DNA of 64,000 nucleotides from Cognatishimia activa (lineage in GTDB: Bacteria > Pseudomonadota > Alphaproteobacteria > Rhodobacterales > Rhodobacteraceae): NCBI RefSeq assembly GCF_017798205.1, contig NZ_CP060010.1, forward strand, positions 868,001 through 932,000. The letters run 5' to 3'. The position numbers were made by a program, and so were the translations under genes. Under the pieces are notes generated by a model. The model was not told the DNA's origin and made no database searches. It was given only the letters and a program-made list of their open reading frames with translations. Of the stretch, positions 1 to 64,000 are shown piece after piece; position 1 is the first letter of the stretch, and the number at the start of each line of letters is the position of its first letter.

Positions 1-419
1 ACTGCGGCAATATAGGCAACTCTGACATCTGCGATATCTGCGCCGATGACACGCGCGCGACAGGCGAGATCTGTGTGGTAGAGGACGTCGCCGACCTCTG
101 GGCCATGGAGCGCGCGGGTGTATTCAAAGGTCGCTATCACGTCTTGGGCGGCACGCTGTCGGCGCTGGATGGCATCGGTCCCGAAGAGCTCTCGATCCCG
201 CGGCTTGTGGACCGTGTGACCAGTGAAGCCGTGAGCGAAGTCATCCTCGCGCTTAATGCCACCGTCGACGGTCAGACCACGGCGCATTACATCGCCGACC
301 AGCTTGAAGGGCAGGTCACGCTCACCTCTCTGGCGCAGGGTGTGCCGATTGGTGGGGAACTGGATTATCTGGACGAAGGCACGATTTCAGCCGCTTTGCG
401 AGCACGAAAATCCATCTGA
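1..419 (+). CDS. recR: Recombination mediator RecR, 3' part only
   Basis: This is the C-terminal part of RecR, which with RecF and RecO loads RecA at gaps in DNA. The reading frame is open from the left edge (codons start at base 3), so the 5' end lies outside the window. The visible residues begin within the Cys4 zinc finger (CGN, then CDIC), followed by the Toprim core ([32 protein letters not shown]) and the C-terminal segment ending ALRARKSI. The Toprim glutamate and the [10 protein letters not shown] stretch are typical of the family. The GTG at 75 is internal and is not the start. Confidence 0.93.
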
Positions 420-481
420 GATCCCTGCCAAAACCTGTCAGCACGTTCTGATAGGCCGAAGTCTGATACCGGAGGTCCAAC

Positions 482-859
482 ATGCGTTTCAGATACAGCA
501 TTCTTTACGTCGACGACGTGCCCGCCACGCTCGCCTTTTACGAAAAAGCCTTTGGATTTGAGACAGGCTTTTTGCACGAGGGAAAAGACTATGGCGAGTT
601 GGTCACCGGCGACACGAAACTCGCCTTTTCAGCCAAATCGCTGATGCGCGAAATCGGCAAGACGCCGTCGGATGCCAACCCCAAAGCCCCCAGTTTCGAA
701 TTGGCTTTTGAGACCGAAACCGTCGCCGAAGATTTCGCCCGCGCGGTCGCGGCTGGGGCCGCCCCGATACAAGAGCCCGCAGAAATGCCATGGGGCCAGG
801 TAATCTCTTATGTCTCTGACCCAAATGGCTTCTTGATCGAGATCTGCGCCCCCAACTAA
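482..859 (+). CDS. VOC-superfamily protein (glyoxalase/bleomycin-resistance fold)
   Basis: A 125-residue protein of the vicinal oxygen chelate fold. It opens with the usual strand-helix pair (YSILYVDDVPATLAFYEKAFGFE) and ends with the paired motif YVSDPNGFLIEI, whose glutamate is a likely metal ligand. The length fits a single two-module VOC subunit. The substrate cannot be told: such proteins include glyoxalases, dioxygenases and antibiotic-binding proteins. A GGAGG-like site precedes the ATG. It lies 22 bases before the flavoenzyme on the same strand and is probably cotranscribed with it. Confidence 0.85.
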   Translation: MRFRYSILYVDDVPATLAFYEKAFGFETGFLHEGKDYGELVTGDTKLAFSAKSLMREIGKTPSDANPKAPSFELAFETETVAEDFARAVAAGAAPIQEPAEMPWGQVISYVSDPNGFLIEICAPN

Positions 860-881
860 GCTCACTCTGGGAGGATCAAAC

Positions 882-2006
882 ATGGTTTACGCCGTTATTG
901 GTGCGGGGATGATTGGGTCGGCGGCTGCGCGTCATTTGGCTGAGGCGGGGCATGACGTGATCTTGATTGGCCCCAGCGAACCTGACGACAAGTCCAAGCA
1001 CACCGGCGCATTTGCCAGCCACTATGACGCAGGCCGTATCACCCGCGGTTTGGCGACAGATCCCTTCTGGGCTCAGGCCTCACAGGCCTCTATTGCGCGC
1101 TATCGTCAGATCGAAGCAGACAGCGGCATTTCGTTTTACAACGACGTCGGTTGCCTTCTGGCCGGACCAAAAGATGCAACGCACTTGCAAGACGTCGGAC
1201 GCGTAGCTTCGGATTTACACATCGACGCAGAGCACCTATCGCAAAAAGACATGCAAAACCGCTTTCCGTTCTTTGCTTTTTCAAAGGATGACATTGGCTA
1301 TTTCGAAGCCAAGAACGCCGGGACAATCAACCCGCGCGCGCTGGTCGCTGCCCAGATCAAACTGGCCGTCGCGCATGGGGCGCAAGTGCTGCGAACCGAA
1401 GCGCAGGCGCTCCGTGAAACAGTCTCGGGCCTCGTGATTGAAACCACATCTGGAGACATCGAAGCCGATCAGGTGCTTGTAGCGATCGGGGGCTTTGCAC
1501 CTACCTTAATCGACGATCTCAACCTGCGCGTCTATGCGCGCACCGTCGCTCTGTTTGAGGTCTCTGAGTCTGAGGCCCGGCGCCTACATAACTGTCCCTC
1601 CATGATCTATCTGGATCAGGACGGAAACGACCCCTACCTCTTGCCGACTATTCGCTATCCAGATGGTAAAGTCTATCTCAAGCTGGGCGGAGATCCAGAC
1701 GACCGGCATCTCGCGCCTCATGAGATGACAGACTGGTTTCAGAGCAGCGGAAACCCTGACGTGGGCGCTCATCTAGAGGCGCAAATGCGGGCGCGTATGC
1801 CTGATTTGCAAATCGACAGCGTGACGACGAATGCCTGCGTCACGACTTTCACCGACACAGGCCGGCCTTTGATCCGACGCCATTCCGAGCGCATCTCGCT
1901 GGCCGTCGCCGGCTGCGGCGCAGGTGCGAAATGTAGCGATGAACTTGGGCGGCTTGGGGCGGAAACCCTGCTAGGACGTGCACTCCCTGCTTGGGCGAGC
2001 CAATAA
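882..2006 (+). CDS. FAD-dependent amine/amino-acid oxidoreductase (DAO family)
   Basis: A 374-residue flavoprotein. The N-terminal dinucleotide-binding motif VIGAGMIGSAAARHLAEAG (residues 4-22) places it in the DAO/sarcosine-oxidase-like family, which oxidises secondary amines or amino acids to imines. The C-terminal part (NACVTTFTDTGRPLI, then VAGCGAGAKCSDELG) occupies the place where monomeric sarcosine oxidase carries its covalent-flavin cysteine and closing FAD loop. Whether the cysteine of NACVTT is flavinylated is inference. The real substrate is unknown. A strong hairpin follows the stop. Confidence 0.85.
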   Translation: MVYAVIGAGMIGSAAARHLAEAGHDVILIGPSEPDDKSKHTGAFASHYDAGRITRGLATDPFWAQASQASIARYRQIEADSGISFYNDVGCLLAGPKDATHLQDVGRVASDLHIDAEHLSQKDMQNRFPFFAFSKDDIGYFEAKNAGTINPRALVAAQIKLAVAHGAQVLRTEAQALRETVSGLVIETTSGDIEADQVLVAIGGFAPTLIDDLNLRVYARTVALFEVSESEARRLHNCPSMIYLDQDGNDPYLLPTIRYPDGKVYLKLGGDPDDRHLAPHEMTDWFQSSGNPDVGAHLEAQMRARMPDLQIDSVTTNACVTTFTDTGRPLIRRHSERISLAVAGCGAGAKCSDELGRLGAETLLGRALPAWASQ

Positions 2007-2032
2007 AAAAGGGGCCGTGCTGGCCCCTTTTT
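2005..2032. terminator. Bidirectional intrinsic terminator
   Basis: The hairpin GGGGCC-gtgct-GGCCCC is flanked by six A on the left and five T on the right, so it can stop transcription on both strands. It sits between the convergent flavoenzyme and trcR genes. Confidence 0.88.
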
Positions 2033-2052
2033 CCTGTCTCTCAGAGCTTGCC

Positions 2053-2820
2053 TTACGAAGGCTGTTCGTCCTCGTCACCAGACTCAGGCAGGTTAAAGAA
2101 GCTGTCCGCATCCGCGAAATCATCGTCACTGCGTGGATCTTCTTCTAGGCCCGCATCCGCAGGCGTGTCGCCAAGCGTGAAGGCCTCAAGACCTTCCATA
2201 TTGGATGGCATACGTGGTTCCGCGTCCATCTCCAGAGATTGCTCGGTGGACACCAGCTTGCGACGTTCGTCATCATTCATGACGCCGCCTTCAGCCGCTT
2301 TCTTCGCCGCGGCTTTCTGAACCGCTGCATCCAGCTCAGACTGTTTACACAGGCCCAGCGCAACCGGATCGATCGGCTGGATGTTCGCGATATTCCAATG
2401 GGTCCGTTCACGGATCGCCTGAATGGTCGGCTTTGTGGTGCCAACCAGTTTGGACACCTGACCGTCAGAGAGTTCCGGGTGGAACTTAACGAGCCACAGG
2501 ATAGACGCCGGACGATCCTGACGTTTGGACAGAGGCGTATAACGCGGGCCGCGACGCTTCTCTTCGCCAACGGCAGCCGCGTTGAATTTCAGTTTCAGCT
2601 TGTGCAGGGGGCTGTCCTGCGCTGCGTCGATCTCTTCTTGCGTCAGCTGGTTGTTGGCAATCGGGTCAAAGCCTTTGACACCGGTCGCAACGTCGCCATC
2701 CGCGATGCCCTGCACTTCAAGCTCGTGCATGCCTACGAAATCCGCGATCTGCTTGAAGCTGATCGTTGTATTGTCCACCAGCCAAACAGCGGTGGCTTTC
2801 GCCATAATCGGTTTTGCCAT
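2053..2820 (-). CDS. trcR: Cell-cycle transcriptional regulator TrcR (DUF1013)
   Basis: A 255-residue member of the DUF1013 family, restricted to alphaproteobacteria and now annotated as the cell-cycle regulator TrcR. The diagnostic start (AKATAVWLVDNTTISF, then QIADFVGMHELEVQGIADG) and the later HTH-like stretches (PASILWLVKFHPELSDGQV and VGTTKPTIQAIRERTHW) are intact. The C-terminal 60 residues are acidic and low in complexity. The gene is divergent from the RNase T2 gene. Family membership is clear; the cell-cycle role is taken from related bacteria. Confidence 0.88.
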   Translation of the reverse strand: MAKPIMAKATAVWLVDNTTISFKQIADFVGMHELEVQGIADGDVATGVKGFDPIANNQLTQEEIDAAQDSPLHKLKLKFNAAAVGEEKRRGPRYTPLSKRQDRPASILWLVKFHPELSDGQVSKLVGTTKPTIQAIRERTHWNIANIQPIDPVALGLCKQSELDAAVQKAAAKKAAEGGVMNDDERRKLVSTEQSLEMDAEPRMPSNMEGLEAFTLGDTPADAGLEEDPRSDDDFADADSFFNLPESGDEDEQPS

Positions 2821-2953
2821 ATCGGCCTCCTAACGCATAGTTTTCCCCTCGCCAGACTTTCGGTCTGACGGCATCCTGTTTGGGGATGCGGGCTACCTTT
2901 TCGGGGGAACTTACGCCCGATATAGTGTGGATTGGCATAAAAGGAAAGAGTGA

Positions 2954-3589
2954 ATGAAGCGTGTGGTAGCCTTGCTGGTTTTGTTCTGCGCATCCCCGGT
3001 TTTGGCCGAGGGCGAGCGGGCCGGAGAGTTCGACTATTATGTCATGGCCCTGAGCTGGTCGCCGAATTGGTGCCGCCTGGAGGGGGACGCTAAGGGTTCT
3101 GAGCAATGCGACGCGGATAAAGACCACGGCTGGATTCTGCACGGACTTTGGCCGCAATATCATCAGGGCTGGCCAAGCTATTGCCTAACCACCAAACGCG
3201 CCCCATCACGGCGCATGACTGCCGAGATGGCCGATATCATGGGCACCTCGGGGCTGGCGTGGCATCAGTGGAAGAAACACGGCACCTGTGCGGGGCTGGA
3301 AGCCGCGGATTATTTCGCGCTGTCGCGTGAGGCCTATGGGCGTGTGACCCGTCCGGAGGTGCTTCGAAAGCTCAAAGACCCGATATCCCTACCTGCGACT
3401 TTGATCGAACAGGCCTTCCTGCAAGACAACCCAGAGCTCGAGCCTGATGGCATCACCATCACCTGCAAAAGGGGGTATATCCAAGAAGCACGCATTTGCC
3501 TGTCTAAGTCGCTGGATCCCGTGCCCTGCGGTCGCGACGTTGTCAAAGACTGTCGCCTTGACGATGCGCTGTTTGATCCGATCCGCTAG
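2954..3589 (+). CDS. Secreted ribonuclease T2 family protein
   Basis: A 211-residue periplasmic or secreted RNase T2-like enzyme, which cuts RNA through 2',3'-cyclic phosphates. A signal peptide (MKRVVALLVLFCASPVLA) precedes the mature start EGERAGEFDYY. The first active-site segment is ILHGLWPQYH, the second is WHQWKKHGTCAGL. The second usually reads HEWxKHG; the glutamate is glutamine here, while both catalytic histidines and the lysine are present. Several cysteines (NWC, EQC, GTC, ICL, VPC, KDC) suggest disulfides. A small membrane-protein gene follows after 9 bases. Confidence 0.9.
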   Translation: MKRVVALLVLFCASPVLAEGERAGEFDYYVMALSWSPNWCRLEGDAKGSEQCDADKDHGWILHGLWPQYHQGWPSYCLTTKRAPSRRMTAEMADIMGTSGLAWHQWKKHGTCAGLEAADYFALSREAYGRVTRPEVLRKLKDPISLPATLIEQAFLQDNPELEPDGITITCKRGYIQEARICLSKSLDPVPCGRDVVKDCRLDDALFDPIR

Positions 3590-3598
3590 GGTATTTTT

Positions 3599-3880
3599 AT
3601 GTCTCGTCTCTTCAACGCCCTGATCGGCATCAACGTCCTGCTCCCTTGGATCGTGTCGCTGATTCTGCCGATCCAAAGCTCTCTTCTCCTGAACGAAATC
3701 GTCTTTTTCGGCTGTGTTTTCCTGATGGCCGTTGGAAACGCGCGCATTGCGCGGGCTTTGCCTGATTACAGCCGCTGGATCTGGGCATTGTCCATTGCCA
3801 ATCTCGCCTGTGCCGCGCTACTGAGCAGCCCAGCGCTGTCGACGGCCCTGCCGCTCATCCTGCGGCTTGCGACAGTTTAA
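3599..3880 (+). CDS. Small integral membrane protein, unknown function
   Basis: A 93-residue hydrophobic protein with about three predicted membrane segments (around residues 7-23, 29-44 and 61-90). No motif points to an activity. It starts 9 bases after the RNase T2 stop, which supports cotranscription. The codon pattern is like that of the neighbours, so it is probably a true gene. Confidence 0.65.
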   Translation: MSRLFNALIGINVLLPWIVSLILPIQSSLLLNEIVFFGCVFLMAVGNARIARALPDYSRWIWALSIANLACAALLSSPALSTALPLILRLATV

Positions 3881-3942
3881 AACGTGTCAGTTGCACCGGT
3901 TTCTATATAACAAGCAAATCAAATACTTATTAAAGAAACCTG

Positions 3943-4326
3943 ATGACCACCCGCCTCCACAAAGCGCTCCGCATCTATGAGACCTCGGTCGCACTTTTAG
4001 TGCTGATCGTCGCGCTTTTGCTGCCGCGGATTTCTGCGGTGGTTGTGGAGTTTATCCCCGGCGCAGACGTGGCGATCATCTGTACCGGATCTGAATATGT
4101 GAAAGTCGCGCTTGATGAGGACGGCACCCCCGTCGAAGTCCATGAGACCCAAGACAGCGACTGTCTGCGTACGCTTGCCTTGGATGTCACCGAGACCCCA
4201 ACGCCCGCGTGGCAGACACTGGCCCGCGACTACAGCTTTGCTTTCTCTCTGCATGAGCACCCTGCCCCCGCAGGCGAAACCCTCAAGACCCTAGAACCCT
4301 CGCGCGCCCCACCTGTTTTGATCTGA
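3943..4326 (+). CDS. Single-span membrane protein upstream of PepSY gene, unknown
   Basis: A 127-residue protein with one N-terminal hydrophobic segment (SVALLVLIVALLLPRISAVVV, about residues 15-35) and a periplasmic part containing CTGSEYVKVALDEDGTPVE and a second cysteine at DCLRTL. This layout resembles the small DUF2946-like proteins found beside metal-uptake genes, but I cannot assign it firmly. It lies 36 bases before the PepSY protein on the same strand. The AT-rich stretch 3890-3942 is probably its promoter region. Confidence 0.6.
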   Translation: MTTRLHKALRIYETSVALLVLIVALLLPRISAVVVEFIPGADVAIICTGSEYVKVALDEDGTPVEVHETQDSDCLRTLALDVTETPTPAWQTLARDYSFAFSLHEHPAPAGETLKTLEPSRAPPVLI

Positions 4327-4362
4327 GCCCCTCTTTCACTCTGATCAAACACAGGAATACTT

Positions 4363-5649
4363 ATGACCGATGCAACCGCACCGGCGTCCCCCGCATCTTA
4401 CGTAAGCGGCGGCGCACTTTATCGTCTCGTCTGGAAATGGCACTTTTTGGCCTCGCTGTATGTCTTGCCCTTCATGGCAATGCTGGCGCTGACCGGCGGG
4501 ATTTACCTTTATAAACCGCAAATCGAAAACTGGCTTTATGCTGACTATCTGCATGTTCAGCAGACCGGCGCAGCCCTGCCGCTTGAGATCCAGGTCGATG
4601 TGCTGCGCGAGGCCCATGGAATTACCCGACTGCGCGGGATCACGCAATATGACGACCCGACCCGCTCGACCAAAATCGAATATAACGACGCTGGTGAAAT
4701 CCGGTCCTTCGCTTGGGTAAACCCATATTCCGGCGAAGTCCTTGGCTCTGTTGCCCGCGACGAGATGCCCATGCGCATGCTCAAGAAATTCCATGGTGAA
4801 TTGCTCTTGGGCAAGACCGGCACCAAGTTCGTAGAGCTCGCGGCCCATTGGGCTATCGTCATGTTCATCACCGGCGCTTACCTCTGGTGGCCTCGTGGCA
4901 AGCGTACGCTATCTCAGGCCGTGGCGCCCCCGAAAGGAGGGCCGTCCAAAGGCCGCAGCTGGTGGCGCGAGACGCATTTGTTCACGGGGTTTTTGGCGGT
5001 GGTTCTGGTCACGCCGATCCTTGTGAGCGGCCTGCCATGGACCGACGTCTGGGGTGGCGGCCTTAGTCAGATCCAAAAGGCGACGGGGCAGAATTCGCAA
5101 TCCATGCGCTTCCGCGGCGCGCCGAAGTCCACGAGCGATTCTGGCGTGACGATCGTTTATGAGGACGTTTTTGCCATCGCCCGGCAAGAAGGCCTGAAAG
5201 CGCCCTATGAAATGCGCCCGCCGCGCAAGGCGAATGGGGCCTATTGGATCCGCTCGGCCTCAACCAACCGCAATGACCAGACCGAGCTGGTGATTGATCG
5301 CTACAGCGGCGATATCCTGAAACGGTTGGATTTCCAGGACAACCCGGCGGTCGCGAAAACCGTGTCCCTTGGCATTTCGTTCCATCAGGGAGAGCTCTAT
5401 GGGCTGACCAACCTGATCCAGAACACGGTGGCTGCGATCCTTGCGCTGCTCTTGTCGGTCACGGGTTTTGTCGCCTGGTGGAAACGCCGCCCCGCCGGCA
5501 GCCTTGGCGTGCCGAATGCGCCGGATGCGGCACTGAGCCCAAGCATGATCGCTTTGGTGGTGGCCTTGTCGATCCTCTTCCCACTCGTGGGGGCATCGCT
5601 GATCGTGGCGCTGATCCTTGATTGGGCGATCCTGCGCCGTCTGCGGTAA
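4363..5649 (+). CDS. PepSY-associated TM helix domain protein
   Basis: A 428-residue inner-membrane protein of the PepSY-TM family, often linked to iron or siderophore reduction. The first membrane helix follows the motif RLVWKWHFLASLYVLPFMAM (about residues 22-50), a periplasmic PepSY-like domain follows, then helices at AHWAIVMFITGAYLWWPRG, HLFTGFLAVVLVTPILVSG, IQNTVAAILALLLSVTGFVAWWKRRP and a C-terminal pair. Histidines in the membrane (WKWH, FHGELL, AHWA, THLF, SFHQGELY) could bind heme, as in related ferric reductases. Its partner is the single-span protein just upstream. Substrate and heme binding are inference. Confidence 0.88.
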   Translation: MTDATAPASPASYVSGGALYRLVWKWHFLASLYVLPFMAMLALTGGIYLYKPQIENWLYADYLHVQQTGAALPLEIQVDVLREAHGITRLRGITQYDDPTRSTKIEYNDAGEIRSFAWVNPYSGEVLGSVARDEMPMRMLKKFHGELLLGKTGTKFVELAAHWAIVMFITGAYLWWPRGKRTLSQAVAPPKGGPSKGRSWWRETHLFTGFLAVVLVTPILVSGLPWTDVWGGGLSQIQKATGQNSQSMRFRGAPKSTSDSGVTIVYEDVFAIARQEGLKAPYEMRPPRKANGAYWIRSASTNRNDQTELVIDRYSGDILKRLDFQDNPAVAKTVSLGISFHQGELYGLTNLIQNTVAAILALLLSVTGFVAWWKRRPAGSLGVPNAPDAALSPSMIALVVALSILFPLVGASLIVALILDWAILRRLR

Positions 5650-5686
5650 CAAAAAAAGCCCGAGCCTCTGTTGCGAGGCTAGGGCT
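5650..5686 (-). terminator. Intrinsic terminator of the quinone oxidoreductase operon
   Basis: Inverted repeat AGCCC/AGCCTC against GAGGCT/GGGCT. Read on the minus strand the hairpin is followed by seven T, directly downstream of the oxidoreductase stop codon. Confidence 0.85.
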
Positions 5687-5708
5687 GTAGCTTTCGGCAA
5701 CAGGTCGA

Positions 5709-6689
5709 TCAGATTTTCAGAACGATTTTCCCGATGTGATCGCCACCTTCCATGCGCGAATGCGCAGCGGCAGCGTCCTCTAACGCGAACTCCTTGTCCA
5801 TCACCGGAGCGATCCGGCCCGCGTCCAGCAGCGGCCAGACCTTTTCGCGCAGCTCGCCCGCAATCCGAGCCTTTTCCAGATCGCTTTGCGGCCGCAGGGT
5901 AGACCCCGTCATCGTCAACCTCCGCGTCATCAGGAAGGCAAAGTTCACCTCAACCTTTGGCCCTTGCAGGAAAGCGATCTGCACCAGCCGCCCGTCTTCG
6001 TCCAAAGCACGCAGGTTGCGCGGGATATAGTCGCCGCCGACCATATCAAGGATCACATTCGCACCGCCCTCTTTGCGCAGAATCTCTACAAAATCCTCGG
6101 ATTTGTAGTTGATCGCCCTCTCCGCCCCGAGCTGCAGACACGCGGCACATTTGGCGTCTGAGCCCGCTGTGGCAAAGACCCGTGCCCCAAAGACCTCGGC
6201 CAGTTGGATCGCCGTCGTTCCGATACCCGAAGACCCACCATGCACAAGAAACCGCTCGCCCGCTTTCAGGCCACCGCGTTCAAAGACGTTGGACCACACA
6301 GTGAAATAGGTCTCGGGCAGACACGCCGCCTCACGCAGAGGCATGTCCTCGGGAATCGGCAAACAATGCGCGGCAGGTGTCAGCGCATATTCGGCATAGG
6401 CCCCACCCGGAAAGAGAGCACAGACTTTGTCGCCCTCAGCCCATTCCGTCACACCTGGTCCAACAGCGGCAATGATGCCGGCGCCCTCAAGACCCGGCAG
6501 GGGGCTGGCCGTCGGTGGCGGGTTATAAAGTCCCGCACGCTGTAGCGCGTCTGGCCGGTTCACACCGACATAGGCCAACCGGATCAGAACCTCTCCGTGA
6601 CCCGGTTGCGGGATCGGCAGTTCGGTCAATTGCAAAACATCCGGCCGCCCAGGGGCCGTGATTTCAATGGCGCGCATTGCGTCGCTCAT
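5709..6689 (-). CDS. NAD(P)H:quinone oxidoreductase, PIG3-type MDR family
   Basis: A 326-residue zinc-free medium-chain dehydrogenase/reductase. The typical PIG3/QOR features are present: GVNRPDALQRAGLYNPPP, PGLEGAGIIAAVG, the nucleotide-binding loop HGGSSGIGTTAIQLA (around residue 150) and the C-terminal GGDHIGKIVL. The zinc-ligand cysteines of alcohol dehydrogenases are absent. It probably reduces quinones with NADPH in the cytoplasm. It lies 24 bases after the COQ9-family gene, suggesting one quinone-related operon. Confidence 0.9.
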   Translation of the reverse strand: MSDAMRAIEITAPGRPDVLQLTELPIPQPGHGEVLIRLAYVGVNRPDALQRAGLYNPPPTASPLPGLEGAGIIAAVGPGVTEWAEGDKVCALFPGGAYAEYALTPAAHCLPIPEDMPLREAACLPETYFTVWSNVFERGGLKAGERFLVHGGSSGIGTTAIQLAEVFGARVFATAGSDAKCAACLQLGAERAINYKSEDFVEILRKEGGANVILDMVGGDYIPRNLRALDEDGRLVQIAFLQGPKVEVNFAFLMTRRLTMTGSTLRPQSDLEKARIAGELREKVWPLLDAGRIAPVMDKEFALEDAAAAHSRMEGGDHIGKIVLKI

Positions 6690-6713
6690 GCTCGTCTCTC
6701 CGTTTTTATGTCA

Positions 6714-7382
6714 TTAACGCCAGCGACCAGGAAACCCCGAGGCCGTCTTTGGGGCCCGCATCCGGCCTAGGGACGACAGCGGGCGCTCCAAAGCTTTGCC
6801 CAAAGGGCTTTTCTGAAAAGCGCCCTTGGCCTTTTCAAACTGCATGACATTCTCGATCCGGCGATCCAGAAACGCCCAGGTGTCCGCGTGATCTTCGCTC
6901 TCATCCCCCAGCCAGAACAGCACAGTCGCCGCATAGACCCCGCTGAGCGTCGTGCGCTTTGTGTACCAATTGAAATCACGTGAGGTATCGCCAAGCGCGT
7001 TCCAAATCGCATCCGCCGTGCCCCAGATCAACCGCGTGCCCGTCGGCGCGTAATGCGGCAGGGCAAAGAGCGTTGATCCGCGTCGCACAGCCTCTTTGTC
7101 TGGGCAAAGTTCCAACCGCTTGCGCACGGCAAAGGCCACCTTGTCACGAAACCGCATCTCGTCCAGATCCGCACCTTCCAAGGCCGCAATCATCGCCGCA
7201 TCGCCATTTTCATGAAAGGCCACGGCCAGATCCACCGCCCCGCGTGGACAGATTGCGCGCGCCACAACAGGATCCACACCCGACTCCGCAACCGCCGCCT
7301 CAAACGTCGCCGGTGACCAGCCATCAAAGGCCACATGCGCCAGCGCCGCATCCACTAATTTCGACTTAAGATCTTGGCTCAT
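6714..7382 (-). CDS. COQ9 family protein (ubiquinone biosynthesis factor)
   Basis: A 222-residue COQ9-family protein. In mitochondria and alphaproteobacteria COQ9 binds lipids and presents quinone intermediates to the hydroxylase COQ7. The N-terminal third resembles a TetR-like helical domain (LVDAALAHVAFDGWSPATFEAAV); the COQ9 signature follows (WYTKRTTLSGVYAATVLFWLGD, then AFLDRRIENVM). The ATG at 7382 was chosen because AAGAGG lies five bases before it; a GTG two codons upstream overlaps that site. It precedes a quinone oxidoreductase gene in the same direction. Confidence 0.9.
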   Translation of the reverse strand: MSQDLKSKLVDAALAHVAFDGWSPATFEAAVAESGVDPVVARAICPRGAVDLAVAFHENGDAAMIAALEGADLDEMRFRDKVAFAVRKRLELCPDKEAVRRGSTLFALPHYAPTGTRLIWGTADAIWNALGDTSRDFNWYTKRTTLSGVYAATVLFWLGDESEDHADTWAFLDRRIENVMQFEKAKGAFQKSPLGKALERPLSSLGRMRAPKTASGFPGRWR

Positions 7383-7411
7383 GACCACCTCTTGACCGCA
7401 TTACCCCATAC

Positions 7412-7440
7412 TAGACAGATCAAAACAGCTTTGCTATAGG
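7412..7440 (+). promoter_or_regulatory. Candidate sigma-70-type promoter of rpsU
   Basis: TAGACA at 7412-7417 and TATAGG at 7435-7440 are separated by 17 bases and lie about 55 bases before the rpsU start codon. This is a consensus-like arrangement read by eye only. Confidence 0.5.
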
Positions 7441-7493
7441 GGCGGCTCCTGCAAATCCTTGCAACTCAAACTTAGAAAGGTGGTGAAAACCAC

Positions 7494-7700
7494 ATGCAGG
7501 TTAGTGTTCGCGACAACAACGTCGATCAGGCGCTTCGTGCCCTGAAAAAGAAGCTGCAGCGTGAGGGTGTCTTCCGCGAAATGAAGCTTAAGCAACATTT
7601 CGAGAAGCCGTCCGAGAAAAAAGCGCGCGAGAAAGCTGAAGCGATCCGCCGTGCCCGTAAACTGGCACGTAAGAAAGCCCAGCGCGAAGGTTTGCTCTAA
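7494..7700 (+). CDS. rpsU: 30S ribosomal protein S21
   Basis: A 68-residue, very basic protein identical in plan to bS21: [20 protein letters not shown] followed by [17 protein letters not shown] and a Lys/Arg-rich tail. It binds the platform of the small subunit and helps initiation. A strong AAAGGTGG site precedes the ATG. A candidate promoter lies upstream and an intrinsic terminator downstream, so it is probably monocistronic. Confidence 0.97.
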
Positions 7701-7735
7701 GCACCTTTGTTCCAGCTTTGGATACTATAAGAATT

Positions 7736-7776
7736 GACGACCCCCGAGGTGAAAACCGCGGGGGTTTGTCGTTTCT
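7736..7776 (+). terminator. Intrinsic terminator of rpsU
   Basis: The stem CCCCCG (7741-7746) pairs with CGGGGG (7759-7764), with an outer ACGA/TCGT pairing, and T-rich sequence follows. Confidence 0.8.
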
Positions 7777-7795
7777 AACCCCCGATTCCCCTTGA

Positions 7796-7812
7796 TTTAG
7801 AATTATTCTAAA
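7796..7812. promoter_or_regulatory. Irr-type iron control element upstream of ferritin
   Basis: TTTAGAATTATTCTAAA is a 17-base palindrome around a single central base. It matches the iron control element bound by Irr in Rhizobiales and Rhodobacterales. It lies 58 bases before the ferritin ATG, where binding by Irr would silence ferritin under iron shortage. Confidence 0.85.
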
Positions 7813-7870
7813 TTAGGTTAGGGCTGTGCCAGCGAGATGCCAGCCGTTTCAAATTTTCAGGAGATCACAT

Positions 7871-8380
7871 ATGACCCTCGACGCAACTTTGGCCGATGCT
7901 CTTGTCTCGCAAGTGAACGCAGAGCTGGCGGCTTCTCATAGCTATCTTGCGATGGCGTTCTATTTCGAAAGTCAGGACCTGCCGGGCTTTGCCGCCTTCT
8001 TCCGCGCCCAATCCGCAGAGGAAAGCCAGCACGCCGCGCGCCTGTCTGATTTCGTTCTGCGCCGCGATGGTGATGTCATCCTTTCAGACATCGCGGCTCC
8101 GGTCACAACGTTTCAGTCGCCCTCTGTCGCCATCCGTGCCGCGCTGACGATGGAGCAAGCGGTCACGCAAAGCATCCATGCGCTCTACGGTCTGGCGAAA
8201 GAGAAAAACGACTACGCGGCACAAACCCAACTTATGTGGTTCATCGACGAACAGGTCGAAGAAGAAGACAGCTTCCGCACGCTTTTGATCCAAACCGAGG
8301 CGGCTGAATCCGACCGTTGGAACCTTATCACGCTGGATAAAGAGGTCGCCACTCAGGCCGCTGCCCCTGCGACGGCCTAA
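7871..8380 (+). CDS. Non-heme ferritin
   Basis: A 169-residue ferritin of the FtnA type, which oxidises Fe(II) and stores it in a 24-subunit shell. Ferroxidase ligands can be read in order: Glu in NAELAASHSY, EESQH (Glu and His), Glu in TMEQAV, and Glu/Gln in DEQVEEED. The bacterioferritin heme methionine is not apparent. The ATG at 7871 follows CAGGAG at good spacing; a longer frame from 7826 would run through the promoter. Control by the palindromic Irr box at 7796-7812 is likely. Confidence 0.93.
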   Translation: MTLDATLADALVSQVNAELAASHSYLAMAFYFESQDLPGFAAFFRAQSAEESQHAARLSDFVLRRDGDVILSDIAAPVTTFQSPSVAIRAALTMEQAVTQSIHALYGLAKEKNDYAAQTQLMWFIDEQVEEEDSFRTLLIQTEAAESDRWNLITLDKEVATQAAAPATA

Positions 8381-8443
8381 CCCCCCCTTGGACCTCGCAG
8401 GTCAAATGACTACATTCCCCTCAAACAGCCTGCGAGGATCCTT

Positions 8444-9313
8444 ATGAGTGACACCTATACCCCACCCAAAGTCTGGACTTGGGAACAGAACAACGGCGGC
8501 CAATTCGCCAATATCAACCGCCCCATCGCAGGCCCGACCCACGACAAAGAGCTTGAGGTCGGCAAGCACCCCCACCAGCTCTATTCTCTGGCGACACCTA
8601 ATGGTGTGAAAGTCACGGTCCTTTTCGAAGAACTTCTGGCCGCGGGCCACAGCGAAGCCGAATATGACGCCTATCTGATCAATATCGGAGAAGGCGCGCA
8701 GTTCAGCTCGGGTTTTGTCGATGTGAACCCGAACTCGAAAATCCCCGCGCTGATGGATCATTCCACCACACCTCCGACGCGCGTTTTTGAATCCGGCGCG
8801 ATCCTTTTGCATCTGGCCGAGAAGTTTAACGCCTTCCTGCCAAGCGATCCTGCCAAACGTCCCGAGATGATGTCCTGGCTGTTCTGGCAAATGGGCAGCG
8901 CGCCTTATCTGGGCGGAGGCTTTGGCCATTTCTACGCCTATGCGCCTGAAAAATGGGAATACCCAATCAACCGCTTCGCCATGGAAACCAAGCGCCAGCT
9001 CGACGTGCTCGACCGCCATTTGGCCGAGAACACCTATATGACGGGCGACGACTACACGATCGCCGATATCGCGATCTGGTCTTGGTATGGCCAATTGGTC
9101 CTTGGCCGCCTCTATAGCGCCGCTGAATTCCTAGACGTCGCCAGCTATAAATACGTGATGCGTTGGGCCGAAGCCATCGACGCGCGCCCGGCGGTCAAAC
9201 GCGGCCGCATGGTCAACCGCGCTTTTGGCGACGACCTGTCCATGCAACTGCACGAACGCCATGATGCGTCCGACTTTGACACGAAAACGCAAGACAAGCT
9301 GCAAGACAGCTAA
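8444..9313 (+). CDS. yghU: Glutathione S-transferase, YghU type (disulfide-bond oxidoreductase)
   Basis: A 289-residue protein colinear with E. coli YghU, a glutathione transferase with disulfide-bond reductase activity. The N-terminal extension (PPKVWTWEQNNGGQFANINRP) is characteristic. The thioredoxin-like domain follows (LYSLATPNGVKVTVLFEEL, NPNSKIPAL, FESGAILLHLAEKF), then the helical domain with DYTIADIAIWSW. A second, shorter relative lies at 13919-14620. Confidence 0.92.
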   Translation: MSDTYTPPKVWTWEQNNGGQFANINRPIAGPTHDKELEVGKHPHQLYSLATPNGVKVTVLFEELLAAGHSEAEYDAYLINIGEGAQFSSGFVDVNPNSKIPALMDHSTTPPTRVFESGAILLHLAEKFNAFLPSDPAKRPEMMSWLFWQMGSAPYLGGGFGHFYAYAPEKWEYPINRFAMETKRQLDVLDRHLAENTYMTGDDYTIADIAIWSWYGQLVLGRLYSAAEFLDVASYKYVMRWAEAIDARPAVKRGRMVNRAFGDDLSMQLHERHDASDFDTKTQDKLQDS

Positions 9314-9329
9314 GCCTTCATGCCGGAAA

Positions 9330-9403
9330 TACTTTGGGGGGTGAGACCCGTCTCGCAAAAGCTCGAGGTGCCTTTGAGGGTCGAACGGGCGGAGCCCAAA
9401 GTA
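9330..9403. repeat. Foldback intergenic repeat
   Basis: TACTTTGGG (9330-9338) and CCCAAAGTA (9395-9403) are perfect inverted arms enclosing 56 bases, which hold an inner GAGAC/GTCTC hairpin. It lies between the yghU-like gene and the convergent Lrp gene. Possibly a REP-like unit or a folded 3' end; no function is shown. Confidence 0.5.
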
Positions 9404-9410
9404 CAAGCCA

Positions 9411-9430
9411 AGGGGGGGCAACGCCCCCCT
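9411..9430. terminator. GC-rich hairpin between convergent genes
   Basis: GGGGGGC-aac-GCCCCCC forms a very stable hairpin that touches the lrp stop codon. There is no long T tract, so termination would be inefficient or Rho-assisted. Confidence 0.55.
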
Positions 9431-9887
9431 AAACCGGTAAAGCTGTGGTTTTAAACACGGTGCGCAAAGCAAAAGAACTCTGCATCTGTGCCACCCCCGG
9501 CAGGCGCGCCAGATATTGGCGGTGAATACGCGCAAAATCCTCGGTATTTTCAGCCACGACTTTCAACAAATAGTCCGCAGTGCCCGCCATCAGATGACAC
9601 TCCAAAACATCTGGGATCCGTGCGACGGCCTTTTCAAAGGCCTCAAGAACCTCATCCGCCTGCCCCGAAAGCGTGATCTCGACAAACACAGTGGTCGGCA
9701 CCCGCATTTTGCGCGGGTCTAACAGTGCAACGTAATCCTTGATAAACCCGTCGCTCTCCAGCCTCTGAACGCGCCTATGACAGGCCGACGCCGAAAGGTT
9801 TACTTCTTCAGAAAGATCCGCATTCGACATGCGTCCCCGCTTTTGCAGCACCGTCAGGATGCGACGATCCGTTTGATCAAGCTCCAT
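9429..9887 (-). CDS. Lrp/AsnC family regulator, probable regulator of ald
   Basis: A 152-residue Lrp/AsnC protein: N-terminal HTH (LDQTDRRILTVLQKRGRMS, then LSASACHRRVQRLESDGFI) and a C-terminal RAM ligand-binding domain ending FALRTVFKTTALPV. The ATG at 9887 was chosen because AAGGAGG stands just before it; the open frame to 9944 enters the shared promoter. It is divergent from alanine dehydrogenase, and such pairs commonly form an alanine-responsive switch, so it probably activates ald. Confidence 0.9.
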   Translation of the reverse strand: MELDQTDRRILTVLQKRGRMSNADLSEEVNLSASACHRRVQRLESDGFIKDYVALLDPRKMRVPTTVFVEITLSGQADEVLEAFEKAVARIPDVLECHLMAGTADYLLKVVAENTEDFARIHRQYLARLPGVAQMQSSFALRTVFKTTALPV

Positions 9888-9923
9888 ATCTGCGAACCTC
9901 CTTGCAACTTTTAACACAATATT

Positions 9924-9938
9924 CGAAGATTCTTCGAT
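9924..9938. promoter_or_regulatory. Palindrome in the lrp-ald intergenic region
   Basis: TCGAAGA-T-TCTTCGA is a perfect 15-base palindrome within an AT-rich stretch between the two divergent genes. It is a candidate Lrp-family binding site. Confidence 0.55.
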
Positions 9939-9995
9939 ATGCATGTTTTTATTCTGCCTAAAAAAGCAGCACTTTCGCCTTGTTTAGCGGTCAGA

Positions 9996-10016
9996 CTTAG
10001 GAAACGCAAACCTAAG
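9996..10016 (+). promoter_or_regulatory. Leader hairpin overlapping the ald ribosome-binding site
   Basis: CTTAGG (9996-10001) can pair with CCTAAG (10011-10016). The right arm overlaps the AAGGA Shine-Dalgarno (10014-10018) seven bases before the ald ATG, so folding could reduce translation. The stem is only six base pairs. Confidence 0.35.
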
Positions 10017-10025
10017 GACAAGCTC

Positions 10026-11147
10026 ATGAAAATCGGGTGCCCAACAGAGATTAAACCACAGGAATTTCGGGTCGGCATGACGCCGGATGCTGCGCGCGAG
10101 GCGGTCAATCATGGCCACTCGGTTGTCATTCAGAAAGGCGCGGGCGCAGGTGCTGGATTTGCCGATGCAGACTACGAAGCCGCTGGCGCTGCGCTTCTTG
10201 ATACCGCCGAAGAAATCTTTGCCACCGCCGATATGATCGTCAAAGTCAAAGAGCCTCAGGCGGTCGAGCGCAAGATGCTGCGCGAAGGCCAACTTTTGTT
10301 CACTTACCTCCACCTCGCGCCCGATCCAGACCAAACCCGCGATCTCTTGGACAGCGGCTGCACGGCCATCGCCTATGAGACCGTGACGGACGCAAACGGA
10401 GGCCTCCCTCTCCTTGCACCCATGTCCGAGGTCGCGGGTCGTTTGGCACCGCAAGTCGGCGCATGGACCCTGCAGAAGGCCAATGGCGGGCGCGGCGTTC
10501 TGATGGGCGGCGTGCCGGGCGTTGCCCCGGCCAAGGTCGTCGTCATCGGCGGCGGAGTCGTCGGCACCCACGCCGCGCGTATCGCTGCTGGAATGGGCGC
10601 AGATGTCACCGTTCTAGACCGCAGCCTCAATCGTTTGAAGTATCTCGATGACGTCTTCGGCAATGTCTTCAAGAACCAATATTCCACTGCAGGCGCGACC
10701 GCAGAATTGGTCAATACCGCCGACATGGTAATCGGAGCGGTTCTAATCCCAGGCGCCGCAGCACCAAAACTTGTCTCACGCGCGCAGTTGTCTGACATGA
10801 AACCGGGTGCGGCATTGGTGGATGTCGCCATCGATCAGGGCGGCTGTTTCGAGACCTCGCGCGCCACCACACATGCCGATCCAGTCTATGAAGTCGACGG
10901 CATCATGCACTACTGCGTGGCAAATATGCCGGGCGCTGTTGCACGCACGTCAACGCAAGCTTTGGGCAACGCAACATTGCCGTTCTTGCTGAACCTGGCG
11001 GATAAGGGTTGGAAGCAAGCCTGTGACGACGATCCGCATTTGCTGAACGGCCTCAATGTCCACGCCGGAAAGCTGACCTATTTTGCGGTTGGCAAAGCGC
11101 TTGGGATCGACGTGCTGTCACCCCAACTGGCGCTTAAAGCAGCCTAA
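10026..11147 (+). CDS. ald: Alanine dehydrogenase
   Basis: A 373-residue L-alanine dehydrogenase interconverting alanine with pyruvate and ammonium using NAD. Seen are the substrate domain start (MKIGCPTEIKPQEFRVGMTP), the HLAPD loop, the NAD-binding region (KVVVIGGGVVGTHAARIAAGM) and the C-terminal GLNVHAGKLTYFAVGKALG. The start at 10026 follows AAGGA; an in-frame ATG at 9939 would add 29 residues unlike the family. It overlaps the convergent LysR gene by four bases (11144-11147). Confidence 0.96.
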   Translation: MKIGCPTEIKPQEFRVGMTPDAAREAVNHGHSVVIQKGAGAGAGFADADYEAAGAALLDTAEEIFATADMIVKVKEPQAVERKMLREGQLLFTYLHLAPDPDQTRDLLDSGCTAIAYETVTDANGGLPLLAPMSEVAGRLAPQVGAWTLQKANGGRGVLMGGVPGVAPAKVVVIGGGVVGTHAARIAAGMGADVTVLDRSLNRLKYLDDVFGNVFKNQYSTAGATAELVNTADMVIGAVLIPGAAAPKLVSRAQLSDMKPGAALVDVAIDQGGCFETSRATTHADPVYEVDGIMHYCVANMPGAVARTSTQALGNATLPFLLNLADKGWKQACDDDPHLLNGLNVHAGKLTYFAVGKALGIDVLSPQLALKAA

Positions 11148-12019
11148 GGCGCGGTTCCTTCAAACACCGGCCGCAGCTTGCCCAAGCGAGCTGCGGTGAA
11201 ATCCATGAATGTCCTGATCCGCGGCACATGACGCAGATCCGCATGGGTTAAAAGCCAGAGCGGTAAATAGTCAAACCGAGGCATCCCCGGCACACGAACT
11301 AAGGCCGGATCCGTATCCCCCAGAAAACAAGCCATCCGCGTCGCTCCGATCCCGGCCCGCACGGCCCCGATCGCTGCAGCCATATCGTCCACCGTCAACC
11401 GCACCCTCAAATTCGGGCGCACTGCTTTGATCTCGGCCGGAGGGCCCGGCCAGTGGGCAAACTTGACCCAATCCAGGGGGGCTTCTCCCCCCGTATCTCG
11501 GGCAATCAACTCGGGCGTCGCATAGACTGCGCCTTTCTGATCGATGAACCTACGCCCAACCAAAGTCTCGGGCGGGTCCTTGGAAAACCGGATCGCAACA
11601 TCCGCCTCACGTTGCGCGAGGTTCAACGTGTCGTTGGTCGCGACCAACTCCAGATCCACCTCGGGATAGGCCTCGGTGAACTCGGCCAAAATGCCGCCCA
11701 GCACGCGCTGGATAAACAACTGCGGAGCCGTCACGCGCAACCGTCCTTTGATCCGGTCATCCCGAGCTGCGATTTTCAGATCCAGTTCCGAGTCGAGCCG
11801 CTCCATGGCCTCGGCTGTTCTCACGGCTTCTCGGCCGGCCTCGGTTGGCACATAGCCGCTGGGCAAACGATCAAACAGCCTTTCGCCCAACGCCTCTTCG
11901 GCCGCAGTGATCCGCCGCGCGACAGTGGCGTGGTTTACCCCCAAAACCCGCGCAGCCCCGCTGGTTCCGCCATTTCGCGCGGTCTCCAGAACAAAGCGAA
12001 GGTCATTCCAATCCAACAT
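11144..12019 (-). CDS. LysR family transcriptional regulator
   Basis: A 291-residue LysR protein. The N-terminal winged HTH reads LDWNDLRFVLETARNGGTSGAARVLGVNHATVARRI in outline, followed by the periplasmic-binding-like effector domain (RLRVTAPQLFIQRVLGGIL onward). The first ATG that fits the family is at 12019; the upstream ATG at 12040 lies inside a palindrome. It is divergent from the DUF1330 gene, its likely target. Confidence 0.88.
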   Translation of the reverse strand: MLDWNDLRFVLETARNGGTSGAARVLGVNHATVARRITAAEEALGERLFDRLPSGYVPTEAGREAVRTAEAMERLDSELDLKIAARDDRIKGRLRVTAPQLFIQRVLGGILAEFTEAYPEVDLELVATNDTLNLAQREADVAIRFSKDPPETLVGRRFIDQKGAVYATPELIARDTGGEAPLDWVKFAHWPGPPAEIKAVRPNLRVRLTVDDMAAAIGAVRAGIGATRMACFLGDTDPALVRVPGMPRFDYLPLWLLTHADLRHVPRIRTFMDFTAARLGKLRPVFEGTAP

Positions 12020-12029
12020 GGCCTGATAA

Positions 12030-12043
12030 TATATGCGCATATA
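12030..12043. promoter_or_regulatory. Palindromic site in front of the lysR gene
   Basis: TATATGCGCATATA is a perfect 14-base palindrome, and a second TGCGCAT half follows at 12045. It lies 11 bases upstream of the chosen lysR start in the divergent region, a natural place for autoregulation. Confidence 0.5.
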
Positions 12044-12119
12044 ATGCGCATCAATGATCGTTTTTGATCACCCCTTGGCGCGCTATGTCTCAACCAGTTC
12101 AAAACACAGGATCCACGCT

Positions 12120-12401
12120 ATGACTGCCCACGCCATCGTTACACTTTCAATCAAAGACCCAGACACTCTCGCCGCCTATCGCGAAAAAGCAGGCGCGGCT
12201 TTGGCGAAATACAAAGCCGAACCACTGGCGGTGTCTCAAGAGGCTCAGATCATCGAAGGCGACGCATCGGCCCCGGATGTGACTGTGATCCTAACCTTCC
12301 CCGACCGCGATCACGCGCTTGGCTGGATCAATGACCCGGAACTCGCAAGCACCCACGCGTTGCGCCAAGGCGCAGGCACATCCAACATTATTCTGATGTA
12401 A
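12120..12401 (+). CDS. DUF1330 family protein
   Basis: A 93-residue ferredoxin-like alpha-beta barrel protein. The family pattern AYREKAGAALAKY, then VTVILTFPDRDHALGWINDPE and a C-terminal ILM strand are present. No enzymatic role is established for DUF1330. The ATG at 12120 is preceded by ACAGGATC. It is divergent from the LysR gene, a common arrangement for a single regulated target. Confidence 0.82.
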   Translation: MTAHAIVTLSIKDPDTLAAYREKAGAALAKYKAEPLAVSQEAQIIEGDASAPDVTVILTFPDRDHALGWINDPELASTHALRQGAGTSNIILM

Positions 12402-12425
12402 AAAAAGGGGCCCGTGAGGCCCCTT
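12399..12425 (-). terminator. Intrinsic terminator of mscS
   Basis: AAGGGGCC-cgtga-GGCCCCTT (12405-12425). On the minus strand the hairpin is followed by a run of T directly after the mscS stop; it also closes the DUF1330 gene from the other side. Confidence 0.85.
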
Positions 12426-12429
12426 CCAA

Positions 12430-13242
12430 TTATCCTTCGCGGCGGATCTGCACCACATGCGGGTATGGTATCGAGATCCCTTCGGCGTCAAAGGCTTCTT
12501 TCATCGCCTTGGTCAGCTCGAACTTCGCGTTCCAATAGTCATCCGCCGAACACCACAGCCGCGCTGTGATATCCACGGAACTCGCACCGAGGTCCGTGAC
12601 CTTCACCCAAGGCTCAGGGCTTTTCAGAATGCGCCCGTCTTCCTCGGCAACGCGCAGAATGATCGCCATCGCCTTGTCAGCATCGTCATTGTAGTCGATG
12701 CCAAACAGCAGATCGATCCGGCGGGTCGTGTGATGGGAATAGTTGGTAATGACAGAGCCCCAGGCCTGACCATTGGGCACGATGATCTGCACATTGTCTG
12801 GCGTCGCCAGCTCGGTGACGAAAAGATTGATGTCCTTCACGGTCCCCGCAGTTCCACCGACCTCGACATATTGGCCGATCTTATACGGACGGAAGATGAT
12901 CAACATGAACCCAGCGGCCAGATCGTTTAGCGTGCCTTGCAGTGCCAAACCAATGGCCAAAGTCGCGGCCCCCATGATGGCCACAAGGCTCGTCGCCTGA
13001 ATACCAAACAGCCCCATGATCGCGATGCCTGTGATCAACAAAATGATCCAGCGTGCCATCGACGCTGCAAAGCTGCCGATGGTGTCATCAAGCGTCTCGC
13101 TCGCAAAAACGCGACGTCGGATCATGCGCGCCACGAGGCCGGCAATTGTCCAGCCAATTATCAATACGATCAGGGCCGTAATCGTATCGGTTACGATGTT
13201 GGAATACTGCCCCACGAAAGCCATCACGCTGTCCCAAGTCAC
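12430..13242 (-). CDS. Small-conductance mechanosensitive channel, MscS family
   Basis: A 270-residue MscS-family channel that vents solutes on hypo-osmotic shock. Two N-terminal membrane helices (ITALIVLIIGWTIAGLVARM; WIILLITGIAIMGLFG) precede the pore-lining TM3 with its Gly/Ala pattern (GAATLAIGLALQGTLNDLAAG) and the beta domain (YVEVGGTAGTVKDI, VPNGQAWGSVITNYS). The GTG at 13242 was chosen since GGGAGA lies at suitable distance; a TTG at 13257 is the alternative. MscL lies just upstream on the same strand. Confidence 0.93.
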   Translation of the reverse strand: MTWDSVMAFVGQYSNIVTDTITALIVLIIGWTIAGLVARMIRRRVFASETLDDTIGSFAASMARWIILLITGIAIMGLFGIQATSLVAIMGAATLAIGLALQGTLNDLAAGFMLIIFRPYKIGQYVEVGGTAGTVKDINLFVTELATPDNVQIIVPNGQAWGSVITNYSHHTTRRIDLLFGIDYNDDADKAMAIILRVAEEDGRILKSPEPWVKVTDLGASSVDITARLWCSADDYWNAKFELTKAMKEAFDAEGISIPYPHVVQIRREG

Positions 13243-13262
13243 GATATTGTCTCCCAATATTT

Positions 13263-13287
13263 AAGGGCCGGAAACCCCGGCCCTTTT
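13263..13287 (-). terminator. Hairpin between mscL and mscS
   Basis: GGGCCGG-aaa-CCCCGGCCC forms a stable stem downstream of mscL. Read on the minus strand only two T follow, then AAATATT, so it may attenuate rather than end transcription into mscS. Confidence 0.65.
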
Positions 13288-13337
13288 GCTGTGCCTGCCA
13301 TACTGCAGCACATTTTCGATGAAAAGGCGACAAGCCC

Positions 13338-13772
13338 TTACTTTTTCAGCGAGTCCCGAATTTCCATCAGGATATCCAGCTCGGTTGGTCCCGCTGGAGC
13401 CTCCTCGACGGGCGCTTCCTCTTCCTTCTTGGAGGCCGCGTCTTTGACCTTGTTCACATAGCGCACAAGCATGAAGACTACGAAAGCAATGATCAGGAAG
13501 TTGATCACCGCCATAATAAACGCCCCATGCGCAAAGACCGCAGCCCCTGCTTCGCGGGCGGCCTCAAGGCTCGCGCCAGCGGCCACTTCGCCGGAGAGCA
13601 CGATGTAAGAGTTCGTGAAATCAACACCGCCCAAGAACAGGCCAATAATCGGATTGATCAAATCGCCGACCATGGATTTCACAATGGCCGTAAAAGCCGC
13701 GCCAATGATGATCCCAACGGCCATGTCCATGACATTGCCTTTGGCAATAAAGTCTCTGAATTCCTGCAACAT
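13338..13772 (-). CDS. mscL: Large-conductance mechanosensitive channel
   Basis: A 144-residue MscL. The amphipathic N-terminus and TM1 ([26 protein letters not shown]), the TM2 region ([21 protein letters not shown]) and the charged C-terminal bundle are all present. The periplasmic loop is long and alanine-rich. It opens at near-lytic membrane tension. It precedes mscS, so both osmotic valves lie together. Confidence 0.97.
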
Positions 13773-13918
13773 GAACTGTCCCCTCTGCTGCTATTTCTTA
13801 AGTTATACACAGACGACTTGCGTCTATGCACAACACCCTGCCCAAATACGCACCGTTTTTCATCTAAAATTATGGGAAAAACTGCCTATCTTCCCCGTAA
13901 TCAACCTAGGAGATAAAC

Positions 13919-14620
13919 GTGTCCGACCTTTCTCAATTTAAAATTACCGAAAAATGGACTCCTAAGGACCCAAGCGTCCTGCAGCTGTTTTCATTCCCAA
14001 CCCCCAACGGCGTGAAAATTTCCATTGCGCTGGAAGAGATGGGTCTGGCCTATGAGCCACACTTGGTGACCCTGTCCGATGCAGACGTCAAAAGTCCCGA
14101 GTTTCTGTCGCTGAACCCCAACAACAAAATCCCCGCGATCATTGATCCAAACGGCCCGGACGGCGCACCAGTTGGCCTTTTCGAAAGCGGAGCCATCTTG
14201 ATTTATCTGGCTGAGAAAACTGGCAAGCTGATTGGCAATACCCCTTCCGAGAAAGCCAAGATCATCCAGTGGCTCATGTTCCAAATGGGCGGATTGGGTC
14301 CGATGTTCGGCCAAATGGGTTTCTTCGTGAAATTCGCAGGCTCTGAAATCGAAGACCCGCGCCCACGCGAGCGCTATGTCAGCGAAGCTAAGCGTCTGCT
14401 CGCGGTTTTGGAAAAAGAACTCGCGGACAAAGACTGGATTGCCGGTGAATATTCCATCGCCGACATCGCCATCGCGCCATGGCTTGCTGCGCTGGACTTT
14501 TATCAAGCCAAAGACCTGGTCGGCTGGGATGAACTGCCAAATGTAAACGCCTATCTGGAGCGTTTCCTGGCACGCCCTGCTGTTCAAAAGGGTCGCACGA
14601 TCCCGAACCCTCAGGGCTAA
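13919..14620 (+). CDS. Glutathione S-transferase family protein (YfcG/Ure2-like)
   Basis: A 233-residue GST. The thioredoxin-like domain shows LFSFPTPNGVKISIALEEMG, NPNNKIPAI and FESGAILIYLAEKTGKL; the helical domain holds YSIADIAIAPWLA and ARPAVQKG. The pattern TPNGxKxxxxLEE is shared with the YghU-like gene at 8444, so both belong to the nu/YfcG-type group that reduces disulfides. The start is GTG, preceded by AGGAG at good spacing. Confidence 0.9.
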   Translation: MSDLSQFKITEKWTPKDPSVLQLFSFPTPNGVKISIALEEMGLAYEPHLVTLSDADVKSPEFLSLNPNNKIPAIIDPNGPDGAPVGLFESGAILIYLAEKTGKLIGNTPSEKAKIIQWLMFQMGGLGPMFGQMGFFVKFAGSEIEDPRPRERYVSEAKRLLAVLEKELADKDWIAGEYSIADIAIAPWLAALDFYQAKDLVGWDELPNVNAYLERFLARPAVQKGRTIPNPQG

Positions 14621-14627
14621 AATCAAA

Positions 14628-14660
14628 GCGCCTGCCTTCAATGTGAGGCAGGCGCGTTTT
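14628..14660 (+). terminator. Intrinsic terminator after the GST gene
   Basis: GCGCCTGCCT (14628-14637) pairs with AGGCAGGCGC (14646-14655), followed by GTTTT. Confidence 0.85.
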
Positions 14661-14682
14661 CATCTTGCAAAAATATTCAAAA
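14656..14682. repeat. Rhodobacteraceae-type intergenic motif
   Basis: The stretch TTTTCATCTTGCAAAAATATTC resembles the short sequence often found after genes in this family, in which a CTTGCAAAAATA core is joined to a GC-rich hairpin. A related copy lies at 33957-33988. Function unknown. Confidence 0.4.
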
Positions 14683-14706
14683 CTGGGCTTTCAGCACGGA
14701 ACTCGC

Positions 14707-15156
14707 TTAGGCAGGAAGAGCACCAGTCAATACATATCTGAGCATCTGAACCACCTGGGTGGGCTCCTCTGCCACGGCCAAAGCCGCCGCATCCACTTCT
14801 TTCAGCGCGTGCTGATGATCCGGGCCGTGAAGAACGATCAGCGACTTACCCAGCGCCGCCGCGTAGCCTGCATCAAAAGCAGCGTTCCACTGTTTGTACT
14901 TGTCGCCAAAGCGCACGACGACGACATCTGCGTCCTCGATGCCTTTGCGGGTGCGGATCGCGTTCAGCTTGGCCCCTTTGTTGTCGTGCCAGAATTTTTG
15001 ATCCTCAGCGCCCAAGATGCGAACGCCACAGTCATCGCTGGCCGCATGGTCTGTCACGGGACTGTTGAAGCTGACATCCAGACCCGCTGCGCCTTCAATG
15101 ATCTGCTCGCGCCAATCGGTGTGGATCTCTCCTGACAGATAAACGTTCAATCCCAT
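14707..15156 (-). CDS. YtoQ family protein
   Basis: A 149-residue YtoQ-family protein. The start GLNVYLSGEIHTDWREQI is characteristic, as is the core GIEDADVVVVRFGDKYKQWNAAFDAGYAAALGK. The fold is related to nucleoside 2-deoxyribosyltransferases, but no activity is known to me. The ATG at 15156 begins the conserved region and follows GGAGAG; frames to 15225 would add an unrelated leader. Confidence 0.87.
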   Translation of the reverse strand: MGLNVYLSGEIHTDWREQIIEGAAGLDVSFNSPVTDHAASDDCGVRILGAEDQKFWHDNKGAKLNAIRTRKGIEDADVVVVRFGDKYKQWNAAFDAGYAAALGKSLIVLHGPDHQHALKEVDAAALAVAEEPTQVVQMLRYVLTGALPA

Positions 15157-15224
15157 GTGCTCTCTCCGCATTTCCTGCGCCGCACTATGCGCGGCCATTA
15201 GGAAATGTCCACCGTTCCGGCGCA

Positions 15225-15863
15225 CTAGGTCTTTCGAGCCACAGTATAAAGCCGCTCTTGGCCTACGGGGAAATGCCCGCTTTCAACGATTTCAAATCCG
15301 GCGTCTGCAAAAGCCGCCTCAAACGCCGCGCGTGTGTGGAACGCCACAAAGGGGGCTTTGCCAAAAAACTGCATAATGGGCAGCGCGAGTTTCATCACGC
15401 GATATTCCAAATGCAGTCCAGACATGGGTTTCACAAAGGTTTTGGACACCAGAACACCGCCAGGCTTCAGCACGGCGTGCGCACGCGCCAGAACCGAAGG
15501 CAAATCTTCGACCAGATGCAGGATGTTATGCGCAAGCACCACATCAAAGGGGCCCTCAGGCATGTCTTCGGCACTGCGGACCTCAAAAGAAATGTTGCCA
15601 ACGCCGTCATTCCAAGCCCGCTCGCGGCCCACTTCAAGCATCTTTTCGGACAGGTCAGTAGCAGTGATATGAGCACACTCCCCTGCTAGCAACAAGGCCG
15701 TAGACCCGGTTCCCGCCCCAATCTCAAGCACAGCGTGATCGGCGCGCAGATAGCCGCGCGTCTTGTTCAGCGTTATCTCATAGGACTCCATATCCTTGAT
15801 CGGATCGCGCGCGTATTTCGGCGCGATCTTGTTCCAGAACTGGGCTTTATCTGCCATTGCCAT
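15225..15863 (-). CDS. Class I SAM-dependent methyltransferase
   Basis: A 212-residue methyltransferase. Motif I is HAVLEIGAGTGSTALLLAG (about residues 44-62), followed by an acidic loop (ITATDLSEKML), motif II/III (FDVVLAHNILHLV, LKPGGVLVSKTF) and a variable C-terminal substrate region. The target is unknown. Divergent from a LysR gene, which may control it. Confidence 0.88.
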   Translation of the reverse strand: MAMADKAQFWNKIAPKYARDPIKDMESYEITLNKTRGYLRADHAVLEIGAGTGSTALLLAGECAHITATDLSEKMLEVGRERAWNDGVGNISFEVRSAEDMPEGPFDVVLAHNILHLVEDLPSVLARAHAVLKPGGVLVSKTFVKPMSGLHLEYRVMKLALPIMQFFGKAPFVAFHTRAAFEAAFADAGFEIVESGHFPVGQERLYTVARKT

Positions 15864-15961
15864 ATCTCGTCACTCTCTAAAAACTCGTCTTGATCTGGAA
15901 AATACACGCAACGACTGCGAATAGAATTGCCCAATTTCGCAAGAAATATATACATAAACGC

Positions 15962-16867
15962 ATGAGCAACGCGCCCAAAACCCCCGACTGGAACCACATC
16001 CGCGCCTTTCTGGCGACCGCGGAAACGGGCTCGCTGTCCGCCGCCGCGCGACAGCTTGGCCTCACGCAGCCGACGCTCAGCCGCCAGGTCGCTGCCCTTG
16101 AAGAGGATCTCGGCATTCTCTTGTTTGAACGCGTCGGGCGCACCTTGGAGCTGACCTCTGCAGGCGTCGAGCTGCTGGATCACACCAAACAAATGGGAGA
16201 GGCTGCAAACCTCTTTGCGCTGACGGCTTCTGGCCAGTCCCAATCCATTGAGGGCGAGGTCAGGATTACGGCCTCTGACATGATGTCCGCCTATATCCTG
16301 CCCCAGTTCCTGCGCGAGTTAGAAGACACCGCGCCCAACCTGAAAATCGATGTGATTGCGGCCAATGACATCCGCGACCTCTTGCGCCGCGAGGCTGATA
16401 TCGCCATCCGCCATGTCCGTCCCGAGCAGCCTGACCTCATCGCCAAGCTGGTCGTCGAGGCTAATGCCTCGCTCTATGGCGCGGACAGTTATTTGCAAAG
16501 ATACGGCACACCGACGACGCGCGAAGACCTCAAGGACCACAGATTCATTTCCTATGGCGATACGGCTGTCATGCTGCAGTATCTGAAAGATCTCGACATT
16601 CATATCACCGATGACAATTTTCACATCGGATCGGAAAACGGGTTGGTCGCATGGCAATATGCGCTCGAGGGCTTTGGCCTGAGCATCATGGATGATCTTG
16701 TTGCACGGAGATTGCCTTTCATGCGGCGTCTGGTGACGCAAGAGGAGCTGCTGAAATATCCGGTATGGTTGGCCACACACCAAGAGCTCCACACCAGTCG
16801 CCGCATCCGGTTGGTGTTTGATATGCTATCGGACTATCTGAAACGAACGTATCGGGGGAACCCATGA
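15962..16867 (+). CDS. LysR family transcriptional regulator
   Basis: A 301-residue LysR regulator: N-terminal HTH (WNHIRAFLATAETGSLSAAARQLGLTQPTLSRQV in outline) and effector domain from about residue 95 (GEVRITASDMMSAYILPQFL). The ATG at 15962 opens the family-like part; the frame continues upstream to 15890 but into the divergent promoter. Its stop overlaps the GNAT start by four bases, so the two are translationally coupled. Confidence 0.9.
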   Translation: MSNAPKTPDWNHIRAFLATAETGSLSAAARQLGLTQPTLSRQVAALEEDLGILLFERVGRTLELTSAGVELLDHTKQMGEAANLFALTASGQSQSIEGEVRITASDMMSAYILPQFLRELEDTAPNLKIDVIAANDIRDLLRREADIAIRHVRPEQPDLIAKLVVEANASLYGADSYLQRYGTPTTREDLKDHRFISYGDTAVMLQYLKDLDIHITDDNFHIGSENGLVAWQYALEGFGLSIMDDLVARRLPFMRRLVTQEELLKYPVWLATHQELHTSRRIRLVFDMLSDYLKRTYRGNP

Positions 16868-17364
16868 TCATTCGGCCCGAAGCGGCAGAAGATGCGGAAA
16901 CACTCTTTGCCCTCACGCAACGCGCATTTTCACAAATGCCCTACAGCGACGGCTCGGAAGGGCGTATTCTGAACGACCTGCGGTCTGATGGCGATTTGAC
17001 CCTGTCCTTGGTTGCGGAAGACGGTGGAACGATTGTCGGTCACGTGGCCTTTTCACCCGTGCGGATCAACGGCGAAGACTGCGGCTGGTTCGGTCTGGGC
17101 CCGATCTCGGTTGCGCCTGAACGGCAACGCGAGGGCATCGGGCGCAAATTGGTGGACGCCGGTTTAAGCATTCTTGAACAGAGAGGTGCATCCGGCTGCG
17201 CGCTGATCGGCGATCCGGCGCTTTACTCGAAACTCGGATTTCGTTGCAACAAGCGGCTGACCTATGGCGAGGTGCCGCCAGAGGTCGTGCAATTCAAAAC
17301 TTTGTCGGGACAGGATCCCGAAGGCCAGCTCACGTTTGCGCCGGCCTTCGATCCAAAACCTTAG
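16864..17364 (+). CDS. GNAT family N-acetyltransferase (YhbS-like)
   Basis: A 166-residue GNAT protein. The acetyl-CoA-binding motif A reads GPISVAPERQREGIGRKLVDAG, preceded by the beta4 strand VGHVAFSPVRI and followed by ALIGDPALYSKLGFR, typical of the YhbS-like subgroup. The acceptor is unknown. It starts with ATGA overlapping the LysR stop, and its stop overlaps that of convergent pheT. Confidence 0.88.
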   Translation: MIIRPEAAEDAETLFALTQRAFSQMPYSDGSEGRILNDLRSDGDLTLSLVAEDGGTIVGHVAFSPVRINGEDCGWFGLGPISVAPERQREGIGRKLVDAGLSILEQRGASGCALIGDPALYSKLGFRCNKRLTYGEVPPEVVQFKTLSGQDPEGQLTFAPAFDPKP

Positions 17365-19772
17365 CCGCGCAGCGTGCCGCCCGTGGCTTTCTCGACCTTG
17401 GCAACGATCTTGGCAGAGACCGCCTCGATGTCTTTTTCTTTCAAGGTCGCTTCAGACGGCTGAAGGCGTACGGTCACAGCGATGGATTTCTTGCCTTCGC
17501 CCATCTGCGCTTCGGCCTTTTCGCCGGTGAACTCGTCAAAGACACGCACGGACTCGATCAGTTCTTTGTCAGCGCCACCTGCGGCATTCACCAAATTGAT
17601 CGCTTCGACGGAGCTGTCGACCACAAAGGCAAAGTCACGCTCGACCGCCTGCAAATCGCTGACGCTGAAGGCCGGACGCGTCGCGCCGGATTTGCGCGGC
17701 ATTGGGATCTCGGCGATGTGGATCGCGAAGGCAACAACCGGGCCTTTGACGTCCATGGCTTCGATGGTTTTCGGATGCAACTCGCCAAAAGCGCCGAGGA
17801 TCTTTTTCGGGCCCAGACCAACCTTGGTCGAGCGACCCGGGTGCCACCACCCATTGGTGGAGCGGTTGAACGTCAGCTTCGCAGGTGCACCCAGCGCCTC
17901 GAGCACGGCTTCCATATCGGCTTTGGCGTCAAACACATCGACCGGACGGCTTTCGCCATGGATGTCTTTGGACATGGTGCGGCCCACAAGAATACCTGTG
18001 ACGAGGTTTTCCTGCTCGCCCGGCTCTCCGCCGTGGAACACTGGGCCACATTCAAACAGAGCCAAATCCATGAACCCACGCGCTTGGTTGCGGGCTGCGG
18101 CCTGCAACAGACCCGGCAGCAAGGACGGGCGCATGTGGCTCATTTCCGAGGAGATCGGGTTTTCCAGCATCGTCGCATCAGAGCCACCGCCAAACAGCTC
18201 GGCGGCGGATTGGTCGATGAAGCTATAGGTCACGCATTCATTGTAGCCCAGCGCCGCCGTGGTGCGCCGTGCGATCTGTTCACGCTTTTGGATCGGGGTT
18301 AGAATCTGTCCGGGAATGCCCGCGGTGACGCGTGGAAGTGGCTTGCCCTTGAGCTTCGTCAGCGAGGCAACCCGCGCGACTTCTTCGACAAGATCAGCCT
18401 CTCCCAGAACATCGGGACGCCAGCTCGGCACATTGGCCATATCGCCATCCAGCGTAAAGCCAAGCGCTTCCAAAGTGGCGCGCTGTTCCTCGGCTGGGAT
18501 GGTCATGCCAACCAAGGACTGTACACGGTCGGTGTCGAGCTTATAGGCGCGGCTCACGTTCGGCACTTCGCCTGCGACGACAACGTTAGACGGCTCACCA
18601 CCACAAAGATCCATGATCATCTGCGTCGCCAGATCCAGTGCCTCCATATTGAAGCCCGGGTCGATGCCACGTTCGTTGCGATAGCGCGCATCAGAGTTGA
18701 TTTTCAGAGCCCGTCCCGTGGTCGCAATCTGGATGTGATCCCAATAGGCGGCCTCTAGGAAGACGTTCACGGTGTCCTCGGTACAGGCGGTTTCCAGACC
18801 GCCCATAATGCCCGCGATGCTCTCGATGCCTTCGTCATCAGAGATCACGACCTGACCGTCGCCGAAGGTGTATTCTTTCTCGTCCAAACCCACGAGGGTC
18901 TCGCCCGCTTTGGCGCGGTGAATGCGCAGATTGCCTTTGACCTTATCGGCGTCAAAGACGTGCAGAGGGCGGTTGCGGTCGTAGGTGAAGAAGTTGGTGA
19001 TATCCACCAAAGTCGAAATCGGACGCAGGCCGATGGCCTTGAGGCGATCCTGCAGCCACTCAGGGCTTGGACCGTTCTTCACGCCTTTGATCAGACGCCC
19101 GCCGAACACGAAACAGCCGTTTTCGCGGGTGTCTTCGTCGATGGTGACAGAGATCGGACTGTCGAACGTACCGGTCACATCAGCCGTCTTAGCAGGCTTC
19201 ATCTTGCCTAGACCCCGCGCTGCGAGATCCAGCGCCACGCCACGTACGCCCAAAGCATCCGGACGGTTTGGCGTAATCGCGATTTCGATCACTGGATCGA
19301 CCTTGGCCGGGTCATTTTCAGCCAACCAATCGACGAACTTCTGACCAACCTCACCAGAAGGCAGTTCGATGATGCCATTGTGCTCGTCAGACAGCTCCAG
19401 CTCGCGCTCAGACGCCATCATACCGTGGCTTTCAACACCGCGGATATTGCCCACCTTGATGGTGATATCGAGACCCGGAATATACGAGCCCGGCTTACAC
19501 AGAACGACGGTGATCCCTTCGCGCGCATTGGGCGCGCCGCAGACGATCTGTTTGACGCCTTCGTCGGTCTCGACTTGGCAGACCTTCAGCTTGTCCGCAT
19601 CCGGATGTTTCTCGGCCGCATTGACCTTTGCGATGGTAAATTCAGACAGGCGCTCGGCAGGGTTCGCAACCCCTTCCACCTCAAGACCAAGGTCGGTCAG
19701 GGCGTCGAGAATCTCGTCAAGAGAAGCGTCTGTGTCCAGGTGGTCTTTCAACCAGGAAAGCGTGAATTTCAT
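17361..19772 (-). CDS. pheT: Phenylalanine--tRNA ligase, beta subunit
   Basis: An 803-residue PheT of full bacterial length. Domains in order: N-terminal B1, the tRNA-binding EMAP-like B2 domain (around residues 40-150, KVNAAEKHPDADKLKVCQVE), the B3/B4 editing core, the B5 domain and a C-terminal anticodon-binding ferredoxin fold (VERDFAFVVDSS, KKSIAVTVRLQPSEATL). It pairs with PheS to form the alpha2-beta2 enzyme; the pheS gene lies 3.7 kb upstream on the same strand with five genes between. Confidence 0.97.
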   Translation of the reverse strand: MKFTLSWLKDHLDTDASLDEILDALTDLGLEVEGVANPAERLSEFTIAKVNAAEKHPDADKLKVCQVETDEGVKQIVCGAPNAREGITVVLCKPGSYIPGLDITIKVGNIRGVESHGMMASERELELSDEHNGIIELPSGEVGQKFVDWLAENDPAKVDPVIEIAITPNRPDALGVRGVALDLAARGLGKMKPAKTADVTGTFDSPISVTIDEDTRENGCFVFGGRLIKGVKNGPSPEWLQDRLKAIGLRPISTLVDITNFFTYDRNRPLHVFDADKVKGNLRIHRAKAGETLVGLDEKEYTFGDGQVVISDDEGIESIAGIMGGLETACTEDTVNVFLEAAYWDHIQIATTGRALKINSDARYRNERGIDPGFNMEALDLATQMIMDLCGGEPSNVVVAGEVPNVSRAYKLDTDRVQSLVGMTIPAEEQRATLEALGFTLDGDMANVPSWRPDVLGEADLVEEVARVASLTKLKGKPLPRVTAGIPGQILTPIQKREQIARRTTAALGYNECVTYSFIDQSAAELFGGGSDATMLENPISSEMSHMRPSLLPGLLQAAARNQARGFMDLALFECGPVFHGGEPGEQENLVTGILVGRTMSKDIHGESRPVDVFDAKADMEAVLEALGAPAKLTFNRSTNGWWHPGRSTKVGLGPKKILGAFGELHPKTIEAMDVKGPVVAFAIHIAEIPMPRKSGATRPAFSVSDLQAVERDFAFVVDSSVEAINLVNAAGGADKELIESVRVFDEFTGEKAEAQMGEGKKSIAVTVRLQPSEATLKEKDIEAVSAKIVAKVEKATGGTLRG

Positions 19773-19893
19773 CGGTCAATTCCGTCAGTCATCGTCGGGT
19801 CAAAAGGGCTTTAGCGGATATGCGCGAGAGGGGGAAGCACTATGGCCCCGTTTCTCGCGGTTTTCGGCAGGGTTGACGCAGAGGGAATTTTAT

Positions 19894-19909
19894 ATAACCG
19901 TTTAGTTAT
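19894..19909. promoter_or_regulatory. Candidate ArsR-type operator over the start codon
   Basis: ATAAC-cgttta-GTTAT is an inverted repeat that overlaps the ArsR start codon at 19908. The position suits repression of the gene by its own product. Confidence 0.6.
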
Positions 19910-20261
19910 GGAATCACTTAGTTATGAAAATCCAAACTTGGATGCGGTCTTTGGCGCGCTGGCCGACCCCACCCGCCGCGCGATCCTTGCGAAACTCTCG
20001 CGAGGGGATGCCTCGGTGAACGAATTGGCGCAGCCCTTCGCGATGAGCCAGCCTGCGGTGTCCAAGCACCTCAAGGTTCTTGAAAACGCAGGGCTGATTG
20101 AACGCGCGATCGACAAACAACGCCGACCTGCCCGCCTGAAAGCGGCGCCGATGCAGGACGCGGTGGCGTGGCTTGAGGAATTTAAACGTTTTTGGACAGG
20201 GTCCTTTGACCAGCTCGATGACCTGCTTAACGAATTGAAACAGGAGGAAAAGAATGACTGA
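19908..20261 (+). CDS. ArsR family regulator
   Basis: A 117-residue winged-helix repressor: FGALADPTRRAILAKLSRGDAS and the recognition region PFAMSQPAVSKHLKVLENAGLIER. The metal-binding ELCVC motif of true arsenic sensors is absent; this is the group paired with SRPBCC proteins. The ATG at 19908 was preferred to 19842 because the conserved part begins here. It overlaps the next gene by eight bases. Confidence 0.9.
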   Translation: MESLSYENPNLDAVFGALADPTRRAILAKLSRGDASVNELAQPFAMSQPAVSKHLKVLENAGLIERAIDKQRRPARLKAAPMQDAVAWLEEFKRFWTGSFDQLDDLLNELKQEEKND

Positions 20262-20748
20262 TTTACCCGTGTACGAGTTAAAACGCCTGTTTGACGCGCC
20301 CCCCTCTTTGGTCTGGCGCACCTGGACGGAACCCGAGTTGGTACAGCGCTGGTATGGGCCCGGGGTGACCTCGATTGTGCATAAAATGGACGTGCGCGAA
20401 GGCGGAGAGTGGCTGCACGAGATGCAGTGGGGCGGCAATTCCAACTACCAGCGGGCGGATTACACAGAGGTGGCGCAGGACGCGAAGCTGGTTTGGTTGC
20501 ACGGCAATACGGATGCGGACTGGCAGATCATGGCCAACCCGATGATGCCAGACTGGCCACGCTGGCTGACAACAACCGTGACCTTCACAGCGTCAGGCGA
20601 CAAATGCGAGATGGTGCTGACCTGGGTGCCACATGAGGCTTCAGAGGCCGAAGTCGCGTGTTTTGCCGCCTCTATGGATCAGATGGGCAATGGCTGGGGC
20701 AAGGGTATGGAGATCCTCGAAGAGGTTTTGGCGGAACTAAAAGCCTAG
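20254..20748 (+). CDS. SRPBCC domain protein (AHSA1-like)
   Basis: A 164-residue START-like protein of the AHSA1 family (FDAPPSLVWRTWTEPELVQRWYGPG at the front, a C-terminal helix after QMGNGWGKGMEILEEVL). The family binds hydrophobic ligands in a deep pocket; no substrate is known for the ArsR-linked members. Its eight-base overlap with the ArsR gene shows the two are made together. Confidence 0.9.
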   Translation: MTDLPVYELKRLFDAPPSLVWRTWTEPELVQRWYGPGVTSIVHKMDVREGGEWLHEMQWGGNSNYQRADYTEVAQDAKLVWLHGNTDADWQIMANPMMPDWPRWLTTTVTFTASGDKCEMVLTWVPHEASEAEVACFAASMDQMGNGWGKGMEILEEVLAELKA

Positions 20749-20751
20749 GCC

Positions 20752-21531
20752 CTAGGCCGCGCGTTTTGCCTCGACATGGTCTAGCCAGTTCAGCAATTCG
20801 CGCGCCCGCGTGTCCAAGGTAAGCGCGCCTTCGGGCGCGCCAAGACGCGCAGCGGCCTGCGGGTCGAAATCCGCCGACAAAAGATCGCGCTGCATATGGC
20901 GGTGGCCTTCAAATATCCCTCGATTGAGGTAAGTCCCAACCTCAGAGGCTGACAATTCCGGATGATACTGCGTGCCCCAGAAATCCACGCCATCTTTCTC
21001 ATAGACCATAGCTTGCACGGGCGAATGATCGTTTGACGCCAAGAGCACGGCGCCTTCCGGCAATTCCTGAACCTCATCGCGATGCACGCAGGGCACCGCG
21101 AAACTGGCATCGCGCCCTGCCATCATGGGATGCGCTCCGCCGGCCTCGGTCATGGCCAGATCCAGGGCAAGGCCAACTTCGTGACCTTTGGGAGATTCAC
21201 CCACCTTGCCGCCCAGCACGACGGCAGCAAGCTGCAATCCATTGCAGGATCCCCACACGGGGCGCTCTGCCGTGAACGCGGCCTCCATCGCCTTGCGAAG
21301 GCCCGCTGCCTCGGGCGCATCTGTGGACCAAGCGACGCCCGAGCCGCTAAAGATCACGCCATCCACGTCATCAAACACGCCTCTCCGCAGCTTGCCCCCA
21401 TAGGGAGACGCGACATGAACCTCGGTCGTAGGCCGCAAACCGAGAATTGTCCGAAGAAAACCGCCACAAGCGATTCCGCCAACCGCGTTCATTTCTGGGG
21501 TGTTGGATTCAATAATTAAAATTTTGGTCAT
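20752..21531 (-). CDS. Type 1 glutamine amidotransferase domain protein
   Basis: A 259-residue class I glutamine amidotransferase. The nucleophile elbow is WGSCNGLQLA (Cys), and the catalytic His-Glu pair is in YHPELS. The oxyanion strand FSGSG is present. Such single-domain proteins include the GuaA-like glutamine or gamma-glutamyl hydrolases; a synthetase domain is missing, so the acceptor is unknown. It converges on the SRPBCC gene with three bases between. Confidence 0.88.
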   Translation of the reverse strand: MTKILIIESNTPEMNAVGGIACGGFLRTILGLRPTTEVHVASPYGGKLRRGVFDDVDGVIFSGSGVAWSTDAPEAAGLRKAMEAAFTAERPVWGSCNGLQLAAVVLGGKVGESPKGHEVGLALDLAMTEAGGAHPMMAGRDASFAVPCVHRDEVQELPEGAVLLASNDHSPVQAMVYEKDGVDFWGTQYHPELSASEVGTYLNRGIFEGHRHMQRDLLSADFDPQAAARLGAPEGALTLDTRARELLNWLDHVEAKRAA

Positions 21532-21632
21532 GGCGGCAGTTCGGCATTTGATGGCAGAGCAAAGTCAAGAAACTCTTGCCTCGTTTCAGAACGCATGCAA
21601 GCTCGAACGCGACATCAGTTCAGGAGTGTGAC

Positions 21633-22019
21633 ATGATTAAAGCCAGCTGCGAATGCGGGAATGTTCGGTTCGAATTTGCAACCGGACGCAAGGAAATCAC
21701 CGTCTGTCACTGCACCCAATGCCGCAAAACAAGCGGGCATCTTTGGGCCGCCACGCGCACTGAATTCGCAGATTTGCGCTTTACCTCAAAGGAAACCCTG
21801 ACGTGGTATACGTCTTCAGAATGGGCGCGCCGTGGGTTTTGTTCGGCCTGCGGCTCGAGCCTTTTCTATCAGATGAAAGACGAAACGGGTGTTGGTATCG
21901 CGGCTGGCTGTCTCGACAACCCGCCGGATGATTTCAAAATCGCCAAGCACATCTTCGCCAAAAACAAAGGCTGCTACTACGACATCAACGATCCCGTCGA
22001 GATTTTGGAAACCTATTAA
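21633..22019 (+). CDS. GFA family protein (CENP-V/GFA zinc domain)
   Basis: A 128-residue GFA protein. Zinc-binding cysteines sit in the family spacing: ASCECGNVRF, CHCTQCRKTSG and FCSACGSSLF. The name comes from glutathione-dependent formaldehyde-activating enzyme; most members have no proven substrate. The ATG at 21633 follows AGGAGTG. The stop codon overlaps the stop of the convergent periplasmic protein. Confidence 0.9.
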   Translation: MIKASCECGNVRFEFATGRKEITVCHCTQCRKTSGHLWAATRTEFADLRFTSKETLTWYTSSEWARRGFCSACGSSLFYQMKDETGVGIAAGCLDNPPDDFKIAKHIFAKNKGCYYDINDPVEILETY

Positions 22020-22411
22020 GGTGCCTCGGCGCGGATCGCATATGTGAGGGGCCCGAAGCAATCGCCAAGCGTCAACGTGAACGACGTCGGGAATGCAGGT
22101 CGGTCAAAACTGATCAGTGCCCGCCCCCAATTGGTCGTCGCCTCATACCCGGGAGCCGCGAGAAAGGCAGGACACTCCCCTGCCCCGGTGCCTACCCAAT
22201 AGGCGTCATGAACGCCTCGGTTGTTGTAGTTCCCAGCCAGTCCCGGAATCACGAGCGTCGCTGGATAGGCGTCCACATTCACAAAGGAAAAGAGCGCGGC
22301 CCCGTTTTCCTCGGCCTCATAGACGATGAGGCCCATGTCGCTCTCCCAAGCTTCGTCTGCCGCCAATGGCGGTGCAACGAGAGCCAGACATAGCGCGAGT
22401 TTCTTTAACAT
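22016..22411 (-). CDS. Periplasmic protein of unknown function
   Basis: A 131-residue protein with a signal peptide (LKKLALCLALVAPPLAADE). The mature part has aromatic and glycine-rich beta-type sequence (GLIVYEAEENGAALFSFVNV, LAGNYNNRGVHDAYWVGTG) and two cysteines that may pair (GECPAF, GDCFGP). I do not recognise a family. It lies 9 bases after the arginine-deiminase-like gene on the same strand. Confidence 0.7.
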   Translation of the reverse strand: MLKKLALCLALVAPPLAADEAWESDMGLIVYEAEENGAALFSFVNVDAYPATLVIPGLAGNYNNRGVHDAYWVGTGAGECPAFLAAPGYEATTNWGRALISFDRPAFPTSFTLTLGDCFGPLTYAIRAEAP

Positions 22412-22420
22412 CCCGCCTCC

Positions 22421-23356
22421 TTACACTGGATCGCGGACAAGGCTCTGGCACATGCAATGCACACCGCCGCCGCCCTGCGTGATCATATCAAGCTCGGGAT
22501 CAAACACCGTGAAACCATGCGCTTTGACCTTTTCCTTCAGGGTCTTTGAGGCTGCTGGCAACAAAACCCGATCCTCACCCAACGCTACTACGTTACACCC
22601 CAAAGCCATGGTTTCCTGGAACGGCACCGTGATCAGCTCGATGTTCTTTGACTTGAGCCACTCGATCACCTTGGGGTCGGTACATTCCAAACAGACCGCC
22701 GCGAGTTTCGGCGCGAGCATGACGACCATGAGATCGATATGTACATAGTACGGGTCGATGTCGGCCAGCATAACTTCCCAGCCCTCGGCCTCCATCCACG
22801 CCGCGATCTGCTTCGCACCTTGCTCTTGTGAACGACCTTCATCGCCCTCCCAGCCAATCAGAACGGCGCCGGGTTCGATGACGTTGAAATCGCCGCCCTC
22901 AAACGTGCCAGCGGTCACATAGTCGTAAATCGGGATGCCAAGCTTTTGATAGGTCTCAATCGCGCGGAAGTTTTCGCCGCGACGCCAGTATTGGCTCATA
23001 TGGGTGATGATCGCGCCATAGGGCGTCATGACGGAACTATCACGCGCATAGACCTGATAGGGCAGATGCGGATCAGGCGCGTGAAAATGCACGTCGACAT
23101 CGGCGGAGCGATAGGCGTCCACCATTTCAGCATGCTGGGCTTGGGCGACCTTCGGATCAAACTCGACACCGCGCCGTAGGGATTTCTTCGAAAGGCTCGA
23201 AGTCTTGAGCCACTGATAGTTCTCAATCGGCCCCAAAAGTACCGACCGCAAGGTGCCGTAATCGCTGTTGGCACCCCAAGTGTTCAACTCGGGCGTCCCG
23301 CCGCCATCACGCCGAACGCGCAGGGAAAAACTGTCGGTTTGGGTTCCGTCGGCCAT
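22421..23356 (-). CDS. Amidinotransferase / arginine-deiminase-fold hydrolase
   Basis: A 311-residue guanidino-group-modifying enzyme of the DDAH/arginine deiminase/amidinotransferase fold. Motifs in order: VYARDSSVMTPYGAI, GTFEGGDFNVI, YYVHIDLMVVML (catalytic His), MALGCNVVALG and GGGVHCMCQSL (catalytic Cys near the C-terminus). It probably hydrolyses arginine or a methylated arginine; the exact substrate cannot be read. The ATG at 23356 starts at MADGTQTD. Confidence 0.85.
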   Translation of the reverse strand: MADGTQTDSFSLRVRRDGGGTPELNTWGANSDYGTLRSVLLGPIENYQWLKTSSLSKKSLRRGVEFDPKVAQAQHAEMVDAYRSADVDVHFHAPDPHLPYQVYARDSSVMTPYGAIITHMSQYWRRGENFRAIETYQKLGIPIYDYVTAGTFEGGDFNVIEPGAVLIGWEGDEGRSQEQGAKQIAAWMEAEGWEVMLADIDPYYVHIDLMVVMLAPKLAAVCLECTDPKVIEWLKSKNIELITVPFQETMALGCNVVALGEDRVLLPAASKTLKEKVKAHGFTVFDPELDMITQGGGGVHCMCQSLVRDPV

Positions 23357-23424
23357 ATCAAAGCTCCTTATCGTCAATGGCGACGAGCTTGAGCTTTGTG
23401 GGCCGCGAGTCAAGTGTGGCCAAG

Positions 23425-23458
23425 AAAAAGGCCGCTCAGGATTTCCGAAGCGGCCTAA
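23425..23458 (-). terminator. Intrinsic terminator of pheS
   Basis: AGGCCGCT and AGCGGCCT form an eight-base-pair stem (23429-23456). On the minus strand it is followed by TTTTT just after the pheS stop. Confidence 0.88.
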
Positions 23459-23468
23459 AATTCAGCAG

Positions 23469-24539
23469 TTAGCGTGTCAGCCCGCCATGCAGCGTCGGCT
23501 GATCAAGGCTCGCAAACCCATAGTGGCGCAGCCAGCGCAGATCGGCGTCAAAGAAGGCGCGCAGATCTGGGATGCCGTATTTCAACATCGCCAGACGGTC
23601 GATGCCGATGCCAAAGGCAAAGCCCTGCCATTCGTTCGGGTCAATGCCGCCCGCAGCCAGCACCTTAGGATGCACCATGCCAGAGCCAAGAACCTCAAGC
23701 CAATCGTCGCCCTCGCCCACTTTGACAGAGCCATTTTCCCAGCTGCATTGGATATCCACCTCGGCGGATGGTTCCGTGAAGGGGAAGTGGCTGGCGCGGA
23801 AGCGGGTTTTGACGGATGTGCCGAAGAAGGCCGTAAAGAACTCCTCAAGCACCCATTTCAGGTTCGCCATCGAGATGTCTTTGTCGATCGCCAAGCCCTC
23901 GACCTGATGGAACATCGGCGTGTGGGTCTGGTCGTAGTCGGCACGATAGACGCGGCCCGGACAGATAATGCGGATCGGCGCGCCGATTTTCTCCATCGAG
24001 CGGATCTGAACCGGAGAGGTATGCGTACGCAACACATGTGGTGGGCGCTCGTCACCTTCGGCACGGTGGGTATAGAAAGTATCCATTTCCGCGCGCGCCG
24101 GGTGGTGGCCCGGAATGTTCAGCGCGTCAAAGTTATACCAGTCGGTCTCGATCTGAGGGCCTTCGGCAACGGCAAAGCCCATATCCGCGAAAATCGCCGA
24201 GACCTCTTCGGTCACTTGGGAAATCGGATGGATCGAGCCCTGACGACGGCCACGGCCTGGCAGGGTCACGTCCAGCCACTCGCTGCGCAGACGTTCCTCA
24301 AGAGCGGCATCTGCCAAGGACGCCTTTTTAGCCGAAAGTGCCGAGTTGATCTCGTCTTTCAGCGCATTCAGTTTCGGGCCCATGACCTGACGCTCTTCGG
24401 GCGTCATCTTGCCCAGCTCGCGCATTTTCAGAGCGATCTCGCCCTTTTTGCCGACGGCCTGAACGCGCAGATCTTCGATGGATGCTTCGTCTGCAGCATC
24501 CGCGATCAAAGCGATATATTTGTCTCTGAGATCGTCCAT
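23469..24539 (-). CDS. pheS: Phenylalanine--tRNA ligase, alpha subunit
   Basis: A 356-residue PheS, the catalytic subunit of the alpha2-beta2 synthetase. Present are the N-terminal coiled coil that binds tRNA, class II motif 1/2 ([41 protein letters not shown]) and motif 3 ([18 protein letters not shown]). The ATG at 24539 follows AAAGGGG; a GTG-like start at 24560 would add seven residues. A terminator directly downstream separates it from the deiminase-like gene and from pheT. Confidence 0.97.
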
Positions 24540-24609
24540 GTCGGCCCCTTTAATTCGCACGACATCCAGCTAGCGAAATGCTTAGGGAATGGCAAGCTTT
24601 GCCGCGCGT

Positions 24610-25857
24610 CTAGTTGAGGCGTAGGGCGCTGAGGCGGGTTTCAAGAAAACCGGCTTCTTCGGGCGCGCGGGACAGGGCGATAGCGGCGCGATAGCTCTCG
24701 GCGGCCTCAAGGTGGCGACCCAACCGCGCCAAGAGATCCGCACGACAGGCGTGAAAGGGTTGATAGCTCGCGAGTTTGCCTTCGTCTTCAACAGAGGCCA
24801 ACAGGCGCAGACCAGCCTCTGGGCAATCGGCATAGGACAGCGCCAGCGCTTGGTTGATCCGCAGGATCGGATTGGGAAAGCGGCCGTAGAGCACATCATA
24901 AAGCGCCACGATTTGTGGCCAGTCGGTTTCGTCGAAACTCTTGGCCTGTGCGTGGACGGCGCTGATGGCCGCTTGCAGGCCGTAGCGACCTGCAGGCGCG
25001 TGACTCAGTGCGGCTTCGGTCAGGGCAACGCCCTCGGAAATCCGCACCTTATCCCATCGCGCTCGGTTCTGCGCCTCAAGTGGCACGAACTCCCCAGAGT
25101 CGCCGCGCCGCGTGAGCCGCCGACTGTCTGACAGCAGCATCAGCGCCAGCAGGCCTTTCGCCTCGGCATGGTCTGGCAGCAAAGAGGCCAAGATGCGCCC
25201 AAGGCGGATCGCTTCCTGAACGAGGTTTTCCCGCATCATCTCGCCGTTTGTGGCGTGGCAGCCTTCGGTAAAGATCAAATATACCACGCTCAGAACAGTA
25301 TCGGTGCGCTCTGCGATGTCCTGAGGATCAGGTAATTTGAACGCAACGCCTGCAGCGCCGAGCTTGTGTTTGGCGCGCGTTAGCCGCGCGGCCATCGCTG
25401 CTGGCTTGTCTAGAAACGCATTCGCGATTTCCTCGGTACTGAGCCCGCCCAAAGCGCGCAGGGTCAAAGCGACTCGCGACTTTTCTTCAAGCGCTGGGTG
25501 ACAGCACGTGTAGATCAGTTCGAGCCGGTGATCTGGAATAGACATCTCGCGATCCTCGGGATCAGAGTGATGCTGCTCAAGCCACAGCGCGAGCTCGTTC
25601 GACTTGCGATCCGCCACTTGGCTGTGGCGAATGCGATCAAGCGCTTTGCGCCTTGCAACGGTGATCAGCCAAGCATCGGGATTGCGGGGCGCGCCGTCTC
25701 TGGACCAGACCTCCAAGGCCGAGACCACCGCGTCCTGCAAGCTGTCCTCGGCCAAGGCAAAGTCTCCGGTTGAGGCCAACAGCGACGAAAGAATGCGCCC
25801 CCAGTCTTCGCGGATCAGTCGCGCGACGAGCGATTGCGCATGAACTGGGGGCAGCAT
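24610..25857 (-). CDS. ECF sigma factor of the ECF42 type with C-terminal TPR-like extension
   Basis: A 415-residue sigma factor. Region 2 is near residues 10-75 (FALAEDSLQDAVVSALEVW, NPDAWLITVARRKALDRIR), region 4 near 110-170 (LRALGGLSTEEIANAFLDKP). About 220 further residues (VYLIFTEGCHATNGEMMRENL, then helical repeats such as FHACRADLLARLGRHLEAAESY) replace the anti-sigma factor found in other ECF systems. ECF42 genes are nearly always beside a DGPF/YciI gene, as here (six bases upstream). Confidence 0.93.
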   Translation of the reverse strand: MLPPVHAQSLVARLIREDWGRILSSLLASTGDFALAEDSLQDAVVSALEVWSRDGAPRNPDAWLITVARRKALDRIRHSQVADRKSNELALWLEQHHSDPEDREMSIPDHRLELIYTCCHPALEEKSRVALTLRALGGLSTEEIANAFLDKPAAMAARLTRAKHKLGAAGVAFKLPDPQDIAERTDTVLSVVYLIFTEGCHATNGEMMRENLVQEAIRLGRILASLLPDHAEAKGLLALMLLSDSRRLTRRGDSGEFVPLEAQNRARWDKVRISEGVALTEAALSHAPAGRYGLQAAISAVHAQAKSFDETDWPQIVALYDVLYGRFPNPILRINQALALSYADCPEAGLRLLASVEDEGKLASYQPFHACRADLLARLGRHLEAAESYRAAIALSRAPEEAGFLETRLSALRLN

Positions 25858-25863
25858 CTCGGG

Positions 25864-26214
25864 TCAGTCGAAAATCATGACAGGGCGCACTTCGACACGC
25901 CCATAGGCCGCGTCTGGGATCTTGGCAGCATAGGCCAGCGCTTCGTCGAGATCCTTGCAATCGAGGATGTAAAACCCGCCGAGTTGTTCCTTGGTTTCGG
26001 CGAATGGACCATCCACTACCTCGGTTTTGCCGCCGCGCACCGACACCGTTGTGGCCGTCGAAACAGGCTGCAGCGCTTCACCGCCGAGCAATTTGCCCGC
26101 TTCGCGCACTTCTTCGGTGAAATCCATATAGCCCTGCATATAGGGGCCAAATTCCTCGGTCCCTGGCTGAGGGCCATTGTCTTCCGCGTTGTAAATCAAG
26201 CACATGAATTGCAT
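25864..26214 (-). CDS. YciI/DGPF family protein, partner of the ECF42 sigma factor
   Basis: A 116-residue YCII-domain protein with the full signature VVDGPFAETKEQLGGFYILD and the conserved start MQFMCLIYNAED. The ferredoxin-like fold resembles catalytic dimers, but no reaction is known for this subgroup. It precedes the sigma-factor gene by six bases, and in studied cases such DGPF genes are targets of the neighbouring sigma factor. Confidence 0.92.
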   Translation of the reverse strand: MQFMCLIYNAEDNGPQPGTEEFGPYMQGYMDFTEEVREAGKLLGGEALQPVSTATTVSVRGGKTEVVDGPFAETKEQLGGFYILDCKDLDEALAYAAKIPDAAYGRVEVRPVMIFD

Positions 26215-26418
26215 CGGTTCTTCCTTTCAAATGTCGCGAACTCTTGGGCGACGAACGTGTTACTTGTCACATCCACCCACCAGACTTGGCGCTTTGGCAA
26301 ATGCAGTTGAGGAAAGGTTTCATTGCCTTTCTGTGTACCAGACGTTTGACGATCCACGAAATCGACATCGCGGGCCAAAATTTTTTGGAAAAATTTTCAG
26401 CGGGCGCGCAATTGAGGG

Positions 26419-27306
26419 CTACCCCAGGTCTTTCACATAGGCTTTCGTGAACTCGGCATAGCCTTGCGACGTGACCCTATGGTGACCTTTCATTTCCTGA
26501 TGCAGATCTGGCAGCCGGTGGAACGGGACATTCGGGATCGCATGATGCTCTACATGGTAGGGCATGTTCCATGCTAAAAATCGAACGATCCGATTGGTAT
26601 ATGTTGTGCGTGTGTTCTCAAACATATTCGCCACAAAGGCACAGCGGCCATGTTCAGCTAAGAGGTAAAGCCGCAGAAATGGCATCCCGATGAGCAGTGG
26701 CACTATCCAGATCCATAGCAGCAGGTCTGTGAACGCGAAACTTGTCAACGCAAGGGCATAGAGCACAACCATCCTCTGCGCTTCTCGTTTGACTTTTCCG
26801 CGCGCGGACGCAGGAACATAATTCCCGGGGTCACGTCCCGCTGCGTTTCCCAATATCTGTTTCACCATGCCAAACCAATACGGCAGCCCAGAGACATGCC
26901 AGATATAGGCGCGCCAGGTCTCGGGTTTATGACCCGCCAGAAGCTCTGGGTCTTTTCCCTCGATATTGGTGTGACGATGATGCGCGAGGTGAAAGTAACG
27001 GAACCATAGAAAGGGTTGGAGGATCAGGAAGCCCGTGACATGGCCGACGACCTCGTTCAGCCACTCTGACTTGAAGGGAGTCTTGTGTGTGGCCTCGTGT
27101 TCGAGTGTGAAGAGAAACACGAGCGCAATGCCAAGTGGAAGCATGGCGAGCGGCCAAAGGAAGACTTTCAAAGCCACAAAACCCGCGAGCACCGCAATGA
27201 CGCCTATGTGCCCAGCAAGATGCCACAGACCCGCGCGATCACGGCGAACCTGTAGGTCCGCGAGTTTGTTTCGGTCGAGCTTAGCGACAAATGCTTTGTG
27301 ATCCAT
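26419..27306 (-). CDS. Membrane fatty acid desaturase
   Basis: A 295-residue di-iron membrane desaturase/hydroxylase. All three histidine boxes are present: HEATH (residues about 70-74), HLAHHRHTN (about 106-114) and HVEHHAIPNVP (about 258-268). Four hydrophobic segments surround them. It probably acts on acyl lipids or a related hydrocarbon; regiochemistry cannot be inferred. It is flanked by 204 gene-free bases toward the YciI gene. Confidence 0.9.
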   Translation of the reverse strand: MDHKAFVAKLDRNKLADLQVRRDRAGLWHLAGHIGVIAVLAGFVALKVFLWPLAMLPLGIALVFLFTLEHEATHKTPFKSEWLNEVVGHVTGFLILQPFLWFRYFHLAHHRHTNIEGKDPELLAGHKPETWRAYIWHVSGLPYWFGMVKQILGNAAGRDPGNYVPASARGKVKREAQRMVVLYALALTSFAFTDLLLWIWIVPLLIGMPFLRLYLLAEHGRCAFVANMFENTRTTYTNRIVRFLAWNMPYHVEHHAIPNVPFHRLPDLHQEMKGHHRVTSQGYAEFTKAYVKDLG

Positions 27307-27401
27307 ATCGGAACACTAGGCGAGCGGATCAGGTAAATCACGGATTGTTTGATCTTGGTGGCCGTCTTTCTGCGAACACCCCCAAACCCTGCCCTAAACG
27401 C

Positions 27402-27434
27402 AAAAACGCCGCGCTGTTTCCAACGCGGCGTTTT
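27402..27434 (-). terminator. Intrinsic terminator of rpmI-rplT
   Basis: AACGCCGCG pairs with CGCGGCGTT, and on the minus strand TTTTT follows. It lies just after the rplT stop. Confidence 0.88.
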
Positions 27435-27456
27435 ATACTTTCGGCTGTCGCGCCGC

Positions 27457-27822
27457 TTACGCTGCCAGCGCGCCTTTTGCTTGGTCAACGATTGCGCCAA
27501 ACGCTTCTGGCTCGTGGACTGCGAGGTCTGCGAGGACTTTGCGGTCTACTTCGATGCCAGCCAGATTCAGGCCGTTGATGAATTTGGAATAGGTCAGAGC
27601 CTCGTCGTGTGCACGCACAGCTGCGTTGATCCGCTGGATCCACAGCGCGCGGAAATTGCGCTTGCGGTTCTTACGGTCGCGAGTTGCGTATTGGTTTGCC
27701 TTATCGACCGCTTGGGACGCGACCTTAAAGGTATTCTTGCGACGGCCGTAATAGCCTTTTGCCGCTTTGACGATTTTCTTGTGACGGGCGTGGGTTACGG
27801 TACCACCTTTAACGCGGGACAT
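27457..27822 (-). CDS. rplT: 50S ribosomal protein L20
   Basis: A 121-residue bL20: start [17 protein letters not shown], the [17 protein letters not shown] core and [14 protein letters not shown], all typical. It binds 23S rRNA early in assembly. It follows rpmI after 12 bases; infC is not present upstream, unlike the common infC-rpmI-rplT order. Confidence 0.98.
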
Positions 27823-27834
27823 ATCTCAGGCTCC

Positions 27835-28035
27835 TTAGCGTGCGTACGGCATGTATTTTTTGACGATCTTGCTGTCGGCCTCACACAGGGTGGTGGTGCC
27901 GCGTGCATCACGAATGAACTTCGTGGTGCGCTTGATCATTCCGTGACGCTTACCAGCCTGGCCAGCCTTGACCTTGCCGCTTGCCGTCATCTTAAAGCGC
28001 TTTTTTGCGCTCGATTTGGTCTTCATCTTAGGCAT
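27835..28035 (-). CDS. rpmI: 50S ribosomal protein L35
   Basis: A 66-residue basic protein, bL35: [20 protein letters not shown] and the C-terminal [11 protein letters not shown] are diagnostic. First gene of the rpmI-rplT pair; an AAGGAGA site precedes the ATG. Confidence 0.98.
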
Positions 28036-28151
28036 TTCCGTCTCCTTCTTAAGTCGTCGGTACAGACGCGACTCGGCATGCCATCCAGCCGGCCACGCGA
28101 TAGAGGCGCCGTATACGCGGCGAATCTGTATAGGGCAAGGGGGTAATGCGC

Positions 28152-28376
28152 TTATTTTACAAGGCTTGCGAGCACATCAATGACGACGGCCGGAACCTCT
28201 TGCAACGTATAGCCCATTGGCTTGGTCGTCAGAGCATAGGCCAGGCAGCCCGCAGCGACAATGGCCGAGAGAACAGCAAGCCTTGGCGAACGGCTGTCCG
28301 CCAAGGCTGAAAGAAACATGGGAACGGTCAAAACTGCGAGACACAATCCAAGTGTCAGAAACAGATCCGGGTTCAT
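28152..28376 (-). CDS. Small membrane protein, unknown
   Basis: A 74-residue protein with two predicted membrane helices ([40 protein letters not shown]). No motif tells its function. It lies 30 bases after pyruvate kinase on the same strand and is probably cotranscribed. Confidence 0.7.
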
Positions 28377-28406
28377 GAAATCTCCGAAGGGTTACGTCCT
28401 CAGAGA

Positions 28407-29852
28407 TTATTCTGGTTCACTTGCGTAAATCAAACGTTCATCACAGGGCGCGACGCGCAAAATATTTGTGGTTCCGGGAATGTTAAAAGGCACCCCCGCG
28501 GTCACAACAACCTGATCCTTCTCAGTTGCAAGACCCATTCGTTTGACTGCCCCAACAGAGGCCAGAACCGAGGATTTAAACCGGTTGAACTCTTCGGTGA
28601 TTACCGTCGTTGTACCCCAAGTCAGTGCCAGACGACGTGCGGTCCCACGGCGGCTGGTCATCGCCACAATCGGCACCCGAGGCCGTTCACGCGCGACCTT
28701 CAACGCGGTCGTGCCAGATTGAGAGAAGCAACAAATCGCACTGATTTCAGTGGTTTCCGCGATTTCACGCGCCGCTGCAACAATCGCATCCGCGACGCTT
28801 TCGCCTTTAACATGGCGGCTCGCTTCGATGACTTCGCGATAGTTCGGATCGTTTTCCACCTCGATGGCCACATTGTTCATGGTTGTGACCGCTTCGATTG
28901 GATAGTCACCCGCAGCCGATTCAGCGCTGAGCATGATGGCGTCCGAGCCCTCATAGATCGCGGTCGCGACGTCAGAGACTTCGGCCCGCGTTGGCATCGG
29001 GCTCTCGATCATGCTTTCCAGCATCTGGGTCGCAACAATCACAGGTTTCGCATCACGGCGACAGCGACGGATCAGGCGTTTCTGGATCGGGGGCACGTTT
29101 TGAACAGGCAGTTCGACGCCCAAGTCTCCGCGCGCGACCATAATGCCGTCCGATACATCAAGGATCGCATCAAAGTCCTGCACCGCGGCTGGTTTCTCGA
29201 TCTTGGACAGGACAGACGCGCGGCCACGCACCATTTCGCGGGCTTCCAAAACATCCGCTGGGCGTTGCACAAAAGACAAAGCCAGCCAGTCGACGCCCAG
29301 TTCACACACAAACTCGAGATCTTTCTTATCCTTGGCCGACAGCGCCGCCAGTGGCAGCACCACGTCAGGGACATTCACGCCCTTGCGGTTTGAAATCGTA
29401 CCGCCAGTGGTCACGACACAATTTGCATAATCATCGCTGCAATCTTCGACCTGCAAACGGATCTTGCCGTCGTTGACCAGCAGGTTCGCACCAGGTTTCA
29501 GAGCCGCAAAGATCTCTTTGTGAGGCAGGCACACGCGGTTGATGTCGCCGGGGGTTTCGTCCAGATCCAGGCGGAACTTCGCGCCTTCGACCAGATCCTC
29601 CGCCTCATTGGCAAAGGTACCCACGCGCAATTTCGGTCCCTGCAAGTCGGCCAAGATCGCGATGGGGCTGGAAAGCTCGTCTTCGATCTGACGGATAATC
29701 TTGTGACGCTCGGCGATCTCGTCATGGCTGCCGTGGCTCATGTTCAGTCGGAACACATCCGCGCCGGCTTCGTGCAGAGCTTTGATGGTTTCATAGGTGC
29801 TCGAAGCTGGGCCCAAAGTGGCCACGATTTTCACATTTCTCTGACGTCTCAT
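28407..29852 (-). CDS. pyk: Pyruvate kinase
   Basis: A 481-residue pyruvate kinase making ATP and pyruvate from phosphoenolpyruvate. Seen are the N-terminal KIVATLGPASS, FRLNMSHGSHD, the active-site segment ISDG-type MVARGDLGVELP, the ATQMLESMI loop and the C-terminal regulatory domain. A LacI-type palindrome lies 30 bases upstream of the start (29882-29895), suggesting control by the carbon regulator CceR known in Rhodobacter. Confidence 0.96.
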   Translation of the reverse strand: MRRQRNVKIVATLGPASSTYETIKALHEAGADVFRLNMSHGSHDEIAERHKIIRQIEDELSSPIAILADLQGPKLRVGTFANEAEDLVEGAKFRLDLDETPGDINRVCLPHKEIFAALKPGANLLVNDGKIRLQVEDCSDDYANCVVTTGGTISNRKGVNVPDVVLPLAALSAKDKKDLEFVCELGVDWLALSFVQRPADVLEAREMVRGRASVLSKIEKPAAVQDFDAILDVSDGIMVARGDLGVELPVQNVPPIQKRLIRRCRRDAKPVIVATQMLESMIESPMPTRAEVSDVATAIYEGSDAIMLSAESAAGDYPIEAVTTMNNVAIEVENDPNYREVIEASRHVKGESVADAIVAAAREIAETTEISAICCFSQSGTTALKVARERPRVPIVAMTSRRGTARRLALTWGTTTVITEEFNRFKSSVLASVGAVKRMGLATEKDQVVVTAGVPFNIPGTTNILRVAPCDERLIYASEPE

Positions 29853-29881
29853 ACCGGCTCTCTTATCTTGCAGCGGTCAAA

Positions 29882-29895
29882 TGTTACCGCTAACT
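29882..29895. promoter_or_regulatory. LacI-type (CceR-like) operator in front of pyk
   Basis: TGTTACCGCTAACT is a near-palindrome with the central CG of LacI-family sites. In Rhodobacter sphaeroides the LacI-type regulator CceR controls central carbon genes including pyruvate kinase. The assignment by motif is inference. Confidence 0.55.
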
Positions 29896-29973
29896 ATATC
29901 GCAATGCGACAATACGCAATTCCAATTTAGCTGCGCGGCGCCTAGACAGCTAGCGGAAGGAAACAACAGCCAC

Positions 29974-30723
29974 ATGACATATCAACCATTTCATATCTCA
30001 GGTGCGGATCGGGCGTCGCGTTGGGTCATTACCGTGGATCACGCTGCAAATACAGTGCCAAAAGAGGTAAATGACGGAGATCTCGGCCTAAATTCAGCTG
30101 ATATGAACCGCCACATCGCCTATGACATCGGGGCAAAAGGCGTGGCTTTGGGCTTGGGCGAGTTGCTCAACGCACCGGTCATTTCATCGAATTTTTCGCG
30201 TCTCGTTATTGACCCAAATCGGGGCGAAATTGACCCAACTTTGATCATGCGGCTTTACGATGGCACGATCATTCCGGCAAACGGCGACATCGACGACGCA
30301 GAAGAAGCGCGCCGCATCAATGCCTATTACCGCCCCTATCACGATGCCGTTGCCGGGGTTCTGGCCCTGCGCGACGACCCTGTCGTTCTGGCAATCCACA
30401 GTTTTTCGCCTCAGCTCAAAGGCCGCCCCCCGCGTCCATGGGAGGTCGCAATCCTGCATGCGGATGGCTATGACCAGCGCAACTTCGGCCCCCATGTGAT
30501 CAAGCGCCTCGCACAAGAAACCGATCTGACGGTCGGCGACAACGAACCCTATTTCGGCCATCTCCCCGGGGATTCTGTCGACCGCCATGCCGTGACGTCA
30601 GGCCTAGTGAATTGCTTGATCGAGGTGCGGCAGGATCTTATTGCTACCGAAGCTGACCAAGAGGCCTGGGCCCAACGCCTCGCGCCCGTTTTAACCGAAG
30701 CCCTCACCACAAGCGGGCTCTGA
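29974..30723 (+). CDS. N-formylglutamate amidohydrolase family protein
   Basis: A 249-residue FGase-family enzyme that releases formate from N-formyl-L-glutamate, the last step of one histidine pathway. Motifs: VITVDHAANTVPKEV, SRLVIDPNRGEIDP, AIHSFSPQLKG, and GLVNCLIEVRQDLI. The ATG at 29974 begins the conserved part. No hut genes are nearby, so another N-formyl or N-acyl amino acid could be the substrate. Divergent from pyk. Confidence 0.88.
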   Translation: MTYQPFHISGADRASRWVITVDHAANTVPKEVNDGDLGLNSADMNRHIAYDIGAKGVALGLGELLNAPVISSNFSRLVIDPNRGEIDPTLIMRLYDGTIIPANGDIDDAEEARRINAYYRPYHDAVAGVLALRDDPVVLAIHSFSPQLKGRPPRPWEVAILHADGYDQRNFGPHVIKRLAQETDLTVGDNEPYFGHLPGDSVDRHAVTSGLVNCLIEVRQDLIATEADQEAWAQRLAPVLTEALTTSGL

Positions 30724-30750
30724 GCCTGACCCAATCGACCGGAGACCCAC

Positions 30751-31065
30751 ATGGACGACCAAACCCGCATTGAACTCGAAGCCGCAGTGTTCCGTACCCT
30801 GCGCGAGCACCTGATGGAAAAGCGCACGGATGTGCAGAACATCGACATGATGAACCTCGCGGGGTTCTGCCGCAATTGCCTCAGCCGCTGGTACCAAGAG
30901 GCCGCCAACGCGCGCGGCATCGAGATGGGTAAAATGGAAGCGCGCGAGATTTTCTACGGCATGACCATGGACGAGTGGAAAGCCAATTATCAGACCGACG
31001 CGAGCCCTGAGCAGCAGGCCGATTTCCAGAAGAGTTTCGACGAAAACGTCGGCAAGGATGGATAA
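30751..31065 (+). CDS. DUF1244 family protein
   Basis: A 104-residue protein with the DUF1244 signature AGFCRNCLSRWYQEAANARG and EAREIFYGMTMDEWKANYQ. Two cysteines in FCRNCL are family-typical. The role is unknown. It follows the amidohydrolase after 27 bases and overlaps the mutarotase start by eight bases. Confidence 0.9.
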   Translation: MDDQTRIELEAAVFRTLREHLMEKRTDVQNIDMMNLAGFCRNCLSRWYQEAANARGIEMGKMEAREIFYGMTMDEWKANYQTDASPEQQADFQKSFDENVGKDG

Positions 31066-32044
31066 AGCGCTGCAGAACACGCGTCACAGTCTGCCCGATG
31101 GGCGGGACGTGCAGGAGGTGACTCTTCGTGGTCATGGGCTGACCGCCAAGGTCCTGACGTTGGGTGCCGTGGTTCGTGAGCTGAAACTTGGAGGCCACGC
31201 GCCGTCATTGGTTCTGGGCTACGAGAACGTCGCCTCCTATGTCACCAATCACGGGTTTCTTGGGGTCATCGTCGGGCGCTATGCCAATCGGCTGAAAAAT
31301 GGCCAGTTTGAGATTGATGGTCGGCGGTTTCAAGTGGACCGCAACGACAATGGCAACGCCTTGCACGGCGGATCGCAGGGCACTTGGGCACAAATCTGGG
31401 AGATAGCAGAGCAAGGCGATGACTTTGTCACGCTGACGCTGACGCTGCCGGATGGGCATATGGGTTTTCCGGGCCAGTTGGACATCGCGTGTCGCTATAG
31501 CGTGATGCCAAATGCCACGCTGGATATTCAGATCACCGGAAAGACCGACGCGCCGACGTTGTGCAATCTGACTCCACATTGCTATTTCAACTTGGATGGG
31601 CTCGCGGATGTCGCCAATCACCAGTTGCAGATCAATAGCGCGCGCTTTGTTCCAGGCGACACGTTAGGCATCCCGTTAGGACATATCGAGTCTTCCGATG
31701 CTTCTATGGATTTTCGCAGCCCGCGCCCCGCGCATGACGCGAACATTGACGTCAGCTATTGCTTTGACACATCGCAGGGCTTGCAGGAGCACGCGCGGCT
31801 TACCAGTGACATATCGGGGCGATCTGTGACGGTACTGTCAAATCAGCCCGGGCTTCAGGTGTTTAACGCTGCTGAAATGCAGACCCCCGAAAACGGTCAC
31901 GCAGGCGCGCCCTACGGGCCCTATTGCGGCGTCGCCTTTGAGCCGCAAATTTGGCCCGACGCGCCAAATCAGCCGGGTTTCCCCGATGCCGTGCTTAGGC
32001 CTGGCGAGACCTATCTGAACCACAGCCAGTTCCGGTTTTCATAA
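31058..32044 (+). CDS. Aldose 1-epimerase (mutarotase)
   Basis: A 328-residue galactose-mutarotase-like enzyme interconverting alpha and beta anomers of sugars. Characteristic are the motifs GRYANRLKNGQFEIDG, NALHGGSQG (His), LTPHCYFNLDG (His) and GVAFEPQIWPDAPN (Glu). It starts inside the DUF1244 gene. No sugar operon is next to it. Confidence 0.9.
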   Translation: MDKALQNTRHSLPDGRDVQEVTLRGHGLTAKVLTLGAVVRELKLGGHAPSLVLGYENVASYVTNHGFLGVIVGRYANRLKNGQFEIDGRRFQVDRNDNGNALHGGSQGTWAQIWEIAEQGDDFVTLTLTLPDGHMGFPGQLDIACRYSVMPNATLDIQITGKTDAPTLCNLTPHCYFNLDGLADVANHQLQINSARFVPGDTLGIPLGHIESSDASMDFRSPRPAHDANIDVSYCFDTSQGLQEHARLTSDISGRSVTVLSNQPGLQVFNAAEMQTPENGHAGAPYGPYCGVAFEPQIWPDAPNQPGFPDAVLRPGETYLNHSQFRFS

Positions 32045-32046
32045 AG

Positions 32047-32074
32047 AAAGGCGCTCGAGATCGAGCGCCTTTTT
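32047..32074. terminator. Bidirectional intrinsic terminator
   Basis: AAAGGCGCTCG-agat-CGAGCGCCTTTTT between the convergent mutarotase and transaminase genes; T-tracts exist in both readings. Confidence 0.88.
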
Positions 32075-32093
32075 CGCAGTACTCTAGAGTGGA

Positions 32094-32957
32094 TCAGATC
32101 GCTTTCGCGCGCGCCTCATCCAAATAAATCTCGCGCAGACGTTTCGCCAGAGCACCCGGGGTCCCATCGCCCAAAGCGACACCGTCAATCTCGACAACAG
32201 GCATCACAAAAGCGGAGGCCGACGTGGTGAATGCCTCATCCGCCTCTTTGGCCTCATCAATCGTGAACAGACGCTCTTCAATCTGCATCTGAGCCTCTTC
32301 GGCCAGACGCAGAACCGCCTTACGGGTGATCCCATGCAGGATGTCGTTGGACAAAGGCCGCGTGACGATCTTGCCATCTTTGACGAAATAAGCGTTGTTC
32401 GAAGTGCCTTCCGTCACGTGACCATCCTCGATCATCCACGCATCATCCGCACCAGCCGCCTTCGCCATCATCTTGCCCATGGACGGGTACAGCAGCTGCG
32501 TGGTTTTGATATCGCGACGACCCCAGCGGATGTCCTCGATGGAAATGATCTTGGCACCCTTTTGCGCGGCAGGGCTATCCGCCAAACCTGGCTTGTTCTG
32601 GGTGAACAGAACCAAGGACGGCTCGGTCGTCTCAGGATCAGGGAAAACGAAATCGCGATCCCCATCAGAGCCGCGAGACACCTGCAAATATACAAGCCCT
32701 TCGTCAATCTCATTGACCTCGACCAGCTTACGGTGGATCTCCAGCAGCTCTTCCTTGGTGCAAGGCGCCTTCATATCCAGCTCTTTGAGCGAGCGTTCCA
32801 GACGCACCGCATGGCCCTCAAAATCCACCAGCTTGCCACCCAGAACCGAGGTCACCTCATAGACCGCATCGGCCATCAGGAACCCGCGATCAAAGATGGA
32901 AATCTTGGCTTCGGTCTCTGGCAGATATTCGCCATTCACAAAAACGGTGCGGGTCAT
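32094..32957 (-). CDS. D-amino-acid transaminase (class IV)
   Basis: A 287-residue PLP enzyme of the class IV fold. Start MTRTVFVNGEYLPETEAKISIFDRGFL is typical for D-alanine transaminases; the PLP lysine is in RRDIKTTQLL, the phosphate and carboxylate loops in EGTSNNAYFV and TTSASAFVMPV. It probably exchanges amino groups between D-Ala or D-Glu and keto acids. It is the last gene of the dgcN-dgcA operon, 17 bases after dgcA, which fits D-amino acid use. Confidence 0.9.
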   Translation of the reverse strand: MTRTVFVNGEYLPETEAKISIFDRGFLMADAVYEVTSVLGGKLVDFEGHAVRLERSLKELDMKAPCTKEELLEIHRKLVEVNEIDEGLVYLQVSRGSDGDRDFVFPDPETTEPSLVLFTQNKPGLADSPAAQKGAKIISIEDIRWGRRDIKTTQLLYPSMGKMMAKAAGADDAWMIEDGHVTEGTSNNAYFVKDGKIVTRPLSNDILHGITRKAVLRLAEEAQMQIEERLFTIDEAKEADEAFTTSASAFVMPVVEIDGVALGDGTPGALAKRLREIYLDEARAKAI

Positions 32958-32974
32958 GTTGGTCTCCGTAAGTC

Positions 32975-33940
32975 CTAACCCCAGAGCGCCGTCGTGGACG
33001 GATGCACCCCAGAGTCGTCAAATCTCAATGCGTGGTCACGGTCTTCTGCCAGAAGCAGCGGGCCGTCAAGGTCTGTTACGCGCGCACCCTGCGCGACGAG
33101 CACGGCGGGGGCCATGGCCAGCGAGGATCCCACCATGCAGCCGACCATGACGTCATAGCCCTCAGCCAACGCCGCCTCGCGCAATTTCAGTGCTTCGGTC
33201 AGGCCGCCGGTTTTGTCGAGCTTGATGTTCACCACATCATATTTGCCTTTGAGTGCAGGCAGGCTCGCGCGATCATGGCAGCTTTCATCTGCACAAACCG
33301 GCACGGGGCGCTCCATGCCCAGCAAGGCATCATCTTCGCCCGCTGGCACGGGCTGTTCAACCAAGGCCACACCCAAGCGGAGCAAATGCGGAGCCAGATC
33401 GGCATATACCTCGGCCGACCAGCCCTCATTCGCGTCTACGATAATGGTCGCATCCGGCGCGCCGCGTCGCACGGCTTCCAGACGCGGCATATCATCCGGC
33501 GTACCCAGCTTGATTTTGAGCAGCGGGCGAAATGCGTTCTCGCGCGCCTGAGCTTCCATCGCCTCTGGCGTATCAAGCGACAGGGTGTAGGCCGTGATCT
33601 CTGGCCCGGGCTTGGGCAAACCCGCCAGCTCCCAAACGGGCTTTCCAGCCAGTTTCGCCTCCAGATCCCAAAGCGCGCAATCCACAGCATTGCGCGCAGC
33701 CCCTGCAGGCAAGAGATCTTGCAACTCGGCCCGTGTGAAATCCGCCGGGAGCCCTTCGATCTCTGCGGTCACGGACTCAAGCGTCTCATCATAGCGCGCA
33801 TAGGGCACGCATTCGCCCCAACCACTCGCGCCGTCTTTGGAAACCTTGACCGTCAAAACCTGCGCCTCTGTCCGCGCGCCCCGCGCAATTCGAAAGACCT
33901 GCGCCAGCTTAAACACATCGCGCGATACTCTTATGTCCAA
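32975..33940 (-). CDS. dgcA: N-acetyl-D-glutamate racemase DgcA (enolase superfamily)
   Basis: A 321-residue enolase-superfamily epimerase. The catalytic KxK motif is LLKIKLGTP; metal ligands appear in IVDANEGW (Asp), LVEQPVP (Glu) and CADESCHDR (Asp); the second lysine is in NIKLDKTGG. Such enzymes were once called dipeptide epimerases. Beside DgcN the likely role is conversion of N-acetyl-D-glutamate into the L form. The DgcN-DgcA pairing is known from marine proteobacteria. Confidence 0.88.
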   Translation of the reverse strand: MDIRVSRDVFKLAQVFRIARGARTEAQVLTVKVSKDGASGWGECVPYARYDETLESVTAEIEGLPADFTRAELQDLLPAGAARNAVDCALWDLEAKLAGKPVWELAGLPKPGPEITAYTLSLDTPEAMEAQARENAFRPLLKIKLGTPDDMPRLEAVRRGAPDATIIVDANEGWSAEVYADLAPHLLRLGVALVEQPVPAGEDDALLGMERPVPVCADESCHDRASLPALKGKYDVVNIKLDKTGGLTEALKLREAALAEGYDVMVGCMVGSSLAMAPAVLVAQGARVTDLDGPLLLAEDRDHALRFDDSGVHPSTTALWG

Positions 33941-33956
33941 AAGCTCAGCTCCCAGC

Positions 33957-33988
33957 TTTCATCTTGCTAAAATACTCCCGCCGGAGGC
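33957..33988. repeat. Rhodobacteraceae-type intergenic motif, hairpin copy
   Basis: On the minus strand this reads GCCTCCGGCGGGAGTATTTT then AGCAAGATGAAAG, a short GC hairpin joined to an AT-rich core. It lies in the dgcN-dgcA gap and resembles the copy at 14656-14682. Similar sequences recur after genes in this family; the function is unknown. Confidence 0.45.
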
Positions 33989-34026
33989 ATTCCAGATCGC
34001 CCACAACGCCTCCCCGTGAGGGTAGA

Positions 34027-35028
34027 TCAGATCGCTGCCAGCGCGTCCACCAAGCGACCCGCGCCGTGGCGGTAGGGATCGACCGTCGGCAAGCCCATCT
34101 CGGCCTCAACCTTGGCACAATAGGCCAAAGCGTCTTCATCGCTCAGATGCTGAGTGTTGATGGAAATACCTGCCACAACCACATCAGGATTGGCGACCCG
34201 CGCCAATGTCAGGGCGACATCCTGCAGCTCAGACAGGGATTTCAGCTTATAGCCCGGCAGCCCCCGCATATGGTCACGGGTCGGCTCATGACAAAGGATC
34301 AGCGCATCCGGCTGCCCGCCATGCACCAGCGCCATGGTCACGCCGGAATAAGACACGTGGAACAATGAGCCCTGCCCTTCGATCATATCCCAGTGGTCAT
34401 CATCATTGTCGGGCGTCAGATACTCGACGGATCCCGCCATAAAGTCCGCGATCACCGCGTCCAAAGGCACGCCGCTGCCGGTGATCAGAATGCCCGTCTG
34501 ACCTGTCGCGCGGAAGGTCGATTTCAACCCGCGCTCCTGCATCTCAGCGTCCATCGCCATCGCCGTGTACATCTTGCCAACGGAACAATCGGTCCCAACC
34601 GCCAAGCAGCGTTTGCCTGTGCGTTTCACACCGGTTGCAATTGGGTAAGCAACCGTTGGCACCCGCACGTCATGCAGGGTCCGACCGTTGGTCTGCGCCG
34701 CCGCAACCAGATCGCCCTCATCTCGCAGCAGGTTGTGCAGGCCGGACGCCAGATCATAGCCCTTTTCCAGCGCTGAAATCAGCACGGCTTTCCATTTCTC
34801 GGAAATCACACCGCCACGGTTCGCTACGCCAATCACCAAAGTGCGCGCGCCGGCCGCGAGGCCTTCGTCCAGAGTCATCTCGGTCAATCCAAGGTCAGCG
34901 CCGCAGCCGTCCAGGCTGATCTGCCCAACCGCGTTTTCCGGACGCCAATCGCGAATACCAATCGCCACTTTCGCCGCCAACATGTCAGGCGCGTCGCCCA
35001 GGAACAGAAGATAAGGAGTTTCAATCAT
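34027..35028 (-). CDS. dgcN: D-glutamate N-acetyltransferase DgcN (DUF1611)
   Basis: A 333-residue DUF1611 protein. The C-terminal half contains the P-loop-like segment RCLAVGTDCSVGKMYTAMAM and the conserved ATGQTGILITGSGVPLDAV. DgcN acetylates D-glutamate, which DgcA then racemises and ArgJ-type enzymes release as L-glutamate. The ATG at 35028 fits the family start IETPYLLFLGDAPD. First gene of the operon, divergent from mcl1. Confidence 0.88.
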   Translation of the reverse strand: MIETPYLLFLGDAPDMLAAKVAIGIRDWRPENAVGQISLDGCGADLGLTEMTLDEGLAAGARTLVIGVANRGGVISEKWKAVLISALEKGYDLASGLHNLLRDEGDLVAAAQTNGRTLHDVRVPTVAYPIATGVKRTGKRCLAVGTDCSVGKMYTAMAMDAEMQERGLKSTFRATGQTGILITGSGVPLDAVIADFMAGSVEYLTPDNDDDHWDMIEGQGSLFHVSYSGVTMALVHGGQPDALILCHEPTRDHMRGLPGYKLKSLSELQDVALTLARVANPDVVVAGISINTQHLSDEDALAYCAKVEAEMGLPTVDPYRHGAGRLVDALAAI

Positions 35029-35330
35029 AGCCAAGCCCCACAGAATTCGAGTCACGCAAGAATTCCCGAAAATCTGCGCAAGTTTCTCTCAAATTGACGG
35101 CGCATCGGGGCTGGATAAATAATTTTCTTATGTATCTTCCAAATTATTCGAATATTCTCCCAACATCTCATAATATCCTCGAAGATCCTGCGACTTTCCG
35201 CGATATGAGACCTATGACGCGGCGTCGCAGCAATCTCATGCCGCAATTGCGAAAAGAACCTTGCGAACGTGCGCGCAATTTAATAACCAAACCACAACAC
35301 TAGACGCAATATCCTTTCCAGGAGACCGAA
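35029..35330. promoter_or_regulatory. Divergent dgcN-mcl1 control region
   Basis: A 302-base gene-free stretch, AT-rich in the middle. It holds two perfect palindromes, TATTCGAATA (35145-35154) and CGCAATTGCG (35242-35251), and TTGCG/CGCAA arms at 35261-35278. The first lies on the dgcN side, the others on the mcl1 side. Their regulators are unknown. Confidence 0.5.
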
Positions 35331-36293
35331 ATGAGCTTTCGCATCCAACCCGCCGCACCGGCCCGCCCAAACCGCTGTCAGCTGTTTGGCCCAGCCTCTA
35401 ACACTAAACTCTTCGCCAAGATGGCAGCCTCTGCGGCCGATGTGATCAACATCGACCTCGAAGATTCTGTCGCGCCAAGCGACAAAGAGATGGCGCGCGC
35501 TAATGCGATTGAAGCGATCAATACGGTCGATTGGGGCAACAAATATCTCTCCGTGCGGATCAACGGTTTGGACACGCCCTACTGGTATCGCGACGTCGTG
35601 GATCTGCTGGAGCAATCCGGTGAGCGCCTGGATCAGATCATGATCCCAAAAGTGGGCTGCGCTGAGGACATCTATGCAGTCGACGCACTGGTCACCGCGA
35701 TTGAAGCCGCGAAGGGTCGTCAGAAGAAAATCTCTTTTGAGGTGATCATCGAATCTGCAGCGGGCATCGCCCATGCCGAGGAAATCGCGGCGGCGTCGCC
35801 ACGTCTGCAGGCCATGAGCCTCGGAGCCGCGGACTTCGCAGCCTCGATGGGCATGCAGACGACTGGCATCGGCGGCACGCAGGAAAACTATTACATGCTG
35901 CGCGAAGATCAGAAATACTGGTCCGACCCATGGCATTGGGCTCAGGCCAAGATCGTGGCGGCCTGCCGCACACACGGCGTTCTGCCGGTCGACGGGCCAT
36001 TTGGTGATTTCAGCGACGACGAAGGCTACATCGCGCAGGCGATGCGCTCGGCGACGCTGGGCATGGTCGGCAAATGGGCGATCCATCCGAAACAAATCAC
36101 GCTGGCGAACCAGGTCTTCACCCCATCGGAAGAGGCCGTCAACGAAGCCCGCGAAATCCTTGCGGCGATGGAACAGGCCAAAGCCAATGGCGAAGGCGCG
36201 ACCGTTTACAAAGGCCGTCTTGTCGACATCGCGTCCATCAAACAGGCCGAAGTGATTGTGGCGCAAGCCGAACTGATCGCAGCCTCAGCTTAA
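35331..36293 (+). CDS. mcl1: L-malyl-CoA/beta-methylmalyl-CoA lyase
   Basis: A 320-residue HpcH/HpaI-type lyase very like Mcl1 of Rhodobacter sphaeroides. It cleaves malyl-CoA and beta-methylmalyl-CoA to glyoxylate plus acetyl- or propionyl-CoA in the ethylmalonyl-CoA pathway. Motifs: NRCQLFGPAS, INIDLEDSVAP, YLSVRINGLDTP (Arg), FEVIIESAAGI (Glu), AMSLGAADFAASMG (Asp). The subunit length is normal. Confidence 0.95.
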   Translation: MSFRIQPAAPARPNRCQLFGPASNTKLFAKMAASAADVINIDLEDSVAPSDKEMARANAIEAINTVDWGNKYLSVRINGLDTPYWYRDVVDLLEQSGERLDQIMIPKVGCAEDIYAVDALVTAIEAAKGRQKKISFEVIIESAAGIAHAEEIAAASPRLQAMSLGAADFAASMGMQTTGIGGTQENYYMLREDQKYWSDPWHWAQAKIVAACRTHGVLPVDGPFGDFSDDEGYIAQAMRSATLGMVGKWAIHPKQITLANQVFTPSEEAVNEAREILAAMEQAKANGEGATVYKGRLVDIASIKQAEVIVAQAELIAASA

Positions 36294-36326
36294 GTCGCGT
36301 GCCGCTCCCTCGGGCGGCGCGCTCTT

Positions 36327-36363
36327 GGCAACCCGGTTGATTGCTCTTTCCTGCCGGGTTGCC
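36327..36363 (+). terminator. Inverted repeat after mcl1
   Basis: GGCAACCCGG (36327-36336) pairs perfectly with CCGGGTTGCC (36354-36363) across a 17-base loop. ATTCTT follows, so it may act as a terminator with a weak T tract. Confidence 0.65.
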
Positions 36364-36412
36364 ATTCTTGGTCAAATCTGCGCCATTTGCCGTGCCTAGA
36401 ACGAGACCGAAC

Positions 36413-37033
36413 ATGACCCAGCCCATCACCCTGATTCACACCGCTGAAATCCACCGCGCGAGCTTTTCGGCACTGCGCGACCGGATCGCGCCAGAGGCAG
36501 AGCTTGTGCAACACGTCCGCACGGATTGGCTGGACAAAGCGCGCAAACATGGGGTGCGTCAGGGTTTGATCGACGAGATCGCGGACCTTATCCACCAAGC
36601 CCCAGGCCCCGTCGTCTGTACCTGCACAACGCTTGGTGAAGCGGCGGCCGCGCTTGGCGCGATCCGTATTGATGCACCGATGATGGCGGAAGCGTCGCGG
36701 GCGGGCGGGCCGATCCTGATGGTCTATGCGCTTGAAAGTACCTTTGAGCCGTCCCTCGCACTTCTGGACTCCGCGCTACAGAACGCGCAGCAAGAAACCC
36801 AGGTGCTTCCGCTTTTCATCGGACAGTTCTGGCCGCTATTCGAAGCGGGCGAAGTCGAAGCCTTTACCGCCTGCGTCGCCGGAGCGGTCAAAGATGCGGT
36901 TGCCCACAATGACGTGGGATGCGTCATCCTTGCACAAGCCAGCATGGCCGCGGCTGCGCCTTTGCTGACCGACCTGGGCAAACCGGTCCTGACCTCTCCC
37001 GGAAGCGCCTTACGCGCGGCCCTTTCGGCCTAA
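36413..37033 (+). CDS. Asp/Glu-racemase-superfamily protein
   Basis: A 206-residue protein like aspartate/glutamate/hydantoin racemases. The first cysteine lies in VVCTCTTLGEAAA. The second active-site position, normally GCT, reads VILAQASM and has no cysteine, so two-base racemisation is doubtful. The ATG at 36413 opens the family-like part (ITLIHTAEIHRAS). It converges with an Lrp gene with overlapping stops. Confidence 0.7.
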   Translation: MTQPITLIHTAEIHRASFSALRDRIAPEAELVQHVRTDWLDKARKHGVRQGLIDEIADLIHQAPGPVVCTCTTLGEAAAALGAIRIDAPMMAEASRAGGPILMVYALESTFEPSLALLDSALQNAQQETQVLPLFIGQFWPLFEAGEVEAFTACVAGAVKDAVAHNDVGCVILAQASMAAAAPLLTDLGKPVLTSPGSALRAALSA

Positions 37034-37482
37034 GCGCGCTCGTCTTTAGGGGAGCCCATAACAACATAGGATGTGATGGAGTTGACCTGAGGCACAGTGC
37101 CCAAAACATCCGTGTGAAAGGCTTTATAGGCCACAAGATCAGTGGCCTCGACGCGCAAGAGATACTCAACAGACCCTGTGATATTGTGGCATTCCACTAC
37201 CTCGGGCGCGCGGGCAATCGCGCGTTCGAAAGATTCCTGAGCCTCTTTCGTGTGCTGGTTCAACCCAACGGTAATATAGGCCACAAAACCGATGCCCCGT
37301 TTCGAGCGATCCAAGACCGCGCGATACCCTGCAATGACACCAGATCGCTCCAGATCCTGCACCCGTCGCAGGCAGGCAGACGGCGATAGCCCGACACGAT
37401 CGGCCAGTTCCAGATTTGAGATGCGCCCATCGCGCGAGAGTTCGCGCAATATCTTGTCGTTGATATGATCAGTTTTCGCCAT
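37030..37482 (-). CDS. Lrp/AsnC family regulator, probable regulator of lysE-type exporter
   Basis: A 150-residue Lrp protein: HTH (INDKILRELSRDGRISNLELADRV in outline; LSPSACLRRVQDLERSGVI) and RAM domain (YITVGLNQHTKEAQESFERAI onward). The start at 37482 begins MAKTDHIND. It is divergent from a LysE exporter gene, and such pairs often sense the exported amino acid. Confidence 0.9.
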   Translation of the reverse strand: MAKTDHINDKILRELSRDGRISNLELADRVGLSPSACLRRVQDLERSGVIAGYRAVLDRSKRGIGFVAYITVGLNQHTKEAQESFERAIARAPEVVECHNITGSVEYLLRVEATDLVAYKAFHTDVLGTVPQVNSITSYVVMGSPKDERA

Positions 37483-37555
37483 TGATTGCAAAAATAGATA
37501 CAAAGTGACAAAGAACGCAATTCAAATGCGCAAATTTTCCGCCACATTCACCCCT

Positions 37556-38149
37556 ATGACCTACGAAATCCTCACCGGCCTTATCGGCTTTGCCTTTGTC
37601 ACCTCGATCACTCCGGGGCCCAATAACCTGATGCTCATGGCCTCGGGCGCCAATTTTGGCTTTATGCGCACCATTCCGCATATGTTGGGGATCGGCATCG
37701 GCTTTACGGTCATGGTCGCTCTGGTGGGCTTTGGGTTGATGCAGATCTTCGATCTGGTGCCATACAGCTACGAAGCGCTCACGGCCGCGAGCATCCTCTA
37801 CTTGCTTTGGCTTGCTTGGAAGTTCGCCAATGCGGGCGAACCTGAGACCCAAGGCGCTTCCGCCAACCCGATGAATTTTCTGCAGGCAGCGGCGTTTCAA
37901 TGGGTGAACCCAAAGGCGTGGTACATGGCGCTCTCCGCGATCACGCTTTACGCGCCCACGCGCGACATTACGGCTGTGCTTTTGGTCGCACTGGCCTTCG
38001 GCGCCGTCAACCTGCCCTGCGTCAGCAGTTGGACCGTTCTGGGCCAACAGATGCGCCGTTTCCTGACCAACAGCGTCAGGCTCAGACTGTTCAACTGGAC
38101 AATGGCCCTGCTCTTGCTGGCCTCAGCCCTTCCTGCGCTATTTGGCTAG
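37556..38149 (+). CDS. LysE family amino-acid exporter
   Basis: A 197-residue LysE/RhtB transporter with about five to six membrane segments. The N-terminal motif ITPGPNNLMLMASGANFGF is diagnostic, as is FQWVNPKAWYMALSAI. It exports amino acids or related compounds by proton exchange. The ATG at 37556 opens the first helix. The divergent Lrp gene is the probable regulator. Confidence 0.92.
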   Translation: MTYEILTGLIGFAFVTSITPGPNNLMLMASGANFGFMRTIPHMLGIGIGFTVMVALVGFGLMQIFDLVPYSYEALTAASILYLLWLAWKFANAGEPETQGASANPMNFLQAAAFQWVNPKAWYMALSAITLYAPTRDITAVLLVALAFGAVNLPCVSSWTVLGQQMRRFLTNSVRLRLFNWTMALLLLASALPALFG

Positions 38150-38225
38150 AACTTCGCACCCAGATCTGTTGCAATTCCCGATCCGCGTCGTCATATAGCA
38201 CAGTCAAGGTGACGTGGAGTGAACG

Positions 38226-39188
38226 ATGACCAACTACCTCGATTTTGAAAAACCGCTGGCGGAAATCGAAGGCAAAGCCGAAGAATTGCGCGCGATGGCG
38301 CGGCAGAACGAGGAAATGGACGTCACAGACGAAGCCGCAGCGCTGGATCGCAAGGCCGAAGAGCTGCTGCAAGAGCTTTATAAAACGCTGACCCCTTGGC
38401 GCAAATGTCAGGTCGCACGCCACCCCGAGCGCCCGCACTGCAAAGACTATATCGAAGCGCTGTTCACGGAATATACGCCGCTCGCGGGCGACCGGAACTT
38501 TGCCGATGACCATGCGGTTATGGGCGGTCTGGCACGGTTCAACGACCAGCCTGTGGTCGTGATCGGCCATGAAAAAGGCAATGACACCAAGTCGCGGATC
38601 GCGCGCAACTTTGGCATGGCGCGCCCGGAAGGCTATCGCAAAGCGATCCGCCTGATGGAGATGGCGGATAAGTTCGGCCTGCCGATCATTGCCTTGGTGG
38701 ACACGCCCGGTGCCTACCCCGGCAAAGGTGCCGAAGAGCGTGGCCAGTCCGAGGCCATTGCCCGCAGCACCGAGAAATGCCTGCAGGTCGGCGTACCAGT
38801 GATTTCGATCATCATCGGCGAAGGCGGATCCGGCGGGGCTGTGGCCTTTGCCTCGGCCAATAAGGTCGCGATGCTGGAACATTCGGTTTACTCGGTGATT
38901 TCCCCCGAGGGCTGCGCGTCCATCCTTTGGAAAGACGCCGAGAAGATGCGCGAAGCAGCGGAAGCCCTGCGTTTGACGGCTCAGGACTTGCTGAAACTGG
39001 GTGTGGCGGATCGCACCGTGTCGGAACCTATGGGCGGTGCACATCGCGATCGTCCGGCGGCTATCGAGGCTGTCGGAAAAGCGATCGGCGATATGTTGAA
39101 AGAACTGTCCGAACTGGATCGCGACGGCTTGATCGCTGCGCGCCGCAAGAAGTTCCTCGACTTGGGCAGCAAAGGCCTCGCGGCCTAA
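38226..39188 (+). CDS. accA: Acetyl-CoA carboxylase carboxyltransferase subunit alpha
   Basis: A 320-residue AccA, which with AccD transfers the carboxyl group from biotin to acetyl-CoA for fatty acid synthesis. The N-terminal coiled coil ([19 protein letters not shown]) and the crotonase-like core ([47 protein letters not shown]) are complete. It ends by overlapping the stop of the convergent GntR gene. Confidence 0.97.
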
Positions 39189-39835
39189 TTCGCGAGCAAC
39201 CTCAGACCCTGCGTCACATCTGACCGTACCGCCAATCGCAATCCCGGCTCGTCTCCCGCCTTTAGGGCTGCGAGGATCAGTCTGTGATACTGTGGCGGCT
39301 CGGTTTTACGCAGCTTGCCATAGAGAGCCCGCATCGTCGGACCAAGTTGCAGCCAAACGGTCTCTGCCATCGCCAACATAGCAGGCGCCTGCGCGCGCAA
39401 GTAGAGCGCTCGGTGAAAATCCAAATTCGCGCGGATATATTTGACCGGATCACGCATCGCGACCGCATCAGCGACACGCCCATTGATGGTCTGCAAACGA
39501 TCAATCAGCGCCATGTGCGCACGCGGCAAGGCACGGCTGGCGAGCTCCACCTCAAGGAGCGCACGCAAGGACGCGAGCTCTTCGATCCGGTCAGGGGTCA
39601 GCTCTGGCGTCGAAATGCGCCCCGAGCTGGACATGGTCAACGCCCCTTCGGCAACCAAACGCCGTACCGATTCCCGCGCAGGGGTCATCGAGACCTCATA
39701 TTCCGCCCCAATCCCCCTGAGGGTCAGAGGTACGCCGGGCAGGATTTCCCCATGCATAATGCGACTGCGAAGGCCGCGGTAAACGCGATCATGGGCGGAG
39801 GTCGAGGCCTCTAGTGGCTTGGTCGTGGGCAACAT
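39185..39835 (-). CDS. GntR family regulator, FadR subfamily (FCD domain)
   Basis: A 216-residue GntR protein: winged HTH ([40 protein letters not shown]) and helical FCD effector domain ([28 protein letters not shown]). FCD ligands are usually carboxylic acids. No adjacent divergent target is evident, as the upstream gene is also on the minus strand. Confidence 0.9.
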
Positions 39836-39866
39836 TCAGCAAATGTGATCACAAACCTAGAGGCCG

Positions 39867-40556
39867 TCAATCCTCAAATCTATAGCGATGCAGCTTTTCG
39901 CCATGCTGCCTCAGCCAGGTGCGTTCTGCTTTATGGGGGCCAAAGAGCGTATGGACCTCGTCCCAGAAGGCCTTGGAGTGGTTCATCTGCGCCAAATGCG
40001 CGACCTCGTGGGCCGCCACATAGTGCAGCACTTCTTCGGGTCCCATCACCAAACGCCAGGAAAACATGAGCGCGCCCGCGCTGCTACAGGATCCCCAGCG
40101 CGACCGAGTATCTCGCAAGGTTATCCGCGCGTAAGGACGCCCCAGATCCCGAGAATACCCATCACAGGCCTCAACAAGCCTGTTCCGGGCCTCGGTTTTC
40201 AAAAACGCCTGCACCCGCGCCCCTACGCGCGCGCCGGAAGGCACCAACAGAGCCTCTCCGTCACGCTTCACTGACCGTCCCTGCCCCGCCCCAACAGTGA
40301 GCAATTCACCCTGGAACGGCAGCTCAGTCCCAAGCGTCACCTGCACAGCCTCAGGCCGTGCCGCCATATTGCGCACAAGCCAATCGGCCTTAGATTGCGC
40401 AAATTCCAACGCCTCAGACTCAGGGACTCGGTTCGGCAGGGTCAGCGTCACACGCCCATCCAGCCGAGACACACGCAAACTGATCCGACGCGCCCGCGCA
40501 GAGCGTCGCAGCACAATCGGAATATCCGGCGCGCCTGGCACAAAAAATTCAGTCAT
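39867..40556 (-). CDS. M48-like metal-dependent hydrolase (YgjP/DUF45)
   Basis: A 229-residue zinc-metallopeptidase-like protein of the DUF45 family. The zinc motif is VAAHEVAHLAQMNHSKAFWDEV (HEVAH plus a later His). The region ITLRDTRSRWGSCSSAGALMFSWRL is also characteristic. The ATG at 40556 starts MTEFFVPG; upstream GTG at 40568 is an alternative. Natural substrates are not known. Confidence 0.9.
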   Translation of the reverse strand: MTEFFVPGAPDIPIVLRRSARARRISLRVSRLDGRVTLTLPNRVPESEALEFAQSKADWLVRNMAARPEAVQVTLGTELPFQGELLTVGAGQGRSVKRDGEALLVPSGARVGARVQAFLKTEARNRLVEACDGYSRDLGRPYARITLRDTRSRWGSCSSAGALMFSWRLVMGPEEVLHYVAAHEVAHLAQMNHSKAFWDEVHTLFGPHKAERTWLRQHGEKLHRYRFED

Positions 40557-40662
40557 TTCGCCCCCCACGCCACTTGTTTCACGTTACCCTTTGACTATCT
40601 CCGCCACTTATGGCAGTTGGCCCGAACTGTCGACAAGACTCACGTGATTAAAGGGGAAACCT

Positions 40663-40986
40663 ATGCCCAAAGAAGAATGGGGCGTAAAGCGTCTGTGCCC
40701 AACCACTGGCAAGCGTTTCTACGACCTGAACAAAGACCCGATCGTCAGCCCATACACCGGCGAAGTCGTCGAGCTGGACACCGGCAAGAGCCGCATGATC
40801 GCAGCCGATAGCGAAGACGCAGCGACGCTGAAAGCCAAAGCCAACGACGGCGATGATGCGGACGTGTTGGATGATGATGACACCGTCGATCTGGAACTGG
40901 ATGATGATGTTCTGGACGAAGACGAAGACGACAATGTCTCTCTCGAAGAGATTGCGGACATGCCGTCTGAGGACGACGACTCTTAA
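40663..40986 (+). CDS. TIGR02300/FYDLN-acid family protein
   Basis: A 107-residue alphaproteobacterial protein. The conserved start is EEWGVKRLCPTTGKRFYDLNKDPIVSPYTG; the second half is nearly all Asp, Glu and Val and probably disordered. A zinc-ribbon-like N-terminus is possible, though only one cysteine is present. The role is unknown. A terminator follows, then the tRNA-Ala gene. Confidence 0.93.
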   Translation: MPKEEWGVKRLCPTTGKRFYDLNKDPIVSPYTGEVVELDTGKSRMIAADSEDAATLKAKANDGDDADVLDDDDTVDLELDDDVLDEDEDDNVSLEEIADMPSEDDDS

Positions 40987-40992
40987 ATGAAT

Positions 40993-41024
40993 AAAGGTGG
41001 GATTTTTCACTTGATCCCACCTTT
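40993..41024 (+). terminator. Intrinsic terminator before tRNA-Ala
   Basis: AAAGGTGGGAT pairs with ATCCCACCTTT over a loop of about ten bases; TTT closes the stem, followed by CCC. Confidence 0.8.
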
Positions 41025-41073
41025 CCCAACGCCTAACTAGGCGCGCAGGGATCGCGATAGATCCAACAGGTTT

Positions 41074-41149
<76 letters not shown>

Positions 41150-41555
41150 AATCTCCGAAAATAAATCAGCATTATTTTCAAATGGTTGCACGGTACCCGG
41201 CTACCTCCAGGCAATCGTGTCACCGTTTTTCTAGTAGTCCTCGGTCACTGTCGTGTCACACGTTTGTATCGTTCTTAGTATGCTGAACAAGGATTGGCTA
41301 TCGGCCGCATTCGGCTCATAGCGGACATTCATGCGATTTACCCAATGCTGCGGTGCTGCTCGTCAAACCGGACTATCGCCACGCTGGCGTATTCCGAGCA
41401 TAGTTGGTTGTCAGCTATGGGCACAAAGCTGCCGCGCTGCAATTTGCCTCAACAAATATACATAGCGAAATAGGCTGTTGAATGAACAACCATCGCGCAC
41501 TTAGCCCTCGACGCGATCCCCCGCTAATGGATCGTGATGTTGTCCAAACATGTTG
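41150..41555. other. Gene-free junction between tRNA-Ala and the catabolic island
   Basis: This 406-base stretch has no convincing ORF, rRNA or tRNA. Parts such as CGGCTCATAGCGGACATTCATG look like the decayed non-coding sequence common between genes in Rhodobacteraceae. No integrase and no repeat of the tRNA 3' end were found by eye. Confidence 0.5.
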
Positions 41556-42683
41556 CTAAGAATTTACCTTCACCCAAGCACTATTGTTTTCCGAAGATTT
41601 CACACAGGCCGAGACAAAAGCCATCCCGAACACACCATCATTGATGTTGGGAAGTGGATCACTTTGCGGTGCGTCAGATTTCCTGTCATGAGCCCGAATG
41701 AGTTTTGCTGCATCAGCATAAATAGTTCCAAAGGCCTCAAGATATCCTTCGGGATGCCCAGACGGAATACGCGTGTCGGCAGGAGACGTTCCTGGACCAC
41801 CCCTAGTCAAAACCTGTTTTGGTTCGCCGAAACGAGTGAATAGCAGCACATTCGGGTTCTCTTGCGACCATTCGATACCCGCCTTGCTCCCATAGATCCG
41901 TAAAGTGAGATTGTTCTCGTTGCCAACAGCCACCTGGCTAGACCAGAGCATTCCTTTGGCCCCACCTCCGAAGCGCAGGAACACTTGTGCATTGTCGTCC
42001 AAGCCCCGCCCAGGGACGAAAGTGTCAAGGTCAGCGGCAACTTCTTTCACTTCGAGGCCAGTTACGAAAGTTGCCAAATTTATCGCGTGGGTCCCAATGT
42101 CGCCAATGCATCCCCCCGCGCCAGATTTGGCTGGGTCCGTGCGCCAGTCAGCTTGTTTATTTGAAACTTCCTCGGCCAACCAGTCCTGCGCGTATTCAAC
42201 TTGAACAACGCGAATGTCACCCAGTTCACCACCGGCAATCATCTGTCGGGCTTGGCGGACCAAAGGATATCCCGTGTAGTTGTGAGTCAAAACGAAACAC
42301 TTGCCAGACTCTTTCACAGCATGTGCGATGTCGCGTGCTTGATCTAAAGTTGCAGACAGTGGTTTGTCGCAGATGACGTGGATGCCGTAGTTCAAAAATG
42401 AAATCGCCGGACCCGCGTGAGCATGGTTCGGTGTCACGATTGCAACGGCGTCAATTCCATCAGCTCGGTCCGCTTCAGCTTGGGCCATGGCCGCAAAGTT
42501 GCTGTAGCTGCGGTCGTCAGAAATTCCAAGCTCACGTGATGAAGTCAAAGCGCGCTCAGGATCAGAACTCAACGCACCGGCGACAAGCTCCCATTGATCG
42601 TCGAGACGTGCTGCCATCCGGTGCACAGCGCCAATGAAAGCTCCCTGCCCCCCGCCGACCATGCCAAGCTTCAATCTTGTCAT
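41556..42683 (-). CDS. Gfo/Idh/MocA family oxidoreductase
   Basis: A 375-residue NAD(P)-dependent sugar dehydrogenase. The nucleotide-binding start is LKLGMVGGGQGAFIGAVHRM, the catalytic CDKPLSATLDQA holds the family's E/D-K-P lysine, and the C-terminal domain contains GGCIGDIGTHAINLATFVTG. It probably oxidises a sugar or glycoside at C1 or C3. It is the last gene of a nine-gene minus-strand operon and starts four bases inside the preceding isomerase gene. Confidence 0.9.
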   Translation of the reverse strand: MTRLKLGMVGGGQGAFIGAVHRMAARLDDQWELVAGALSSDPERALTSSRELGISDDRSYSNFAAMAQAEADRADGIDAVAIVTPNHAHAGPAISFLNYGIHVICDKPLSATLDQARDIAHAVKESGKCFVLTHNYTGYPLVRQARQMIAGGELGDIRVVQVEYAQDWLAEEVSNKQADWRTDPAKSGAGGCIGDIGTHAINLATFVTGLEVKEVAADLDTFVPGRGLDDNAQVFLRFGGGAKGMLWSSQVAVGNENNLTLRIYGSKAGIEWSQENPNVLLFTRFGEPKQVLTRGGPGTSPADTRIPSGHPEGYLEAFGTIYADAAKLIRAHDRKSDAPQSDPLPNINDGVFGMAFVSACVKSSENNSAWVKVNS

Positions 42684-43741
42684 TTATTCAGCCCCAGCAT
42701 CTTGTTAATCTGCGCCTTGTCGACCTCGCCTCCAGCAAAGTCATCAAAGGCTTTGTCCGTCACTTCTATAATGTGATCGCGGATGAACGGAGCCCCCTCC
42801 GCTGCGCCCTGTTCTGGAGACTTCAGACAGCATTCCCATTCTAATACCGCCCAGCTTTCATAGCCATGCGTCGCCAAACGCGAAAAAATGCCTTTGAAGT
42901 CAACTTGCCCATCGCCCAGGCTCCGGAAACGCCCAGCGCGATTGAGCCAAGGCTGATAGCCAGAATAGACGCCTTGCCGACCGTCCGGGTTAAACTCGGC
43001 ATCTTTGACGTGATAGGCGCAGATTCTTTCGTGGTATATGTCGATAAAGCTGAGATAATCCATCTGCTGCAGGAGAAAGTGCGATGGATCATAATTGATC
43101 TGCGCACGCCGTTGACCGTTGACGGCGTCTACAAACATCTCAAAAGTTGCGCCGTCAAAAACGTCTTCGCCCGGATGGATTTCAAAGCCAATGTCTACGC
43201 CATTATCCTCGTAGGTATTCAGGATCGGCGTCCAGCGACGGCCAAGTTCTGCAAAGGCCTCTTTGATAAGCCCGGCTGGGCGCTGTGGCCAGGGGTAGAG
43301 GTACGGGAACGCAAGGCTTCCTGTGAAGCTGACCGAAACATCAAGCCCTAGTTTACGGCTGACTTTGGCAACTTTGGTCACTTGATCCACAGCCCAGGCC
43401 TGACGCGCTGCTGGCTTGCCCTTTACATGGTCAGGCGCAAAAGCGTCAAAGGCAGTGTCGTAAGCTGGGTTAACTGCAACCAACTGACCCTGCAGATGCG
43501 AGGATAACTCGGTGACGGAAACACCTGCATCCGCACAAATGCCCTTTACCTCATCGCAGTAGCAGTCGCTTTCCGCCGCTAAATCGAGATCAAATAGGCG
43601 CTTATCAAAAGTCGGGATCTGCACGCCCTTATAACCAAGGCCCGCCGCCCATTTCGTAATGGTTTCTAGTGAGTTGAAGGGAGCATCGTCCCCTGCAAAT
43701 TGAGCGAGAAAGAGCGCAGGGCCTTTAATCAATCCTGGCAT
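42680..43741 (-). CDS. Sugar phosphate isomerase/epimerase family protein (TIM barrel)
   Basis: A 353-residue xylose-isomerase-like TIM barrel (AP endonuclease 2 superfamily). Likely metal ligands are the Glu in FEIHPGEDVFD, Asp/His in NYDPSHFL, His in YHVKDAEF and Glu in LEWECC. It could isomerise a keto-sugar or act on 3-keto glycosides together with the neighbouring dehydrogenases. The start ATG follows GAGGAG and overlaps the GH43 stop by 13 bases. Confidence 0.88.
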   Translation of the reverse strand: MPGLIKGPALFLAQFAGDDAPFNSLETITKWAAGLGYKGVQIPTFDKRLFDLDLAAESDCYCDEVKGICADAGVSVTELSSHLQGQLVAVNPAYDTAFDAFAPDHVKGKPAARQAWAVDQVTKVAKVSRKLGLDVSVSFTGSLAFPYLYPWPQRPAGLIKEAFAELGRRWTPILNTYEDNGVDIGFEIHPGEDVFDGATFEMFVDAVNGQRRAQINYDPSHFLLQQMDYLSFIDIYHERICAYHVKDAEFNPDGRQGVYSGYQPWLNRAGRFRSLGDGQVDFKGIFSRLATHGYESWAVLEWECCLKSPEQGAAEGAPFIRDHIIEVTDKAFDDFAGGEVDKAQINKMLGLNK

Positions 43742-45369
43742 AGTAAACTCCTCTTTTTCGTGGTGTTCGCAGCTGCCAAATCCTGCGGTGCATATGTAAA
43801 TGCTGTGAAGTCTGCAGTTCGTGCTTGTCCTGTGATGTCAAACGCAAACATTCCGACGAAAGCGCCAGTAAAAGAAGCATGCTCTCCGCGACCACCTTCG
43901 TCAGAGATAACGCTAGCGTCTAACTCTGGCCCGATGGACTGCCAGCTGCCAGATGTTCGATAAAAGAACTGTTGCATCTTGCCGTTTACCTCAACGCCAA
44001 GCTCTATCGCATCATCACCCAGTCCAACGGGCGCACACGGAAAGCTGAGTTGCCCGTCGGGCCAATCTCCAGCACAGGATAAGATCGTTAAGACACGACC
44101 AAGTTCTTCTGTCCATGTCACCGTGAGTGCGTGAAATTTATGACGATTATAGTAGGTCGTCAGCCCAGCACCGTGTTGGTACGCCGTTGGGTCAAATCTC
44201 TGCAATTGGCAGGTCGCCGTATACGTGTGATCCTCTTGGCGGCGTGCCACGAGAGATTGTTCAAACCAGCTGCCTAGGCTTTCTCGTCCAATCAGACGCA
44301 GTGCGTCGCCAGTCATCTCAAACAGGCGACTATGGTCGGGAGTGCGAAGCCACTGGAAGTCTTTAGGTAATTTTGGTGCGCTGAGATCGTAAGACACCGG
44401 TTTTCTCTTTGGAACTAGTACAGGTTCAGCGAGTGTCACGCGCTCTGGTGGTGCCAATCCGCCGTCAGCCAAGTACAGCCAGCCGTCATCGCCCCATTTG
44501 CATTTCGCTATCCCGGTTTCGCGACCACATGGTGAGAATAGACCTTCCAACGGACGACCACATAGATAGGTATGAAAGACTTCACCCGATGGCGTCTCAA
44601 CCATCTGACCATGCCCTGTGCGCTGCATTGCATTATCTGGAGCATCTTTTGCTGTCATAACAAAGGTATTGGGGTGTATCTCATACGGACCCCAAATGTC
44701 GCGAGACCGCGCCAGTGTCACAGCATGCTCGTAGCCCGTGCCTCCTTCGGCGGTTGTAAGATAGTAATAGTCGCCGCGTCTAAAAATATGCGGCGCTTCG
44801 GTCAAGCCGTGCGCGCTGCCCGCGAAAATGTTTTTGACTGGGCCAATCAAACCCTGCTCCGGATCCCATTCCTGCAGAAGAATGCCGTCAAATGCGGGAT
44901 GTTTGGGATGACCACCCACAGAATTCGAGACATGGTTCCATTGCATATTGCTGAAGTATTTCCGGCCGTCCTCGTCGTGAAAAAGGCTTGGGTCAAACCC
45001 TGACGAGTTGACGTAGATTGGATCGCTCCATGGCCCTTCGATAGATGGAGCCGAAACAATGTAGTTGTGCGCATCCTTGAAGTTTCCATCCAAACGTTTG
45101 ACGTCGGTGTAAACCAACCAAAACAGCCCATCGGCAAAACTTAGGCACGGAGCCCAAACACCGCAGCTGTCGGGATTTCCGCGCATGTCCAGTTGTGATG
45201 CACGGGACAGTGGGCGCGCCACCAGATCCCAGTTCGCGAGATCCTGAGACGCATGGATCTGTACGCCAGGGTACCATTCGAACGTCGAGGTGGCGATGTA
45301 GTAGGTATCGCCCGCACGACAGATCGAGGGGTCAGGATTAAAGCCGCGAAGAATTGGATTCTGAATCAT
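43729..45369 (-). CDS. Glycoside hydrolase family 43 (beta-xylosidase/arabinofuranosidase type)
   Basis: A 546-residue two-domain GH43 enzyme. The five-bladed propeller comes first: base Asp in RGFNPDPSICRAG, pKa-tuning Asp in SGFDPSLFHDED, acid Glu in HGLTEAPHIFRRG. A beta-sandwich C-terminal domain follows from about residue 335 (TATCQLQRFDPTAYQHGAGLT in outline). No signal peptide is seen, so it acts in the cytoplasm on imported xylo- or arabino-oligosides. It lies inside the ABC-transporter operon. Confidence 0.92.
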   Translation of the reverse strand: MIQNPILRGFNPDPSICRAGDTYYIATSTFEWYPGVQIHASQDLANWDLVARPLSRASQLDMRGNPDSCGVWAPCLSFADGLFWLVYTDVKRLDGNFKDAHNYIVSAPSIEGPWSDPIYVNSSGFDPSLFHDEDGRKYFSNMQWNHVSNSVGGHPKHPAFDGILLQEWDPEQGLIGPVKNIFAGSAHGLTEAPHIFRRGDYYYLTTAEGGTGYEHAVTLARSRDIWGPYEIHPNTFVMTAKDAPDNAMQRTGHGQMVETPSGEVFHTYLCGRPLEGLFSPCGRETGIAKCKWGDDGWLYLADGGLAPPERVTLAEPVLVPKRKPVSYDLSAPKLPKDFQWLRTPDHSRLFEMTGDALRLIGRESLGSWFEQSLVARRQEDHTYTATCQLQRFDPTAYQHGAGLTTYYNRHKFHALTVTWTEELGRVLTILSCAGDWPDGQLSFPCAPVGLGDDAIELGVEVNGKMQQFFYRTSGSWQSIGPELDASVISDEGGRGEHASFTGAFVGMFAFDITGQARTADFTAFTYAPQDLAAANTTKKRSLLCQD

Positions 45370-45381
45370 CGGCGCTCCCGC

Positions 45382-46500
45382 TTATGCAAGCAGTGCTTGG
45401 GCTGCCGTTGCGGACAGAGCCGCGGGGCGCTCGCACGTAGTTGTCATTTCGACAAAACGACCTTCCTCGCCTGACGTGAGAATGGCTGTCATCACATCAA
45501 CGACGTGCAACGAAAACTCGAGTGAACAGCGATGCGGGCGATCCTCTAGAATTGCTTGCGCCATATCGGCAAGGCCAGCTGCGCGATAGTTCGCATTTGG
45601 CCCATCATTCGCGACAGACAAAGGATGCTCCCAGCTGGGTACGTTTACGAACGTTTCTTTGTCCGTCATGCGCACCTCACCCCCAAAGAAATTAGGGTCC
45701 GGCACGTGCAGGGTTCCTGTCTCTCCGTAAAGCTCCATATTGGCATGACCGTGCTGCCAGACATCCCAGCTGGCGCAATAGGTCACTTGCGCGCCTGATT
45801 TGAACTGAAGAACCGCGTGAATAGTCGTTGGTGTTTCGACAGCGATTTTCTCACCGTTTCGAGGTTCACTTGTGATTGTGCGCTCGTCGGACCCTTTGGA
45901 TGACATTGCGACGACGCGCTTTACTGGCCCCAGAAGCTGAACAAGGTTCGAGACGTAGTAAGGCCCCAAATCAAGAATTGGCCCGCCCCCTGGCTTGAAG
46001 AAAAAGTCTGGGTTCGGGTGCCACATCTCCATACCCGGGCTTTGAACAAAACAAGTGCCCGAGGTGACTTTTCCAACAGCACCCGCATCGATCAGCGATC
46101 GAGCCAACTGATGCGCGCCGCCCATAAACGTGTCTGGAGCCGACCCAACACGCAGCCCTTTGGCATCCGCTAGAGCCTTTAGGCTTTGCCCCTCTTCAAC
46201 GGTCAGGACAAATGGTTTTTCTGAATATGCGTACTTACCAGCCTTAAGAATGCGCGTTGAAACTTCGTGGTGTGCGTTTGGTACGGTCAGGTTAACGACA
46301 ATATCTATGTCGTCAGAGGCCAAAAGCCCGTCCACGGTTTCTGCACGCAAGCCAAATTCTTCCGCCCGAGCTTTTGCAGCATCCATATTCATATCGGCGC
46401 AGGCGCGCATTTCGATACCTGCAAACATCGGGGCGAGCCGCATGTAAGCCGCCGAGATATTGCCGCAACCGATCACGCCTATTCCAAGTGTTTTGCTCAT
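45382..46500 (-). CDS. Gfo/Idh/MocA family oxidoreductase
   Basis: A 372-residue NAD(P)-dependent dehydrogenase. Start LGIGVIGCGNISAAYMRLAPMF gives the Rossmann fold; SEKPFVLTVEEG holds the catalytic Lys; GGGPILDLGPYYVSNLVQLLG is the family C-terminal motif. It differs clearly from the other member at 41556, so the operon carries two distinct oxidation steps. It sits between the second isomerase and the GH43 gene. Confidence 0.9.
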   Translation of the reverse strand: MSKTLGIGVIGCGNISAAYMRLAPMFAGIEMRACADMNMDAAKARAEEFGLRAETVDGLLASDDIDIVVNLTVPNAHHEVSTRILKAGKYAYSEKPFVLTVEEGQSLKALADAKGLRVGSAPDTFMGGAHQLARSLIDAGAVGKVTSGTCFVQSPGMEMWHPNPDFFFKPGGGPILDLGPYYVSNLVQLLGPVKRVVAMSSKGSDERTITSEPRNGEKIAVETPTTIHAVLQFKSGAQVTYCASWDVWQHGHANMELYGETGTLHVPDPNFFGGEVRMTDKETFVNVPSWEHPLSVANDGPNANYRAAGLADMAQAILEDRPHRCSLEFSLHVVDVMTAILTSGEEGRFVEMTTTCERPAALSATAAQALLA

Positions 46501-46509
46501 AACTGCCTC

Positions 46510-47259
46510 TCAATATGTGCGGAAAGCTTCAATGGACCGCGTCGCAAAGCGGGTCACATCAGAAGGGTTGTCATGTTCTGCCACAAAAAGCGTCACGCCA
46601 TGGGCCCTTAGCGCAGCGATCAATGCCGCCCAATCCATTGTACCTTGACCCACGTCAGCCCAGCCGTCCTCGTCTTCGCATTCTCCTTCGGGTGCGATGT
46701 CCTTAACGTGTGCAGCTGTAATCCGCGCCCCGTGGTCGGCAATCCATTGCATCGGATCATGACCGCCACGAATGACCCAGGCGACGTCCATCTCCCACTC
46801 GATATCCGGCGCGTTTTCCAACAGGATGTTCATCGGCAGCGTACCGTCAGCCAAAGGCATGAACTCCCAATGGTGGTTGTGCCAACCAAACGCGAGGCCT
46901 GCATCCTGTACGCGCTTGCCTACATCGGACAAACGAGCAGCATAGGCTTTCCAATCCGCACGCGTTGCACCGTTTTGCAGTTCTTGATCGGGTGCAGGAC
47001 AAAAGATCTTTTGGATCCCCAGTGTTTTCGCCGCTGCGATTGAGACCACAAAATCATCCTCGCAGCTTGCCAATGGGAAGAAGTGACCGCTTGTCATGGT
47101 CAATCCATGCCGATCTAGCAGGTCTTTAAACTCCGCCGGGTTTTCATAAACCCCGCCAAAGCCTTCGACCTGAGTGTAGCCCAATTTAGCAATGCTTGCG
47201 ATGACATCAGCCCAAGGCGTGAAGTTCCGTGCAGAATAGAGTTGGAACGAAAAACTCAT
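46510..47259 (-). CDS. Sugar phosphate isomerase/epimerase family protein
   Basis: A 249-residue IolE/xylose-isomerase-like TIM barrel, shorter than the paralogue at 42680. Possible metal ligands: His in FGWHNHHWEF, Asp in EWEMDVAWVIR, His in ITAAHVKDI and Glu in LFVAEHDNPSD. It lies between the ABC ATPase and a Gfo/Idh/MocA gene, so it probably works on the imported sugar or its oxidised form. Confidence 0.88.
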   Translation of the reverse strand: MSFSFQLYSARNFTPWADVIASIAKLGYTQVEGFGGVYENPAEFKDLLDRHGLTMTSGHFFPLASCEDDFVVSIAAAKTLGIQKIFCPAPDQELQNGATRADWKAYAARLSDVGKRVQDAGLAFGWHNHHWEFMPLADGTLPMNILLENAPDIEWEMDVAWVIRGGHDPMQWIADHGARITAAHVKDIAPEGECEDEDGWADVGQGTMDWAALIAALRAHGVTLFVAEHDNPSDVTRFATRSIEAFRTY

Positions 47260-47284
47260 AATTGTCTTCCTGTATACTTCGCCT

Positions 47285-48433
47285 CTATAGGCGTTCTTCG
47301 GTTGTACTATCGAAAATGTTCGCCAATGCGGCAGAGAACCCGATGGTCAGTGGATCCCCTGTTCTGAGTTCGGCCTGTCCGTCCAGGCGAACCCAGATTT
47401 GATGTTCTCCAACAAGCACGCGGGCTAATGTGTCCGAGCCCAATGGCTCGACCAGTTGCACTTTGCTTTCCAGTTTGATCGGGCTGGATGCTGCTTCCTC
47501 GCCGCATTGAATATGCTCGGGACGAATACCAAACCACGCCGCACCGTTGTCTGCTGATGAAGTGCCAAATTCATATCCGGCGGTAGAAAAGTCGCCTGCC
47601 GAGCACGTGAAGCTGCCTTTGGAGAGGTCACCGCTAAAGAAGTTCATTGTTGGGGAACCGATGAACTCCGCTACATACTTATTTGCAGGGCGGCTGTAGA
47701 TCTCATTGGGGGTTGCGAGTTGCAAAATCTTTCCCCCCTTCATAATCGCAATGCGGTCAGCCAAAGTCATAGCTTCGATCTGGTCATGGGTCACATAGAT
47801 CATTGTGTTGTCGAGGGTCTGGTGCAGTTGCTTAATTTCAACCCTCAAATCTGCACGCAATTTCGCATCGAGGTTGGAAAGCGGCTCGTCGAAAAGAAAG
47901 ACATCAACGTCGCGTACCAAGGCTCGGCCAATCGCGACCCGTTGCCTTTGACCTCCAGACAGAGCGGCAGGTTTGCGTTTCAATAAAGGCTCGATTTGCA
48001 GAGTCTTCGCGGCGCGTGCGACACGCTCAGCGATTTCCGCCTTCGGCACGCCCGCATTCCTCAAGCCAAACGAAAGATTCCCTTCGACACTCATTTGCGG
48101 ATAAAGCGCATAGCTTTGGAACACCATGCCAATGCCGCGATCCGAGGGTTCTTCCCAGGTGACATTGCGACCACCGATGTGGATCTGACCATCGGTGACG
48201 TCCAATAGCCCAGCGATGCAGTTTAGCAATGTCGACTTGCCACAGCCAGATGACCCCAAGAGAACTAGAAACTCACCTTTGCCAATTTCAAGGTTGAGGT
48301 CTTTGAGCACTTCGACAGAGCCAAAACTTAGATGGAGGTTCTTTATTTCGATGCTGGAATCCTGATGCACGGGCTTAGCCTGTCTCATCAAATCAGGGTC
48401 GAGCTCGATACCATTCGTTGTTGTATTTCCCAT
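47285..48433 (-). CDS. Sugar ABC transporter ATP-binding protein (UgpC/MalK type)
   Basis: A 382-residue ATPase of the CUT1 sugar importer group. Walker A is LLGSSGCGKSTLLNCIAG, the signature ALSGGQRQRVAIGRAL, Walker B DVFLFDEPLSNLDAKLR. The C-terminal OB domain (after residue 240) is shared by MalK, UgpC and MsmK. It energises the two permeases upstream in the operon (gap three bases). Confidence 0.95.
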   Translation of the reverse strand: MGNTTTNGIELDPDLMRQAKPVHQDSSIEIKNLHLSFGSVEVLKDLNLEIGKGEFLVLLGSSGCGKSTLLNCIAGLLDVTDGQIHIGGRNVTWEEPSDRGIGMVFQSYALYPQMSVEGNLSFGLRNAGVPKAEIAERVARAAKTLQIEPLLKRKPAALSGGQRQRVAIGRALVRDVDVFLFDEPLSNLDAKLRADLRVEIKQLHQTLDNTMIYVTHDQIEAMTLADRIAIMKGGKILQLATPNEIYSRPANKYVAEFIGSPTMNFFSGDLSKGSFTCSAGDFSTAGYEFGTSSADNGAAWFGIRPEHIQCGEEAASSPIKLESKVQLVEPLGSDTLARVLVGEHQIWVRLDGQAELRTGDPLTIGFSAALANIFDSTTEERL

Positions 48434-48436
48434 GAC

Positions 48437-49375
48437 TTATCCTTTCACGGCACCGGCGGCGATACCGCGGACAAACAGTTTTCCAGAGACGAAGTAGATC
48501 ACCAGCGGCACCAGGCCCGTCAGCAAAGTCGCGGCCATATTTACGTTGTATTCTTTGACGCCCTGGACCGAATTCACGATGTTATTCAGCTGCACCGTCA
48601 TTGGATAGATTTCAGGCTTGGTGTAGATCACGCCGAACAAAAAGTCGTTCCATATGCCGGTGACCTGAAGAATGATCGCGACAACAAAGATCGGCAGCGA
48701 CATCGGCAGCATGACCTGAAAGTAGATCCGCCAGAACCCTGCCCCATCGACCCGCGCCGCTTTGAACAGCTCTTCAGGAACGGAAGCGAAGTAGTTGCGG
48801 AACAAGAGCGTCAGGATCGGCATACCAAAGATCGAATGAACAATCACAAGCCCCCCGAGCGTTCCCATCAGACGAAAGTTGGTACCTGTTGCCGCTGCGA
48901 TGACATCGCCAGTTTCACGAAGTAGGATAACGATTGGATAAATCATCACCTGATATGGGATGAAGGCTCCAAAGATCAGAATAGTGAAGAACACTTCAGA
49001 CCCTTTGAACTTCCAATTCGCTAGTGCATAACCGTTCACCGAAGCGATGATGATCGAGATAATCACCGACGGAACCATGATACGTACGGAGTTCCAGAAA
49101 CCGCGCGACAAACCTTCACAATTGATGCCGGTGCAGGCCTGTGACCAGGCTTTCACCCAAGGCTCAAATGTAACCTCCACAGGCAAGGCGAATACATTGC
49201 CCAGACGGATCTCTGGCATGCCTTTCAAAGACGTTACGATCATGACGTAGAGCGGGAGCAGATAATAAACCGAAGCCACAAACAAGGTGCTGTAGAGCAT
49301 GATGTTGGCGGGCGACAACCGCTTGCGCGGCTTTGGGCCACGTGGACCCTCGAGGCGTGTCGATGGATTAGTCAC
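48437..49375 (-). CDS. Carbohydrate ABC transporter permease (MalG type)
   Basis: A 312-residue inner-membrane permease with six membrane helices. The EAA loop is PEELFKAARVDGAGFWRIYFQVMLP-like, ending in the family's G-x-x-x-x-x-x-x-P pattern. The start GTG at 49375 was chosen as GGAGG stands in front; it overlaps the stop of the partner permease by eight bases. It pairs with the MalF-type gene at 49368. Confidence 0.93.
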   Translation of the reverse strand: MTNPSTRLEGPRGPKPRKRLSPANIMLYSTLFVASVYYLLPLYVMIVTSLKGMPEIRLGNVFALPVEVTFEPWVKAWSQACTGINCEGLSRGFWNSVRIMVPSVIISIIIASVNGYALANWKFKGSEVFFTILIFGAFIPYQVMIYPIVILLRETGDVIAAATGTNFRLMGTLGGLVIVHSIFGMPILTLLFRNYFASVPEELFKAARVDGAGFWRIYFQVMLPMSLPIFVVAIILQVTGIWNDFLFGVIYTKPEIYPMTVQLNNIVNSVQGVKEYNVNMAATLLTGLVPLVIYFVSGKLFVRGIAAGAVKG

Positions 49376-50300
49376 GACGTTTTCCTCCGAATTCCAAATA
49401 TGCCCATGGGATGAGAACAACGAGCACGCTGACGAGCATCATCGTCGAGGCTGCGAAGCCCTGACCGAGGTTCTGTGACTGGAACATTTTTTCGATAACG
49501 TATTTGGCAGGCACTTCCGAGGCGATGCCCGGCCCACCCGATGTTTGGGCCACCACAAGATCGTAAACTTTGATGATACCAGAGGCGATTAGGACCAATG
49601 CGGTCACAAAAATCGGGCGCATCATAGGAATAATCACCACCAGATAGGTCTTCCAGGTCGCGATGCCATCGACGCGCGTGGCCTTCCAGATGTCCTCATC
49701 AATGCCGCGCAGACCCGCGAGCATTATCACCATGATAAAGCCCGAGCCCTGCCAGATCCCTGCGATCAGAATGCCATAGATCACGATGTCCGGGTTGTTC
49801 AGTGGGTCAAAAGCAAACCCGCTCCACCCCAGTTTCTGCACGACAGATTGAATGCCGAACTGAGGGTTCAGGATCCACTGCCACACAAGGCCTGTTACGA
49901 TAAAACTCAGCGCGAAAGGATAGAGGAAAATTGTGCGAAATACTGCTTCCCCTCGAATTTTGCGATCCAAGAGAGCCGCCAGTGTAAAGCCGATCACAAG
50001 GCTAAGGATCATCGAACAGATCCCATAGATTGCCAAGTTCTCAATCGAAACCAACCAGCGCCGCGTGCTCCACAGACGTTCATATTGATCCAAACCCACC
50101 CATTTGTCTGGCGCGGGTAGCAAGCGAGATCGGGTGAAGGAATGATAGATCGTCCAGACCGTACAGCCGATAAAAACCACCAGAGCAGTGAACACCATAG
50201 GGATCGACGCGATCTTCGCTGTCATGTTTTTGAACATGCGATTGGGCGGCTTTCGCGAACTTCTGTCCTGTCGCACGGACGCATTCTCGGTGATCGACAT
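49368..50300 (-). CDS. Carbohydrate ABC transporter permease (MalF type)
   Basis: A 310-residue permease. An N-terminal helix (ASIPMVFTALVVFIGCTVWTI) is followed by five more, with the EAA motif at DEDIWKATRVDGIATWKTYLV. It forms the channel with the MalG-type protein and is fed by the binding protein encoded 81 bases upstream. Confidence 0.93.
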   Translation of the reverse strand: MSITENASVRQDRSSRKPPNRMFKNMTAKIASIPMVFTALVVFIGCTVWTIYHSFTRSRLLPAPDKWVGLDQYERLWSTRRWLVSIENLAIYGICSMILSLVIGFTLAALLDRKIRGEAVFRTIFLYPFALSFIVTGLVWQWILNPQFGIQSVVQKLGWSGFAFDPLNNPDIVIYGILIAGIWQGSGFIMVIMLAGLRGIDEDIWKATRVDGIATWKTYLVVIIPMMRPIFVTALVLIASGIIKVYDLVVAQTSGGPGIASEVPAKYVIEKMFQSQNLGQGFAASTMMLVSVLVVLIPWAYLEFGGKRRD

Positions 50301-50381
50301 GAAAATTACCTACGTATTGAAGCGACCACACATTGGCGGTCAGCGCGGGTTCAGCTCCGAAAAGCTGAACCCAACGGTGGA

Positions 50382-51617
50382 TTAGTCAGCGTCTGCAATG
50401 ATCGCCGCGAAACGCTCTTGGGCGTCAGCCGCGGAGTATGACGGATCATTCCAAAACTCGACCATCAGGTCTTCGATCTGACCTGAAGTGTCCGGAGACA
50501 ACGTCTGATCGCCACTTGGGAGGATGGCGCCGGAGGCCAAGATCTCGAGACCCTTCTGCATACAGTCATTCGCTGCAGACAGATCGACGTCGCCACGCAC
50601 TGGCAGCGAGCCTTTTTTCAGGTTGAAGGAAACCTGAACTTCTGGAGACAACAACAGTGCCGCCAGCTCTTTCTGAGCGGCTTCGATGTCTGCGTCGTTC
50701 TGTTTCGGGAAGTAGAACGCGTCACCGCCGGTTGAGATGATCTCATTCACACCCAAGCCTGGCAGACAGGTGTAGTCTACGCCTGCGGTCTGTTCTGCAA
50801 CGGCGAATTCACCTTGCGCCCAGTCACCCATAATCTGACCTCCTGCTTGGCCGGTAATGACGAGGTTGGTCGCTTGGTTCCAATCCTGAACGTTTGAGTT
50901 TGCAGCAAATGTCCGCGCGTTGGCGGCTGCTTCAAATACGCGTGCATAGTCCGCGCCACCGGCAACTGCAGCATCTTTGTCAACGTTGACGGCTGTCCAG
51001 GCATCAATGCCTGCGATTGCGATCGCCATCACGCCAAAGGCACCTGAGGACTGCCAAGGCTGTTGGCCCATCGCCAGTGGGATCTTGCCAGCAGCTTCAA
51101 GCGCGGGCGCTGCAGCGACAAACTCGTCCCAATTGCTTGGTACGTCGACCCCTGCGTCAGCGTAGGCTTTGTGGCTCAGCCAAATCCATTGCCAGGAGTG
51201 AATATTCACAGGCGCGCAATAAACGCGACCATCCACGGTACAACTGTCCAGCAGTGAAGACGGGTTTACGATATCTTTCCATCCCTCAGCTTCGGCAACA
51301 TCGGTGAGGTCGAGAAGCAATCCTGCTTCGATCAACTCTTCTGCCTGACGGCCATGGTTCAGCTGGGTGGCATGCATTGGGTCACCGCCGAGAATACGGC
51401 TGATGATGATTGGCCGCGCCGTACCACCAGAGCCAGCGATCGCACCATCCACCCAATTGTGCTCCGTCTTTTCGTTCAGCGCCTTAGCGAATTCAGACAC
51501 CGCAGCGGCTTCACCGCCGGACGTCCACCAATGAGTAACTTCGAGATCAGCAGCTGTCACAGCGGTCGCTGCACACAGTGCTGTTGTTCCCACCAGAATG
51601 TTCCGGATTATGTTCAT
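50382..51617 (-). CDS. Sugar ABC transporter substrate-binding protein
   Basis: A 411-residue periplasmic binding protein of cluster B (CUT1). A signal peptide is clear (NIIRNILVGTTALCAATAVTAAD), the mature start is DLEVTHWWTSGGE, and GDPMHATQLNHGRQAEELIE and WQWIWLSHKAYADAGVDVP are typical of this group. The ATG at 51617 follows GGGAGG. The ligand is unknown; the operon suggests a plant or algal glycoside. First gene after the LacI operators. Confidence 0.94.
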   Translation of the reverse strand: MNIIRNILVGTTALCAATAVTAADLEVTHWWTSGGEAAAVSEFAKALNEKTEHNWVDGAIAGSGGTARPIIISRILGGDPMHATQLNHGRQAEELIEAGLLLDLTDVAEAEGWKDIVNPSSLLDSCTVDGRVYCAPVNIHSWQWIWLSHKAYADAGVDVPSNWDEFVAAAPALEAAGKIPLAMGQQPWQSSGAFGVMAIAIAGIDAWTAVNVDKDAAVAGGADYARVFEAAANARTFAANSNVQDWNQATNLVITGQAGGQIMGDWAQGEFAVAEQTAGVDYTCLPGLGVNEIISTGGDAFYFPKQNDADIEAAQKELAALLLSPEVQVSFNLKKGSLPVRGDVDLSAANDCMQKGLEILASGAILPSGDQTLSPDTSGQIEDLMVEFWNDPSYSAADAQERFAAIIADAD

Positions 51618-51673
51618 TTTTTCCTCCCTTTTCGGACCCACGGGTCCAGCGCTCAATTTAGAGCGCAACACTT

Positions 51674-51687
51674 TGTAATCGATTACA
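51674..51687. promoter_or_regulatory. LacI-family operator, proximal copy
   Basis: TGTAATCGATTACA is a perfect palindrome with a central CG, as LacI-family regulators bind. It lies 57 bases before the binding-protein start codon. A second copy is 34 bases away. Confidence 0.85.
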
Positions 51688-51706
51688 TTGCGAAACAAAC
51701 GATTGC

Positions 51707-51722
51707 TTGTAATCGATTACAA
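51707..51722. promoter_or_regulatory. LacI-family operator, distal copy
   Basis: TTGTAATCGATTACAA is a 16-base perfect palindrome sharing its 14-base core with the first site. It lies between the two divergent transcription units and may serve cooperative binding and autoregulation. Confidence 0.85.
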
Positions 51723-51799
51723 AGATAGTCTAACTGGCAGCCCCTCTGTCAACACTATAATAATTTGATCGTGAAAATAAGTTATGAAGGCTTTGAGCA

Positions 51800-52825
51800 T
51801 TGGATAGAAAAGCGGTTACAGTACAAGACGTTGCAAGAGTTGCTGGCGTTTCAACTGCGACAGTGAGTCGAGCACTTTCAGACCCAAATAAAGTCAGTGA
51901 AGATGCCCGTACCGCTGTCAGAAACGCCATTTCAGCAACCGGATACAGACTAAATAAAGCTGCAAGAAACCTGCGAAAGCAGCAAGCAGGTGCTGTACTG
52001 ATTCTAGTGCCGAATCTCGGAAACCCATTCTTTTCGCAAATTCTTCAGGGAATCTCGGCCGTATTCTCAGAGACCGAGTTCTCGATTTTGGTATCCGACA
52101 CATCTGATCAATCGAAACGTGATCTGAATCTTGTCGACTACTTCCTCGACCGCCGGATCGATGGTTTGATTTCTCTGGATGGCGCCCTTTCGATTTCCGA
52201 ACTAGAATTGTTTAAGCATCACTCCGTCGACGACAGGATTGTATTTGCCTGTGAATGGAGCCCTCTCGTCGACTTCCCTTCGGTTCGAAGCAACAATGCT
52301 ATGGGTGCGAAGTTGGCAATCCAGCACCTATACGACCTTGGCCATCGAAAGATTGCACACATCACCGGACCAGAAGGCAACGTTCTAACGCGCGAGCGCC
52401 GCGAAGGAATGCTTCAGGCACGGCAAAAGTTGAACCTTCCAACCTGTGCAGAATGGATAATACGAGGTGATTTCTCGCTGAACTCTGGCTTTCTCGCAGC
52501 ACAAGAAATTGCAGGTATGGACGATCGTCCAACAGCCGTTTTTTGCGCCTCTGACATGGTGGCAATCGGGCTTATTTCTGGCCTAAAGCGTGAAGGTATC
52601 TCGGTACCTAACGACATTTCTGTGGTTGGCTTTGACGATATTGAAATCGCAGAGTTCTGTGATCCGCCGCTGACTACGATCAAGCAAAATCGGGTAGGAC
52701 TTGGACGCGCCGCTGCAGAGCAACTACTTGCGCAAATGGGCGCTCGCGCTGGAAAACCAGACGGAATAGTGCAGCTGGACGTTCAATTACAGACACGCGA
52801 AAGTACCGTGGCACCAGCACCATAG
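51800..52825 (+). CDS. LacI family transcriptional regulator
   Basis: A 341-residue LacI repressor: HTH (TVQDVARVAGVSTATVSRAL), hinge (YRLNKAARNLRKQQAGAV) and a periplasmic-binding-like domain (VPNLGNPFFSQILQGI, AVFCASDMVAIGLISGL, VVGFDDIEIAEFCDPPLTTI). The start appears to be TTG at 51800; an ATG at 51784 opens a seven-codon frame in another phase that overlaps it. It is divergent from the sugar ABC operon and surely its regulator. Confidence 0.93.
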   Translation: MDRKAVTVQDVARVAGVSTATVSRALSDPNKVSEDARTAVRNAISATGYRLNKAARNLRKQQAGAVLILVPNLGNPFFSQILQGISAVFSETEFSILVSDTSDQSKRDLNLVDYFLDRRIDGLISLDGALSISELELFKHHSVDDRIVFACEWSPLVDFPSVRSNNAMGAKLAIQHLYDLGHRKIAHITGPEGNVLTRERREGMLQARQKLNLPTCAEWIIRGDFSLNSGFLAAQEIAGMDDRPTAVFCASDMVAIGLISGLKREGISVPNDISVVGFDDIEIAEFCDPPLTTIKQNRVGLGRAAAEQLLAQMGARAGKPDGIVQLDVQLQTRESTVAPAP

Positions 52826-52926
52826 ACCGTCGACTGACGACGTTTAGACATCTCAAATTGCCTCAGAAAATTTTGGTCGACCCGCACTCAAATTGACTCG
52901 CTCCACCCATAGCACTTTGCCATCAC

Positions 52927-53571
52927 TCATTTGTCGACAGGATACTTGCGCTTGATGAGCTCGACTTGGCACTGTGTCAATAATCTTGGATTTAACCCCC
53001 TTGCCAATACCGCAAGTTTCGCGGTTTCCTCTAGCTCTTCATAGGCATAGGCCGCTTTCCGGAGGCTTCGTCCTGAAACTACCGGACCATGGTTTGCCAG
53101 AATAACCGCGGCGTGTTCGCCGTTTAGTTCTCTCACCGATTGCCCCATACCGTTATCACCTGGAAGAAAGAATGGGAGAAGCTTCACCTTGCCCAGCAAC
53201 ATGATTGCATAGGGTGTCATCGGTGGCAGCACATTGTCCGGATCAATACCAGGCAACATCGATAACAGCGTCGCGTAGGTCGAATGCAAATGCACGACTG
53301 CTTTTGCAGAAGGTCGAGTTTCGTAAAACGCCATGTGAAGAGGGATTTCCTTGGTGGGCGGATCACCATCCAACAACTCCAATGTGGGACTAAGGTGACT
53401 AATTCTGGACGGCTCCAGAGACCCCATAGAACTTCCTGAGGGCGTGATTAAGAATGAACCATCTGACAGCTTGACCGAAAGGTTTCCGGTGGACCCAGGG
53501 GTAAGTCCGCGATCGAACATAGATTTCGCAATGCGAGCAATGTCTTCGCAAGTTTGGGACAGCTCGCTCAT
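52927..53571 (-). CDS. otnC: Class II aldolase family; 3-oxo-tetronate 4-phosphate decarboxylase (OtnC-like)
   Basis: A 214-residue class II aldolase/adducin protein. Zinc-binding His residues lie in AVVHLHSTYA and VILANHGPVV, the catalytic Glu in KEIPLHMAFYE, and GSTGNLSVKLSDGSFLITPSG is the family start. OtnC turns 3-oxo-tetronate 4-phosphate into dihydroxyacetone phosphate and CO2. The upstream overlapping otnK gene supports this. Last gene of the minus-strand operon. Confidence 0.9.
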   Translation of the reverse strand: MSELSQTCEDIARIAKSMFDRGLTPGSTGNLSVKLSDGSFLITPSGSSMGSLEPSRISHLSPTLELLDGDPPTKEIPLHMAFYETRPSAKAVVHLHSTYATLLSMLPGIDPDNVLPPMTPYAIMLLGKVKLLPFFLPGDNGMGQSVRELNGEHAAVILANHGPVVSGRSLRKAAYAYEELEETAKLAVLARGLNPRLLTQCQVELIKRKYPVDK

Positions 53572-54797
53572 GCACCTTCCTCCATCAACGCTAGTGCCCT
53601 TTCGAAAAAATCGGCCGAACCAAAATTTCCAGACTTAAGCGCTAGCGCTAGAGGTCGGTTGGGCAATCGAACCACCGGAACTCCAGGTGCGATCCTTGGA
53701 CCAATAATCAGGCTCTTGGCGTCTAAGCCATTAACAACTGAACCGGAGGTTTCACCTCCCGCCACGACAATTCGCGAGACGCCACTATCCGCAAGCAATT
53801 TGGCAAGCTTGGCAAAGAGTTTTTCGATCGCTTGTGCTGCGATCTCTGTGCCAAACCGTTGTTGGGCCTCTTTCACAACTTCGGGATCTGCCGAAGAGTA
53901 AACGATGGGAACCTTTGTCTGTTCGACTGCCCAGTCTCTAATCGTCTCTGCTGACAAGACGCCGTTAATCACATCTTCGGCCAGCACTTCAAATGAAGGG
54001 TTTGATGCTTTGAAGTTTGCGACCTGTTCGCGTGTCGCTGCAGAACAACTGCCTGAAATTACGACGCCTTTTCCGATCAACGATGCCCATCGAGGTGTCG
54101 CAGGCTCCACTCCAAAATTGTGCGGCAGCCCCAAAGCAATCCCCGACCCGCCACACAGCAATACTTGTCCGTTGGCGGCATCTCCAATGGTGAATAGATC
54201 TTCATCGTGGATGGCATCGACGATGGTCATGGCTTTTGAAGACGGCAATGCCTCGCGGATGGCGATAGAGCCCCGTTTTACGACTTGTGCTGGAATATGC
54301 CTGACGTCCCAAGACGTCTGCGCGGCCAGAACACGCCTCAGGTCTGCATCTTTCATTGGTGTAAGCGGATGATCCTTCATGCCACTCTCATTGAGCAATA
54401 CATCATTGACGAAAAGATGCCCCTGATAGACGCTGCGGCCGTTTTCGGGAAATGCGGGGCATGTTAATATATGCTTGGCGTCCAGACGGTCTGCCAAGGC
54501 TTCAAGAACAGGCCCGATATTTCCTTTTGGGGTGCTGTCAAACGTAGAGCAAACCTTCAAAACGACTTGTTCAACGCCCTGTTCCAGCAACCACTCGCAA
54601 GCCGCAAGGCTATCGGCCACGGCTTCGTTGACCGGCGCTGTTCTTGATTTCAAAGCGATGACGCCAGCCTGCAACGAAGCCTCTGCGGGCTCGTTTGGGA
54701 CACCAATAAATTGAGTTACCGACATGCCAGCCTCGGCAAGAGTCAGGGCTATGTCGGATGCTCCCGTGAAATCATCTGCGATGACACCTAGTTTCAT
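53568..54797 (-). CDS. otnK: Four-carbon acid sugar kinase, 3-oxo-tetronate kinase (OtnK, DUF1537)
   Basis: A 409-residue DUF1537 kinase. The N-terminal domain starts LGVIADDFTGASDIALTLAEAG with the typical DDFTGASD; FKVCSTFDSTPKGNIG-like and CPAFPENGRSVYQGHLFV follow; the C-terminal nucleotide domain holds VVAGGETSGSVV and PRIAPGVPVVRL. DUF1537 enzymes phosphorylate four-carbon acid sugars. It overlaps otnC and the metallo-hydrolase gene by four bases each. Confidence 0.93.
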   Translation of the reverse strand: MKLGVIADDFTGASDIALTLAEAGMSVTQFIGVPNEPAEASLQAGVIALKSRTAPVNEAVADSLAACEWLLEQGVEQVVLKVCSTFDSTPKGNIGPVLEALADRLDAKHILTCPAFPENGRSVYQGHLFVNDVLLNESGMKDHPLTPMKDADLRRVLAAQTSWDVRHIPAQVVKRGSIAIREALPSSKAMTIVDAIHDEDLFTIGDAANGQVLLCGGSGIALGLPHNFGVEPATPRWASLIGKGVVISGSCSAATREQVANFKASNPSFEVLAEDVINGVLSAETIRDWAVEQTKVPIVYSSADPEVVKEAQQRFGTEIAAQAIEKLFAKLAKLLADSGVSRIVVAGGETSGSVVNGLDAKSLIIGPRIAPGVPVVRLPNRPLALALKSGNFGSADFFERALALMEEGA

Positions 54798-55603
54798 TTT
54801 GGGATCTCTGAGATTGGGCCAACGTCTAAGCGACTTATGTGATCCGCCAAACCTTTGGGAAAGATCTGTCGAACGATTGGATCATGGCCGGGAATGATAA
54901 GCTCTGGTTTAGAGGCCAACGTCTCAAGCGTCTTGAAACCATCCAGCATGTTCTTGAGGTCGACGACAATTGGGAATGGCTTTCGCGCGATGAAATTCTC
55001 GTAATAGTGAGCTGCGTCCGAGGCCAAAACCATCCAACCCGATTGCGTGCGCACGCGAACTGCCTGCAGGCCGCGCGAATGCCCCCCGATACAATGCACG
55101 GTGACACCGTCAGCAATCTGGCTGTCACCCTCATGAAACGTGAGTTTCCCGCGGTATAAGCGCGTTACGGCCTCGCACACATGGCCCGCAGTGAAAGGCG
55201 CGCGTAAATGATCGTGACACATGCATGGCCCTGTTGCGAAGGCCATTTCTTCGGACTGCATATGAAGATGCGCATTAGGAAACAGTGCCAACCCGCCTGC
55301 ATGATCATAGTGCATATGTGTCACGATGATCTCGTTGATATTCTCAGGCAAAAGCCCAAAAGGTGCCAGAGCCTCGCCCGGATCTAACCGGATCGGGCGA
55401 CCACGCAGCTTGGCTTCAGCGTGGTCATACCCCGTGTCGACCAAAATCGATCTGTTTCCATCTCGCAAAAGCCACATGAAGTAGTCCATTGCGTGGGGCG
55501 CATCATGATTGTCGTCAAAGATAAAGCTGTCCGCGCGGGTACGCTCATTTCTGTCCGCGTATTTAATCGCGTGAACTTCCCAAATTCCAGTGGCACCACT
55601 CAT
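54794..55603 (-). CDS. MBL-fold metallo-hydrolase, possible lactonase
   Basis: A 269-residue metallo-beta-lactamase-fold protein of the AHL-lactonase-like group. Metal ligands: HMHYDHAGG, His in CIGGHSRGLQ, Asp in VLASDAAHYY and His in IIPGHDPIV. In an acid-sugar operon the most natural task is opening a sugar lactone, but thioester or ester hydrolysis is possible. It overlaps the genes on both sides by four bases. Confidence 0.88.
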   Translation of the reverse strand: MSGATGIWEVHAIKYADRNERTRADSFIFDDNHDAPHAMDYFMWLLRDGNRSILVDTGYDHAEAKLRGRPIRLDPGEALAPFGLLPENINEIIVTHMHYDHAGGLALFPNAHLHMQSEEMAFATGPCMCHDHLRAPFTAGHVCEAVTRLYRGKLTFHEGDSQIADGVTVHCIGGHSRGLQAVRVRTQSGWMVLASDAAHYYENFIARKPFPIVVDLKNMLDGFKTLETLASKPELIIPGHDPIVRQIFPKGLADHISRLDVGPISEIPK

Positions 55604-55881
55604 CTGTAGACCTCGCTAAACAACCGAACGTGTTTATCCAAAACCATATCCGCAATTTGGGCGTCGAACGTCAAAAAGTGGTCAGACGCAAGATGGACGT
55701 CAAAGGCAGCGCGGTCATCGTAGACTTCGTAGAGGACGATATCTTGAGCATCTCGACAGATCTCGAAAACATGGCATCCCGGCTCCGCATTCAGCGACTG
55801 CGCAGCATTCGCCTTCATGAGAGGTAAGAAATCCTTCATCCGCCCTTCTTTGATGGCAAAGGTGACGAGTACTACGAACAC
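55600..55881 (-). CDS. Antibiotic biosynthesis monooxygenase (ABM/YgiN) domain protein
   Basis: A 93-residue dimeric ferredoxin-fold protein with the ABM pattern VVLVTFAIKEGRMKDFLPLM, GCHVFEICRD, VLYEVYDDRAAFDVHLASDHF. Members include quinol monooxygenases and sugar-binding RhaM-like mutarotases. It overlaps the metallo-hydrolase by four bases and directly abuts tctA, so it belongs to the operon; the role is unclear. Confidence 0.87.
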   Translation of the reverse strand: MFVVLVTFAIKEGRMKDFLPLMKANAAQSLNAEPGCHVFEICRDAQDIVLYEVYDDRAAFDVHLASDHFLTFDAQIADMVLDKHVRLFSEVYR

Positions 55882-57393
55882 TTAAACTTCCTTTCCACGC
55901 AACCGGGCAAACCCGCGTTTCAACATCGGAATCTGCGCTGCAATCAGAGCGATATTCAAAGCTAAGAGGACTGCGGCACCTGGTCGAGACACAAAAAGAC
56001 CCAGACTTCCATCCGACAGGAACAGCGACCGGCGGAAGGTTTCATCAAAAAGCCCCCCCAGAATAACCCCGATGACGAGCGGTGCGATCGGATATTTCAT
56101 CATGTTCATAAAGTAGGCCACAAAGCCAACGCCGAGCATGAGGTAAAGGTCGTTGATACCGCCGCCCACGCTAAACGATCCGATGGCCGTCAAAACCATC
56201 ACTATCGGCAGGAAAACAGTCTGTGGTATTCGCAGAATCTTGATAAAGAACTTCGCCGTAAACAGGCCCAGAACAAACATCGTAAAGGACGCCAAAACCA
56301 TGATCGCAACGACACGCAGAATGATCTCTGGGTCGATTGTCGGACCAGGAATAACGTTGTTGATTTTAAACGCCCCCATGAGGGCTGCTGCAGGCGGTGA
56401 TCCGGGAATGCCTAAGACCAACAATGGGATCAGCGCACCACCAATGCAGGCGTTGTTCGCAGTTTCCGAGGACAAAAGGCCTTCCAATGAACCTTTACCG
56501 AACTTGTCCCCTTCTTTGGAAACTGTTTTCCCGACTCCGTAGGAAACCCAACCTGCCACGTCTTCTCCGACGCCGGGCAACGCTCCCACACCTGTGCCAA
56601 TAACTCCTGAACGCGAAATTGTCGGCATGTATCGGCGCACTGCGGCCAGATTTGGCAATATGCGCCCCTGCAATGCAACCATCTGCCCAACGTTCATGTG
56701 GCGCAGGCCGTCTATAATCTGAGGCACGGCAAATGCGCCCATCAAAACAGGTACGACCTGAAAGCCTGACAGCATGTAAGACCAGCCAAATGTGTAGCGA
56801 GGCTCCGATAGGAGTGGGTCCAGCCCGACCATCGCCATTGCGAGTCCAATCAGCCCAGATATCCAGCCCTTGATGACCAGATCTTCGCTCATCAAGGTAC
56901 CTGACAAAAGGATTCCAAACAGCGCAAGAAGCGCCTTTTCAGGGCTGGCGATGTTCTGTGAAAGCAAAAGCAGCACCCATACAAAGATCAGGAGAGCGAC
57001 AGTCCCAATCAACGTCCCAATAAAACTTGCTGTCGTCGTGAGGCCCAGCGCTTCGCCACCTCTTCCGGCCTTCGCCAAAGGATGTCCGTCCATTGCCGTC
57101 GCCGCGCTGGCCGCAGTGCCGGGAATATTGAGCAGAATGGATGGATATGACCCCCCATAAATTGCACCTACATAGGCCCCCAAAAGCGCGATAAGCGAGT
57201 AATCCAACGGGATTTTGTTGCCGAAAAACCCTGTCAAAATGGTAACGGCCAGCGTTGCAGTGAGCCCGGGAAGCGCACCGAATGTGATGCCCAGAAAGAC
57301 TGAGATAATCAGATAGGCATAGGTTAATGGGTCGACGACCAGAGCGACAAAAGCGGCTCCAAATCCAGCCAATTGCAAGAAAATGAAGTCCAT
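55882..57393 (-). CDS. tctA: Tripartite tricarboxylate transporter, large permease TctA
   Basis: A 503-residue TctA with about 12 membrane helices. The family motif FGALPGLTATLAVTIL is present near residue 40, as are IYGGSYPSILLNIPGTAASAAT and the repeat VIGTGVGALPGVGEDVAGW and LIPLLVLGIPGSPPAAALMG. It moves carboxylates with TctB and the periplasmic TctC. The adjacent genes suggest an acid sugar as cargo. Confidence 0.95.
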   Translation of the reverse strand: MDFIFLQLAGFGAAFVALVVDPLTYAYLIISVFLGITFGALPGLTATLAVTILTGFFGNKIPLDYSLIALLGAYVGAIYGGSYPSILLNIPGTAASAATAMDGHPLAKAGRGGEALGLTTTASFIGTLIGTVALLIFVWVLLLLSQNIASPEKALLALFGILLSGTLMSEDLVIKGWISGLIGLAMAMVGLDPLLSEPRYTFGWSYMLSGFQVVPVLMGAFAVPQIIDGLRHMNVGQMVALQGRILPNLAAVRRYMPTISRSGVIGTGVGALPGVGEDVAGWVSYGVGKTVSKEGDKFGKGSLEGLLSSETANNACIGGALIPLLVLGIPGSPPAAALMGAFKINNVIPGPTIDPEIILRVVAIMVLASFTMFVLGLFTAKFFIKILRIPQTVFLPIVMVLTAIGSFSVGGGINDLYLMLGVGFVAYFMNMMKYPIAPLVIGVILGGLFDETFRRSLFLSDGSLGLFVSRPGAAVLLALNIALIAAQIPMLKRGFARLRGKEV

Positions 57394-57394
57394 T

Positions 57395-58165
57395 CTAGCG
57401 GCTCCAGAGCGGTTTGATGTTCACGAAGTAATGATACTCAATTTGACTGAAGAGCAGTCCTGAACGGTTCGGGACATTCTGACGAAACCCAAACGCCATG
57501 GCCAAAACCAGGAGTGTTGGTGCCAGTATCGCAATGATCGGAATTGCACGCGCCACACGATCTTGGCGGTTTGTAGCAAGGACCCACAGAGTCAGTCCAA
57601 ACCAGAGCACCAGCGCCACCCAATCGTCGTCATGGGCTTTCCATTCCGATCGCGGAAGATGCGCTGCAAGGGCATATAATCCTGCAATCGCGACGATCAG
57701 CGTCACCAGGATCATACGATCAGATCGACCTCCATGATAGCCATAGATAAGGCCCGTAATCAGCAATCCCGACCCGATGATGAAGTCGACCCGTGGCACC
57801 AAGCCAACGATGTAGAAAAACAGAATGAGCGCGAGCGTGCTAAATCGCAAAGCTTCGCTGCGATTCCAGCCTATCCCAACCCGTGTCAGAGCGAGCCTAG
57901 CCCCGCCCGCCTTTATTGAAATGTTCATGAGAACAAGCGACAGAACAAGCAGTGCTCCAAAGATGCCAAAAGGCACGAGGGCTGCAGAATTGTACCAATC
58001 AGCACCGCTTACTCCTGCGCGGTTTTGCCCGAACAGGGGGATGAAAGACGTGCGCCAAAGGAAAAATACAGACAGGAAAAACAGGACGATTGCGCCCCAA
58101 AAGTCCCTTGCGCGAAGGATTTCCTGTTCGGTGGGAGAGTTCAATTTTGCCTCCAGTGCAACCAT
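57395..58165 (-). CDS. tctB: Tripartite tricarboxylate transporter, small permease TctB
   Basis: A 256-residue membrane protein, long for TctB, with seven or so hydrophobic segments, among them FWGAIVLFFLSVFFLWRTSF and FSTLALILFFYIVGLVPRVDF. The ATG at 58165 was chosen; a TTG frame from 58204 would add 13 residues. It stands one base before tctA and 54 bases after tctC. Confidence 0.88.
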   Translation of the reverse strand: MVALEAKLNSPTEQEILRARDFWGAIVLFFLSVFFLWRTSFIPLFGQNRAGVSGADWYNSAALVPFGIFGALLVLSLVLMNISIKAGGARLALTRVGIGWNRSEALRFSTLALILFFYIVGLVPRVDFIIGSGLLITGLIYGYHGGRSDRMILVTLIVAIAGLYALAAHLPRSEWKAHDDDWVALVLWFGLTLWVLATNRQDRVARAIPIIAILAPTLLVLAMAFGFRQNVPNRSGLLFSQIEYHYFVNIKPLWSR

Positions 58166-58219
58166 GTTCGGGCAAGTGAAAGGCGCGCCTGGCGACGCGC
58201 CCAACTTGAGTTGATTGTT

Positions 58220-59227
58220 TTAAGGTTTCTCGATGCCAAGCGACGCGGGATCGACGGTCGTCGCGCCAAGGTCTTTCAGCGTGTAAGCAAATGTGCTTTC
58301 CAGTGTCGCGAACAGCGCCTGCGCTTCTTCGCCGTACTGGCCGCCAACATCATAGTTATTCGCGACAGCCCACTCGGCAACGACGTCAGACGCAATCGCC
58401 TTTTCAAAAGCATCGCCCAATTTCGCCTTCACATCATCAGACGCCGAATTGTGCACGGCAAAGCCGATGGCTTGCTTGAGTGGCAGGTATTTGTCCAACC
58501 CGTCATAGATGTCAAAGGCCGAAGGAACACTCATGCCTGCGATCTCGACGGACTCTGGTGTCAGCATTGCCAGCGGTTTAAGTTTCCCGCCTTCAATCAA
58601 AGCGGCCTGTTCTGCCAAAGAGGTCACAACCAATGCGACTTCACCTGCAATCGCGGCTTCTTGGCCCGGAGCAGACCCTTTGTAAGGTACGAATTTGAAT
58701 GTGGCATTTGCACCATTCTCGATCGCCAAAAGGTTCAGGTGATGGATAGAGCCAGCGCCTGAAGCTGCTGCCGGAATAGTACTAGGCGCAGCTTTGGCTG
58801 CATCAACCAGCTCTTGCAATGTGTTGTAAGGGCTGTTCGCAGGCACAGAAATCAGGTCTGGCGAACCTCCGACGATAAACGGATACCAGTAGTCAAATTT
58901 CTGGTCCCAGCCGCCTTGTACAGCAGCCGTCACGTTGGATTCCGAAAGACCGACCAAAGTGTAGCCATCGTCCGCTTGGTTTTGCACATAGACCATGCCG
59001 TTGGATCCGGCGACACCACCAGTTTGGTTGATAACGTTGATCGACACAGGAAGGTGTTTTTCCATCTCGGCCATGATCATGCGATTGATGGAGTCTGTGC
59101 CTCCACCTGCGCCCCACACAACCGCTGTGGTGATATCGCGGAATGGATATTCTTGGGCCAAGGCACCGCCTGCCAGCCCTGTCACGAGCGCGGCTGCACC
59201 CGCAATTTTTGCAATGTTGAGTTTCAT
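58220..59227 (-). CDS. tctC: Tripartite tricarboxylate transporter, substrate-binding protein TctC
   Basis: A 335-residue periplasmic binding protein of the Bug/TctC family with signal peptide (LNIAKIAGAAALVTGLAGGALAQ) and the typical motifs YPFRDITTAVVWGAGGGTD, VINQTGGVAGSNGMVYVQ and GSIHHLNLLAIENGANATFKFVPYKGSAP in outline. The ligand is probably a carboxylate. First gene of the minus-strand operon; the start ATG at 59227 follows GGAGGACG. Confidence 0.94.
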   Translation of the reverse strand: MKLNIAKIAGAAALVTGLAGGALAQEYPFRDITTAVVWGAGGGTDSINRMIMAEMEKHLPVSINVINQTGGVAGSNGMVYVQNQADDGYTLVGLSESNVTAAVQGGWDQKFDYWYPFIVGGSPDLISVPANSPYNTLQELVDAAKAAPSTIPAAASGAGSIHHLNLLAIENGANATFKFVPYKGSAPGQEAAIAGEVALVVTSLAEQAALIEGGKLKPLAMLTPESVEIAGMSVPSAFDIYDGLDKYLPLKQAIGFAVHNSASDDVKAKLGDAFEKAIASDVVAEWAVANNYDVGGQYGEEAQALFATLESTFAYTLKDLGATTVDPASLGIEKP

Positions 59228-59249
59228 TTGATGTCGTCCTCCCAGACTC

Positions 59250-59269
59250 AATGCGTTTATTGTTGCATT
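59250..59269. promoter_or_regulatory. Inverted AATGC/GCATT site in the divergent region
   Basis: AATGC (59250-59254) and GCATT (59265-59269) face each other across ten bases, close to the tctC start. The same half-sites recur at 59281-59294. Confidence 0.5.
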
Positions 59270-59280
59270 CATTTGCGTAT

Positions 59281-59294
59281 GCATTAATTAATGC
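59281..59294. promoter_or_regulatory. Palindromic operator in the tctC-dehydrogenase region
   Basis: GCATTAATTAATGC is a perfect 14-base palindrome in the 137-base gap between tctC and the dehydrogenase gene. The GntR regulator encoded at 61484 is the natural candidate to bind it. Confidence 0.65.
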
Positions 59295-59364
59295 GTTGTC
59301 AAATTTTTTTGCGCAATCTCGTGCAAAATGCCAAAGTTAAGAAGTCAGAAGGGGAACAGTGTCT

Positions 59365-60462
59365 ATGAGTAAGACATTTGAAATCGCGGTATTCGCAGGC
59401 GACGGTATTGGCCCGGAAATCACTGATCCTACAGTGAAAATCCTTCGTGCAATGTCAGATGCGTCCAATGAATACAGCTTGAACTTTCAAGACTTACCCG
59501 CTGGCGCAGCACATTACGCAGCAACCGGAGAATCGCTTCCAAAAGACTCTATGGACGCAGCTCGCCAGGCGGATGCGATTCTACTTTCCGCAATGGGTTT
59601 GCCAGATGTGCGCTATGCGGACGGAACGGAAATCTCGCCACAGATCGACCTTAGAAAGGAACTGACGCTGTTTGCTGGCGTCAGACCAGTTACCGTTCGC
59701 GAGGGACAGCGTGGACCACTCTCCCTTCCTAAAGGCAAAGAGATCGACTTTGTCCTCATTCGCGAAAGCACAGAGGGCCTTTTTTATTCGCAGGGCTGTG
59801 GCGAAATTACTAACGACGAAGCCCGGGAAACACTTCTGATCACGCGCGACATTTCGGAGAAATTATTCAAATTCGCCTTCGAACTTGCGGGCAATCGAAA
59901 GAAGGCAGGTCGCGGACCGGGACGCGTAACCTGTGTGGACAAAGCCAATGTCTTTCGCGCGTTTGCTTTTTTCCGAGAGTTGTTTGATCAGGAAGCCCTC
60001 CGCAACCCCGACTTAGTTGCCGACCATGCTTATGTTGACGCAACTGCGCTTTGGATGGTTCAGAAACCATGGGACTTTGACGTTCTCGTAACAGAAAACA
60101 TGTTTGGTGACATTCTATCAGATCTTGGAGCGGGGCTAATGGGCGGCCTTGGGCTCGCTCCTTCCGCTGACATCGGGTTGGAGCATGCGGTCTTCCAACC
60201 CTGCCATGGATCGGCGCCTGATATCGCCGGTCACGGCCTAGCGAATCCTTTCGCCATGATTTTGTCGGCCGCGATGATGTTGGATTGGCTAGGGATCAAA
60301 CATAGCAATGAGGCTCTAGTTGCAGACGGCAATCGTCTTCGCGAGGCTGTCGAGCGCGTTGTCGCGAGGGGCAAAACATTGACGCGAGATCTGGGCGGTA
60401 CGTCTGGAACTGACGATGCCGCTGCGGCGGTCCAAGCCCTTGTTGCGATGGAAACCGTATGA
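59365..60462 (+). CDS. Isopropylmalate/isocitrate/tartrate dehydrogenase family protein
   Basis: A 365-residue beta-hydroxyacid oxidative decarboxylase. Motifs: IAVFAGDGIGPEITDP, the substrate arginines in FVLIRESTEGLFYSQG, TCVDKANVFRAFA (Lys), VTENMFGDILSDLGAGLMGG (Asp) and PCHGSAPDIAGHGLANPFA. It is unlikely to be the LeuB of leucine synthesis because the neighbours are all catabolic; a tartrate-dehydrogenase-like role fits better. ATG at 59365 was chosen; GTG at 59359 is an alternative. It overlaps the next gene by four bases. Confidence 0.9.
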   Translation: MSKTFEIAVFAGDGIGPEITDPTVKILRAMSDASNEYSLNFQDLPAGAAHYAATGESLPKDSMDAARQADAILLSAMGLPDVRYADGTEISPQIDLRKELTLFAGVRPVTVREGQRGPLSLPKGKEIDFVLIRESTEGLFYSQGCGEITNDEARETLLITRDISEKLFKFAFELAGNRKKAGRGPGRVTCVDKANVFRAFAFFRELFDQEALRNPDLVADHAYVDATALWMVQKPWDFDVLVTENMFGDILSDLGAGLMGGLGLAPSADIGLEHAVFQPCHGSAPDIAGHGLANPFAMILSAAMMLDWLGIKHSNEALVADGNRLREAVERVVARGKTLTRDLGGTSGTDDAAAAVQALVAMETV

Positions 60463-61478
60463 CACAGAGTATCAAAGTCGCGTGCGTCGGAGCAGGTTAC
60501 TTTAGCAAGTTTCACTACGAAAGTTGGGCGCGTATGGACGATGTCCAAGTCGTCGGCTCATGCAACTGCGATATCAGCAAAGCACAGGCGACGGGATATG
60601 CCGCCTATGACGACCTTTCAAAAATGCTGTCGGACACCAACCCAGACTTGCTGGATGTTATTTTACCCCCTGTTGCACATGCTCAGACGATAAAAACGGC
60701 CATTGCACAGGGCGTTAAAACGATCATCTGCCAAAAGCCGTTCTGTCAGGATATCCAAGAAGCCAAAAGCATGATCGCGTTGGCAGACGAGGCGGGAACA
60801 AGGATTGTTGTCCACGAAAACTTTCGGTTTCAACCTTGGTATCGTCAGATCAAAAATGCACTAAGCGAAAATGCGATTGGCGAGGTTCAACAACTCACAT
60901 TCAGACTGCGGCCGGGTGACGGACAAGGCATGGATGCTTACCTGGATCGGCAACCATATTTTCGCGAGATGAAGAGATTCTTGATCCATGAAACTGCGGT
61001 CCATTGGGTCGACACGTTTCGTTTTCTTTTGGGTGAACCAACCGCCGTTTACGCAGACTTGCGCAAGGTGAACCCAGTCATTGCCGGCGAGGATGCCGGC
61101 TATGTGATTTTTGATCACCCTAATGGCGTGCGCGCCATATTCGACGGCAATCGCAACCTGGATCATGCCGCTGACAATCTCCGCCGCACGATGGGTGAAG
61201 CGTTGATTGAGGGCTCTAAGGGCTCTCTTGTTTTACGCGGTGATGGGTCAATCTCGCTACGAAAATTCGCGCAAACGGAAGAAGCAGAAATTTCAGCAGC
61301 TGACACTTGGGACGGCTTTGGCGGCGACTGCGTACATCACTTGCAGAGCCATGTGATTTCTGGCCTAATCCACGGATCGGACATAGAAAACGAAGCTAAA
61401 GACTATATTCGTGTCATCGAAATAGAAAACGCGATCTATAGTTCCGCCGAGACAGGGCAAAAAACAGCATTGGACTAA
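60459..61478 (+). CDS. Gfo/Idh/MocA family oxidoreductase
   Basis: A 339-residue NAD(P)-dependent dehydrogenase: start IKVACVGAGYFSKFHYESWARM, catalytic Lys in CQKPFCQDIQEAK, C-terminal domain with FLIHETAVHWVDTFRFLLG. It is the third member of this family in the island but stands in the acid-sugar block. It may oxidise a sugar to its lactone, which the MBL hydrolase would open. Coupled by ATGA to the dehydrogenase upstream. Confidence 0.9.
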   Translation: MTQSIKVACVGAGYFSKFHYESWARMDDVQVVGSCNCDISKAQATGYAAYDDLSKMLSDTNPDLLDVILPPVAHAQTIKTAIAQGVKTIICQKPFCQDIQEAKSMIALADEAGTRIVVHENFRFQPWYRQIKNALSENAIGEVQQLTFRLRPGDGQGMDAYLDRQPYFREMKRFLIHETAVHWVDTFRFLLGEPTAVYADLRKVNPVIAGEDAGYVIFDHPNGVRAIFDGNRNLDHAADNLRRTMGEALIEGSKGSLVLRGDGSISLRKFAQTEEAEISAADTWDGFGGDCVHHLQSHVISGLIHGSDIENEAKDYIRVIEIENAIYSSAETGQKTALD

Positions 61479-61483
61479 ACTTG

Positions 61484-62158
61484 GTGCAACCATCGGGCAA
61501 ACAACTTTCAACGACCCAGCGCGCGGTTCATTTGCTTCGCGAAATGATTTTTCGGGGTGACTTGGCGGCAGGCTCTGATCACCTTGAAAGTGAACTGGCC
61601 GTGCGTCTTGAAATGTCCCGCACCCCAATTCGCGAGGCTGCGTTGACTCTGGAAAGCCAAGGCTTGTTGGAATTGAGGCCTCGCAAAGGCGTTCGAATTT
61701 TGCCGGTTTCGCCAGATGACATGGAAGAGATTTATGACGTTCTCACAGAGCTCGAGTGTTTGGCAGCACGCCGTGCAGCGGAAGCTAACTATTCTCAGCC
61801 CGACTTGAAAGCACTCGCCGCGGCTATTGAAAATATGGAGCTTGCCCTCGAGAGTAACGACCTTGAGAACTGGGCGAAATCCGATGACTTGTTCCACAGA
61901 GAGCTTGTCAGGCTCGGGCAAAACTCGCGCGCTTTCTCGGTGTTTGAAATGATGAATGACCAGGTACGCCGTGCGCGATCAGTTACGCTGTTTATGCGCC
62001 CCCTGCCCGTTCAATCTAACGAGGATCACAGGCAACTGTATGAAGCGATTGCGAATGGAGACGCGACAAGAGCTGTCGAAATTCACCGTGACCACAGACA
62101 AAACGCGAAACATATGATGTTGGATTTGTTAAGCAAACATCGCCTGAACAGCGTCTGA
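61484..62158 (+). CDS. GntR family regulator, FCD domain
   Basis: A 224-residue FadR-subfamily GntR protein: winged HTH (AVHLLREMIFRGDLAAGSDH, LEMSRTPIREAALTLESQGLL) and an all-helical FCD domain (DDLFHRELVRLGQNSRAFSVF, DHRQLYEAIANGDATRAVEIH). It probably senses a carboxylate made or imported by this locus. The GTG at 61484 or the adjoining TTG at 61481 starts it, right after the oxidoreductase stop. Confidence 0.92.
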   Translation: MQPSGKQLSTTQRAVHLLREMIFRGDLAAGSDHLESELAVRLEMSRTPIREAALTLESQGLLELRPRKGVRILPVSPDDMEEIYDVLTELECLAARRAAEANYSQPDLKALAAAIENMELALESNDLENWAKSDDLFHRELVRLGQNSRAFSVFEMMNDQVRRARSVTLFMRPLPVQSNEDHRQLYEAIANGDATRAVEIHRDHRQNAKHMMLDLLSKHRLNSV

Positions 62159-62397
62159 ATAACCAGTTTTGGTTAATTGGTTTTATAACGGTGGCGCTAA
62201 TGGAACTTATGAAGTTTCTTGGAATAGTTCAGTTTCAACAACACTTTAGTTTCAGCCGACTGTGTTTGGCAATGCATAAACCCCGCGGTTAACGGTACGA
62301 AGAGTCCAAATTTAAGTCTTCGCGCAAGTAGCGAAAGTCAGCTTTCCGCCCTTACCGATCCTCTGAGCAGCCTCATCTGACTGGTCCAGTTTGATTG

Positions 62398-63249
62398 TTA
62401 GTGCATCGTTGGCCTCTGATCCATCTGTATGATGGTTTCCGGCGCCTGTGGTCTGTAACCCAATGCGCTGTGGGGCCTCTTCGTGTTGTAGTGCTTCCTC
62501 CATTCTTCGATCAGTATTTGAGCTTCACGCAGGCTGTAGAATACCTCGCCATTGAGAAGTTCATCTAGCATCCGCCCGTTGAAGCTTTCACAGTATCCAT
62601 TTTCCCAAGGTGATCCCGGTTCAATGTAAGCTGTCTTTGTGCCTACGGCAGTTATCCAATTCCTAACGGCCTTTGCGACGAACTCTGGGCCATTGTCGGA
62701 ACGTATGAATGCTGGTGGTCCACGCAGGATGAACAGATCCGTCAGGGCGTCGATGACATCTGCAGAGTTCAATTTGCGCTGCACCTTGATAGCCAAGCAT
62801 TCACGGCTGTGCTCATCAAGAATGTGCAGCGTGCGAAAGACCTTGCCATCATCTGTCCGGCAATGAACGAAGTCATAGGACCAGACATGGTTACGGTATT
62901 CCGGCCGCAGCCTTACGCATGAGCCGTTATTCAGCCAGAGCCGACCCTTCTTTGGTTGTTTAGCTGGAACCTTAAGCCCCTCTCGTCGCCATAGTCGTTC
63001 AACACGACCATCGCTGACTGACCAACCGGCTTCTCTTAACAAAGCGGCAATCCGACGATACCCGTATCGACCAAACTGACGAGCCAGCTCAATCATATCC
63101 GCAACCAGTCTGTATTCATCTGGGCGACCTCGGGGAACATGCCTTTGTGTCAAACGATGTTGTCCCAGTACGCGGCATGCTCAGCGCTCAGAGACCTTGA
63201 ACTGGCTGCGCACGTGATCAATGCAGGCCCGGCGACGAGCGGGGCTCAG
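62398..63249 (-). pseudogene. IS3-family transposase OrfB, broken by a nonsense codon
   Basis: The integrase core is intact: the three DDE positions lie in WSYDFVHC, RSDNGPEFV and NGYCESFNG, and the C-terminus YNTKRPHSALGYRP is typical. Upstream, the frame reads PARRRACIDHVRSQFKVSER, then TGA (63181-63183) where relatives continue SERRACRVLGQHR; the frame resumes ACRVLGQHRLTQRHVP. Only a fragment from a TTG at 63153 could be made without readthrough. Confidence 0.85.
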
Positions 63250-63563
63250 AAGTTTCCCCGTGCAGCTTCCTTCAGGATCAATTTGTCCAACGTCAAATCC
63301 GATACGGCTCTTCTGAGCCGCTCATTTTCCTTCTGAAGCCGCTTCAGTTCTTTCAATTGATCTACGCCCATTCCACCCGTCGCCATTGTCGCTCGGACCA
63401 ATGGCGCTCTCAATGGCTCCATTCTTTCGCCAGCGGTAATAGGTTGTTCAACAACACCGATCTGTCTGATCGCATCAAGACGAGACATGCCTTGCCCCAT
63501 AAACACCTCAACTTGCCGTAACTTCGAAACTATCTCTTCTGGCTTCGGTCTCTTGTTTGCCAT
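63246..63563 (-). pseudogene. IS3-family OrfA with scrambled HTH region
   Basis: A 105-residue frame. The ends match IS3 OrfA (KRPKPEEIVSKLRQVEVFMGQGMS; LKELKRLQKENERLRRAVSDLTLDKLILKEAARGNF in outline). The middle does not: after GVVEQ the usual TYYRWRK is found in another frame, implying a lost base followed by about 40 extra bases that restore the frame. The product would lack its recognition helix. Confidence 0.75.
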
Positions 63564-63619
63564 TCTTGGTCCTCCGCTTCCTAAACATAAGGGCGGACCA
63601 GTTCAGTTGGGGAGGCTCA

Positions 63620-63877
63620 GGCCAAGTAGGACAAAAGCATATCACGAGATTCTCGCAAAGCGCGATGAGACACCCTTGATCGTTTGCTCAGCTAAAAATT
63701 GGATTCATATACTAAACGGGCGGAAAACCGACCTTCGCTGCAGGCGCAATCACTTGAAAGGCGATAACCGAAAGCCGACCATCAAAAAAATGCTGCCGGT
63801 ACGTGAGTCCGAAAGTGCGGGTAATCCACACAAAGTCACTTTTCTCATCGTTCCCAACGCTAAATCAGATCATTACA
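63620..63877. other. Gene-free stretch right of the insertion sequence
   Basis: No convincing gene is seen here. It contains decayed-looking sequence (for example AACCGACCTTCGCTGCAGG) of the type frequent between Rhodobacteraceae genes. A longer plus-strand frame crosses it and the IS end and looks spurious. Confidence 0.45.
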
Positions 63878-64000
63878 TTATCGAGCAGGTACCCCCTTTG
63901 GCCTTTGCATGCGCTTTTGGGCCGCAATGCGGAAGGGGGCGTTGGGGCCACCGAACCCGCGATAGCCGTCTACACGCTGGATGATTTCAAAGAAAAACCC
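63878..64000 (-). CDS. C-terminus of a 4-hydroxyphenylpyruvate dioxygenase-like (VOC) protein, partial
   Basis: The last 40 residues of a gene entering from the right edge, with stop TAA at 63878-63880. They read FFFEIIQRVDGYRGFGG and PNAPFRIAAQKR, the typical C-terminal segment of HPPD and of fused sugar-isomerase/HPPD-like proteins such as 3-dehydroshikimate dehydratases. The glutamate of FFEIIQR is the third iron or metal ligand in that family. Which of the two types it is cannot be decided here. Confidence 0.8.
   Translation of the reverse strand, partial: GFFFEIIQRVDGYRGFGGPNAPFRIAAQKRMQRPKGVPAR

Follow-up and report, generated by a model that had tools for sequence, protein, structure and literature searches.

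We identify, in the 64,000-nucleotide stretch of Cognatishimia activa DNA analyzed here (the window), a ten-gene locus in which the 3-oxo-tetronate enzymes OtnK and OtnC are encoded together with a LeuB-like dehydrogenase, a small ABM-fold protein, a Gfo/Idh/MocA dehydrogenase and an MBL-fold hydrolase, and we observe that this set recurs as a module in OtnK neighborhoods of other genomes. We consider the evidence evenly balanced as to whether the module oxidizes a four-carbon sugar, or the lactone of one, by a non-phosphorylating pathway, with the LeuB-like and ABM proteins replacing LtnD and OtnI. The gene set is conserved, and its probable role is to oxidize a rare sugar of four carbons, or the corresponding lactone, and to supply glycolysis, with two little-studied enzymes instead of the usual pair. 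Only tentatively, and at less than even confidence, do we propose that it is a complete and widespread pathway from an aldotetrose (erythrose or threose) to dihydroxyacetone phosphate (DHAP), with two new activities, i.e., a non-decarboxylating LeuB-fold tetronate dehydrogenase and a tetronate-specific LsrG-like isomerase.

Table 1. Genes of the locus at 52927-62158, with coordinates in the window and the evidence for each assignment.
Gene or product	Coordinates	Strand	Evidence
otnC	52927..53571	-	NCBIfam NF043034, 276 bits (cut-off 250); Aldolase_II, PF00596
otnK, 3-oxo-tetronate kinase (DUF1537; SBD_N+NBD_C)	53568..54797	-	NCBIfam NF043035, 529 bits (cut-off 350)
MBL-fold hydrolase, putative sugar-acid lactonase	54794..55603	-	Lactamase_B; alternation with SMP-30 lactonase in relatives
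ABM-fold small protein, putative LsrG-like oxo-acid isomerase or epimerase	55600..55881	-	PF03992; GTG start
tctA, large membrane subunit, tripartite tricarboxylate-type transporter	55882..57393	-	PF01970
tctB, small membrane part	57395..58204	-	Named by position and 25-59% alignment to the small subunit of relatives
tctC, periplasmic binding protein	58220..59284	-	PF03401; TctC/Bug relatives in PDB
LeuB-like (Iso_dh) dehydrogenase, distinct clade, Phe142 for catalytic Tyr	59359..60462	+	PF00180, 292 bits; alignment; clade support 99/97
Gfo/Idh/MocA dehydrogenase, putative aldose 1-dehydrogenase	60459..61478	+	PF01408; best PDB match 5uhw
GntR/FCD regulator	61481..62158	+	PF00392 and PF07729; recurs with module

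All ten genes lie where a first-pass annotation of this DNA had placed them, and the coordinates bear out both the gene set that it listed and the four-base overlaps that it described, which join otnC to otnK, otnK to the MBL gene and the MBL gene to the ABM gene; a further overlap of four bases joins the LeuB-like and Gfo/Idh/MocA genes, and the ABM gene and tctA abut. The arm made up of the LeuB-like, Gfo/Idh/MocA and GntR genes is divergent from the otnC-to-tctC arm. A Pfam scan of the window proteins returned no match for TctB. Promoter and terminator scans gave results within the range of shuffles, and the motif TTGTCAA, which 6 of the 16 upstream regions inspected carry between -56 and -71, that of the window among them, is too weak a signal for the claim of a GntR operator.

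OtnK and OtnC pass the models for 3-oxo-tetronate kinase and for 3-oxo-tetronate 4-phosphate decarboxylase of the Aldolase_II type, respectively. Two other identities for the kinase were rejected, namely D-threonate kinase of the DtnK/PdxA2 route (146 bits, under the model cut-off of 450) and the 3-oxo-isoapionate kinase OiaK (115 bits, under a cut-off of 700), and the D-erythronate dehydrogenase model NF043036 had no match among the nine of ten locus proteins that the NCBIfam scan covered. The kinases of the module are scattered over the OtnK tree with at least six forced label changes and form no clade of their own; therefore, the module probably hands OtnK its ordinary substrate.

Neither LtnD nor OtnI is encoded in the locus, as the first-pass annotation had stated. 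Searching the whole 3.25 Mb genome with E. coli YgbM found no OtnI match at E 1e-3, and a five-row OtnI profile, which detected its target in four control genomes (G131 and G335 having supplied profile rows), found none at E 1e-10; the LtnD query YgbJ found only matches of 25-31% identity, far from the locus. An OtnI/Hyi-family gene is present outside the module in all 10 of the other module genomes searched, and in three of these genomes (G654, G734 and G736) it sits at another OtnK operon. The first-pass annotation had named a linked otnI or ltnD gene that is always present outside the locus as evidence against its view; because the profile search detected no OtnI-family gene in the genome of the window, such an otnI is not a constant companion of the module. 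Classification of 8 of these 10 genes (all except L271 and L273) showed that 5 pass the OtnI model, a model that does not separate hydroxypyruvate isomerase from OtnI; at L265, the gene that passes it adjoins a glyoxylate carboligase gene. Two genomes hold the module plus two OtnI-type OtnK operons elsewhere, and the module therefore probably serves a substrate of its own.

Our survey of 136 OtnK neighborhoods, from two evenly drawn genome samples, demonstrated a member of the LeuB-like clade in 10. Using score cut-offs that we set for calling presence or absence, we found ABM in 9 of these 10 loci and in 0 of the 126 others, and the counts were the same for Gfo/Idh/MocA (9/10 vs. 0/126) and for a lactonase (9/10 vs. 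0/126). The reverse was seen for OtnI, present at 0 of 10 LeuB-like-linked loci vs. 83 of 126 others, and for LtnD (0/10 vs. 65/126). The exceptions are L218, which has neither ABM nor OtnC, and L214, which has no Gfo/Idh/MocA, lactonase or OtnC. The co-occurrence that the first-pass annotation had proposed to look for thus extends beyond chance by Fisher tests, which treat loci as independent even though two of the 10 (L243 and L246) belong to congeneric species and score almost alike. Transporter type differs among the relatives and the lactonase and dehydrogenases are constant. Among the strains with the module are Sulfitobacter mediterraneus M342 (L261), which has a TRAP binding protein, and Ruegeria arenilitoris. 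Rhizobium relatives have an aldehyde dehydrogenase in place of the Gfo/Idh/MocA enzyme and lactonase, and their importer is an ABC system of the sugar type; beside the Rhizobium phaseoli version of the module, a gene passes the D-erythrulose-4-phosphate isomerase model, a four-carbon context that favors our reading.

The LeuB-like enzyme retains the fold and the metal- and substrate-binding residues of its family (three Arg, Lys, Asn and three Asp), with Phe142 at the position of the catalytic Tyr, which we take to be Tyr139 of Thermus IPMDH. An alignment of the window protein with those of 51 of the 52 LeuB-like loci (L050 failed the identity and coverage filter) has Phe at this position in 49 of 52 rows, whereas all 28 other Iso_dh loci used as controls have Tyr and none has Phe; Tyr is also present in E. 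coli LeuB and DmlA. In the beta-decarboxylating dehydrogenase family, the three arginines bind a dicarboxylate, and the carbon oxidized is beta to a carboxylate, i.e., C3 in tetronate. We know of no enzyme of this clade with an established activity, and the retained arginines speak against our reading; the exchange of Tyr for Phe fits a dehydrogenase that oxidizes without decarboxylating. As 39 of the 52 LeuB-like loci have no OtnK on the stretch fetched, many of them being on short contigs, the clade may serve further pathways.

At OtnK loci, ABM is tied to the LeuB-like gene as tightly as any partner, and in four loci (L023, L024, L033 and L045) it lies directly 3′ of the LeuB-like gene, and therefore probably acts on the LeuB-like product; on the LeuB-like tree, the ABM label needs 11 changes. 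The identification of ABM as a quinol monooxygenase was rejected, as the profile of module ABM proteins is closer to E. coli LsrG (60 bits) than to YgiN (24 bits); a single-sequence PDB search placed the uncharacterised Rv0793 best and LsrG second by 0.1 bit. LsrG, encoded by E. coli lsrG in AI-2 breakdown, is annotated as the isomerase of a phosphorylated dione. It shares with module ABM proteins the fold, the YExY and His residues and, in most module members, FD (residue counts over 28 rows, which included the L158 match and the second L154 match), but in the window protein Glu takes the place of the Asp in this FD pair, and the substrate of LsrG, a phosphorylated C5 dione, is unlike that proposed here. 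The ABM match in L158 is an artefact of a first profile that contained the fused L051 protein and caught its methylglyoxal-synthase-like half; with the profile trimmed to 96 residues, this match and the second L154 match proved to be methylglyoxal-synthase-like domains. Such a domain is fused to ABM in L051 and adjoins it in L044 and L154, and as DHAP is the substrate of MgsA, its company with ABM in relatives points to DHAP. The first-pass annotation had left ABM without a role and had let the LeuB/tartrate-type enzyme alone replace LtnD and OtnI; this enzyme does occupy the place held elsewhere by LtnD and OtnI, but ABM probably makes up the other half of what replaces them.

The MBL hydrolase occupies the same place as SMP-30/gluconolactonase in relatives, and the two are never found together (0 of 52 LeuB-centered loci and 0 of 136 OtnK loci); this alternation makes it likely that the MBL hydrolase is a sugar lactonase. 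It was rejected as an N-acyl homoserine lactonase, with AHL-lactonase models far below cut-off (at most 72 of 375). Among PDB entries, the Gfo/Idh/MocA protein matches 5uhw best, at 123 bits (next best 60), a structure titled only “Oxidoreductase protein” and presumably a D-apiose dehydrogenase, i.e., a sugar dehydrogenase. Of the first-pass proposal that these two enzymes make and open a sugar lactone, the lactonase half is thus likely, and Gfo/Idh/MocA accompanies it; the usual cargo of Tct and TRAP transporters is acids rather than neutral sugars, and because of this the Gfo/Idh/MocA step may not be the first.

In the pathway that we propose, Gfo/Idh/MocA would oxidize an aldotetrofuranose to tetrono-1,4-lactone, which the MBL hydrolase, in a well-supported step, would open to tetronate. 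The Phe-type LeuB-like enzyme would then oxidize tetronate, most likely at C3, with the 3-oxo-acid freed without decarboxylation, and the LsrG-like ABM protein, as a carbonyl-shift isomerase or C2-epimerase, would yield the oxo-acid form that the kinase accepts. By family assignment, OtnK would convert 3-oxo-tetronate to 3-oxo-tetronate 4-phosphate and OtnC would decarboxylate this to DHAP, with TctABC a putative importer of the acid or lactone and GntR predicted to regulate both arms.

It is somewhat unlikely that the LeuB-like enzyme instead oxidizes C2 and ABM shifts the 2-oxo to the 3-oxo form, as a one-for-one replacement of LtnD and OtnI. The likeness of ABM to an annotated isomerase and its position immediately after the LeuB-like gene, with a probable action on the LeuB-like product, would suit this reading, as would L034, which has LtnD, ABM, OtnK and OtnC without an OtnI match; but L034 is a single locus in which a LeuB-like gene is also present, and the chemistry of the family places oxidation at C3. 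Import of tetronate or its lactone (e.g., from ascorbate breakdown), with Gfo/Idh/MocA not first but interconverting or oxidizing another stereoisomer, would be consistent with the acids typical of Tct and TRAP systems and with transporters that change while the lactonase and dehydrogenases remain; the aldehyde dehydrogenase and sugar-type importer of Rhizobium suggest a substrate at the aldehyde level, and the nearest solved relative of Gfo/Idh/MocA is presumably a sugar dehydrogenase, and we regard this reading as unlikely.

Quite improbable is that OtnK/OtnC paralogues handle an acid sugar that is branched or has five carbons (apiose-like or a 2-C-methyl tetrose). The first-pass annotation had offered such a sugar as an alternative, and 5uhw as best match of Gfo/Idh/MocA speaks for it, but it, the apionate route included, is disfavored by the low OiaK score, by a PF00016 search that found no RuBisCO-like gene in the window's genome (the control was positive in 5 of 14 cases), by the lack of a separate clade of module kinases and by the C3 of apionate, a tertiary alcohol beyond dehydrogenase oxidation. 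A LeuB-like enzyme whose substrate is a tartrate- or malate-like dicarboxylate, and which has only its regulation in common with the tetronate branch, is very improbable: the arginines, lysine and aspartates of the dicarboxylate site are retained and the clade also occurs without nearby OtnK, but Phe replaces Tyr, and at OtnK loci the enzyme is strictly coupled to ABM, Gfo/Idh/MocA and lactonase.

Comparison with known systems places our preferred reading, the oxidative tetrose pathway, beside several routes. A distinct oxidative pathway for D-apiose and apionate, reportedly described by Carter and colleagues in 2018, shares with the module a Gfo/Idh/MocA dehydrogenase, a lactonase and a DUF1537 kinase, but it runs through OiaK and the RuBisCO-like OiaX/OiaT, and the module kinase is far below the OiaK cut-off. 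With the beta-decarboxylating dehydrogenases (LeuB, IDH and tartrate DH), the module enzyme shares fold and site residues but not the catalytic Tyr. The L-threonate pathway runs through LtnD, OtnI, OtnK and OtnC (Zhang et al. 2016, as described in PMC12540250), with E. coli ygbJKLM as an example; the OtnK and OtnC of the module pass the same equivalog models, with DHAP the expected product, but the module has LeuB-like, ABM, Gfo/Idh/MocA and lactonase genes and is without LtnD and OtnI. A bypass that handles L-threonate in three steps (Guo et al. 2024, as described in PMC12540250) likewise needs no OtnI, but it keeps LtnD, which the locus does not encode, and its 2-OtnC is of the F_bP_aldolase type, whereas the OtnC of the module is of the Aldolase_II type. 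In an engineered route from D-threose via D-threono-1,4-lactone to D-threonate (PMC10079672), the first two chemical steps match our proposal and a later dehydratase step differs.

The openly licensed literature yielded no proven pathway for this gene set, in keeping with the first-pass view that it matches no known tetronate pathway. If our reading is true, it would give a function to a LeuB-fold clade now annotated only as “isocitrate/isopropylmalate family dehydrogenase,” and also to the ABM and MBL proteins, whose annotations as “putative quinol monooxygenase” and “N-acyl homoserine lactonase family protein” are probably wrong. Bacteria that use tetroses were isolated in a 2025 study (PMC12780249), which describes the microbial pathways for these sugars as unresolved, and the module is a concrete, different and oxidative candidate for tetrose use.

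The locus represents a variant of tetronate catabolism that is both real and recurrent, as observed in its composition, the co-occurrence of its genes, the displacement of its lactonase, the loss of a catalytic tyrosine and the failure to find OtnI in the window's genome. We found all ten genes where the first-pass annotation had placed them, on the strands it gave, and confirmed in the sequence the four-base overlaps it described between otnC, otnK, MBL and ABM, and another such overlap joins the LeuB-like gene to Gfo. The kinase scores far below the cut-offs of the D-threonate kinase and 3-oxo-isoapionate kinase models. The remaining locus genes were named from Pfam, with tctB assigned by position and likeness to relatives. 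At the borders, the larger ORF of an IS3-type-like element contains rve and HTH_21 domains (Pfam), the smaller gave no Pfam match, and the sugar ABC/LacI genes apparently form a separate regulon. The motif TTGTCAA between tctC and the LeuB-like gene, present at a similar distance in 5 of 15 relatives inspected, is a possible GntR site.

Features in the window and in fetched gene neighbourhoods of relatives (L-numbers)
Sequence	Position	Strand	Feature
Window	49368-52825		Sugar ABC transporter genes (SBP_bac_1, permease) and divergent LacI regulator, adjoining the otnC end
Window	59285-59358		tctC/LeuB-like intergenic region: TTGTCAA, then TTGCGCAA
Window	62398-63563	-	IS3-type-like element, two ORFs, directly beyond the GntR gene
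L034	15110-16258		LtnD-like gene (418 bits, own LtnD profile) between ABM and OtnK
L044	6401-7066		Class II aldolase in the OtnC position
L154	10281-10952		Class II aldolase in the OtnC position
L156	5227-10890		Cluster of OtnK, OtnC, another type of Iso_dh (with Tyr), Ldh_2 (malate/L-lactate dehydrogenase family), GST-like and HAD genes
L158	7930-8316		Small methylglyoxal-synthase-like gene at OtnC-OtnK, without LeuB-like gene
L231	near 7899		As L158

Searching for OtnK at 1e-60 or better, we obtained 51 sites in 49 of the 385 genomes of a class sample (window included) and hits in 81 of the 398 genomes of a phylum sample. Excluding the window's, 136 neighbourhoods were fetched (49 class and 87 phylum, class sites not being refetched; L152 contains two adjacent OtnK sites) and scanned with our own profiles and cut-offs. 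The LeuB-like clade was present in 10 of the 136, and ABM and the Gfo clade each occurred in 9 of these 10 loci versus none of the other 126, as did a lactonase (MBL in five, SMP-30 in four, both together in none). OtnI and LtnD were found in none of the 10, versus 83 and 65 of the 126, respectively. The exceptions are L218, without ABM and OtnC, and L214, without Gfo, lactonase and OtnC. By database labels the 10 loci span seven families, with L243 and L246 being two species of one genus. Two genomes (G734 and G736) each contain three OtnK operons: the LeuB-like module, one operon with both OtnI and LtnD, and one that has OtnI but lacks LtnD. The module is therefore unlikely to be a redundant version of the known route. 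No OtnI or LtnD match was found in 38 of the 126 neighbourhoods without a LeuB-like gene (among L118-L166 and L171-L257), and more tetronate pathway variants likely exist among OtnK loci. Unannotated neighbours recur in several of these, for example a 608-aa gene shared by L119 and L120 and a 530-aa gene shared by L123, L124 and L128. L156 shows Iso_dh and OtnK paired in a second way.

The first-pass annotation had suggested checking for conserved co-occurrence of these families across genomes, and the module indeed recurs around LeuB-like as well as OtnK genes. Among the best 80 loci taken from a LeuB-like protein search, 52 (L003-L054) have at least 44% identity, and the others do not exceed 41%. 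Since many of the 52 lie on short contigs, the counts around them are minima: OtnK 13, OtnC 12, ABM 20, Gfo 22, GntR 24, MBL 10, SMP-30 lactonase 14, TctA 8 and TRAP 9. The two lactonases occur together in none of the 52; the 22 Gfo-bearing loci contain MBL in 9, SMP-30 (a name resting on Pfam for five members) in 11 and neither in 2. L023 and L024, both from Rhizobium, lack Gfo and lactonase and have an aldehyde dehydrogenase and a HAD hydrolase in their stead (Pfam, L023 proteins). A plasmid search returned 17 records with the LeuB-like gene, of which four neighbourhoods were inspected. The module is complete in Sulfitobacter mediterraneus M342, where the importer is of the TRAP type; in Marinovum algicola DG 898 it occurs without annotated OtnK or OtnC nearby, and the Paracoccus seriniphilus plasmid locus (L263) has an aldehyde dehydrogenase and no OtnK, ABM or Gfo. 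The L034 module, with its LtnD-like gene, gave no OtnI match. The aldolases of L044 and L154 score 214 and 212 bits as fuculose-phosphate aldolase, versus 83 and 73 (of 250) as OtnC.

The window's genome (one contig, 3.25 Mb, 99.4% complete) contains one OtnK and one OtnC over the cut-off, the latter at this locus. Neither an E. coli YgbM query (E 1e-3) nor a five-row OtnI profile (1e-10) matched in this genome, the profile having given hits in four control genomes, among them two sources of its rows (G131, G335); a YgbJ query for LtnD gave distant matches only (25-31%). The first-pass annotation held that a linked otnI or ltnD gene always present outside the locus would count against its reading: with the five-row profile, each of the 10 other module genomes showed an OtnI/Hyi-family gene outside its module, and none was found in the window's. 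The dispensability of OtnI is therefore demonstrated for the window's genome only. In G654, G734 and G736, at least one such gene is located at another OtnK operon; of eight of the remaining genes that were classified, five pass the OtnI model; one of the five adjoins glyoxylate carboligase, which makes it a probable hydroxypyruvate isomerase.

The LeuB-like enzyme retains its family's three arginines, lysine, asparagine and three aspartates, but phenylalanine takes the place of the catalytic tyrosine in 49 of 52 rows (window plus 51 loci). L046, L049 and L052, the three rows that differ, fall outside the well-supported clade of the 49 and do not have the proline found there at window residue 94. 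The tyrosine is kept in all 28 lower-identity Iso_dh loci of the same search and in E. coli LeuB and DmlA. In isopropylmalate and isocitrate dehydrogenases it helps decarboxylation and protonation. For human IDH1, Tyr139 is placed within the substrate site, where lysine is favoured as main proton shuttle (PMC12200840). The substitution would be consistent with an enzyme that halts at the 3-oxo-acid, leaving decarboxylation to OtnC.

Mapped on the LeuB-like tree, the ABM label requires 11 changes, so the presence of ABM varies across the clade. In the OtnK tree (65 proteins), seven label changes are required for the 19 module kinases (window included), at least six of them forced by well-supported branches, with 23 of 62 inner branches unresolved; the module kinases do not form their own clade. 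This is most simply read as repeated joining of the upstream module to ordinary 3-oxo-tetronate kinases, the module therefore supplying the ordinary OtnK intermediate.

From profile scores (LsrG 60 bits versus YgiN 24 bits) and shared residues, ABM is classed as LsrG-like; of the 12 matches from a single-sequence PDB search, two are LsrG and the top one, by 0.1 bit, is uncharacterised Rv0793. ABM is fused to a methylglyoxal-synthase-like domain in L051 and followed by such a gene in L044 and L154. MgsA uses DHAP as substrate, which supports DHAP as the pathway product. L158 and L231, with similar small genes, are two genomes of one family. In the window's genome this domain is confined to two long open frames at other sites. 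The Rhizobium phaseoli R744 plasmid version (L262), with an importer annotated as a sugar ABC system, adjoins a divergent set encoding triose-phosphate isomerase, aldolase, bisphosphatase, transketolase and an RpiB-like protein that scores 257 bits with the D-erythrulose-4-phosphate isomerase model (cut-off 240).

For the substrate, step order, oxidation position and role of ABM, we infer that Gfo would oxidise an aldotetrose, MBL would open the lactone, and the LeuB-like enzyme with ABM would give 3-oxo-tetronate for OtnK and OtnC. No description of this gene set was found among the titles and abstracts that searches of openly licensed papers listed, and tetrose pathways have been described as still to be elucidated (PMC12780249). 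Four-step and three-step routes are known for L-threonate (PMC12540250), and an engineered route demonstrates the steps from tetrose to lactone to tetronate (PMC10079672).
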